Source: an uncultured Geobacter sp.
Lineage (GTDB): Bacteria > Desulfobacterota > Desulfuromonadia > Geobacterales > DSM-12255
Direction: 5' to 3'
Assembly: GCA_937860145.1 (NCBI GenBank)
Contig: CALMBF010000126.1
Location: 1-34,878 of the forward strand
Length of the DNA: 34,878 bases
Shown here: positions 1 to 34,878 of the stretch, piece after piece
Layout: every line of letters starts with the position of its first letter
How positions within the stretch are numbered: the stretch's first letter is position 1
The notes under the pieces: generated by a model
The model's input: only the letters and a program-made list of their open reading frames with translations
The model's database searches: none
Told to the model about the DNA's origin: nothing
Program-made: the position numbers and the translations under genes

Positions 1-49
1 GCCCTCAGCCCTCAGCCCTCAGCCCTCAGCCCTGAGCCCCGAGCCCTGA
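1..49. repeat. Heptanucleotide tandem repeat, GCCCTCA units
   Basis: Seven consecutive 7-base units begin at the first base of the window. The first four are exact GCCCTCA and the next three are variants (GCCCTGA, GCCCCGA, GCCCTGA). The array probably continues off the left edge. It lies 12 bases beyond the stop codon of cysD, in the gap before whatever gene follows. Seven is not a multiple of three, so a change in copy number would shift any reading frame that crossed it. I see no coding or terminator function for it. Confidence 0.9.
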
Positions 50-61
50 CCGCTTCCTCAC

Positions 62-961
62 TCAAAAATACCCCTCCCGCTTCTTCTTCTCCATGCTCCC
101 CGCCTGGTCGAAGTCGATCAGCCGGCCGCAGCGCTCCGAGGTGTCGACCGCCTCCAGTTCAGCGATGATGTCGTCAACGGTTGTCGCCGTCGACTCCACA
201 CCGGCGGTGAGGGGGTAGCAGCCGAGGGTACGGAAGCGGACCAACTTCATGGCGGCCTGCTCGCCGGGGAGGAGTTCCATCCGCTCGTCGTCCACCATGA
301 GCAGCTGGCCGTCCCGCACCACCACCGGCCGCTCGGCGGCAAAGTAGAGGGGGACCACCGGGATGTTTTCCCGGCGGATGTAGCGCCAGACATCCAGCTC
401 GGTCCAGTTGGAGAGGGGGAAGACGCGGAAGCTCTCGTCCTTGTTCTTCTTCAGGTTGGGTATGGCCCATATCTCGGGCCGCTGCCCCCGGGGCTCCCAG
501 CGGTGGCCGCTGTCCCGGAAGGAGAAGACCCGCTCCTTGGCGCGGCTCTTCTCCTCGTCCCGCCGCGCCCCGCCGAAGATCATGTCGAAGCGGAACATGT
601 CCAGCGCCTTGCGCAGGGCCTCGGTCTTCATGATGTCCGTGTAGACCTTGCTGCCGTGGGTGAAGGGTGAGACCCCCTGCTCCACCCCCTCCTCGTTGGT
701 GTAGGTGATGAGCTCCAGCCCGAGGCGCTGGGCGGTCTCGTCCCGGAAGGTGATCATCTGGCGGAACTTCCAGGTGGTGTCCACGTGCACCAGGGGGAAT
801 GGCGGCTTCATGGGGTAGAACGCCTTCAGCGCCAGGTGCAGCATCACAGAGGAGTCCTTGCCGATGGAGTAGAGCATGGCGGGCCGCTCCGCCTGGGCGA
901 CGGCCTCGCGGATGATGCGGATCGATTCGTTTTCGAGGATGTCCATTGATCCCATACTCAT
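62..961 (-). CDS. cysD: Sulfate adenylyltransferase subunit 2 (CysD)
   Basis: This is the small catalytic subunit of ATP sulfurylase, which makes adenosine 5'-phosphosulfate from sulfate and ATP together with the GTPase CysN in cytosolic sulfate activation. The 299-residue product matches the usual CysD length of about 300. The PP-loop SIGKDSSVM sits at residues 32-40. The family blocks [35 protein letters not shown] and the C-terminal [15 protein letters not shown] are all present. Three in-frame ATG codons lie at the start (residues 1, 3 and 6) and none has a strong Shine-Dalgarno, so the exact start is open. cysN normally follows cysD. Here that would be beyond the left edge, past the heptamer repeat. 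The gene is more GC-rich than the glycan genes beside it and marks the island border. It could also feed sulfation of a surface glycan, but no sulfotransferase is visible. Confidence 0.95.
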
Positions 962-1051
962 GCAAAAGCCAATTAAAAAATAATTTCAATTTAAATGAGT
1001 TGTATTGACCTCATTTTTTACTACGTGCTTACAGACGTCACCTATAATGGC
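962..1051 (-). other. AT-rich island boundary spacer
   Basis: This 90-base, strongly AT-rich spacer separates the last glycan gene from cysD. On the minus strand it holds an AAATGAG / CTCATTT inverted repeat with a 10-base loop, which is a weak terminator candidate for the glycan operon. Further on is a TTGAAA-like -35 element, but no convincing -10 before cysD. The base composition changes sharply here from the AT-richer island to GC-rich cysD. Confidence 0.35.
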
Positions 1052-2311
1052 TCACATTCCCCGGAGTTTATCACCGACCCACCGTAGAGGTTTGGTGATG
1101 CGCCAAGAGAGGGATGACTCCATCGCCTTCAATCGATTATTTATAGATACAACTCCTTGAAAAACAGAATCCCCTAGAACGCTATAAACATACTGCTTAT
1201 ATACATTTCTTGACTCCGGCAAAAAAACATTGACAGCGTGCTCGAATGCTTCAAGGTGAACTGTCGCCATACGAGCAACTGTAAATTGCCTCGCACGGTT
1301 TTTCCCCTTATCTCTTAATTCATTGCGAAGATTGTCATCATTCCATACCTTAAGAAGTGCTGAAGCCATGTCACGATAATCCTTTGGGTCAAACATAACA
1401 GCTGCTGCATCAACTATCTCGGGCAAACTCGTCACATTGGAGCAGACGACTGGACACCCCGCTGACATGGCCTCCAAAATCGGCATCCCGAATCCCTCGA
1501 ATAAAGAAGGAAAGCAGAGTAATGTTGCCCGTGAATATAGCACCCTCAGCTCTTCATCCGAGACATATCCAACATGCAGAACCTGCTCGCTAAGTTCGAA
1601 TTCTACAATTCTTTCTAAAAGAGGATATCCGTCCTCCATTGGAAACCCTGTGCAAATGCAAGGGATTTCAACACCATGCTCCCGCTTTATATATGACAGG
1701 GCACGCAGCAACATATCGTGATTTTTGTGGTGCCAATGATTTGCGGGATAAATTATAAATTTTTCAGGAAGGTATAAATGGGCAAGATCGGAAGGGTTAA
1801 ACAAGCTGTCGATAGAGTCGCCCGCTGCTAAGTGAGCAACAAAGATTTTATCTGGATCGATCAGATGATGTTTGGCAATCGTCTGCTTTGAATATTCCGA
1901 AAGAGTAATTACCGCATCAGCTCCCCTGGTTGAAGATGCGTAATGTAGCCTACGCGATCGTAAAACATCTTCTGTGAAAAACTGTGGATAATATGCTTCC
2001 TGGATATCTGCTAACTGAACTACACTTGGAATAGGTAATGGTCTTGGCCAGAGAACGGCAAAAGGGCAAAAGTAGACATCAACTTTCATTATATGGAGCA
2101 AAATTTCGCCCTGATCGTGTACCTTAATTGCTCCTTCTCGCCAGCGATTATTCCCGAGCAACTCAAGCTCTGACTCATTCTCAGAACTATAAAAAAAAAC
2201 ATAGGTATTGTTAAAATCAGTCGACAATAACTCGCGAAACAGTCGGTGAAAGTATTGACGCAAGCCTCCCATCTTTATACTTAAAGGTACTGCATTTACT
2301 CCGATTCTCAT
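1052..2311 (-). CDS. GT4-family glycosyltransferase
   Basis: This is a cytosolic or membrane-peripheral GT-B retaining glycosyltransferase that would add a sugar from a nucleotide-sugar donor to the growing glycan. The 419-residue product starts MRIGVNAVPL with a Gly-rich acceptor loop (KMGGLRQY, residues 13-20). The C-terminal Rossmann half has FIIYPANHWHHKNH at 185-198 and the E-x7-E nucleotide-sugar motif FEGFGMPILEAMSAG at 271-285 (E272 and E280). It resembles the mannosyltransferases of O-antigen clusters, but donor and linkage cannot be told from sequence alone. Its ATG shares one base with the stop of the upstream GT-C gene (TAATG), so the two are translationally coupled. It is the last gene of the glycan island before cysD. 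A basic C-terminal tail follows the catalytic region (about residues 390-419) and may be membrane-associating. Confidence 0.88.
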   Translation of the reverse strand: MRIGVNAVPLSIKMGGLRQYFHRLFRELLSTDFNNTYVFFYSSENESELELLGNNRWREGAIKVHDQGEILLHIMKVDVYFCPFAVLWPRPLPIPSVVQLADIQEAYYPQFFTEDVLRSRRLHYASSTRGADAVITLSEYSKQTIAKHHLIDPDKIFVAHLAAGDSIDSLFNPSDLAHLYLPEKFIIYPANHWHHKNHDMLLRALSYIKREHGVEIPCICTGFPMEDGYPLLERIVEFELSEQVLHVGYVSDEELRVLYSRATLLCFPSLFEGFGMPILEAMSAGCPVVCSNVTSLPEIVDAAAVMFDPKDYRDMASALLKVWNDDNLRNELRDKGKNRARQFTVARMATVHLEAFEHAVNVFLPESRNVYKQYVYSVLGDSVFQGVVSINNRLKAMESSLSWRITKPLRWVGDKLRGM

Positions 2312-4482
2312 TACTTATTCCTTACCTGCTTACTCAACAGGGAAAGTGACCTGCGTCCCGTATTGTGTTGGCAATTGTTCTCTGATTCAAACTTGATTTC
2401 ATACAGAGAAATTTCTTGTTTTTCACTTGAAATACTCTTTGGCAGAGGATTAGTCGTCGGGGACAACGCCGATCGTGACAGGTTAAAAGTCTTGAGCTTA
2501 TTAAAGCTATACCCGTCCAACAGAGGTTCTCGGTCAGCAAGCAAAAGTGACGATTTCCCGAATTTGTTCTGGCTAAGCAACCATGTGCGAATAGCAAGCG
2601 GCGCTTTAGGACTCTCAAGATTTACCGGTGCAATATTACAATCAAAAGCAACCAAGAGTGGATTCATCCACTCTCCCCAACCGTTAATCCGTCCCCAAGC
2701 GAGAATGGTATTATCGTGCGGAAGTTGTTCTGCAATCCCCTTCAATTCAATATAAGTCCCCTTCTCTTCAGCAACTCCAGCGATCAATTGATCAGATTTC
2801 ACTATAAAATAACCCAAGTAAACAAACAAAGAAATTAAGATTAGGCGGGAATATGACTGCTTAAACTTAGCGATAAACGTATCAAAAAAGAAAAAAGCGC
2901 TGAATATAAAGCAGGGAATAACTACCGGAATATACCGTCTGATCGCGTAAATATGATTAGGATTTATACTGGGAGTCCAAAGATATAGAATTGAATAACC
3001 TCCCGCTATAAAAATCAAAACGATTACTGAACGACTCAATTTACAAGTACGAATTTTATCAATCAACACTAAAAAACCACCAATGGCACTCCATGTAAGG
3101 ATAGTGGAGATATATTTTGTGAGATTCACAAAGGAATCCTCACGAAAATCTCTCATTCCTATTGACTTGTTCCAATTTGCCAATACTCCTTTAATAAGAT
3201 ACGGATCTCCAAGATTAGGGCGAATGAAATAGGCATAGGTTGCGAGACCAACGACAGTGCAACAGGTCATAACAAAAAAATTTCGACTGAATAATATATA
3301 TCTGATAATCTCGGCGCACTTTCCGTACGTACAAACGTGAAGCCCCAGCGAAATAAGTGTGACGACGCCAATTTTAGTGGTCAGATTCGAAAGCGCATAG
3401 GCATATGGCTGGGTAAAATAAACATAATAACAGTAAGCACATGCAAATAACGGCAGTAAAACTAGATAAAAAGATCGCCATAGTGATTTATCTGCTTCAG
3501 TATCGTCTGGATAAGCTATTTTCATGACAAAGTTAGCTGAGATGCAGAGCGGAACCAACAGAAAGCTGTCAATTCGTAAAAGACCAGTTAGACCGATCAT
3601 CAGACCAGCAATAGCAGCTAGCTTCTTTTCGCGTTTATCGAACGCGTTGATCAGAAGCAGCAAACCACTCCAGAGAAACAACTGCGTAATAATTTCAGTA
3701 AGAGTCGTTCTTGCCATCCATATCTGTCCAGGATTAAGTGCAAACACAAAAGCAGCCGCAACAGCAAGTCGACGGTCCATGAACTTTTCAGCTATGCCGT
3801 AGAAAAGCATCATTGAGAATAATGCCATCAAGGCATTGAAGCGTATAAGGCCATCAAACCCGAACGAGGCAAACACTTGAGCTAGCCAAACTGGCAGAAG
3901 GTGAGCAAACTGGACAGTTATTGTTGGGACAGTGAGGTAGAATCCTGGCGCATAAATCTTACCGTACTGCGGTTCGTACCAATGGGTATCAATTACTGCA
4001 GCAACGGCATCAGAAATATTTTTGTACGGAATGTCAAGTCGACCGGTTCGCTCGATATGAACCGCGTGATTAGCATAAACACCAGCATCTCCCAAGATAA
4101 TTGGTGACTCTGTGGGAAAACCAAGATACAGAATGGCAGCAATCAATAATATAGCCAGCACCACAATCTCTGCTTTTACAATCCTGCCACCTCCGAGAAA
4201 CATGCCGCGCGCTTCCCGACTCAAGAATCGAGCAGACATCAGCAAGGCAAGCCACCCAGCAACACCAAAATAGGTAGCCCGATAAACGCCAGCCATGGCT
4301 GTGACAAGCATCGGAATAGACCAGAGGGCAACTCCTGTAGTCAATATAAGCGGAAACCGTGAAATAAATGAAACCGACACGAGTCTCTGTTTGTCCGAAA
4401 CAAGCAGCAATGTCGCTCCCAGAGAATACACCCCTGCAAGCAAACCAATCACATTAAAAATCTGCACGAGTGAAATTGTCAT
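2311..4482 (-). CDS. GT-C-type polytopic membrane glycosyltransferase
   Basis: This 723-residue inner-membrane protein has many hydrophobic segments, starting at residue 10 and continuing to about residue 570, followed by a soluble C-terminal region. The first large periplasmic loop carries an acidic motif (LGDAGVYANHAVHIERTG, about residues 130-147), as in GT39/GT83-like enzymes that use lipid-phosphate sugars. A later ARTTLTEI motif fits the same superfamily. The likely role is to transfer a sugar from a polyprenyl-phosphate donor on the periplasmic side. That fits the DPM-like GT2 elsewhere in the island, which could make such a donor. The start ATG overlaps the upstream GT4 stop by four bases (ATGA) and its stop shares one base with the next start. 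It could alternatively be a polymerase-like membrane protein. The class is fairly sure and the substrate is unknown. Confidence 0.72.
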   Translation of the reverse strand: MTISLVQIFNVIGLLAGVYSLGATLLLVSDKQRLVSVSFISRFPLILTTGVALWSIPMLVTAMAGVYRATYFGVAGWLALLMSARFLSREARGMFLGGGRIVKAEIVVLAILLIAAILYLGFPTESPIILGDAGVYANHAVHIERTGRLDIPYKNISDAVAAVIDTHWYEPQYGKIYAPGFYLTVPTITVQFAHLLPVWLAQVFASFGFDGLIRFNALMALFSMMLFYGIAEKFMDRRLAVAAAFVFALNPGQIWMARTTLTEIITQLFLWSGLLLLINAFDKREKKLAAIAGLMIGLTGLLRIDSFLLVPLCISANFVMKIAYPDDTEADKSLWRSFYLVLLPLFACAYCYYVYFTQPYAYALSNLTTKIGVVTLISLGLHVCTYGKCAEIIRYILFSRNFFVMTCCTVVGLATYAYFIRPNLGDPYLIKGVLANWNKSIGMRDFREDSFVNLTKYISTILTWSAIGGFLVLIDKIRTCKLSRSVIVLIFIAGGYSILYLWTPSINPNHIYAIRRYIPVVIPCFIFSAFFFFDTFIAKFKQSYSRLILISLFVYLGYFIVKSDQLIAGVAEEKGTYIELKGIAEQLPHDNTILAWGRINGWGEWMNPLLVAFDCNIAPVNLESPKAPLAIRTWLLSQNKFGKSSLLLADREPLLDGYSFNKLKTFNLSRSALSPTTNPLPKSISSEKQEISLYEIKFESENNCQHNTGRRSLSLLSKQVRNK

Positions 4483-5831
4483 AGCACTTCAGGTTCATCC
4501 CTGGCAAAAGCCTTATGGATCTCTTGAGATACTTTTACTATATGATTGGTTTCATACATATCACCAGAAAGAGCAGAGATATGCTTTGCAACGCGCTTGA
4601 CCATCAAATTAACCAGTGCATGTTTTTTAAGCTGGTTTATCTCGGCAAAAACTTCCTGCAAAGCTTCTGCATAAACTTCAGGCAGATGCTTTTCGAGAAG
4701 AATTTTTCTGCCTGACACCCCTACTCCAGCAAATAACTCAGGATTATCGAGAAATGTGTTCAGTATTGCCTTTATTTCTTCAATCTGATTTTCAGGGTCG
4801 ACGAAAAGAAGCGCTTCGTCTGCCTGATCTGCATACCAACCCGTTCTTGTAACAATCGTCGGCAGAGCATGAGCCCATATCCTCAACTGACTACTTGACG
4901 CCTCGCCAAAAGAAGGATAACGCAGATTAATCGCCAAATCACCAGCAGCAAGTGCAGCATCCAGTTCTGTTTCGGAAACATAACCATGGAATTTAACATG
5001 TTGACTCAGTCCGAGAACAGCGAGTCGTTCCGGTAGCAGGTCATCAATCCACAATTCACCGTAAACATCAAGGACAAAAGAATCTTTGCGCGATAAAGCA
5101 GCCAAGGCTGCCAAGATCGAATCAACACAACGGTTATGTCCGATATATCCAAATACAATAATATGAAAAGGAGGCTCTCTCCTCCTTTGTGACAGAACTC
5201 CATAATTGCAAGCAGAAATCTCTTTGTAAGGAAGATTCAACAAGAATACCGGCCACTTCTGCCTCAAAGCTACAGTTTCAAAAGCAGTGCGCGAATGAAC
5301 AATTATTCCAAGAGAATTATCTACGGCAGGTTCAAAAAGGGGGAACACATTTGCAAGAGAGTCACAACTCTGTTCACCGCGACAGACTCTCTCCGCAGCA
5401 GACTTGCCAGCAGCACCGTAATGGGAAGCCATGAGGGTTGTATAACTGGTGGCCGTTTTTTCGTCCAAGGGGAGTTTATAGTAAAACATAAAACCCTGCA
5501 GCGCCAGATCGTGCAGGATTACAATACCAGGATGCTGTCTGCAAACTTGCCAGATTGCTCCGTGATATTGGGGGTTATTCCCTATATGGTATACATTCAG
5601 ATCGGCTCTGTTCAGTTCTGCCCAAGGTAGCGCATCTACAGTAAACACCCTGACAGGAACAATGTACTCCAAGTTTTTGTCCCAGTCATCTTGGTCTGTC
5701 CAGAGAGTTACGTCGAAAATATTGGCAAGTGCCTCCATTATTCTTGCCGAATAGTGCGCAATTTCGGTACGCGCTGGCGGCAGAGGAGAAAACCAGTTAA
5801 TCGTCATCCTAGAACTTGCCATAATTCCCAT
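4479..5831 (-). CDS. GT4-like glycosyltransferase
   Basis: This 450-residue GT-B-fold glycosyltransferase has an N-terminal half reading INWFSPLPPARTEIAHYSAR (residues 11-30) and YHIGNNPQYHGAIWQ (81-95), typical of a group of glycosyltransferases in bacterial glycan clusters. The C-terminal half has the Rossmann start IIVFGYIGHNR (224-234). The nucleotide-sugar-binding stretch at about 306-325 carries E310 and the later GEASSSQLRIWAHALP block in place of a classic E-x7-E, so the motif is degenerate. Three ATG codons (residues 1, 4 and 9) are possible starts. Residue 4 has a GGGAA just ahead of it, and the homologous region begins at residue 9-10. It overlaps the downstream GT-C gene by four bases (ATGA). 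Donor and acceptor are unknown. Confidence 0.8.
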   Translation of the reverse strand: MGIMASSRMTINWFSPLPPARTEIAHYSARIMEALANIFDVTLWTDQDDWDKNLEYIVPVRVFTVDALPWAELNRADLNVYHIGNNPQYHGAIWQVCRQHPGIVILHDLALQGFMFYYKLPLDEKTATSYTTLMASHYGAAGKSAAERVCRGEQSCDSLANVFPLFEPAVDNSLGIIVHSRTAFETVALRQKWPVFLLNLPYKEISACNYGVLSQRRREPPFHIIVFGYIGHNRCVDSILAALAALSRKDSFVLDVYGELWIDDLLPERLAVLGLSQHVKFHGYVSETELDAALAAGDLAINLRYPSFGEASSSQLRIWAHALPTIVTRTGWYADQADEALLFVDPENQIEEIKAILNTFLDNPELFAGVGVSGRKILLEKHLPEVYAEALQEVFAEINQLKKHALVNLMVKRVAKHISALSGDMYETNHIVKVSQEIHKAFARDEPEVL

Positions 5832-5861
5832 TCATCGTGGTTTCAACGGAATACATTGATA

Positions 5862-6881
5862 TCACGGAGACGCTTTCATGCTCACATGTCCCCTATTTTT
5901 TGTAAACCAAACTTCCCTTCCTCGCTCAGAAACCTCACCCAAAGAACTGAAAAAGGCAGAGTTTGCATAGCGTGTTGAGAAGTTCTCAGCAGAGCCACCA
6001 CCTTGAACAAATGAGATCAAATCCACTCCGGCGGCTTCTGCCAGGTTTATTGCCCTGTTGATGTGTTCATCGTGGTCGTTCCAGGCGAAAACCACATACT
6101 TCCATTCAATGATTGGCGTATGGAGTGAGCGGGCATTACGAGCCGTAATGACTCTGTTCATGTTAGCAAATGCCTGTTCAAAACTACCTCCAACTTGATA
6201 TTTGCCAAGCACTTCCTGTGAAGGACCATCAATTGAAAAAAATATATGGTCAAGCATAAGTGCAGCTTCAACTTTTGCCTCGTTGTCAATTAACATCCCG
6301 TTTGTGGACAGATATATGGCTATATCAGGATTATATTTACGGATAAGAGTAATTTCTTGATAGATATTATTTGAAAGGAATGGCTCTCCGAGATTGAAAT
6401 AACAAACCTGTGCAATATTGTGCTGCTTCAGAAGTTTGGCTACCTTTTCAGTCTGTTCAAGAGTAATTTGCTTCTGACGACGGATTTCAAGCGTTTTACC
6501 TCTCGCACAATAAAGACACCTAAGATTACAACGTATTGTATTTTCTACCATTATTCCTTTGCGCGGGAGATCGAACCGTTTTAAATAATGACGGGCTTCT
6601 CTAGCACTCACAGCTACAAGCTCAACACAATGTTGACACGTGGAAAGCGGGAGTTCACCCTCCGCCAGTTTCTGACGAAATGCTTGTGCCCTCCCACCAC
6701 GAAATATTTCCTCTAAACTGGTAACATTTAAATCTCCTATCTGACCATCACCATTATAGTCCTGACAATTACAAGAAACGGTCAAGTCACAATTAATGCA
6801 GATATTGTAACTAGAAAGGCCAGATAACGCTTTGCAGTAATAGGCTTTATTGCGGCTTCTGCCTCGCAGAATATATCTCAA
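5862..6881 (-). CDS. Radical SAM protein with N-terminal SPASM-like cysteine region
   Basis: The radical SAM core carries C-x3-C-x2-C (CNLRCLYC, Cys118, 122 and 125), then the GGEP-like LGEPF (164-168) and STNGM (192-196). Ahead of it lies a cysteine-rich stretch (Cys16, 28, 31, 37, 39, 82 and 85). Its pattern of GDLNVTSLEEIF, a basic FR segment and a closing CQHC is that of a SPASM/twitch auxiliary-cluster domain, which normally follows the radical SAM barrel. The order therefore appears permuted. The reaction is unknown, and the position among glycosyltransferases suggests glycan or sugar-nucleotide modification. The start is unusual. There is no in-frame ATG or GTG after the upstream stop at 6921-6923. 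TTG at 6881 has no Shine-Dalgarno near it, while a GGAGG at about 6904-6908 is well placed for an ATT at 6891-6893, which would add four residues. Confidence 0.82.
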   Translation of the reverse strand: MRYILRGRSRNKAYYCKALSGLSSYNICINCDLTVSCNCQDYNGDGQIGDLNVTSLEEIFRGGRAQAFRQKLAEGELPLSTCQHCVELVAVSAREARHYLKRFDLPRKGIMVENTIRCNLRCLYCARGKTLEIRRQKQITLEQTEKVAKLLKQHNIAQVCYFNLGEPFLSNNIYQEITLIRKYNPDIAIYLSTNGMLIDNEAKVEAALMLDHIFFSIDGPSQEVLGKYQVGGSFEQAFANMNRVITARNARSLHTPIIEWKYVVFAWNDHDEHINRAINLAEAAGVDLISFVQGGGSAENFSTRYANSAFFSSLGEVSERGREVWFTKNRGHVSMKASP

Positions 6882-6949
6882 CCAGTCAAAAATAGTTATT
6901 GTGCCTCCACTTTGTTTATTTTAAACATAATAATTATCAAATATGTACA

Positions 6950-7993
6950 TTATGCCAGCAAGTTATCCAATATGGTCTGCCAGTTAATATTAAGATTATC
7001 GTAACGCTCCCGCCCGGCCTCTCCCCAGATACGTGCCTGTGAAGGTGATTGCCAGAGTTCATCCAATGCCTCTGCCAGGTTAGCGGCACTTGGCGCGGCA
7101 ATCAACCCCGTCTCGCGATGACAAACAAATTCAAGAGCCCCTCCAGAGTCCGTACAGGTCACAACAGGCTTTGATGCCAGCATTGCCTCCAATGTGACAT
7201 AGCCATAATCCTCATCCAAAGGGGGGAAGACAACCCCTCGTGCATGCGCGTACAAATTCCTCTTTTCCTCTTCGGTAACATTGCCAAGCCATTCAACTCT
7301 GTCTTGAACACCCAGTGACTCTGCCAGTTGCCTCAGTTCTGTTGCCATGGCAGGGACATCAGGAACGCCGGCAAACAGTATACGGACCGGTTCTTTCGTG
7401 AGTGCAAGCGCCTGCAGGACGAGCCCTTGACGTTTAGCTCCGGGGTTCAGGCGACTAGGAAAGAAGACGTACCCTCGGTCATCTCCACAAAAATAGTGCT
7501 CTGCCCCCAATGGTGGGTTATAGAGCGGCGCAGATGAAATACCACAATATTTTTTCAACCGTTTCGATACATTTTCTGCAATGGTAAAGATTGATTTTGC
7601 CTCAGTCAGTAACATTCGATCTGCCTGAACAATTGCATCCCTAACCAGTGAACCGTTCGGCTGAAGACGCAAGTCCCCCGACTCCCAAAGATCGTAAGCC
7701 TGACGGTGCTGGTGCAGTATCCAGCAGACCTTGTTCGGATGGGGGATAAGATAGGCAGGAAATTTCAGACCGATGACACGATCTATACCGACATGGCAGC
7801 TTTCGCTTAGGTCCAGCAGACGGCAGGCAAGCATCTGGTCAAGAATACGCTCTGAAGGATACCACTTGAACGGGATTTCAACGAGTTCGGCATCATGACC
7901 GGCAACAATCAGGTTGTGTCTCAGTTGGGAAGCAAGGATCTCCGCTCCTCCAGTCACAAAAGGTACCTTTACAGTAGTTATCAGAATTCTCAC
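6950..7993 (-). CDS. GT4-family glycosyltransferase, GTG start
   Basis: This 347-residue GT-B glycosyltransferase begins VRILITTVKVPFVTGGAE, with the Gly-rich acceptor loop of GT4 enzymes. It continues with WILHQHRQAYDLW in the N-terminal domain, FFPSRLNPGAKRQGL at the start of the second Rossmann domain, and the E-x7-E region DEDYGYVTLEAMLASKPVV near residues 265-285. I chose GTG at 7993 because it overlaps the stop of the upstream small ORF by four bases (GTGA) and gives the expected family N-terminus. The longer frame to 8020 adds nine unlikely residues. It is cytosolic and probably adds one residue of the repeat unit. Donor and linkage are unknown. Confidence 0.87.
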   Translation of the reverse strand: MRILITTVKVPFVTGGAEILASQLRHNLIVAGHDAELVEIPFKWYPSERILDQMLACRLLDLSESCHVGIDRVIGLKFPAYLIPHPNKVCWILHQHRQAYDLWESGDLRLQPNGSLVRDAIVQADRMLLTEAKSIFTIAENVSKRLKKYCGISSAPLYNPPLGAEHYFCGDDRGYVFFPSRLNPGAKRQGLVLQALALTKEPVRILFAGVPDVPAMATELRQLAESLGVQDRVEWLGNVTEEEKRNLYAHARGVVFPPLDEDYGYVTLEAMLASKPVVTCTDSGGALEFVCHRETGLIAAPSAANLAEALDELWQSPSQARIWGEAGRERYDNLNINWQTILDNLLA

Positions 7994-8211
7994 CGGCAAT
8001 CCCTGCCAAAGACACGGCATATCTGCCGGTAAATTCTGCTCACAAGACGTTGCAGTCTGAAGATAGATTCGGGATCAGATGGTGACGGACCGTGTAGCAT
8101 GGCAGAATGAACTACATCCGATTCATTGGCCGTTGACAGGTTCGACACTTCTCTCTGCAGCCTGCTTGCTATGGCATCGACATTAATTTCAGGCACATAG
8201 GACTTTATCAT
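7990..8211 (-). CDS. Small 73-residue protein, stub-like, unknown function
   Basis: This short frame reads MIKSYVPEINVDAIASRLQR at its start and ends in a basic RLQRLVSRIYRQICRVFGRD segment with two cysteines. The PEINVDAI...L..EV opening resembles the N-terminal segment that I know from glycan-cluster methyltransferases and glycosyltransferases (an INVDEIM-like helix), here without the catalytic domain. I chose the ATG at 8211, which has GAGG eleven bases ahead. A GTG at 8247 would add 12 residues. Its stop overlaps the GTG of the following GT4 by four bases, which argues that it is translated. It may be a decayed remnant, a small partner or membrane-anchoring subunit, or, less likely, a peptide substrate for the adjacent SPASM radical SAM enzyme. 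Confidence 0.55.
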   Translation of the reverse strand: MIKSYVPEINVDAIASRLQREVSNLSTANESDVVHSAMLHGPSPSDPESIFRLQRLVSRIYRQICRVFGRDCR

Positions 8212-8287
8212 GTAGATACTTGCCTCTATCACTCCGCATAATTTCACTCTGCTTACCGCATATGAATAAGCGAGACCAGATTTATGC

Positions 8288-9430
8288 TCAACGAAATCTT
8301 ATCAGATGCCAAGCGGCCTTGACCAAGCTTCGGGTATGGATGAGGATATTGGAATACGCCTGATTGGCAAGGGGGCAAGCACATCCGCCTTCTTTAATGA
8401 ATTTTCGGATTTCTTCCGCTTTACCCGAATACCATACGCGCTGGAAATCATATTTAAAATCTCTTAGATTTCCAAGCTCTTTATCGTACCCGAGAACACA
8501 ACATGGCCATACTCCACCATCATAGTTCAGGTGCACATTGGATATACCGGCATAACAAGGAATAATCTGCCGATTTTTTTCCAAGATTAGCCCGGCGATC
8601 TCATAATAAACTAGCCGTAATGCCTCGGTTGTGCGGGCAAGGCTTCGCTTGCTTCGGATATTAGCGGTAATCTTACGGGTAAAATCTTTCATCAAGCTCT
8701 TATATTGGGTGGCGGTTGGCGTAATGGGGTCACCAATGTTGAAGAACTCCGCTCGCTGTTCTGCCACTTCATTCCGGTAGCTTTCAACTCCAAGCGAATG
8801 AACAAAATCTTCAATTTCGTCCAGTTTATCTATGTTGAACTTAGAGATTACCGTCCCTAGTTCCAGGTGGAAATTATCGTACTCAGACTCCAACTCCTTT
8901 AGCAGTTTAACGGTCTCGAGCAGATTATCAAAATTGCCTTCAACACCTCTGATTTCGTCATGTACTTGCCCTAAACCGTCAATAGATGGTTTAACAGTAA
9001 AAGGTACGGCAGGATCATACGCCTTGATGATTTCCAGAATTTTACGGGTATCCTCTACTATTCTTTTGGGGAGCAAGGCATTGGTGGGGGTATGAATAAT
9101 CCTTGGTTTGAGATAGTGACAAGCCAGCCGGACGATTTCCGGCAGATCTTTGCGTAGGAAGGGTTCGCCACCGCTGATATTAAAAAAATACACCGGTTTC
9201 ATGGATGCAAAGATCTTTTCGATCTCGGCCAAGGTCAGGTCTTTTTCACTTCTAACAGGATTCTCCAGCCAGAGATGACCGATATTACAAGTCTTGCATC
9301 GAGACTGACACGCTGCGGTGACGGAAAATGTCAGCGTAATCGGGTCTATTCTGCCACACTTGAACGCACGGTAAATTTTATACTTAAGCAGTCGTGGCAA
9401 TAGTTTTGTCAGGAAATCGCTTGTATTCAT
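8288..9430 (-). CDS. Radical SAM/SPASM domain protein
   Basis: The 380-residue protein has the cluster motif CQSRCKTC (Cys41, 45 and 48), then SGGEPF at 86-91, the SAM-binding glycine motif. The C-terminal SPASM region holds Cys292, the CC pair at 310-311, ELGNLRDF at 318-325 and CACP at 350-353, fitting auxiliary iron-sulfur clusters. Such enzymes perform radical chemistry on peptides, sugars or alcohols (for example sugar dehydrogenation, epimerisation or peptide maturation). The context is a glycan cluster, downstream of an FkbM methyltransferase and upstream of the 73-codon ORF. The basic, hydrophobic N-terminus (residues 6-22) could sit at the membrane. The substrate is unknown. The start ATG is well placed 31 bases after the FkbM stop. 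Confidence 0.88.
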   Translation of the reverse strand: MNTSDFLTKLLPRLLKYKIYRAFKCGRIDPITLTFSVTAACQSRCKTCNIGHLWLENPVRSEKDLTLAEIEKIFASMKPVYFFNISGGEPFLRKDLPEIVRLACHYLKPRIIHTPTNALLPKRIVEDTRKILEIIKAYDPAVPFTVKPSIDGLGQVHDEIRGVEGNFDNLLETVKLLKELESEYDNFHLELGTVISKFNIDKLDEIEDFVHSLGVESYRNEVAEQRAEFFNIGDPITPTATQYKSLMKDFTRKITANIRSKRSLARTTEALRLVYYEIAGLILEKNRQIIPCYAGISNVHLNYDGGVWPCCVLGYDKELGNLRDFKYDFQRVWYSGKAEEIRKFIKEGGCACPLANQAYSNILIHTRSLVKAAWHLIRFR

Positions 9431-9461
9431 TGGCTCTCGTTACCACGGCGAATACCAGATG

Positions 9462-10193
9462 TTACTCTGCTAGATCCACCTTATGGCCGCAGGTTGTCAA
9501 ATGGGGAGGGAAAAATGTAATGACATCATAGCCATTGGCAGTCAGGCGCTGCTCTACAGCCGCGCAACTCTTCTCCTTATTACGGACATGATATGAAGCG
9601 ATTGCAAAGCAAGGCGACATATCGGTCATCGTTTGCATCGCTCCTTCGAGAGCCTCGATTTCAGCCCCCTCAATATCCATTTTTATCAGGTTCAGACGTG
9701 ACAGGCTTAGCTCTTTCACAATAGTGTCAAGCTTTGCAACCCTTATTCTAATATCATCCGCCAGCACATTCTTGTCAACTTCGTTGGCAATGTTTGCACC
9801 AAGAGTCGTATCCGAAAACACCTTGAAACTCAGTTCAGTATCATCATTGTACAATCCACAGTTCAGAGCGATAACATTCGTCAAACTCAACCGTTCTATT
9901 CTATCCACCAACTTGACGTAAGAGTCGCGAAAGGGTTCGATCGCAATGACTTTCCCTTGTCCCTTGACAAGACGGGAAAACATGATGCTGCAGTTACCAA
10001 TATGGGCCCCTGCGTCGACGACGATATCACCTGGTTGAGGGTAATAACACTTCAGGTATGTCGAATAGGAACAGGGAATCAGTTTTAACAACCAGAACGG
10101 AATGCGGAGTAAAATCATCTCATAAAGCTTATCCAGAAATGTTTGCGGTAAATATTTCAACAATTTTTCGATTATTTTAACTAATTTTTTCAT
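9462..10193 (-). CDS. FkbM-family SAM-dependent methyltransferase
   Basis: This 243-residue class I methyltransferase shows the FkbM hallmarks: VVDAGAHIGNCSIMFSRL (SAM-binding motif I), KVIAIEPF (motif II), and LIKMDIEGAEIEALEGA, the signature late motif. Enzymes of this family O-methylate sugars or other hydroxyls in glycan and natural-product pathways. I took the ATG at 10193 (MKKLVKIIEK) with a GGGAAGCC just ahead. The frame also runs upstream to 10235, where other ATG codons have no better ribosome site. The first 40 residues are basic and amphipathic (KIIEKLLKYLPQTF... LLRIPFWLLKLIP) and may bind the membrane. It is the first gene after a predicted terminator and a gene-free spacer, so it probably heads a new transcription unit. 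Confidence 0.88.
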   Translation of the reverse strand: MKKLVKIIEKLLKYLPQTFLDKLYEMILLRIPFWLLKLIPCSYSTYLKCYYPQPGDIVVDAGAHIGNCSIMFSRLVKGQGKVIAIEPFRDSYVKLVDRIERLSLTNVIALNCGLYNDDTELSFKVFSDTTLGANIANEVDKNVLADDIRIRVAKLDTIVKELSLSRLNLIKMDIEGAEIEALEGAMQTMTDMSPCFAIASYHVRNKEKSCAAVEQRLTANGYDVITFFPPHLTTCGHKVDLAE

Positions 10194-10609
10194 GGCTTCC
10201 CGCTTCTCTCCGTGCCAAAACTTCATTGAATTCAAGAGCTATTTGCCGGGTAATGACAAGCACAAGGAGATTCGTCGCCCCCCCCACAAACTATACATAT
10301 CTTAATAATTGGATTTTCATTCCATCTAGCCAATATCCCGGCCAAAATAGGTTAGGTTCGTAATGAACAGCAAGGCGGCACTAAGGTGAGGTGCCTTCAT
10401 GGCAGCCATAAAAAATAAAGCTGGGGCAACACGACCCAGCGGTCGGACTCAAGTAGTGGAATAAAAAACTGTAGTATAAACAAGAAATAACTGAAGGCAT
10501 TAATAGGCATTGTACAAACCTTTAAGACTTTTCCATGTGATTAAGCAGATACCCGCCGGCATTGAAAGCAAGCAGTAATCTCACCCGTATCGCGGAATAA
10601 TAGGTAACT
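10194..10609. other. Gene-free spacer between two glycan transcription units
   Basis: About 416 bases without a convincing gene. It contains a predicted minus-strand terminator at 10409-10440 and a C8 run near 10278-10285. A 40-codon open stretch on the minus strand (10326-10448) would encode an Ala/Leu-rich peptide, but its frame begins after an in-frame stop and its first ATG lies inside the terminator. A TATAGT element at about 10287-10292 (minus strand) could serve as a -10 for the FkbM unit, but no matching -35 is seen. I recognise no insertion sequence. Confidence 0.5.
10409..10440 (-). terminator. Rho-independent terminator after the B12-type radical SAM gene
   Basis: Read on the minus strand, GCTGGG and CCCAGC form a 6-base-pair GC-rich stem with a 9-base loop, directly followed by a T-rich tract (TTTATTTTTT). 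It lies about 170 bases after the stop of the gene at 10610-12082, so that transcript would carry a long 3' untranslated tail. Confidence 0.7.
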
Positions 10610-12082
10610 CTATGGCACATCTTTTTTCGCAAAAATATACTTTATATAGAATGCATATCTCATGTTTTTTGTTTTTATCGCGATCAATAATTTTGCAATT
10701 TTTGATATCAGCCCCTTGAAAGGGAGCAACGGTGTTATCGATTCTATGCCGTTGTAAACTGAATCGTTGGTGATAAGTACACGTAATTGCATCATTAGCT
10801 CATAAGTACTATAAAGTTTTACTTTTGATTTGCTGACTGACCCAGAAGAATGGGTATACCCTATTACACCTTGCTGGATTTGTTCATACTGAAGAGGATC
10901 CAACAGGTTGTTTTTTAAAGCTATGTCGATGATTTCAGTTTCTGGATAATATGTAAGAAAAAAGGATACAAGTCTGTCCGGCTTGATTTTCCCAATCAGA
11001 GCAAGACTGTCTCTGATATCATCCTCTGTTTCTGTGGGCGCTCCCAGGATTATGTCTACAAAGAGTTTGATGCCTGAACGCTTAACCATTAATCCAGATT
11101 GGATTATTCTTTCAGTAGTTTCATTGCGGTGGAAGATATCTTTCCTGATCCTTTCTGAACCAGATTGTATTCCCATTTGCATCGACCAGCAACCGCCTTC
11201 TTTCAACAAGTCAACAATGTCCTGTCTGATAAAGTTTGGATGCGTGGTGCAGCTGAATGGGATGCCTATCTCCGCTTTATATAAGGGGATAAATTCATTT
11301 AACCAATCATAAGACATGGTAAATATATCATCTGAAAATATAATAGATTTAATCCTGTATTTATTTTTTGCAATGCGCAGCTCTTCAAGAACATTCTGCA
11401 CTGAACGGCGTCTGACATGTTTTTTTTCATGCGAGTACATCCGATGAAGCATGCTGTTACCACAAAAACTACAGGAAAACGGACACCCTCTGCTGGTCAT
11501 AACCCTGTACATCTCCGCCAACATCGGAACCTTGCTATAGAACAAATCTTTGTCCGGAAGCGGCAACAAATCCAGATTCTTTATATACGGTCTCGTCGGA
11601 TTGATATGCATATCACTACCAATCTTATATCCCAAATTGGCAATGCCCTGAAAACCAACGGTCCCCTTTTGCAGGCAGTCAAGAAGCTCCAACAAGGCAT
11701 CTTCACCTTCTCCGACTACGACGTAATCGACACAACTATTCTGTAATACGGTTTTGGGGACTGCAGTGGGATGGACCCCTCCAAAAACCACTGGAACTTC
11801 GCACCTGCTCTTGATACGAGCGGCCATTTGCAGGCACCAGCTGTAATTTCCGGTAAAGCAAGAGAAACAGATCAGGTCCGGTTTTTGTGCTACTGCCTTG
11901 TCAACAATTTCCTGATCAAGGTTTGTAAATGACTTCAGGAAAGGGATGTCCAGAAATGAATGCCCGGTGAATACTGCGGGATCGAAAAGAAGTGAGGTTG
12001 AGTGGCCATGCGCTTTCAAAGTGCTCGACAAAAACTGTATGCCTATATGCTCACTCCCATTGTATATAAATAGTACATTCAT
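10610..12082 (-). CDS. B12-binding-domain radical SAM protein
   Basis: This 490-residue protein has an N-terminal cobalamin-binding-type Rossmann domain (residues 1-140, with the typical VVFGGVHPTAVPK at 98-110 and VVVGEGEDALLELL at 121-134). A radical SAM barrel follows with CPFSCSFC (Cys200, 204 and 207), then SDDIF, MQMGIQSGSERI and ILGAPTETEDDI. Enzymes of this class often methylate unactivated carbons or do related radical reactions, although many have unknown substrates. No DxHxxG base-off motif is visible, which is common in this class. It is the third radical SAM gene in the island. It follows the Wzx-like gene with a short AT-rich gap and precedes a terminator, so it ends a transcription unit. 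The substrate is probably a sugar, lipid or glycan carrier, by context only. Confidence 0.87.
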   Translation of the reverse strand: MNVLFIYNGSEHIGIQFLSSTLKAHGHSTSLLFDPAVFTGHSFLDIPFLKSFTNLDQEIVDKAVAQKPDLICFSCFTGNYSWCLQMAARIKSRCEVPVVFGGVHPTAVPKTVLQNSCVDYVVVGEGEDALLELLDCLQKGTVGFQGIANLGYKIGSDMHINPTRPYIKNLDLLPLPDKDLFYSKVPMLAEMYRVMTSRGCPFSCSFCGNSMLHRMYSHEKKHVRRRSVQNVLEELRIAKNKYRIKSIIFSDDIFTMSYDWLNEFIPLYKAEIGIPFSCTTHPNFIRQDIVDLLKEGGCWSMQMGIQSGSERIRKDIFHRNETTERIIQSGLMVKRSGIKLFVDIILGAPTETEDDIRDSLALIGKIKPDRLVSFFLTYYPETEIIDIALKNNLLDPLQYEQIQQGVIGYTHSSGSVSKSKVKLYSTYELMMQLRVLITNDSVYNGIESITPLLPFKGLISKIAKLLIAIKTKNMRYAFYIKYIFAKKDVP

Positions 12083-12140
12083 TTATTATTCCTTAGAGCA
12101 CAATTAGGTCTATTTTGAATGCCAGCATAATGTTCATATT

Positions 12141-13583
12141 TTAATTGGCTCGCATAATATACAAAAAGTCATACATATCTTTTCGTATTAAACCCAATAA
12201 TTTCATTGCAATAATAGATAAGCCAGCAAGCAGTACATAAGAAAAAAACAACCAGTATATGTTTGTAAAATTAATATACTGATAAACTATTGTTGCTACA
12301 ACCGCAACAACGCTAATCAGACAGGTGTGCCTATACATCCGCATCACCTCAACTTTTATCCCCATTACCCTCTGAACAGGTCCCATCATGGCCATACACC
12401 CCAACATTGAAGGGACCAATAAGGAAAGACCGGTACCTAAGGCTCCCAATATCGGTACCAACAGAATATTGAGAACGACATTGACTCCGAGGAGCGCAAA
12501 GCTTATAGCAGCGTTTTTCACCGTTGAAACTGCATGAACAACAGTGTTCAGATAAACCACAACCGAAAGTAAAAAAATCGCGGGAACAAGAACAGCAAAG
12601 GCTCCTCCTGCGGCTTCGTAAGTCTTTGAATACAATAGTGCAAAAAGATGCCTTCCTGATGCCGCTAAAATTATAAATACAGGTGCCAAGACAAGCATAA
12701 AAAAATCAATGCCCTTCAAAAACAAGGCATTGGCTGCGAGTTTGTCCCCACCATGATATTTTTTGGAAATTACGGGAGTTATGACGGAAATAAGCGCCAC
12801 ACTGATAAAATAGATGATTTTGCTGAAACTGGACGCCGCGGTGTAGTACCCAACCACCTGATCATCGCTGGTGATGCGTTTCAGGAGAATGGTGTCCACA
12901 TTCATTAGCAGCGTAATTCCTGCATAGAAAAAAATAAGTGCTAAGGATTTACGTGCAAGCTCATCAAAACCGATGTGAGCCTTCACTTCTAATCTATTAT
13001 GTCGTGTGAAAAGACAGACCAACCCCAGAATTGATGAGGAGAAAACCGCAAATACGAGCCCATTAATAACGAGAGTCAGTTTATCTGCAGCAGGAAATAG
13101 CAGTAATAGAGGAATGCAGACCAACCTGAGGACAGAGTACAAAATTGTCATGCCGCTCTCTGAACCAAACCTTTGCTCTCCATTAAGCACTCCAATGCAA
13201 AGGAAATGCACGGCTGTAATCGGAATAATAAATGCTGTTTGCTTTATGTACTTTTCCATGGAATGGTCGCCTAGCAACCCGGCAATTATCCAGGAACCGT
13301 AATAATTTAGGGTAAATAACAATGCTCCAATACCAAGTTGGAACATTGCACTCTTCCTTACCAAGTCCCCCCATGAATATAATTGCCTTGAGACAAACAT
13401 GGATACTGACTGCCGTATGCCATTACTCAAAAAAAGGTAGTTGATATTCATCAAGTTCAGGATGATCCCGACAAGACCGTAATCATCAACCTTCAGAACC
13501 CTTCCGAGGTAAACATGCATAATTACAGCAGAAACTGCAAATGCGAACTTAGACAACAATTGTAACATGAAACCTAATTTCAT
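12141..13583 (-). CDS. Wzx-type polysaccharide flippase (MOP superfamily)
   Basis: This 480-residue membrane protein has about 12-14 hydrophobic segments spread along its length. The start, MKLGFMLQLLSKFAFAVSAV, and the following YLGRVLKVDDYGLVGIILN are typical of the polysaccharide-transporter branch of the MOP exporters. The predicted role is to flip polyprenyl-diphosphate-linked oligosaccharide across the inner membrane. Its presence together with an ABC exporter (wzm/wzt) is notable, since one glycan normally uses only one of the two routes. It follows the pyruvyltransferase-family gene after 21 bases, so the two are probably cotranscribed. I do not assign the symbol wzx because the substrate class is not shown. 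Confidence 0.85.
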   Translation of the reverse strand: MKLGFMLQLLSKFAFAVSAVIMHVYLGRVLKVDDYGLVGIILNLMNINYLFLSNGIRQSVSMFVSRQLYSWGDLVRKSAMFQLGIGALLFTLNYYGSWIIAGLLGDHSMEKYIKQTAFIIPITAVHFLCIGVLNGEQRFGSESGMTILYSVLRLVCIPLLLLFPAADKLTLVINGLVFAVFSSSILGLVCLFTRHNRLEVKAHIGFDELARKSLALIFFYAGITLLMNVDTILLKRITSDDQVVGYYTAASSFSKIIYFISVALISVITPVISKKYHGGDKLAANALFLKGIDFFMLVLAPVFIILAASGRHLFALLYSKTYEAAGGAFAVLVPAIFLLSVVVYLNTVVHAVSTVKNAAISFALLGVNVVLNILLVPILGALGTGLSLLVPSMLGCMAMMGPVQRVMGIKVEVMRMYRHTCLISVVAVVATIVYQYINFTNIYWLFFSYVLLAGLSIIAMKLLGLIRKDMYDFLYIMRAN

Positions 13584-13604
13584 AATTCAACTTAACAAAT
13601 TTAA

Positions 13605-14828
13605 TTATTCCACAAAATCTCGTTCAGCGCGAATTCGGCAACTTATAACTGCTCTATGCACCTCTTTAAGGTGACTATGCGCCTCAATCCCGAGGTGTTC
13701 TACAATCCCTTGCAGATGTTCTTCATATTGGTGCCTAGCTTCCAATAGTTTCTCCCAGGTATGCAACAGGTCATCCCTATTCATACTGGCTATGTCCAGC
13801 GCATAGGCGTCCACCCCGATGTCCGCCATAAAATTGATAATTTTACGTTCATAGGACAGCCCAATTGTTGGAACACATGCCTGAACGGCAAGTAAGACCG
13901 AATGGTACCTCGTTCCGATAAATGCGTCACAGGACGCTATCCCATCACGCAACTCGACGAGATTCCTGTAACAGAATTTTTCTACTGTTGCATGATGCTC
14001 AGCAAATTTTTCCTGAATGAATTCAAACATCTCAAGATCATTCTGATGAGGCTCATTACAGAAGGAATAGAATACCAGTTCAACATTGTCCGGCATCGAA
14101 CGTAATAAATCTATGATAGCTTTTTCGTACAATAAGATGGCCCTTTCTGGAAAATGCTTTGCCTTGAATTTCCTGAAATTAAGACCAATCCTTTTTATTT
14201 GGCTGAAATTGCGACTGTTCGCTCTGTAATGCCTGAAAATAAAGCTCAAATCAGGGTATGTAGCCATGAAAGGTCTGTGGACGTTGAGTTTGCCAAGTTC
14301 CTCAAGGGAAGAGGTGTCTCGCACGGAAATAAACTGCGCCTTATTCATTAGCCAACGGATCAACAACCTGGAGTGCCAGAACCGTATCTCACCAACCCCT
14401 ATGCCGATAAAGGAAAATGACCGGCGAAGAATAAGAGACCATAATGCCCTGATCAACCAAAAGACTACAAAATATCTGTTACTGTCCTTGATTATTGTCC
14501 CTGGCCCGATCAGATGCAGATCACTTTTTTTCAATGCAGCAACAGTATGTGCCAGCCAGCTAAAAGACTTCAGTAACGCCGAATCTGGCTGCCGCACTCC
14601 CCAGCGCCCGGAATAGATGAGCCTGATACTCCGATTGTTGCACTTTTCCCTAGCCAGCAACGACTCAGTTTTGGCAACATCTGCAGTAAAAATAACTAAG
14701 TGATTCAAATTCAGCGATTTTGACAATCCGTCAACAAGGGCGAGCAACAGGATATCGTCACCGACATTGTTTTCGCCAAAATGCCCGCTCAATGCAATAT
14801 TGAAGGGTTCATCGTGCTTGCTTGACAT
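13605..14828 (-). CDS. Polysaccharide pyruvyltransferase-family protein
   Basis: This 407-residue protein has the family opening IALSGHFGENNVGDDILLLA (residues 11-30), a middle LIGPGTIIKDSNRYF block, and the C-terminal FIGTRYHSVLLAVQACVPTI with the conserved Arg and His, followed by LSYERKIINFM. This is the CsaB/WcaK-like fold, a GT-B relative that transfers pyruvate from phosphoenolpyruvate to a sugar to form a ketal. It would place an acidic pyruvyl group on the glycan. It is cytosolic. Its start ATG shares one base with the stop of the upstream epimerase (TGATG), so it is translationally coupled. Some members of this family have no proven pyruvyltransferase activity, so the reaction is inferred. 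Confidence 0.83.
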   Translation of the reverse strand: MSSKHDEPFNIALSGHFGENNVGDDILLLALVDGLSKSLNLNHLVIFTADVAKTESLLAREKCNNRSIRLIYSGRWGVRQPDSALLKSFSWLAHTVAALKKSDLHLIGPGTIIKDSNRYFVVFWLIRALWSLILRRSFSFIGIGVGEIRFWHSRLLIRWLMNKAQFISVRDTSSLEELGKLNVHRPFMATYPDLSFIFRHYRANSRNFSQIKRIGLNFRKFKAKHFPERAILLYEKAIIDLLRSMPDNVELVFYSFCNEPHQNDLEMFEFIQEKFAEHHATVEKFCYRNLVELRDGIASCDAFIGTRYHSVLLAVQACVPTIGLSYERKIINFMADIGVDAYALDIASMNRDDLLHTWEKLLEARHQYEEHLQGIVEHLGIEAHSHLKEVHRAVISCRIRAERDFVE

Positions 14829-15847
14829 CAGGTTTGTACCGAAATCTGATTAGCGGATTGAAGCTGGGTTTTATACCATGCCACCGTTTCATTAATTCCA
14901 GCTTCAAAATCTACCGACTGTGCATATCCCAGGTCATTAGCAGCCTTGCTTATAGAAAATTCCCGGTCCCAGACGGTTGACGCTATGTTTTGCCGTGTTG
15001 CCAGAGGAGCCTTTCCAGCCATTCTTCCCAGCAGTTCGAAACCTGATGCGGCACAATACATAAGCCAGACCGGAACATACGGATAACAGGCCCTTGCCCC
15101 CCATGCAGTCATGACCATCTTCCTGAGTTCGTCCATGGCAAGAGACCGCTCCGACGCTATTATGTACACTTGACCCGCTTTTCCCCGATGAATGGTCCGC
15201 ATCGCGGCTTGAACGAGGTCCCGCACGTGAACAAGTGGCGTAAGGTTCCTACCTGAACCGACCTTCGGGAATATCCCCTGCCTCATCAACCGGCACATCT
15301 TGAAAAACTCACCTGTGCCCCCAATCCCGTAAACCATGCAGGGACGAAGCACCAGTGTTGGTACCCCGAAGTCTTTGCCGAGAGAAAGCGCAACTATTTC
15401 GCTCTCATACTTGCTTTTCTGGTATGGCGTTCTGGGTTGCGGCGGATCGGTTTCATCGACTATGCTTTTCTTGATCAAGCCCATGGCTGCCGTTGAGCTG
15501 AAATGAATAAACCTGCCCACTCCCGCCCGGCCACACTCCCGCATCAGACTTGCAGTTCCTTCAACATTCACCGCCACAAACTGCTGGAATGCCTGTTGTG
15601 AGACAGCAGAGACGTGTCCCATGGCCGCCAGATGAAATACATGGTCTACCCCATCGGCAATGCTTACAAGCGTTTCCGGTTTGGTAAGATCACCTGGAAT
15701 AAACTCTAGATAACGTGTCGGGATGAAAAGAGCCTCAGCCTGAGCTTTATCACGTACCAGACAGCGAACCGAATACCCCTCTTGCAGCAACTGACGCACA
15801 AGGTATTGGCCGATAAAACCCGTCCCACCCGTTACCAGAACCCTCAT
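14828..15847 (-). CDS. NAD-dependent epimerase/dehydratase (extended SDR)
   Basis: This 339-residue extended short-chain dehydrogenase starts MRVLVTGGTGFIGQYLV with the GxxGxxG NAD(P)-binding turn (residues 7-13). The catalytic triad is visible as SST at 117-119 and YQKSK with Tyr142 and Lys146. FHLAAMGHVS and PGDLTK are typical of UDP-sugar epimerases and 4-reductases. It would interconvert or reduce a nucleotide-activated sugar for the glycan, but substrate specificity cannot be read. I chose the ATG at 15847 because it overlaps the upstream GT4 stop by four bases (ATGA) and gives the family N-terminus. The longer frame to 15943 is shadow extension into the GT4 gene. Confidence 0.9.
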   Translation of the reverse strand: MRVLVTGGTGFIGQYLVRQLLQEGYSVRCLVRDKAQAEALFIPTRYLEFIPGDLTKPETLVSIADGVDHVFHLAAMGHVSAVSQQAFQQFVAVNVEGTASLMRECGRAGVGRFIHFSSTAAMGLIKKSIVDETDPPQPRTPYQKSKYESEIVALSLGKDFGVPTLVLRPCMVYGIGGTGEFFKMCRLMRQGIFPKVGSGRNLTPLVHVRDLVQAAMRTIHRGKAGQVYIIASERSLAMDELRKMVMTAWGARACYPYVPVWLMYCAASGFELLGRMAGKAPLATRQNIASTVWDREFSISKAANDLGYAQSVDFEAGINETVAWYKTQLQSANQISVQT

Positions 15848-17004
15848 CCCGTCACCTTTACGATATCTTCGATAATCTCGACCATTCGACCCCAGGCGAA
15901 TCTCTCCTGCTGCTTGCCAATGGCTGTCGAAAACTCCTGACACCTGTTCTGCTCGAAAAAACGCACCACGGCATCCGCCAGCGCTTCTGCGTCACAAGGC
16001 GGAACAACATAGCCGGTCCTGCCATCCTCGACAACCTCAGGCAATCCGCCAACCGACGTAACAATAACCGGCTTACCGAAACCAAAGGCAATCTGAACGA
16101 TACCGCTCTGGGTTGCTGAAACGTATGGAAGTACAACAAGGTCAGAAGCGGTAAAATATTTACCTACTTGACGATCCGGGATATATGCGTCAATGATTTT
16201 AACCATCGCAGAAACACCGAGAGACTCGATCTGTTCGAGATATTTCGGTTTGTCATCATAAAAATCTCCGACTACAAGAAGGTAAGAATTTTCGACCCGT
16301 TTATTTATCGACGGCAAGGCCTCGATAAGATACGTCAATCCCTTGTACTCCCGGACGAAGCCGAAGAACAGCATAACCCTGGCGTCATCCGGCAGCTCGA
16401 GTTCTCTGCGCAATGCAGCTCGATCAAACCCCTCAATATTAAAGGCATCATACGTAGGATGCATGGTCCTTCGATAAACTGGATTTTTAACTATATCAAG
16501 CAGCATTGCCTCATTTTCGCCGGACTGGACTATAAAGCAATCTCCTCGCCTCAAAGTAAAAGTGGTCATGAGCCGATCAAAGGGCAGCCGTTCATGTGGA
16601 AACACATTGTGAATCAGGAAGAGCACCTTCGTACGGCACATCATTTTGGCCAATATGGCAATAACAGAAAATGCCGGGCCGAAAAACGGGTTCCACCAGG
16701 GAATGATGACAAGATCAGGAGTGAATCTGGCTAATACCATACATGCTTGAAGCCAGGAGAATGGATTGACTGTATTTATGAGATATTCGGTATCCTCGTA
16801 CCTGAATGAATCGTTTTCGTAATCCCTCTGCTGCTGTCCAGGATAGAGAAATTTGGGGTACTGTAACTTGAATGAGACGACCTTGGTAGGATGAGTCTTT
16901 GCAAGCTCCTTCGCAAGGAGGCCTGTGTAGTGGGCAATACCGCCTTTATAGGGGTATACTGGGCCGAGCAATACTACACGGAATGAGGGGGTGGATAAAC
17001 GCAT
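15844..17004 (-). CDS. GT4-family glycosyltransferase
   Basis: This 386-residue GT-B glycosyltransferase has the N-terminal acceptor loop VVLLGPVYPYKGGIAHYTGLL (within residues 10-30) and then LVIIPWWNPFFGPAF. Near 188-205 it has VMLFFGFVREYKGLTYLIEA, the start of the donor-binding domain, and ASDLVVLPYVSATQSGIVQI with FGFGKPVIVTSVGGLPEVV later. The second glutamate of E-x7-E is replaced in the SGIVQIAF segment, as in several GT4 subgroups. It is cytosolic and membrane-peripheral. It is coupled by ATGA overlap to the epimerase gene that follows. The ribosome site is weak. Donor and linkage are unknown. Confidence 0.88.
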   Translation of the reverse strand: MRLSTPSFRVVLLGPVYPYKGGIAHYTGLLAKELAKTHPTKVVSFKLQYPKFLYPGQQQRDYENDSFRYEDTEYLINTVNPFSWLQACMVLARFTPDLVIIPWWNPFFGPAFSVIAILAKMMCRTKVLFLIHNVFPHERLPFDRLMTTFTLRRGDCFIVQSGENEAMLLDIVKNPVYRRTMHPTYDAFNIEGFDRAALRRELELPDDARVMLFFGFVREYKGLTYLIEALPSINKRVENSYLLVVGDFYDDKPKYLEQIESLGVSAMVKIIDAYIPDRQVGKYFTASDLVVLPYVSATQSGIVQIAFGFGKPVIVTSVGGLPEVVEDGRTGYVVPPCDAEALADAVVRFFEQNRCQEFSTAIGKQQERFAWGRMVEIIEDIVKVTG

Positions 17005-17093
17005 CTATCTATTGTTCCATGTCGCTCTGTAAGGGCAGGACAATTGAATCAAGTCATTAAGTAAATAAGTTTCAAATCTAGATAACACACTCC

Positions 17094-18038
17094 CTACTTG
17101 TCAACCTTCCTCAATCTGAATTGGATATCTTCAAGCAGTCGCCTGTTAACAGAGAATAGATCAGCCAAGAAGGAAACCAACATAGTCTGAAAGCCAATCC
17201 CTAGAAGAATGCCTGTCAAAATCAATGAGTGGATATGGCCTTTGCCGCTGCCTGTAAAATAAAAAAACAGATACCGTGCCCCAAGCAGAAATCCAAGCAT
17301 GAAAATAAATGCGCCAGTAGCCATGAAAAAGCGGAATGGCTTATAGACAATGAAAATTCTGACGATGGTAAAGATGGATTTACGAACATACGAAGGAATG
17401 CTTTTTACCAGCCGGGATGGGCGTAAATACCCATTAACCCTTATCGGTACTGACACAATTGTCATATTCTTCTGACCGGCCTGTATTATGGTCTCCAACG
17501 TATATGTATATTGATTGAAAACATTCATCTTCATCGCTGCTTCACGGCTGAATGCACGGAACCCGCTCGTTGCATCAGGGATGCTGGTCTGACTGGTAAC
17601 ACGGACGACGTAACTACCTAGTTTCTGGAGCAGCTTCTTTAAATAAGAGAAATGTTCAATGTCATTGATAGGCCGGGCTCCGACTACGATCTCGGCTTTC
17701 CCAGCGAGTATCGGCCCTATGAGTTTTGGAATATCATCAGCGCAATACTGGTTATCTGCATCGGTATTGACTATGATATCAGCTCCGGCTTTGAGAGATG
17801 CGTCCAACCCCGCCATAAATGCATGGGCCAAACCTTTGTTCCTAGACAGTCGGACAACATGATCTGCTCCGTATTGTAAGGCTACCTCTACAGTTCGGTC
17901 TGTGCTGCCATCGTCAATGATTAACCACTCAACAAGGTCAACCCCATCGACTATACGAGGCAATGCAGACAGTGTACACCCTAACGTCAGTTCTTCATTG
18001 AAACAAGGCACCTGAATTATCAGTTTTCGCATTTCCAT
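17094..18038 (-). CDS. GT2 glycosyltransferase, dolichol-phosphate-mannose-synthase-like, with C-terminal membrane helices
   Basis: The 314-residue protein begins RKLIIQVPCFNEELTLGCTL and has IIDDGSTDRTVE (about 39-50) and NTDADNQYCADDI (about 91-103, with the DxD metal site), the signature of GT2 enzymes of the DPM1 subgroup. Two hydrophobic hairpins at about 235-300 anchor it to the inner membrane. Such enzymes charge polyprenyl phosphate with a single sugar. That lipid-linked sugar could serve the GT-C enzyme encoded at 2311-4482. Two start codons are possible (residues 1 and 3), and an AGGA motif suits the second better. It sits between the methyltransferase at 18150 and the GT4 at 15844 with gaps of about 90-110 bases on each side. 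Confidence 0.87.
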   Translation of the reverse strand: MEMRKLIIQVPCFNEELTLGCTLSALPRIVDGVDLVEWLIIDDGSTDRTVEVALQYGADHVVRLSRNKGLAHAFMAGLDASLKAGADIIVNTDADNQYCADDIPKLIGPILAGKAEIVVGARPINDIEHFSYLKKLLQKLGSYVVRVTSQTSIPDATSGFRAFSREAAMKMNVFNQYTYTLETIIQAGQKNMTIVSVPIRVNGYLRPSRLVKSIPSYVRKSIFTIVRIFIVYKPFRFFMATGAFIFMLGFLLGARYLFFYFTGSGKGHIHSLILTGILLGIGFQTMLVSFLADLFSVNRRLLEDIQFRLRKVDK

Positions 18039-18149
18039 ATATCCTGGTCGCTGTGCTTATGCAATGCTAGATGAAACTGTCAAAAGGGTTCATCGACCTA
18101 TTTTCGCCTACCTACAGATTAATTAACTTGACTACAAAATGCTCCCAGA

Positions 18150-19313
18150 TCAGTCTCTCCATGCAACAAGCGCATAATCCATTGGCCCGCAGTAATATTC
18201 ATTAAATCGTTTTGCTACTTCACTAACCTCATTCAACCTAGGGATATCGGACAAATGAAGGTTTATTATTTCTACCCTGCTAAACCCACGCGCTTCAGCC
18301 AAAAATTTCAGCGTAGGACTTGGCAAGGGATTCCGGTGAGTAGGATCTAGATAAAAATACCAGCTTCCCACTATCAGATTCTGGGGATTGGGCGTTTCAA
18401 ACAAAGCAAATCCACCCGGCGTGAGTACTCGCAGGGCTTCATCAAGCATTTCGATGAGCAGTTCAAAAGAAAGGTGCTCAACAATGTGAAATCCTGTAAC
18501 AACACCAACACTGGCATCTGGCAAATTGCGCAGAAACGAAACAGCATCACATTCCATGACATGCAACCCACGTTCACAGCACATCTCAACCATGACGCGG
18601 TTCAGATCTATACCCTGAGCATGTATTCCCTGTTCTTTAAGCAGTTCAAGCCACTCCCCTCTTCCACACCCCAGATCAACAACGCACCTATCAGAGCCGA
18701 CAACTCCAGCATCCTTCAATAACGGTAAATACTCCCGAACTCTCTCCTTAATCAGTTCACGGCTCCCTCGAAATCTATCTTCAAAATCAAGGTATAACCC
18801 ATCATACTGATGCATATTTTCATCGGTACATCGTATACATCCGTTATCAAGCGATGAGAGCATTTGTCCCTTTAGTTGATCGAGGAGATCAGCAGACCGT
18901 TTTTCCTGCAGCGCAAGACGTGCCGTTAACGCTTCTACCTGCTTCTGTAACTCGTCGATAACGGCTTCAGATTCCTGCGTGTGCTTGGCCGTTGTTCTCC
19001 CCTTGACATCCTTATCCAATAAATCGGCTATTTCATTTAAAGCCTGTAGTATACTCGTATTAAATCTACGCTGCTTCGCGGTTATGAAACCGGTTAAGAA
19101 GGCAACAGCACTACTCACAATAAGAACCATCCTTCGTAAGGGAGTTGGAACCTTTTGCCTAGATGAGACTTCCGCTCCGACATAGACCTCAGCCGACGCA
19201 GTGACTATCATCTCCCGAAGCTCCGATACGTTAGACACATGATAGGAGCGGACTAAATCGATAGATTCAGTCTTCCTGCGACGTCGTTTTGATTCTATAT
19301 TTATCTTTGCCAT
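18150..19313 (-). CDS. Membrane-anchored class I SAM methyltransferase with coiled coil
   Basis: The 387-residue protein has a very basic N-terminus (KRRRRKTES at 9-17), a predicted membrane helix at about 61-79 (RMVLIVSSAVAFLTGF), and a heptad-like coiled coil at about 115-150. A class I methyltransferase domain follows with CVVDLGCGRGEWLELL (210-225), GFHIVEHL and ALFETPNPQNL. It resembles the methyltransferases that sit beside Wzm/Wzt exporters and cap or modify the chain. A coiled coil ahead of the catalytic domain recalls WbdD-type chain terminators, but there is no kinase domain here, so a chain-length role is inference only. It lies upstream of the GT2 gene and downstream of a second methyltransferase in the wzt operon. 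Confidence 0.83.
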   Translation of the reverse strand: MAKINIESKRRRRKTESIDLVRSYHVSNVSELREMIVTASAEVYVGAEVSSRQKVPTPLRRMVLIVSSAVAFLTGFITAKQRRFNTSILQALNEIADLLDKDVKGRTTAKHTQESEAVIDELQKQVEALTARLALQEKRSADLLDQLKGQMLSSLDNGCIRCTDENMHQYDGLYLDFEDRFRGSRELIKERVREYLPLLKDAGVVGSDRCVVDLGCGRGEWLELLKEQGIHAQGIDLNRVMVEMCCERGLHVMECDAVSFLRNLPDASVGVVTGFHIVEHLSFELLIEMLDEALRVLTPGGFALFETPNPQNLIVGSWYFYLDPTHRNPLPSPTLKFLAEARGFSRVEIINLHLSDIPRLNEVSEVAKRFNEYYCGPMDYALVAWRD

Positions 19314-19397
19314 AATGACTTAATATTAATAAATAATTGTTATACAACTCATACTTACCAACTATCTCTTGATTGTAAATCAGTTGTTATCGCTCGA

Positions 19398-20075
19398 TTA
19401 TTTAATGAATAATGCACATAAAAGACCTGCTGCATGAGGAGCACCATTGTCTTGATATTCAATCTTCTCCAACTCTTTTTTACTGCTCGTAAACCATCCG
19501 TGCTTATAAATGAAAAAGTCTTCTCTGACTAGATGAGCATCCAGTTCCTGCTTTAACGCACTCCATCGCTGCTCGTCATAATGAATAAACCATCCGTAAT
19601 CAACAAACTTACCGAAAGGCACAGTAATAATTAACTTACCACCCCTCTTTAATATTCTCTTCATCTCCTGTACGGCCTTAAAATCTCCGCCCGCATCAAT
19701 TGTTTCTGCATTTTCTGCATAAACGCTATTATTCCTTCCAACATGTTCTAGTGTTGAAATACAGTATATAAGATCAAAATAATTGTCCGGGAAATCTGTA
19801 TTTCGTATATCGGCTTGCTTTGGTATTATTCCTTTTACTTCCTTGTATACAATATCAACCCCATGCAATTCCTTGCAATTAAGGTTTAGCAATGCGTTCA
19901 GATATTCAGGTTCAGCATTTGAATAACCAACCTCAAGCACCCTCTTTTCTCCAGAATAAAGAGAAAGTGCCCACGGTATTTCAATTATACGCTCTGACGT
20001 ACATACTCCAAATCCTTGGTACGGCAATTTGAACATATTTTTTATGATTTTGTTTTTCAAATAACTCAAATACAT
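19398..20075 (-). CDS. Class I SAM-dependent methyltransferase (type 11-like)
   Basis: This 225-residue cytosolic methyltransferase has RVLEVGYSNAEPEYL (motif I, about 45-59), DFPDNYFDLIYCISTLEHVG (motif IV region) and MKRILKRGGKLIITVPFG (motif VI). Its ATG directly abuts the TAA of wzt, with a GGAAATATAA stretch as ribosome site inside the wzt end, so it is in the same operon as the exporter ATPase. The likely role is O- or N-methylation of a sugar or of the non-reducing end of the exported chain. The substrate is unknown. Its composition is AT-rich like its neighbours. Confidence 0.85.
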   Translation of the reverse strand: MYLSYLKNKIIKNMFKLPYQGFGVCTSERIIEIPWALSLYSGEKRVLEVGYSNAEPEYLNALLNLNCKELHGVDIVYKEVKGIIPKQADIRNTDFPDNYFDLIYCISTLEHVGRNNSVYAENAETIDAGGDFKAVQEMKRILKRGGKLIITVPFGKFVDYGWFIHYDEQRWSALKQELDAHLVREDFFIYKHGWFTSSKKELEKIEYQDNGAPHAAGLLCALFIK

Positions 20076-21359
20076 TTATATTTCCTTAATGTCTACATTG
20101 ATATCCAGCTTAGATATGCCTATAAAAAAATAATCTTTTACGCTCACAACCTCAAAATTAACTATGTCATCACACCATGTAAAGCACTCATCAACATGAG
20201 TGTCATCCCTCACCGCGGCTACCGTCAAAGTGTATTTGCCAACTCCAATATTCAATATAAATTCGAATGAAAATTGATATGTTTTGCCTGCATCAGTTGA
20301 TATTATTTTTTGCAGATGGTACGTGTTTGTTCCGAAAATATCCTGACCGAACTTATCCCTTATCAACATCCCTACTACCAATTGATGCAACTGTTCATGT
20401 GATTCAACTTCAACATTTACTCTGACCTTTTCACCAGCAGTAAAAATTTTTGATTTAATACCAAGCCCATTGATTATTTCAACTTTTGTTATTTCAGTTT
20501 TAAAGTTTCCATATGAGCTGATTTTACCAACTGACTGCTTGCATATTATATCCTTTGATTCTTCCTTAGAAAGCATGTAGTTGTATTTGTTTATAATCAA
20601 TTCAGGACTACCATCTTCTAATATTTGACCGTGATCTAACAAAATAGATTCATCACAAAGATATTTAACTGCATTCAAATCATGAGAAACTAATACTATT
20701 GCGCCACCCGCATCTTTAAAATTCCGCAATCTGTTCATGCATTTTTGTTGAAAATAGGCATCTCCAACGGATAATGCCTCGTCTACTATTAGGATATCAG
20801 GATCCACGTTAATAGAAACTGAAAAAGCCAAACGCACAAACATACCACTTGAATAAGTTTTAACCGGCTGATAAATAAAATCTCCGATATCTGCAAATGA
20901 AAGGATATCGCTCACCTTTGCATCTATCTCTTCGCGCAAGTAACCCATAAGCGTTCCGTTAAAATAAATATTTTCAATACCGGTCAGCTCAGGATTGAAC
21001 CCGGCACCAAGTTCCAGGAGAGCAGAGATATTACCATCAACCGTCACACTGCCACTTGTAGGAGTAAGCACTCCTGCTATTATTTTGAGAAGAGTCGATT
21101 TCCCAGAACCATTTCTACCTACAATGCCAACCGTTTTGCCCTTCTTTATCTTAAAATCAACATTCTTCAGTGCAAAAAAGTCTTGATGATATTTTTTTCC
21201 GAAAGGGTTCAAAGACTCCTTCAAGCGATCAAAGGAGTTATTGTAGAGACGATAAGTTTTGGTAACATTATCAACTGCAATAGCAACCTCTGGTTGCAAA
21301 CCGCTTCGTGATTGAAACTCGGCAGGCACAGGTGACTCGGGGTGTATAGATCCGCTCAT
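20076..21359 (-). CDS. wzt: Wzt-type polysaccharide ABC exporter ATPase with C-terminal glycan-binding domain
   Basis: The 427-residue ATPase couples ATP hydrolysis to export of a polyprenyl-linked glycan through Wzm. Walker A GRNGSGKS is at residues 81-88, the signature YSSGM at 169-173, Walker B ILIVDEAL at 189-196 and the H-loop His at 226. Residues from about 290 to 427 form an extra beta-rich domain like the Wzt carbohydrate-binding domain, which recognises the end of the finished chain. I chose the ATG at 21359 (MSGSIHPES), with AAGG eight bases ahead. The frame runs on to 21431, but those codons lie inside a strong hairpin terminator. The partner permease gene is not adjacent, because a secreted-protein gene lies between. 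The stop abuts the next methyltransferase start. Confidence 0.93.
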   Translation of the reverse strand: MSGSIHPESPVPAEFQSRSGLQPEVAIAVDNVTKTYRLYNNSFDRLKESLNPFGKKYHQDFFALKNVDFKIKKGKTVGIVGRNGSGKSTLLKIIAGVLTPTSGSVTVDGNISALLELGAGFNPELTGIENIYFNGTLMGYLREEIDAKVSDILSFADIGDFIYQPVKTYSSGMFVRLAFSVSINVDPDILIVDEALSVGDAYFQQKCMNRLRNFKDAGGAIVLVSHDLNAVKYLCDESILLDHGQILEDGSPELIINKYNYMLSKEESKDIICKQSVGKISSYGNFKTEITKVEIINGLGIKSKIFTAGEKVRVNVEVESHEQLHQLVVGMLIRDKFGQDIFGTNTYHLQKIISTDAGKTYQFSFEFILNIGVGKYTLTVAAVRDDTHVDECFTWCDDIVNFEVVSVKDYFFIGISKLDINVDIKEI

Positions 21360-21405
21360 TTTCAGAACCTTTATACTTAAACAGACAAATACAAAAATCA
21401 GAATG

Positions 21406-21444
21406 ATATATAAAAGGGCGACTGCATTCATGCAGTCGCCCTTT
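21406..21444 (-). terminator. Strong rho-independent terminator, bidirectional form
   Basis: A perfect 14-base-pair inverted repeat (arms 21413-21426 and 21431-21444, core GGGCGACTGCA / TGCAGTCGCCC) with a 4-base loop. On the minus strand it is followed by TTTTATATAT, so it ends the transcript of the fibre-like gene at 21480-22118. The A3/T3 ends of the arms would also give a short U stretch in the other direction. It separates that gene from wzt, which therefore needs readthrough or its own promoter in 21360-21405. Confidence 0.88.
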
Positions 21445-21479
21445 ATAATAACCTATTTCAAATGTATTGTGGTGAAAAT

Positions 21480-22118
21480 TTAGTGCACAACACAGATGTG
21501 ATCGGGATCAGCTCCTGTTCTGTAAAATGCACCTGCTGTCAAGCCACCGGAAATTGCGGCCGCATTGCTGGCATACACCGGCAATCCAACAACTTGCAAT
21601 TTACTTGTAGCCGGAGTAGTACCGGTTCCGATACCGACATTGCCGGTAGTATTTGCAATCTGGATACCGCCCGGCATGGCGTTAAAGCTAAGATTGAAAT
21701 ATGTACCATAGTTAACAATATCAAATCTGTTCAGGTTAGCCAAGGGGCCTGTTTGGAGCAGGATTCCAGGCATTGAACCGGGTGTAGAATAAACAATCCT
21801 TCCAACCTCGACATTTGCACCATCCTTTAGGTACCACGCGGATGCTCCGGCCTTGTTCAACTTGTAACGAAGAACCGGGGTACCGCTACCGGTATCGTAA
21901 ACAGCTTCAAAGTTCTCAGTTGCTGCTCCCGGCGCAGCAAGAATATGCAAGGGAGTTGTTGGTGTAGGAGTTCCTATACCCGTATTACCACTATCCTGAA
22001 CCACAAACTTGGTATTACCTGAACCGTCCTTCACAATCAACTTGTCAGCCGCCATCGCCGGTGCCGCAAGAGCAGCAACTGCTGCTGCCGTCAGTATAAC
22101 CTTTGTTACCATGTTCAT
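21480..22118 (-). CDS. Secreted tail-fibre-like protein of unknown function
   Basis: The 212-residue product starts MNMVTKVILTAAAVAALAAP, a clear signal peptide with probable cleavage after AMA. The body holds short beta-repeat motifs typical of phage tail-fibre and S74-peptidase head regions: NTGIGTPTPTTPLHI near residue 45 and NVGIGTGTTPATSKLQV near 160. The C-terminus, GLTAGAFYRTGADPDHICVVH, is also found in such proteins. No chaperone domain follows. A strong AGGAGG seven bases before the ATG at 22118 fixes the start; the longer frame to 22232 has no ribosome site. A terminator follows directly, so it is probably a single-gene, well-translated unit. It may be a cell-surface trimeric fibre displayed with the glycan. 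No function is known to me. Confidence 0.75.
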   Translation of the reverse strand: MNMVTKVILTAAAVAALAAPAMAADKLIVKDGSGNTKFVVQDSGNTGIGTPTPTTPLHILAAPGAATENFEAVYDTGSGTPVLRYKLNKAGASAWYLKDGANVEVGRIVYSTPGSMPGILLQTGPLANLNRFDIVNYGTYFNLSFNAMPGGIQIANTTGNVGIGTGTTPATSKLQVVGLPVYASNAAAISGGLTAGAFYRTGADPDHICVVH

Positions 22119-22429
22119 CTGAAACCTCCTCTTGTTTGGATATTTAGGTGGTGTTAAATCAGTAAGTAGCTTGATGAAGGCAGGGCGCATCTGGAACCTT
22201 ATCCATTGACCTGCCCCCTCTATTCTTGCCACCTTTCGTGTCGTACGCTATTTAACAGCCTACTTCTCAAATTGGCTGATTAACTTTATCTAAGAATTTT
22301 CAAAAAATCAAGCAGCTACTGCTATTTTTGCACTGGGCTGCCTGCGCGGTTAAATGAATATTGGCAGCACAGGAAAATATGCAATAAAGGAGCCAACACA
22401 GTCACATTGTCGCCCGTCAGCCTACCCAC
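22119..22429. other. Intergenic region upstream of the fibre-like gene
   Basis: This 311-base region has no gene. It should hold the promoter of the fibre-like gene, since a terminator-like hairpin stands at its far end. A TTGAAA at about 22296-22301 (minus strand) could be a -35, but the expected -10 17 bases on is poor. The composition changes here from the AT-rich island to the GC-rich wzm side. Confidence 0.4.
22300..22330 (-). terminator. Weak terminator-like hairpin after wzm
   Basis: On the minus strand AGCAG-TAG-CTGCT forms a short stem that can be extended by an A-rich left arm and a T-rich right arm with a two-base bulge, followed by ATTTTTT. It lies about 110 bases beyond the wzm stop. 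The small stem makes this a weak call. Confidence 0.4.
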
Positions 22430-23242
22430 TCAAATCACATCCGCAAAGTGCGGCCGCAGTCGCTTGAAAACCACCGCGCCGAGGACAAAGATCGTTCCGG
22501 TCACGGCCCAGTAGTAGAGTGTCAACACGTAGTGCCGTTCCCAGAACCAGACGTGGTAGATGAAGCTCTCGCGATACCCTTCCACAAGGTAGTATACGGG
22601 GTTGAGCTTGACCATGTTAAGGTATTTCATCGGCAGGATCTTGGCCGACCAGAAGATGGGGGTCATCCAGAAGAGGAACTGAAGGACCATGCCGACTAGC
22701 GGTCCCATGTCGCGAAAAAACAGGATAACGGAGGAGGTGATCCAGGACAGGCCAAGCAGCAGAACGATGGTCGCGAAGAGATAGTAGAACACCTGGATGC
22801 AGTGAATGGTCAGGGGGGCCTGGTACACCAGGAACATGCCGAAGATGACGACTATGAAAAAAGCATGGAGCACGAGCGCCGAGAGGATCTTTACGATGGG
22901 GAGCATGCCGACGCTGAAGTTGACCTTTTTCAGCAGGAACGAGTTTTCCAGGATGGAGTGGGTCGCGCTGTTGAGGCAGTCATTGAAGAAAAACCAGGGG
23001 ATGATGCCGGAGAGCATCCAGAGGACAAACGGGACATCCCCCGCTGGTTTGGATTTGAACCCGACCTCGAAGACAAACCAGAGGATTGCAACATAGATGG
23101 TGGGATGTATGAAGGCCCACAGGATACCGAGGTATGATCCCAGGTACTTGCTCCGGAAGTCCTGCTTGGCTAGGGCAAGAATCATCTGCCGGCGCGAGAA
23201 GAGTTCCCGGATGAAGACGGAAAAGATGCGAAAATAGTTCAT
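22430..23242 (-). CDS. wzm: Wzm-type polysaccharide ABC exporter permease
   Basis: The 270-residue inner-membrane permease of the ABC-2 family has six hydrophobic segments and the typical opening IRELFSRRQMILALAKQDFRSKYLGSYLG, split over residues 11-39. The GIIPWFFFNDCLN block and WMTPIFWSA with NPVYYLVEGYRESF near the C-terminus are family features. It forms the channel for the ATPase encoded at 20076-21359 and would export O-antigen or capsule-like glycan. It is separated from wzt by the fibre-like gene and two hairpins, while its other neighbour is the outer-membrane barrel gene 96 bases upstream. Its GC-rich composition matches the right flank rather than the island, which suggests a different history from wzt. 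Confidence 0.92.
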   Translation of the reverse strand: MNYFRIFSVFIRELFSRRQMILALAKQDFRSKYLGSYLGILWAFIHPTIYVAILWFVFEVGFKSKPAGDVPFVLWMLSGIIPWFFFNDCLNSATHSILENSFLLKKVNFSVGMLPIVKILSALVLHAFFIVVIFGMFLVYQAPLTIHCIQVFYYLFATIVLLLGLSWITSSVILFFRDMGPLVGMVLQFLFWMTPIFWSAKILPMKYLNMVKLNPVYYLVEGYRESFIYHVWFWERHYVLTLYYWAVTGTIFVLGAVVFKRLRPHFADVI

Positions 23243-23338
23243 GTCGGAAATAGTACTGCAGGCATGAAGGAGAGTAAATGAAAAATTGGGGCGGCCGGCT
23301 CGGCAGCAGACTGAGCGGACAACACCGTCAAATGGCGG

Positions 23339-25474
23339 TCAGAAGGTCCGTCGTACCGAAGCGGCGAACTTCTTTTCGAGCCGATTGTCACTGTCCCGCT
23401 TCCCCAGGGTATAGTCGAGATTTGCCGACATCAGCTTGAAATCCGCGGTCAGCCCGGCATTGTAAATCATGGAGAAGCTTCCGGGGTTCCTCAGGAATTT
23501 GGCCGATCCGTAAAGGCTGATCCTGGAAGTTGGCGAGTATGTCCCGGAAAGGAGCAGGTACATGGCATCGACACTGTCCGACCCGTTTGTCCGTGTCTGG
23601 TAGGAGAACTCTTCGGAAAGCGCCGCGTAGGTCCTGATCGAACCTGACGACGTGAAGAAATTTCTTCTGTATCGTTGAATGAGGTCAACCTGCGTGTTCT
23701 GGACCTTGTTTTCGTCCCTCTGTTCGAGGGTATACTGCAGCAATCCCTCATGATAGCGATTGGGGCGATATTCCAAGACCCCCCTGTTCTCAAGGCGCTT
23801 GTACACCCCATCGGCACCGTTGTCACGTTCGTAATAGTAGGTTTCCAGGCGGCCAAGCAGTTCGCGGTTATCGTACGTAAGCCGGTTGATGAAGTTCAGG
23901 TAGGTAATGTTCGGCTCCCCCTGGGCAATGGAAAGATCATACTCCGCATCAATGGTCGCTGAAAAACGACTGATCGGGGTCCATGCGAGTCCGACATCCG
24001 TGATGGAACGGATGTAACTGGTATTCCGGTGGAACGTTCCCCCCGTCTGCTGTATGGCGGTAAGATCGACATACCCGGGGCCGTTGCCGCTCCGCAACTC
24101 CTGCTTTAACACAGTTTTCAGGTTTCCATGGATGCGGTAGTCCCACCTGACTTTTGCCGTCTGCTCCCAGCTGGCACTCTCGGCACTGTTGGTCCCGTCA
24201 TCCTTGAACTGCAGCCTGTAGCCGGCAAACAGCGTATGCCTGTCACTGAAAAGGCGCGTGCTCGTCGTGTTAACTTCGCCCCTGATATCGTACGCGTCAT
24301 AACTACCAAACGACCTGGATGTCGTGACACTTACACTCGGCGAGAGCGTGAAGCTGGACCGGTTGAAGGTATTGATCCCCGCGGAAACGCTATTGGTGTA
24401 AGAATCCTCTCTACTGCCGGTTGCGAATTTCCTTGCCCCGCGATTGACCGTGACATTTGCAAACCAATCGGTATCAGGACTGTAGATACCTTTCAGGTAC
24501 AGCGGCACCCGGGTAGTTTCCGTCAAGGCGTCTACCGTGAAGGCACGATTGTAGTTCATGAACGTTCTGGCATTCCAGTTTTTCCTGGTGGCGATCGCCA
24601 TGAGGTTCAGATCGTACTCTTCGCTCATTTCACCGGTGGCCGTGGATTTGCGGGCCATGATCGAACCATCGGCGGATACGTCTATCCAGTTGGTCAGGGA
24701 CGACCATTTGCGCCGGCCCACGTTATCAACGAGGCCGATCTGCACCGTATTGAGCTCATAATTTTCGCTGGGGCGGATGTAATTATCGTAGCGTATGTTC
24801 GAATATTTCAGCCAGTTGTTTTCCTTGTTGAGTCCGGCAACGGCCAGCTCCCTCGTCTTGTTGTCAACCGGAGTGATCGCGTCAGTAAGCTTGACGGCAG
24901 ACTCCCGGTAATCCACATACAGCTTGGGGAGCCCCCTCATGCCGGCAGTAGCGGCGCGATCGGCATCATAGGCAAAGGTGAACCCCATCGTTCCACCCTT
25001 GTATCGGTTATCGATGGTGTAGGCCAGCTCGTCACCCACAAGATTGGAGGTAATGCCGGTTTTGAAGTACGGACTATAGTCATCGGAAGCATAGGCGGTA
25101 AAGCGGAAAGGTAGTTCGGGGGGCTGATAAATGACATCCCCTTTGTACCTGAACTTTCCGAATGCCTGCTTGAGGGAGCTCGTTTGACCGAGATCATGGA
25201 CAGAGGTATCGAAGGAGAGCCAGTCGTAGCCGAGTTGGAGCAGGTAGGATTGCCGCTGGAGCGTGCTGAGACGATTGGTTGCCACCCAGTCAAGGGAATA
25301 TTTCTGGGAAAAGGTGTTGCCGCTGTAAACCTGCTTACCACCTGCGGACGCATCGTAGGAGACGTAGTTCAACTCGACATTGCCCGCGACAAAGGTAGCC
25401 GCCGAGGAAGGGCACGCGCCTGCGGCAAGCACACCTGATATCAGGAGGTATGAGAATATGTTGCGGTTGAACAT
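23339..25474 (-). CDS. Large outer-membrane beta-barrel protein, function unknown
   Basis: The 711-residue product has a signal peptide (about residues 1-25, ending PSSAA). The rest is rich in alternating aromatic/polar beta strands with periplasmic-turn Asp/Asn/Gly, and it ends in a terminal Phe (SVRRTF), the outer-membrane insertion signal. There is no TonB box, plug domain or CXXCH. The size and strand density fit a barrel of about two dozen strands, in the range of the MtrB/PioB barrels that sheathe cytochromes, but I see no specific match. It follows the tetraheme cytochrome gene after a terminator, so it probably has its own promoter in 25475-25700. Possible roles are a cytochrome-associated conduit or secretion barrel, or a glycan export pore for the wzm gene that follows. 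The context favours the first. Confidence 0.7.
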   Translation of the reverse strand: MFNRNIFSYLLISGVLAAGACPSSAATFVAGNVELNYVSYDASAGGKQVYSGNTFSQKYSLDWVATNRLSTLQRQSYLLQLGYDWLSFDTSVHDLGQTSSLKQAFGKFRYKGDVIYQPPELPFRFTAYASDDYSPYFKTGITSNLVGDELAYTIDNRYKGGTMGFTFAYDADRAATAGMRGLPKLYVDYRESAVKLTDAITPVDNKTRELAVAGLNKENNWLKYSNIRYDNYIRPSENYELNTVQIGLVDNVGRRKWSSLTNWIDVSADGSIMARKSTATGEMSEEYDLNLMAIATRKNWNARTFMNYNRAFTVDALTETTRVPLYLKGIYSPDTDWFANVTVNRGARKFATGSREDSYTNSVSAGINTFNRSSFTLSPSVSVTTSRSFGSYDAYDIRGEVNTTSTRLFSDRHTLFAGYRLQFKDDGTNSAESASWEQTAKVRWDYRIHGNLKTVLKQELRSGNGPGYVDLTAIQQTGGTFHRNTSYIRSITDVGLAWTPISRFSATIDAEYDLSIAQGEPNITYLNFINRLTYDNRELLGRLETYYYERDNGADGVYKRLENRGVLEYRPNRYHEGLLQYTLEQRDENKVQNTQVDLIQRYRRNFFTSSGSIRTYAALSEEFSYQTRTNGSDSVDAMYLLLSGTYSPTSRISLYGSAKFLRNPGSFSMIYNAGLTADFKLMSANLDYTLGKRDSDNRLEKKFAASVRRTF

Positions 25475-25703
25475 GACGACATCCGTATGTGGTGCGTTAT
25501 TTTAACCAGAGCTATTCGTGCAATTTACACGCCGCCACAGCCCGCATTTGCGCCCGCCACCCACTCGTAACTTACTGATTTTACATAACTACAACATTAT
25601 TTGTAATTAATTGTTTGGCTATAACCGCCATTCGGTCTTTTGACGTCCCCAAACGGCCATATCACAGAACCCACCATAATCATGAGGAACACCTTCACCC
25701 TAC

Positions 25704-25736
25704 ACAAAAAAAGGCGGGAGAGTCTCCTCTCCCGCC
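25704..25736 (-). terminator. Strong rho-independent terminator after the tetraheme cytochrome
   Basis: On the minus strand GGCGGGAGAG and CTCTCCCGCC form a perfect 10-base-pair stem with a 4-base loop, followed by TTTTTTT. It lies 22 bases beyond the cytochrome stop and should isolate that gene from the barrel gene downstream. Confidence 0.93.
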
Positions 25737-25758
25737 CCATACATCAGTGCAGCCCGGA

Positions 25759-26520
25759 TTACTTGTTGTGGCAACCGAGGCAGAGCTGGGAACCAGCCAT
25801 GGTGTCACGCAGGAACGGCTTGAATGCAGAGTCGTGTACAGCGTGGCAGCTACCGCACTCGAGAGAGCGGTTGGTGGTTGCACGGTTTGCGGACATGCCG
25901 GCATCAGCGGTAGTCTTGAAGAGCGGGAAGGTCTTACCCATGGTGTAACCCTGGGCATTCAGAGCAGCCTGGCCAGGACCCATGGTCGAGCCGGTACCGA
26001 CGTTCAGGTCGCCCTGGGTGTCAGTGGTGCCGACCGGGAAGTTGATCGGGTGGGTTTTACGCAGGTCGCGGGTCAGGTTGGCAGCGCCGGAGATTGCGGA
26101 AGTCCCGTACACGCCGGAAGTTGCGGTGTGTACGTTGCCAACTACACCAGTACCGTCGGTAGCACCAGCATTGTGTACTGCATCCATCGTGGTAACACCG
26201 TCGTGACAGCTCATGCAGAACAGCGAAGTACTATCGGAGGTGAAGCCGGTCTTGAAGGAGACGTTGGCCATGTTGATACCGGAGTAGAGGGTGAAGAGGT
26301 TACCGGCCGGGTTGTTACGGTTCCAGAGGGGGAGGGAGAGGTTCGCGTTGTGCGGTGCGTGGCAGTATACGCAGATCTGGGTGCTGGTGCCGTTGTAAGC
26401 AACGTTACCATGGGCGGTGCCGGAGAGGTCGTGCTTGCTGCCAACGATGGTGGCACCCATTGCAGCGGAAGCAGCTGCGATGATGCCGGCTACTGCGAGG
26501 AGGGATACAACTTTTTTCAT
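25759..26520 (-). CDS. omcE: OmcE-like tetraheme c-type cytochrome (extracellular nanowire candidate)
   Basis: The 253-residue preprotein has a signal peptide (MKKVVSLLAV... cut near residue 23 after MGA) and four CXXCH heme sites: Cys50, Cys102, Cys222 and Cys247. Seven further histidines are available as distal ligands, including His30, His37, His57, His131, His157 and His229. Four hemes in about 230 mature residues, with long Gly/Ser/Thr-rich stretches, is the layout of OmcE, which polymerises into extracellular heme filaments. The order ppcA-resB-ccsB-cytochrome-NHL-this gene agrees with the G. sulfurreducens omcE neighbourhood as I recall it. The ATG at 26520 has AAGGAG seven bases ahead. 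The longer frame to 26565 has no such site. It has a sigma54 promoter and its own terminator, so it is a separately controlled, probably abundant transcript. Assignment to OmcE rather than a paralogue is inference. Confidence 0.8.
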   Translation of the reverse strand: MKKVVSLLAVAGIIAAASAAMGATIVGSKHDLSGTAHGNVAYNGTSTQICVYCHAPHNANLSLPLWNRNNPAGNLFTLYSGINMANVSFKTGFTSDSTSLFCMSCHDGVTTMDAVHNAGATDGTGVVGNVHTATSGVYGTSAISGAANLTRDLRKTHPINFPVGTTDTQGDLNVGTGSTMGPGQAALNAQGYTMGKTFPLFKTTADAGMSANRATTNRSLECGSCHAVHDSAFKPFLRDTMAGSQLCLGCHNK

Positions 26521-26543
26521 ACTCGTTCTCCTTTTTGTGTTTT

Positions 26544-26558
26544 GCCTGGCGACCAGGC
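26544..26558 (-). other. 5'-UTR hairpin of the tetraheme cytochrome mRNA
   Basis: GCCTGG-TCG-CCAGGC is a perfect 6-base-pair stem with a 3-base loop, about 15 bases before the AAGGAG ribosome site and just after the predicted transcription start. It has no U-tract, so it is not a terminator. It may stabilise the mRNA end or bind a regulator. Confidence 0.55.
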
Positions 26559-26582
26559 TTCTCAAATCTCTTGACTCACTAC

Positions 26583-26598
26583 AGCAATTTTGATGCCA
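26583..26598 (-). promoter_or_regulatory. Sigma54 (RpoN) -24/-12 promoter for the tetraheme cytochrome
   Basis: The minus strand reads TGGCATCAAAATTGCT. It has the invariant GG and GC exactly 10 bases apart and matches TGGCAC-N5-TTGCA closely. The GC lies at 26584-26585, so transcription should begin near 26572, about 50 bases before the ATG. RpoN controls many respiratory and surface genes in Geobacter. The cognate enhancer-binding protein site is not identified. Confidence 0.72.
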
Positions 26599-26779
26599 GC
26601 ATAATCGCCAAACATTTCCACAAGCGCACCAATAACAATTACAACAAGTTACACAATCTCACCAAAAGTTCCGCCCAAGATTATTAACGTCTTTTCACGT
26701 ACAGGCGTCACGCACGTCATTTTTCCGTTATTTGGCAACACACTTCCCTTAAAAACACCGGACATGGAACGGCAAACTT

Positions 26780-27877
26780 CTACTTCTTGTCAGGAATTGA
26801 CGGAGCAGCCGGCTTCCCCCCGCCTTCCCCGAGATATTTGAAGATCTGGAACCGCACGTTCGCCTGGTCGGCAATGTAGATCGTGTTGTTCTGGTCGATG
26901 AAAATGCCCTGGGGGAGCAGAAAGCCTCCCGGCGCCTCGATGGAGGTCTTGGTAACGGAATAGGCAGTACCGATGGAAAGGAGATAATCCCCCTTTGCAT
27001 TAAAAATTTTAATCTGATTGGCCTTGCCGTCAGTCACATAGACATTATCCTCCGAATCGACCGCCAGCCCCTTGATCACCTGGAAATCGGATCCGGCATC
27101 ACCTCGCTGGCCGAATTTGCGAAGGAATGTGCCATCCTTCGTGAACACCTGGACCCTGGCGTTCATGACATCGCCGACAACCACCTCTCCCTTGTGGTTT
27201 ATGGTAATGGGCGACGGGCGGTTGAATTCTCCATCCCCGGACCCCGGCTTGCCGAATGAATAGAGATGCTTGCCGCTCTGCTTGTCAAACACGGCGACCC
27301 TGCCACCCGGCGAGTCCACGAGGAATATCTTGCCGGTGCTGTCATCGACCACTATGCCTGCAGGTGCGGTTACCTGTCCGCCGTAGTTGATTTTCTTGAC
27401 GACAGCACCCTTCTTGTTGAGAACATAGATATACGAGTTCCCCCTTCCGACGGTGTAGACATTCTCGTCAGAATCCAGTGCAAGATAGTAGGGGGTAATG
27501 GCAAGACTCAAGTCAGGGTCGGACCCCTTGTTCCAGACCTCGACAGTGGAGGCGTTCAGATCGTAGACGATGATGGCGGGCTTCGCGATATCGGCAACAT
27601 ACACTCTGCCGGTACCGCTCGCTTTGATATCGATCGGTTTCTCGAAGTCGATCGCGGGGGCCTGACCGAAGATGCCCTCGATAAACGAGTCGAATCCCGA
27701 CTTGGGAAAACTGTGCTGGCTGTAATATGAAGCGATCCATTCGATCCGCGGCTGCTCCGGTGCTCGCGGCCAGACGTAGCGTCGCGTATGCTGCTGTTGC
27801 TGGGCGGCGCAGCCGCCGAGAATGCACAGTACGGCAACCAGAAATAACGCGATTGTTTTGAGTACCTGAGTCTTCAT
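26780..27877 (-). CDS. NHL-repeat lipoprotein
   Basis: The 365-residue product has a lipoprotein signal peptide with lipobox LGGC (residues 21-24) and then several NHL/beta-propeller blades marked by repeats such as KPIDIKASGTGRVYVADI, SPITINHKGEVVVGDV, IKGLAVDSEDNVYVTD and LPQGIFIDQNNTIYIAD. It should be a six-bladed propeller anchored to a membrane, either in the periplasm or at the cell surface. NHL proteins accompany filament-forming cytochromes (omcS/omcE loci) and are thought to help their assembly or export, though this role is not proven. I chose the ATG at 27877, which has GGAGG eight bases ahead. A 10-base palindrome, TAACATGTTA, sits just upstream. It is in the operon with the octaheme cytochrome (48-base gap). 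Confidence 0.88.
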   Translation of the reverse strand: MKTQVLKTIALFLVAVLCILGGCAAQQQQHTRRYVWPRAPEQPRIEWIASYYSQHSFPKSGFDSFIEGIFGQAPAIDFEKPIDIKASGTGRVYVADIAKPAIIVYDLNASTVEVWNKGSDPDLSLAITPYYLALDSDENVYTVGRGNSYIYVLNKKGAVVKKINYGGQVTAPAGIVVDDSTGKIFLVDSPGGRVAVFDKQSGKHLYSFGKPGSGDGEFNRPSPITINHKGEVVVGDVMNARVQVFTKDGTFLRKFGQRGDAGSDFQVIKGLAVDSEDNVYVTDGKANQIKIFNAKGDYLLSIGTAYSVTKTSIEAPGGFLLPQGIFIDQNNTIYIADQANVRFQIFKYLGEGGGKPAAPSIPDKK

Positions 27878-27925
27878 CTGAGCTTCCTCCATAACATGTT
27901 AACTATTCAGCCGGACGCTGCTCGA

Positions 27926-28945
27926 TTATTTTTTATGACACATCTGACATAACTCCATCTTGTTGTCATTACCCGTGACAAAATAGTAGCGGGCCTTGCC
28001 GCCATGGGCATCGTGGCACGAGACACAGGAGAGTTCCCTCCCCTTGCCACGGTCCGACGGGTCGGTTCTATCTGCAAGAGGGTGGCTTTCGCCCCCTCCC
28101 AATGTGGTGACATGAATGCTGGTGGCAATCTGCTCGTGGCAGGAGAGGCAGAGCTTGTTGATGGGCATGCGAAGCTGGGCGGGGTAGTCACTGCCGTGGG
28201 AGTCGTGGCAGATTTCACACATGCCGGCGGCAACGGGTCCGTGCAGGAACTTGTACCCCTTGAGCTCCTTTTCCTTCTCCTGATGACATCCGTAACAGAG
28301 CTTTGTATCACGCTTCGGCGTGGCGTAGAGAGGGGTTCCCTGCAAGACATGACAGTATGCACAGGAATAGGTACCGACAGGACCGTGGACGTATTTCTGG
28401 TTGGCCATCCTCTTATGACAGGAATAGCAGGCGTTATCCTTGTCCGGGACGTCGATGACCTGCTTCATGGAAGGCTTCATGTTATGGCACGGGACACAAA
28501 GTTCGTCGGCTTCCGGGCGATGCATGACTGCGGGCCTGAATTCCTTGGGAACATCCAGCGTCTCCCCCTTGGGGGCATAATAAATGTCCGCGGTAAAACT
28601 CTCCTGCTTTTTATCACCGACAAACGTATCCACCGTCAGGTGGTTCTTACCCTTGTCCCACAGGGGCTGCAAGATCAGAAAATCCCGGAAGGCTCGCCTG
28701 TACTCCACGGTTCCTACCGGCAGGGGATCGCTCGCGACACCATTAACCGCCACGACGACGCTGGTGAGCTCCGTGTTGCCAAGCTTCAGAACGAGGTGGC
28801 GCGAATCGCCGACTGAGGTACCCGGTTCGGGATAAATCATCGAGACCCCGGCACGAGCAGGTATGGCAAGAGCGATGAGCAGGGAGGATAAGACCACCCC
28901 CCCTGCAAGGAAGATCCTGACCTGTCCGGGGAAACCAAACCTCAT
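27926..28945 (-). CDS. Octaheme c-type cytochrome, periplasmic
   Basis: The 339-residue protein has a signal peptide (about 1-32) and an N-terminal beta-sandwich-like region of about 100 residues without hemes. Eight CXXCH sites follow: Cys150, 173, 195, 217, 243, 266, 307 and 333. The paired spacing (LCVPCH ... CYSCH, LCYGCH ... CEICH, and so on) is that of doubled-CXXCH (NrfB/decaheme-like) domains. It probably carries electrons through the periplasm toward the outer membrane, or serves in assembly of the extracellular cytochrome. It begins 28 bases after the ccsB stop, so it is in one operon with the maturation genes, and it precedes the NHL gene. It corresponds in position to cytochromes between resC and omcE in G. 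sulfurreducens, as recalled. Confidence 0.9.
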   Translation of the reverse strand: MRFGFPGQVRIFLAGGVVLSSLLIALAIPARAGVSMIYPEPGTSVGDSRHLVLKLGNTELTSVVVAVNGVASDPLPVGTVEYRRAFRDFLILQPLWDKGKNHLTVDTFVGDKKQESFTADIYYAPKGETLDVPKEFRPAVMHRPEADELCVPCHNMKPSMKQVIDVPDKDNACYSCHKRMANQKYVHGPVGTYSCAYCHVLQGTPLYATPKRDTKLCYGCHQEKEKELKGYKFLHGPVAAGMCEICHDSHGSDYPAQLRMPINKLCLSCHEQIATSIHVTTLGGGESHPLADRTDPSDRGKGRELSCVSCHDAHGGKARYYFVTGNDNKMELCQMCHKK

Positions 28946-28973
28946 AGAAGTCCGCGCTCCTGGAGTGAAGGCA

Positions 28974-29828
28974 CTACCTGCCGCCCCCGTAGCTGTGCAG
29001 GCCGGAAAGGAAGAGATTCACCCCGAGATAGCAGAAAATGGTTGCGGCGAAACCGATGATGGAAAGCCATGCGGCACGCTTGCCGACCCAGCCGCGCGTG
29101 ATCCTGGCATGCAGGAATGCGGCATACACAAACCAGACGATGAGCGACCAGGTCTCCTTGGGGTCCCAGCTCCAGTACGTACCCCAGGCATAGTTGGCCC
29201 AGGCGGCACCGGTAACTATGCCGAGGGTCAACAGGGGGAACCCGATCATGATGGCTTTGTAGTTAAGGTCGTCGAGCACACGGATGGCGGGAAACATGCT
29301 GATCACTCCGCCGGCTGAGGCGTCGGATGAGTCCCCTTCAGCCTTTGCCTTGATCAGGTACATGATCGAGATGCCGCAGGCAACCGCGAACGCAGCATAG
29401 CCGAGGAAGCAGGTGATAACGTGATAGAGCAGCCAGTTGCTCTGCAGGGCGGGGACGAGCGGTTCGATGCCGCTGTGCAGCCCCAGCTGTGCCCAGGCCA
29501 TGCCGAAGAGGGCGAACGGGAGGACAAAGGCACCCACGACCCGGTACTTGTACTTCAGTTCGATGATGCCGTAGATGAGGATGATCGTCCAGGCGAAGAA
29601 GACGACCGATTCATACAGGTTGGAAAGAGGGGCATGGCCATGCCCCATGTCGTAGGACTCTTTCCAGCGCAGGATGATCGCCACGGTCTCCACGCCCCAT
29701 CCGAGGAAGGCGGCCATGCTGGCGCTCAAACCGATGGCATTCTGCTTCGTTGCAAGAAATGCGAAGAAAAGAATGGTGGATATCAGAAAAAGGAACGTAG
29801 TTGCATTGAAAAGCAAGGAACTGGTCAT
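28974..29828 (-). CDS. ccsB: Cytochrome c biogenesis protein CcsB/ResC (System II, WWD domain)
   Basis: The 284-residue polytopic protein has about eight membrane helices and the heme-handling WWD motif WGTYWSWDPKETWSLIVW near residues 215-235. Conserved histidines flank it (LLYHVITC, FLHARITR). It works with ResB as the cytochrome c synthetase that exports and attaches heme to CXXCH cysteines outside the inner membrane. The context of many multiheme cytochromes fits a dedicated maturation pair. I chose ATG 29828, with GGAGG nine bases ahead; the frame extends five codons further to 29843. resB ends 70 bases upstream, and the octaheme cytochrome begins 28 bases downstream. Confidence 0.95.
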   Translation of the reverse strand: MTSSLLFNATTFLFLISTILFFAFLATKQNAIGLSASMAAFLGWGVETVAIILRWKESYDMGHGHAPLSNLYESVVFFAWTIILIYGIIELKYKYRVVGAFVLPFALFGMAWAQLGLHSGIEPLVPALQSNWLLYHVITCFLGYAAFAVACGISIMYLIKAKAEGDSSDASAGGVISMFPAIRVLDDLNYKAIMIGFPLLTLGIVTGAAWANYAWGTYWSWDPKETWSLIVWFVYAAFLHARITRGWVGKRAAWLSIIGFAATIFCYLGVNLFLSGLHSYGGGR

Positions 29829-29898
29829 AGTGTAAGCCTCCATGAAAAGCGGACGGTGAGTGGTGAAGTCAGCTTGTTACTTATTCACTTCCCACACT

Positions 29899-31260
29899 TC
29901 ACAATTTTTTTACCTGCTCAACCAATGATTCGAAGTGCTGCTCGAAAGCAGCGGGGTTCTTGCTGGCAGTCCCCCCCATGACAGCCCGGCCATTGACAAG
30001 GCGGATCCAGACCCGTTTGTGGGACATGAAGAACGCCATGATAATGCCGATAACCATGAGTGCGCATCCGGACCAGACAACCCAGACACCGGGGTCCTTG
30101 GCGACCTGGAGGCCGGTATAGAGCTTCTCGTCCGAACCAAGGTACCCGACGATGATATCACCACCCCGCTGCTCCTCGACCTCAGGATGATTCTTGAAAA
30201 CGACGAACGACTCGGACCCCTTGCCCGGCGTGGTCAGCCTGACCTTGGCCGCCGGACCCGTGAATTCGGGCATGAACTGGCGAACGTCCTGGGTCGACTC
30301 GATGACCTCCAGGGTCGCGCCACCCGATATCGTTGCAACGTCCCCCTTTTTCATGTCCACGTGAACACCTTCACCGCTGCTGCCGCGACGGCGCAGATTG
30401 AAGTGATAGGCGGCACCCTCGCCGGACTGGCCGTAACTGGACTGGTAAAAGGTGATCCCCTTGTAGCTGAGGGGGTCGTTGACGATGGTCGGACGGTTGG
30501 TAAGCCCGGGAACCGGCTGGCCGTTTTCGAGAACAGTCAGCACGCTCTTGAACTCCTTCGGTGCGCCGGTGTTGTAATACGATACGGAAAAGCTTTCGCA
30601 GCGAAGGCCGAACCCCAGCTTGATCGGCTTCTCCTTCTGCGTATAGACCGTGTCGATCGTCTCCCCTTCCGGGATATTGACAAACGCCTTGTAGCCGAAG
30701 AACGAACCGAGCAAGGCACCGATGAAGATGACGATGATGCTGAGGTGAACGACATAGACACCGAGGCGGCACCACGGATTTTTCTGCACGAACAGGTGAC
30801 ACACGCCATCCTTTTCGGTAACCACGGGCTCGCCCAGCGTCGACTTGAGGAAATTCTTCAGTTTTTCCTTCTGGGCACCCGCGTCGCCACTGACCTTGAA
30901 TTCATAGGTATTGGACAGAGACTTCTCCAGCCCTTCGTCCATGATGAGCTGTGGTTCGGAAACCATCTTCCAGACACGGGGAAGTCGCTTGATGGAACAG
31001 GCGACGAGATTCACCGTGAGCAGGTAGAGAAGCAGCATGAACCACCAGGAGTGGTACATGTCGAAAAAGCTCAGGCTCTGGTAAAGCTTGAACTTTGCCT
31101 CGCTGATCGTCTGCAGGTATTCCGGCGGGATATTTCCCTGGGGAACTACCGTACCGATGATCGAGGTCAGAGCCAATCCGATGAGCAGAACGATGGAAAG
31201 CTTCAGGGAGCAGAAGAACTCCCACAATGACTCGGTAAAGCCGTGTTTGGTAGTAGACAA
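29899..31260 (-). CDS. resB: Cytochrome c biogenesis protein ResB
   Basis: The 453-residue protein has the ResB layout. Three N-terminal helices span about 12-110 (SLKLSIVLLIGLALTSIIGT, SWWFMLLLYLLTVNL, GVYVVHLSIIVIFIGALLG). A large periplasmic domain of about 200 residues with FYQSSYGQSGEG follows, and a final helix near 395-415. With CcsB it forms the System II heme-attachment complex. The start is a TTG at 31258-31260, with GGAG six bases ahead, and no better start is in frame. It has its own promoter and follows ppcA after a terminator. Confidence 0.95.
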   Translation of the reverse strand: MSTTKHGFTESLWEFFCSLKLSIVLLIGLALTSIIGTVVPQGNIPPEYLQTISEAKFKLYQSLSFFDMYHSWWFMLLLYLLTVNLVACSIKRLPRVWKMVSEPQLIMDEGLEKSLSNTYEFKVSGDAGAQKEKLKNFLKSTLGEPVVTEKDGVCHLFVQKNPWCRLGVYVVHLSIIVIFIGALLGSFFGYKAFVNIPEGETIDTVYTQKEKPIKLGFGLRCESFSVSYYNTGAPKEFKSVLTVLENGQPVPGLTNRPTIVNDPLSYKGITFYQSSYGQSGEGAAYHFNLRRRGSSGEGVHVDMKKGDVATISGGATLEVIESTQDVRQFMPEFTGPAAKVRLTTPGKGSESFVVFKNHPEVEEQRGGDIIVGYLGSDEKLYTGLQVAKDPGVWVVWSGCALMVIGIIMAFFMSHKRVWIRLVNGRAVMGGTASKNPAAFEQHFESLVEQVKKL

Positions 31261-31335
31261 GACACTCTCCTTTTATAAATTTAAAGGCAGAATCACTCCC
31301 AGCTCAGTTGACCGATAACCGGCATCAAGCAAGTC

Positions 31336-31368
31336 ATTATATATAAAAAGCAGTTGCAAAAAAAGCAG
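31336..31368 (-). promoter_or_regulatory. Putative sigma70 promoter for the resB operon
   Basis: The minus strand has a perfect -10 TATAAT at 31336-31341, about 75 bases before the TTG start of resB. The -35 region 17 bases upstream is only a T-run (weak). The AT-rich context suits a promoter between the ppcA terminator and resB. Confidence 0.5.
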
Positions 31369-31380
31369 ATTCTCTTGAGA

Positions 31381-31413
31381 CAAAACAAAAAGGGCGACGG
31401 TCCCCCGTCGCCC
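31381..31413 (-). terminator. Strong rho-independent terminator after ppcA
   Basis: On the minus strand GGGCGACGG and CCGTCGCCC form a perfect 9-base-pair stem with a 4-base loop, followed by TTTTTGTTTTG. It lies 27 bases beyond the ppcA stop and insulates ppcA from resB. Confidence 0.93.
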
Positions 31414-31440
31414 TTTCCGGTAGTATTCTACGGATTCAGC

Positions 31441-31698
31441 CTACTTGTGGCACTCTTTGCAAGCGGTAGGCCCTTTCTTCATATCGGCATGGCACCCTTT
31501 GCAGACTTTGTGGGCGAAATCCTTGCCGAAGCCTTCGATCTTGCCGGGACCTTTTTCATGGCACTTCTTGCAGTCTCCTACGGTTGTCTGGTGGGCTTTG
31601 TGATTGAATTTCACCCCTTTTTTCATCTCGATGACGTCCGCAGCGAATGCAGAACCGGCAAAGACAACGACAAGCAGGGTCACTATGGCTTTTTTCAT
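31441..31698 (-). CDS. ppcA: PpcA-type triheme c7 periplasmic cytochrome
   Basis: The 85-residue preprotein has a signal peptide (MKKAIVTLLVVVFAGSAFA) and a mature part of about 66 residues with three heme sites CKKCH, CKGCH and CKECH. The segment NHKAHQTTVGDCKKCHEKGP is very close to Geobacter sulfurreducens PpcA as I remember it. The protein is a small soluble periplasmic electron shuttle between inner-membrane and outer-membrane cytochromes, rich in lysine. A strong GGAGGAGTG ribosome site lies ahead of the ATG. It has its own promoter and terminator, as expected for a highly expressed carrier. The purE gene is immediately upstream, as in the G. sulfurreducens order. Confidence 0.93.
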   Translation of the reverse strand: MKKAIVTLLVVVFAGSAFAADVIEMKKGVKFNHKAHQTTVGDCKKCHEKGPGKIEGFGKDFAHKVCKGCHADMKKGPTACKECHK

Positions 31699-31739
31699 TG
31701 AACACTCCTCCTGTTTCTCAGGGTTTAATAATTTTGAAA

Positions 31740-31768
31740 AAATTAATACATGACATGGGCAATGTCAA
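31740..31768 (-). promoter_or_regulatory. Sigma70 promoter for ppcA
   Basis: The minus strand has a consensus -35 TTGACA (31763-31768), a 17-base spacer and a -10-like TAATTT (31740-31745, half match). It lies about 40 bases before the ppcA ATG and 26 bases after the purE stop. The consensus -35 and the good ribosome site fit high expression. Confidence 0.6.
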
Positions 31769-31793
31769 GGGAAAAGCTCCCCCAACGCGGTGG

Positions 31794-32297
31794 TCAGGCA
31801 GTCAGCCGCTTCTGCAGCAGGGCATCCCTCGCTGCCACATCCTCGGCCATGGCCTGCTTGTAGTCAGCAAACCGGGCGGCCAGTTCCGGGCTCCCGATGG
31901 CAAGGATCTGCACGGCAAAAAGCCCCGCGTTCTTGGCACCGGCCTTACCGATGGCCATGGTAGCGACGGGAATCCCCCCCGGCATCTGCACCATGGCATA
32001 CAGAGCATCGAGGCCGTTCAATGCCCCGCCGGGAAGGGGGACGGCAATCACCGGCAAAACGGTTTCCGCGGCGATCACCCCGGCAAGATGGGCAGCCATG
32101 CCGGCTCCGGCGATGATGACCTTGATGCCGCGCCCCGCCGCTGTGCGGGCAAGTTCACCGGTCCTGGCCGGTGAACGGTGGGCCGAAGATATATGCATTT
32201 CGCAGGTGACGCCGAACTCCTGCAACACCTTGACGCTCTCCTCCATTACCGGCAGATCGGAGTCGCTCCCCATCAGAATAAGCACGTCCGGATTCAT
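31794..32297 (-). CDS. purE: N5-carboxyaminoimidazole ribonucleotide mutase (PurE class I)
   Basis: The 167-residue cytosolic enzyme converts N5-CAIR to CAIR in purine synthesis. The signature [13 protein letters not shown] (residues 9-21), SAHRSPAR (38-45) with the catalytic His, and [17 protein letters not shown] are all present. The length fits the class I bacterial family. Its ATG overlaps the stop of the GT2 gene by four bases (ATGA), so purE is translationally coupled to a glycosyltransferase. That is an odd pairing, since purE more often sits with purK or purD. It ends just before the ppcA promoter. Confidence 0.96.
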
Positions 32298-33049
32298 TGC
32301 TGACCTCTCTTGAATGTGAATATGGGGTCTACCGAGAGTCCCATTTTAGCAGCGCGAAACTTCATGGCCGTACCGAGGACGCCAAAACCGTACTTGACGC
32401 TCCGGCGGAAATTTATAGACGAGGCCTCGGGGAAATATTTCGTCGGGCAACTGACCTCGCCGATGCGAAAATCCGCCCAGACGATCTGGGCCAGCATCTG
32501 GTTGTCGAAGACAAAGTCGTCGGAGTTGAGATCAAGGGGGAGCCGCTCCAGGACGGCACGGGAGAACGCACGGTAGCCCGTGTGGTATTCGGACAGCTTG
32601 TGGCCGAGGAGAATATTCTCGAACAGGGTCAGGAACCGGTTGGCCACGTACTTGTAAAGGGGCATCCCCCCCTTGAGGGCGCCGACCCCCAGAATGCGCG
32701 AGGCAAGGACCGCGTCGAACTCCCCGTAGGCGATCATCGCACTGATGGCGGTGATCAGCTTGGGGGTGTACTGGTAATCGGGATGGAGCATGACCACGAT
32801 GTCCGCCCCCAGGTCCAGCGCCGTCCGGTAACAGGTCTTCTGGTTGCCGCCATACCCCTTGTTCTGCTCGTGCACGATCGTGTGGATCCCGAGCCGCCGT
32901 GCCACCTCGGCGGTATCGTCCCGGCTGGCATCGTCGACGAGCACCACGTCGTCAACGAACTCGAACGGAATCTCCCGGTAGGTCATTTCCAGGGTCCTGG
33001 CCGCATTGTATGCCGGCAGCACCACCACTACCTTCTTACCGTTAATCAT
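32294..33049 (-). CDS. GT2 glycosyltransferase, DPM-like
   Basis: The 251-residue GT-A-fold enzyme begins [20 protein letters not shown] and has [14 protein letters not shown] (about 34-47) and [12 protein letters not shown] (about 87-98), where the metal-binding DxD appears as HPD. Later [17 protein letters not shown] is typical of polyprenyl-phosphate sugar transferases. No C-terminal membrane helix is present. It is encoded nine bases after the STT3-like gene and overlaps purE. It may make a lipid-linked sugar, possibly for the oligosaccharyltransferase encoded upstream, though this is inference. A GGGGAACGT stretch serves as ribosome site. It is GC-rich like the right flank and apart from the island. 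Confidence 0.88.
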
Positions 33050-33058
33050 ACGTTCCCC

Positions 33059-34878
33059 TCATTGCGTATTGAAAACCTGAACGGTCTTTCCCCGAGCAAC
33101 ATCCTCTTCCCGCACGGCCACCAACTGGAGACGCCCGCCTGCCTTCACGGTATACGGACCGGCGGCGTGCACATCACCCGAGCGCCCCTCTGTAGCATAC
33201 GGCACACAGAACGTGAACCGCCCGGAGCCGTCAACAACGGCAGCATCGCGATACGTGAACTCCCGGCTGCCGGAACTCTCCAGGTGCAGCTCAACGGTAA
33301 CGTCGGTACCGGGTTTTCCGTACCCCTGCAGCGAAGCACCCTGTACGAACTCGAACACCTTGTAGTTGCTTACCAAGCCGACGACCGGATCGGGGAACTT
33401 CCCGGGAGATTCATGTACCAGGCGGTAATTACCGACGGCGGAGGCGTCTTCCCCATTCAGGCGAAAGGCCGAACCGTCCTGAATATACAGTCGATAGAAC
33501 ATGGAGGCAAGTGGCCTGAAAGGGGAAGAGTGGGCTGCTTGCCGAAATTTACCCGTCCGCCGGCCGAATTCGGCAATATCCCGGAACTGGCCAAGCGACC
33601 CGGAAATGTTGCTCAGCAGCAGATAGCGCACCCGGTTATCCACGAGTATCTGCCGTGCGGATAGGGGATCGGTATTGGTCAGGAACGACGTCGACTCGTA
33701 CAGGCCATGGGTCTCCCAGCCAAAATTGGTCGCCAGCGTCGGACGCTCAGCCACGTAGTCCACATAGGCACCCAACCCCCACTCCGAAAGGACACCGTAT
33801 TCGGGCATCGATCTCGGCTGGAGGAAAAAGGATGTCACCGGCGTTTTGTCACGCAGCCATTTCAGGGTCTCCTGCAGGTCGTACTTTTCATAATCCGCCA
33901 GTCCGAGGTGGGGCAGGCCCATCAGAAATCCGGCAGTCGGCGCAAGTGTCGCTGCGAGTACCCCCCCCGTCAGGACGGATGGTAACCTCTGAGTGCCGGC
34001 GAGGGACAACCGCTCGCGAAACTGCACCGCCACATAACCGCCGCCAAGGGCAAGGGTGATCGCGGTCAGGTGAACGTACCGTTCGCGGAAAAGGGGAAGT
34101 ACCCAGAAGACGCTCCCCCAGACGACAAACAGCGTCACGGGGAAGGCGCGGAACGATCCCCGCTTCCCCTGCCGGACCAGAGCCACCATGAGGAGGGGAA
34201 AGAGCCAGTAAAGAAGGGAGAGTGTCTCCGTCGCATGCCAGAGATCCAGCCTTCCGGAGGGGAAAAGTATGGGGCGTAGTTCTGAAATGGAGTCAAGCCA
34301 CGGATCCCTGCCGCCGATGACCGCCAGACCGGAAAGAAGTTCGCGGACCGCCTTCCTCCCCCATGGCACCAGCAGGACAGCGGCTCCTCCTGCGCACACA
34401 CCTGCCACGAGCCGCGGCCACAACCGCCTGCCGTCTCCCTGAAGCCGGGCAAGAAGATGAAAAACAGCCCCTGCCCCCCCCAGCACCACCACGTGGAACC
34501 ATGAAACAATGCCGAAACTCAGCCCGCCTGCCGTATCCCAGACGTTGATCACGCAGAGGGGGACCAGAATCAACGCACCCCAGAGGGAAGCATCGCGTCC
34601 CAGGAGAGCCGTCGGCCCCATATCCCTGCCGTACCGTGCCGCAAGGGAACAGTGCACGAAAAGGGCAAGGAGCGCCACGCCCCAGAAAATGATCGCCCCC
34701 CGCCACGTCATGATGGCAATGACCATCACGAATCCCATGACACGTGCGTCCGCGCTGCAGGGGAGTCCCTGCCGCACACGCTCTTCGCTTCGCAGCAGGA
34801 CAATGCAGATGAGCAGGCAGAGGATCGGCTCGACTGCATGATGGTCCAGTTCGGAAACCAGCGAATAGAGGATGTGGC
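33059..34878 (-). CDS. STT3/AglB-family oligosaccharyltransferase, N-terminus beyond window
   Basis: The frame is open to the right edge, so only about 605 C-terminal residues are visible. Three features identify the STT3 family. DHHAVE at 34829-34846 is the second acidic motif of periplasmic loops. SISE at about 34280-34291 matches the SVSE/TIxE loop motif. EWGLGAYVDYVAERPTLAT near 33727-33783 matches the WWDYG-containing region, here as W-G-L-G. Several membrane helices precede a periplasmic beta-rich C-terminal domain. Such enzymes transfer lipid-linked oligosaccharide to asparagine or another acceptor. It is in one operon with a GT2. The altered WWDYG box may change acceptor choice. It could alternatively be a single-sugar GT-C transferase. 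Confidence 0.78.
   Translation of the reverse strand, partial: HILYSLVSELDHHAVEPILCLLICIVLLRSEERVRQGLPCSADARVMGFVMVIAIMTWRGAIIFWGVALLALFVHCSLAARYGRDMGPTALLGRDASLWGALILVPLCVINVWDTAGGLSFGIVSWFHVVVLGGAGAVFHLLARLQGDGRRLWPRLVAGVCAGGAAVLLVPWGRKAVRELLSGLAVIGGRDPWLDSISELRPILFPSGRLDLWHATETLSLLYWLFPLLMVALVRQGKRGSFRAFPVTLFVVWGSVFWVLPLFRERYVHLTAITLALGGGYVAVQFRERLSLAGTQRLPSVLTGGVLAATLAPTAGFLMGLPHLGLADYEKYDLQETLKWLRDKTPVTSFFLQPRSMPEYGVLSEWGLGAYVDYVAERPTLATNFGWETHGLYESTSFLTNTDPLSARQILVDNRVRYLLLSNISGSLGQFRDIAEFGRRTGKFRQAAHSSPFRPLASMFYRLYIQDGSAFRLNGEDASAVGNYRLVHESPGKFPDPVVGLVSNYKVFEFVQGASLQGYGKPGTDVTVELHLESSGSREFTYRDAAVVDGSGRFTFCVPYATEGRSGDVHAAGPYTVKAGGRLQLVAVREEDVARGKTVQVFNTQ

Follow-up and report, generated by a model that had tools for sequence, protein, structure and literature searches.

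The window, i.e., the whole stretch of 34,878 nucleotides analysed here, contains a low-GC surface-glycan island of the Wzm/Wzt type that holds three unlike radical SAM genes, designated rA, rB, and rC. In the reading we prefer, to which we assign a probability of roughly 60%, the island is a mosaic whose three radical SAM tailoring enzymes were acquired separately, and rB works by an oxidation mechanism together with an SDR encoded in the same island. This changes the view of the window: the three radical enzymes are treated as separate, and rB is grouped with a GT4 glycosyltransferase and the SDR, which lie several kilobases away. An operon of GT4, rB, SDR, and methyltransferase genes is a recurrent and so far unnamed gene set in related bacteria.

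All genes described here are on the minus strand and were assigned with Pfam, with further evidence given in parentheses. rA, encoding a radical SAM protein with an N-terminal SPASM/twitch-like domain (5862–6881; five-sequence alignment, open frame), lies next to the GT4 glycosyltransferase gene GT4c (6950–8020). These are followed, by increasing coordinate, by the radical SAM/SPASM gene rB (8288–9430; orthologue search, alignment), a gene for an FkbM-family methyltransferase (9462–10235; 98.3 bits in NCBIfam, cutoff 37.7), and rC, encoding a radical SAM enzyme with a B12-binding domain (10610–12082; tree). Next come genes for a Wzx/MurJ-like flippase (12141–13583), a polysaccharide pyruvyl transferase (13605–14828; 125 bits to the CsaB model, below its cutoff of 213), the HpnA-like SDR of the NAD epimerase/dehydratase type (14828–15850, alternative start at 15943; NCBIfam, tree), the GT4 glycosyltransferase GT4d (15844–17004; tree), and a GT2 protein closest to AglJ and polyprenyl-phosphate sugar synthases, below their cutoffs (17094–18038; NCBIfam). 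A GT-C/PMT-like membrane protein (2311–4482) scored 25.9 bits, slightly below the Pfam cutoff of 26.1. Wzt, an ABC-transporter ATPase with a Wzt C-terminal domain (20076–21431), and the ABC-2 membrane protein Wzm (22430–23242) complete the list. The surface-glycan setting proposed in the first-pass annotation is supported. Pfam likewise recognized the FkbM and GT4 genes said to be interleaved with the radical SAM genes. The interleaved small ORF (7990–8247) was located as well, but at E 0.001 neither Pfam nor NCBIfam gave a match, and it overlaps the start of GT4c; therefore, it is probably not a gene.

The three radical SAM classes that had been distinguished all scored above the Pfam cutoffs of 29.5 bits (Radical_SAM, PF04055), 21.5 bits (SPASM, PF13186), and 32.1 bits (B12-binding, PF02310). 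In rA, the radical SAM domain covers residues 115–245 (66.1 bits) and the SPASM domain the N-terminal residues 26–85 (24.4 bits). rB carries its radical SAM domain at residues 36–207 (52.5 bits) and a C-terminal SPASM domain at residues 292–352 (27.3 bits), and rC has a B12-binding domain at residues 12–133 (69.2 bits) and a radical SAM domain at residues 196–362 (87.8 bits). PF04055 is combined with a CxxxCxxC motif in all three proteins, as seen in the alignments and in the translation of rC, which places them in the radical SAM superfamily. A SPASM/twitch domain with auxiliary-region cysteines occurs in rB and, in N-terminal position, in rA; the B12-binding fold of rC precedes the radical SAM core, as in class B enzymes. 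Among the best 25 NCBIfam models for each protein (of 57, 41, and 36 for rA, rB, and rC, respectively), none was matched above its cutoff; therefore, no housekeeping family was assigned to any of them.

The whole genome contains 64 radical SAM domain matches, 63 of them above the cutoff, in 3.96 Mb. Under uniform placement, an equally tight triple appeared somewhere in the genome in 17% of simulations, and the probability of at least three such genes in one given 22-kb island was 0.006 for an island picked post hoc. The expectation that glycan clusters usually carry none or one radical SAM gene fails in this lineage, as glycan islands with multiple radical SAM genes recur in the taxonomic order of the window.

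The neighbourhood of rB was surveyed by tblastn in 31 loci fetched from other genomes, with rB orthologues of 38–60% identity. This set leaves out six loci (L144–L149) of a batch of 15, in which identity to rB does not exceed 36% (the rB relatives of L146 and L147 were not recovered as ORFs), two fragmentary matches in G712, and eight lower matches in G331, G333, G375, G287, G154, G211, G355, and G309. Many of the 31 loci end early at contig ends, and the neighbour counts are raw counts. Within 5 kb of rB, relatives of GT4d and of the SDR were each found in 24 of the 31 loci, a class-I methyltransferase in 19 (two of these matches, in L142 and L187, being just 23–26% identical), and DUF218 in 10. 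No relative of rA, rC, or the FkbM gene was detected by tblastn within 5 kb of any of the 31 orthologues; a single B12 radical SAM gene lay at a distance of 6.9 kb. GT4d, rB, SDR, and methyltransferase relatives occurred together within 6 kb in 15 of the 31 loci and in identical order in each, namely GT4, rB, (DUF218), SDR, and class-I methyltransferase. Orthologues of rB are present in several classes of the phylum.

Phylogenetic trees connect the window to this operon. Among the 24 neighbouring SDRs, 18 form the sister group of the window SDR (support 99/98). In the GT4 tree, which has very long branches, GT4d shares a clade of 26 rows (98/97) with every one of the 24 operon GT4s included. 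The window locus holds an rB orthologue, an operon-clade GT4, and an operon-related SDR together, in a non-adjacent arrangement: the distances from rB are 7565 bp to GT4d and 6479 bp to the SDR, midpoint to midpoint, with the pyruvyl transferase, flippase, rC, and FkbM genes in between. No match to the operon methyltransferase was found in the window at 1e-5. Three loci contain an rB of 59% identity; one of them (L136) has an SDR from another clade, and the other two (L137 and L186) are without the canonical operon. The conserved GT4 and SDR neighbours of rB indicate sugar chemistry, and this part of the original proposal of unusual radical chemistry is supported. Its other part, one joint pathway, found poor support.

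In that pathway, rA, rB, and rC would act sequentially on one sugar, carrier, or peptide, with methylation by the B12 enzyme and oxidation or epimerization by the SPASM enzymes. The genes are indeed contiguous and on the same strand, and comparable groupings exist elsewhere. In L006 (G086), an rA relative immediately precedes an rB-like gene and a GT4d relative is close by, and all three architectures occur within about 13 kb in L008 (G369). Of 19 rB relatives in the window's order that are more distant, 10 have a B12 radical SAM gene in the fetched locus (raw count), and in one of these, L060, it belongs to the clade of rC. In L145, the rB relative (34% identity) is surrounded by four B12 radical SAM genes, one of them 37% identical to rC; among the rB relatives of at most 36% identity, L144 and L149 also carry such genes and L148 does not. 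To some extent, rB-like and B12 enzymes are linked (L060, L143–L145, L149, and others). The neighbourhoods of the 31 rB orthologues nevertheless demote a joint pathway, since rB occurs there independently of rA and rC, an outcome that the first-pass annotation had itself named as refuting its proposal. Similarly, two of the four rA relatives are without a recognized rB or rC relative, and no glycosyltransferase was recognized near two of the four (L007 and L001). In one class, rB orthologues (1e-90) were found in 17 of 241 genomes, whereas rA (1e-60) was found in none of 226. We therefore regard joint action of the three enzymes as unlikely.

A recurrent cassette in the window's order, composed of an rB-like gene, a second SPASM gene, and a B12 radical SAM gene (L062, L066, L068, and L070; the latter two genes also in the fetched stretch of L072), was considered as a template for the window. 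The window rB is sister to the rB-like clade of this cassette (support 95/81), but rC lies outside the cassette's B12 radical SAM clade. Because of this position of rC, the identification of the window island with the cassette was rejected, and the cassette, with B12 enzymes of another clade, also argues against a joint pathway.

The mosaic reading is consistent with the distribution of the genes. The search covered one further member of the genus and 11 further members of the family, and neither rA (E 1e-20) nor an rB orthologue (E 1e-90) was detected in them. Together with the low GC content, their absence from near kin fits an acquisition of the island, which was probably assembled horizontally.

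To the proposed oxidation, the cysteines of rB are pertinent. In an alignment of the window rB with 29 proteins, which do not include L150 and L201 of the 31 loci, the three radical SAM cysteines and C292, C310, C311, C350, and C352 were invariant in all 30 sequences. The auxiliary cluster of BtrN, which catalyses the two-electron oxidation of an aminocyclitol alcohol, has four cysteine ligands (PMC9012708). rB has five conserved auxiliary-region cysteines and thereby, as judged from sequence, the at least four of a BtrN-type enzyme. Like BtrN and SpeY, it combines a radical SAM core with a C-terminal domain carrying at least four invariant cysteines, and both enzymes are among the fold matches of its structure model (pLDDT 71, six sequences). 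It differs from them in its CC and CxC pairs, in its GT4, SDR, and methyltransferase partners, and in that neither BtrN nor SpeY was matched among PDB sequences at E 0.001. The fold matches were led by SkfB (Z 21.2), with BlsE (20.6) second; they also include DesII (17.8), which like BlsE and BtrN acts on sugars, BtrN itself (17.3, with many near ties and several enzymes higher), and EpeE (16.5). The predicted fold does not reveal the substrate, and SkfB, a peptide maturase, ranks alongside sugar enzymes.

We propose that rB probably oxidizes a sugar carbon and that the SDR then reduces the product. The GT4 would place or accept a glycosyl unit, from whose carbinol carbon the 5'-deoxyadenosyl radical of rB would take a hydrogen. 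An electron would then pass to the auxiliary Fe-S cluster, yielding a ketone in a BtrN-like two-electron oxidation. Reduction or reworking of this ketone by the SDR would result in net epimerization or deoxygenation, and in the canonical operons, the methyltransferase would finish the sugar. rA and rC would act independently.

Redox-neutral radical epimerases follow the logic of NeoN and EpeE. If rB were such an enzyme for a sugar, a spare cysteine would serve as the hydrogen donor and the SDR would belong to another step. Five invariant auxiliary-region cysteines, plus C104 in 24 of the 30 sequences, exceed the four of the BtrN cluster (PMC9012708), and EpeE is among the fold matches. The extra cysteine C311, however, adjoins C310, may itself be a ligand, and varies across the broader family, and the conserved SDR partner better suits an oxidation–reduction pair. 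An epimerase is improbable on this evidence. Still less probable is a radical decarboxylase of a uronic acid unit. In both rankings by fold, the second-best match of rB was BlsE (TM 0.57/0.65), which decarboxylates cytosylglucuronic acid (PMC3715490), but enzymes of several other functions scored similarly, and a Pfam scan of 20 window proteins recognized no uronate-forming gene. Finally, it is very improbable that the enzymes mature peptides (RiPPs) and are located in a glycan island by coincidence. This is hinted at by SkfB, the top fold match of rB and also its sole match among PDB sequences at E 0.001 (1e-4), and by ApyD, the best NCBIfam match of rC (134.5 bits, cutoff 750; best 25 of 36 models). 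However, these scores are far below cutoffs, the gaps 8021–8287 and 10236–10609 contain no convincing precursor among ORFs of at least 20 amino acids, and the conserved neighbours of rB are a GT4, an SDR, and a methyltransferase.

The activity of rC would most likely be of the cobalamin type, either C-methylating or rearranging a sugar or carrier. rC aligns over most of the profile of HpnJ, likewise a radical SAM enzyme, which acts on the glucosamine of hopanoids, a lipid-linked aminosugar (PMC12583986). Its score to this model (TIGR03471) is 114.9 bits and thus far below the cutoff of 577.6; likewise, the window SDR resembles HpnA with 167 bits, far below the cutoff of 367.65. The Pfam scan of 20 window proteins recognized no hopanoid gene. 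The nearest PDB sequence to rC is AprD4 (6fd2, 1.3e-15), which, like GenK and GenD1, is an aminoglycoside radical SAM enzyme; rC reached only 57.9 bits to NF033070, the AprD4 model (cutoff 500). All three act on sugars, AprD4 as a dehydratase and GenK and GenD1 as cobalamin enzymes (PMC5461906). The B12_rSAM_oligo model TIGR04295 describes B12-domain radical SAM proteins like rC, but the score of rC was 69.7 bits (cutoff 400). This family is associated with oligosaccharide clusters.

rA is rare and would probably catalyse another oxidation. C16, C39, C82, and C85 in the auxiliary region and C118/C122/C125 of the radical SAM motif were invariant in 5/5 sequences, and the frame is open to 352 amino acids. 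NF033640, a model for radical SAM proteins named for an N-terminal twitch domain, has the domain order of rA, although rA scored 35.7 bits against a cutoff of 170. The structure model of rA was based on three sequences (mean pLDDT 65; five models, 65–44), and its fold matches were generic and were not used for interpretation.

Small-molecule antibiotics and hopanoids provide the best-known examples of sugar-modifying radical SAM enzymes. A conserved operon in which a radical SAM/SPASM family is paired with a reductase as well as a glycosyltransferase would bring such chemistry to cell-surface glycans, and its occurrence in several classes of one phylum provides a concrete, testable gene set. 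Tentatively, and with less confidence than in the mosaic reading, we suggest a widespread, unnamed system of this phylum in which a GT4 and a radical SAM/SPASM oxidase act jointly with an HpnA-like SDR and a methyltransferase to convert a sugar attached to a lipid or glycan via a radical-made keto intermediate; the island in the window would then be a combinatorial variant with two more radical enzymes. If so, the system would yield sugars outside the usual nucleotide-sugar route, and a single coat of the window organism could bear up to three radical-made modifications.

There was no match to rA among plasmids (1e-15) and none to rC in a scan of viral contigs; the plasmid searches with rC and rB returned one partial match and one distant match in Parabacteroides, respectively.

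The window spans the whole of contig C126 (34,878 bases), which belongs to a 3.96-Mb assembly of 207 contigs and 95% completeness. Its minus strand carries a block of low GC (about 0.34-0.53), bounded on the left by cysD (62-961, GC 0.63) and on the right by a flank of higher GC. The block encodes the transport proteins Wzm, Wzt and a Wzx/MurJ-like flippase (12141-13583), four GT4s and one GT2 (17094-18038), a PMT-like protein, a pyruvyl transferase (13605-14828), an SDR (14828-15850), FkbM (9462-10235) with two further methyltransferases, and three radical SAM genes, rA (5862-6881), rB (8288-9430) and rC (10610-12082). The domain layouts claimed in the first-pass annotation, with an N-terminal SPASM region in rA, a C-terminal one in rB and a B12 domain in rC, were confirmed by Pfam. 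All three proteins scored under every cutoff of their respective best 25 listed NCBIfam models. Our confidence in the gene families and arrangements of rA, rB and rC as described here is high. A small ORF (7990-8247), which overlaps the start of a GT4 gene (6950-8020), gave no family match in Pfam or NCBIfam. A secreted-looking protein with NVGIGT-like repeats (21480-22232) lies between the Wzt and Wzm genes, and a 711-aa protein without a Pfam match (23339-25474) adjoins Wzm.

The radical SAM density is notable for the island but unremarkable for the genome, which has 64 radical SAM-domain hits, 63 of them above the cutoff. The probability of at least three such genes in one given 22-kb island is 0.006, the island having been chosen after the fact; under uniform placement, an equally tight triple arose somewhere in the genome in 17% of simulations. 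Adjacent pairs at most 5.4 kb apart numbered 10 versus 5.3 expected, and radical SAM genes are therefore clustered to some extent in this genome. The kin are radical SAM-rich, with 25-65 hits per genome across 14 genomes, own included.

The first-pass annotation also stated that glycan clusters usually carry none or one radical SAM gene. This rule fails in the present lineage, because multi-radical-SAM glycan islands recur. Relatives of rB (E 1e-20) occur in 15 genomes of a set of 97 that contains our own; the 19 genes outside our own genome were all retrieved, in 17 loci, with up to about 10 kb per side, frequently ended by contig ends. In raw counts, a B12 radical SAM gene shares the retrieved stretch with 10 of the 19, and with 7 of the 8 best-scoring. 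Locus L066 combines three SPASM enzymes and one B12 enzyme beside a GT2, an SDR and a carbamoyltransferase. L069 (8670-18987, about 10 kb) holds four B12-type genes with CxxxCxxC, a fifth without the motif, one SPASM gene and GT2 genes, and L008 (genome G369) has five radical SAM genes inside 13.3 kb, with all three architectures represented, alongside GT2, GT4 and sulfotransferase genes.

Within the order, five loci (L062, L066, L068, L070, L072) share a recurrent cassette of an rB-like SPASM enzyme, a second SPASM family and a B12 clade; in L072 the retrieved stretch showed no rB-like gene. Two viral contigs were also observed. L100 (1-20969; IMGVR_UViG_3300014202_001517) shows eight CxxxCxxC ORFs in 21 kb among membrane proteins, radical SAM-looking and of N-SPASM, C-SPASM and B12 kinds as judged without Pfam. 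L101 (8974-21570; IMGVR_UViG_3300020171_002008), a sugar-type cluster judging by its sequence, has rB-like, second radical SAM and B12 genes directly consecutive, followed by a transketolase N-half (Pfam) and another B12 gene.

We conclude with good confidence that rB has an operon of its own and that rA, rB and rC are not a conserved set. At 1e-30, rB matched 23 of 395 genomes of the phylum sample, own included, several at 47-60% identity. With an alignment of nine sequences (A5) as query and a threshold of 1e-90, matches were found in 9/85, 17/241 and 3/277 genomes of three classes, the last count including our own. Neighbours whose midpoint lay no more than 5 kb from that of rB were counted by tblastn (1e-5) at 31 non-own loci: 9 of 15 from the phylum sample, six (rB at most 36% identical) being dropped, and all 22 from the class searches. 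GT4s of the type at 15844-17004 (GT4d; >100 bits) and SDRs (>60 bits) each occurred at 24 of 31, a class-I methyltransferase at 19 and DUF218 at 10; the pyruvyl transferase, the GT4 of 6950-8020 and Wzx each occurred once. Relatives of rA, rC and FkbM were found at 0/31 each. Contig ends truncate many of the 31 loci, so that absences in all these counts are partly technical. Slightly farther out, L143 has a B12 enzyme 6.9 kb from rB and L138 an FkbM 7.0 kb away on the opposite strand; in L137 an FkbM-domain protein missed by tblastn with the window's FkbM adjoins rB. Fifteen loci had GT4d, rB, SDR and methyltransferase within 6 kb, always in this order (nine plain and six with DUF218, which stands between rB and SDR in five and ahead of the set in one). 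The operon members scanned (rB of L193, L199 and L136; GT4 and SDR of L193) all fell short of the curated cutoffs, and the methyltransferase of L193 and the DUF218 protein of L197 matched no model at 1e-12. The nearest names are distant, e.g. HpnA for the SDR of L193 (174 of 367.65 bits).

The window itself may be read as a dispersed variant of this operon, since kin of its GT4 and SDR, which overlap at 15844-15850, lie 7.6 and 6.5 kb from rB, and no operon-type methyltransferase or DUF218 relative was found in the window (tblastn, 1e-5). In the GT4 tree, GT4d joins those of L136 and L006 (100/100, long stem) within a clade that takes in every one of the 24 operon GT4s (98/97); several outgroup branches are very long. 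Of the 24 neighbouring SDRs, 18 form the sister group of the window's SDR (99/98); the six outside include that of L136, one of three loci with a 59% identical rB.

Three radical SAM cysteines and C292, C310, C311, C350 and C352 are invariant in all 30 aligned rB sequences (window plus 29), and C104 is present in 24. According to PMC9012708, the twitch enzyme BtrN carries out a two-electron oxidation of an aminocyclitol, in which its auxiliary cluster, held by four cysteines, is the likely electron acceptor; MoaA has three cysteines and is redox neutral. The well-ligated auxiliary cluster and the conserved SDR neighbour suggest that rB might perform an oxidation, followed by reduction by the partner SDR. 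The fifth invariant cysteine of the auxiliary region would also be compatible with rB being an epimerase, a less likely alternative. The rB model (pLDDT 71) matched SkfB (Z 21.2), BlsE (20.6), SuiB (20.3), DesII (17.8), BtrN (17.3) and EpeE (16.5), so the fold leaves sugar versus peptide undecided. Our confidence in a sugar as the substrate of rB is moderate, and that in any specific reaction is low. Radical SAM tailoring of glycans is a known kind of system, where we place the rB operon as a variant without close family names.

SPASM and B12 enzymes are loosely associated with changing membership, both kinds being present in L064, L060, L143, L144, L145 and L149. rC and the B12 enzymes of L065, L059, L064, L060 and L063 make up a six-member clade (100/99); two of these loci (L064, L060) also carry a SPASM enzyme, rB-like in L060, and L064 encodes a GT2 of the same family as the window's (317 bits). 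A distinct clade (100/100) comprises the B12 enzymes from the rB-like cassette that recurs in the order. In four loci from outside the order (L143, L144, L145 and L149) an rB relative (31-38%) occurs together with B12 genes; L145 (7032-15380, about 8 kb) has four B12-type genes, one of them 37% identical to rC, one rB relative and GT2-type genes.

rA is rare. A relative was found in 1 of 96 related genomes (G086, 47% identity), in 2 of 394 of the phylum sample (G466, 51%; G369, 27%) and at one locus among genome_contigs (L001, 39%). G466 was the sole match among 63 genomes of its class, and 0/226 genomes of another class matched at 1e-60 with a query validated by its recovery of G466. In G086 the rA relative directly precedes an rB-like gene (28%) close to a GT4d relative; in G369 it lies inside the five-gene cluster. 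The retrieved 20 and 15 kb of G466 and L001 gave no match to GT4 and GT2 profiles. Pfam neighbours there (4/16 and 6/11 ORFs scanned) include an acyltransferase/AMP-binding protein, formate-THF ligase, a GGDEF regulator, a pyrophosphatase and a glycoside-hydrolase-like protein. A further viral contig, L090 (102-1049; IMGVR_UViG_3300032118_000034), encodes a radical SAM protein of 315 aa that shares 31% identity with rA and has a SPASM-like region at its N-terminus; it adjoins genes that look phage-structural (tape-measure-like, tail-like) from their sequences only.
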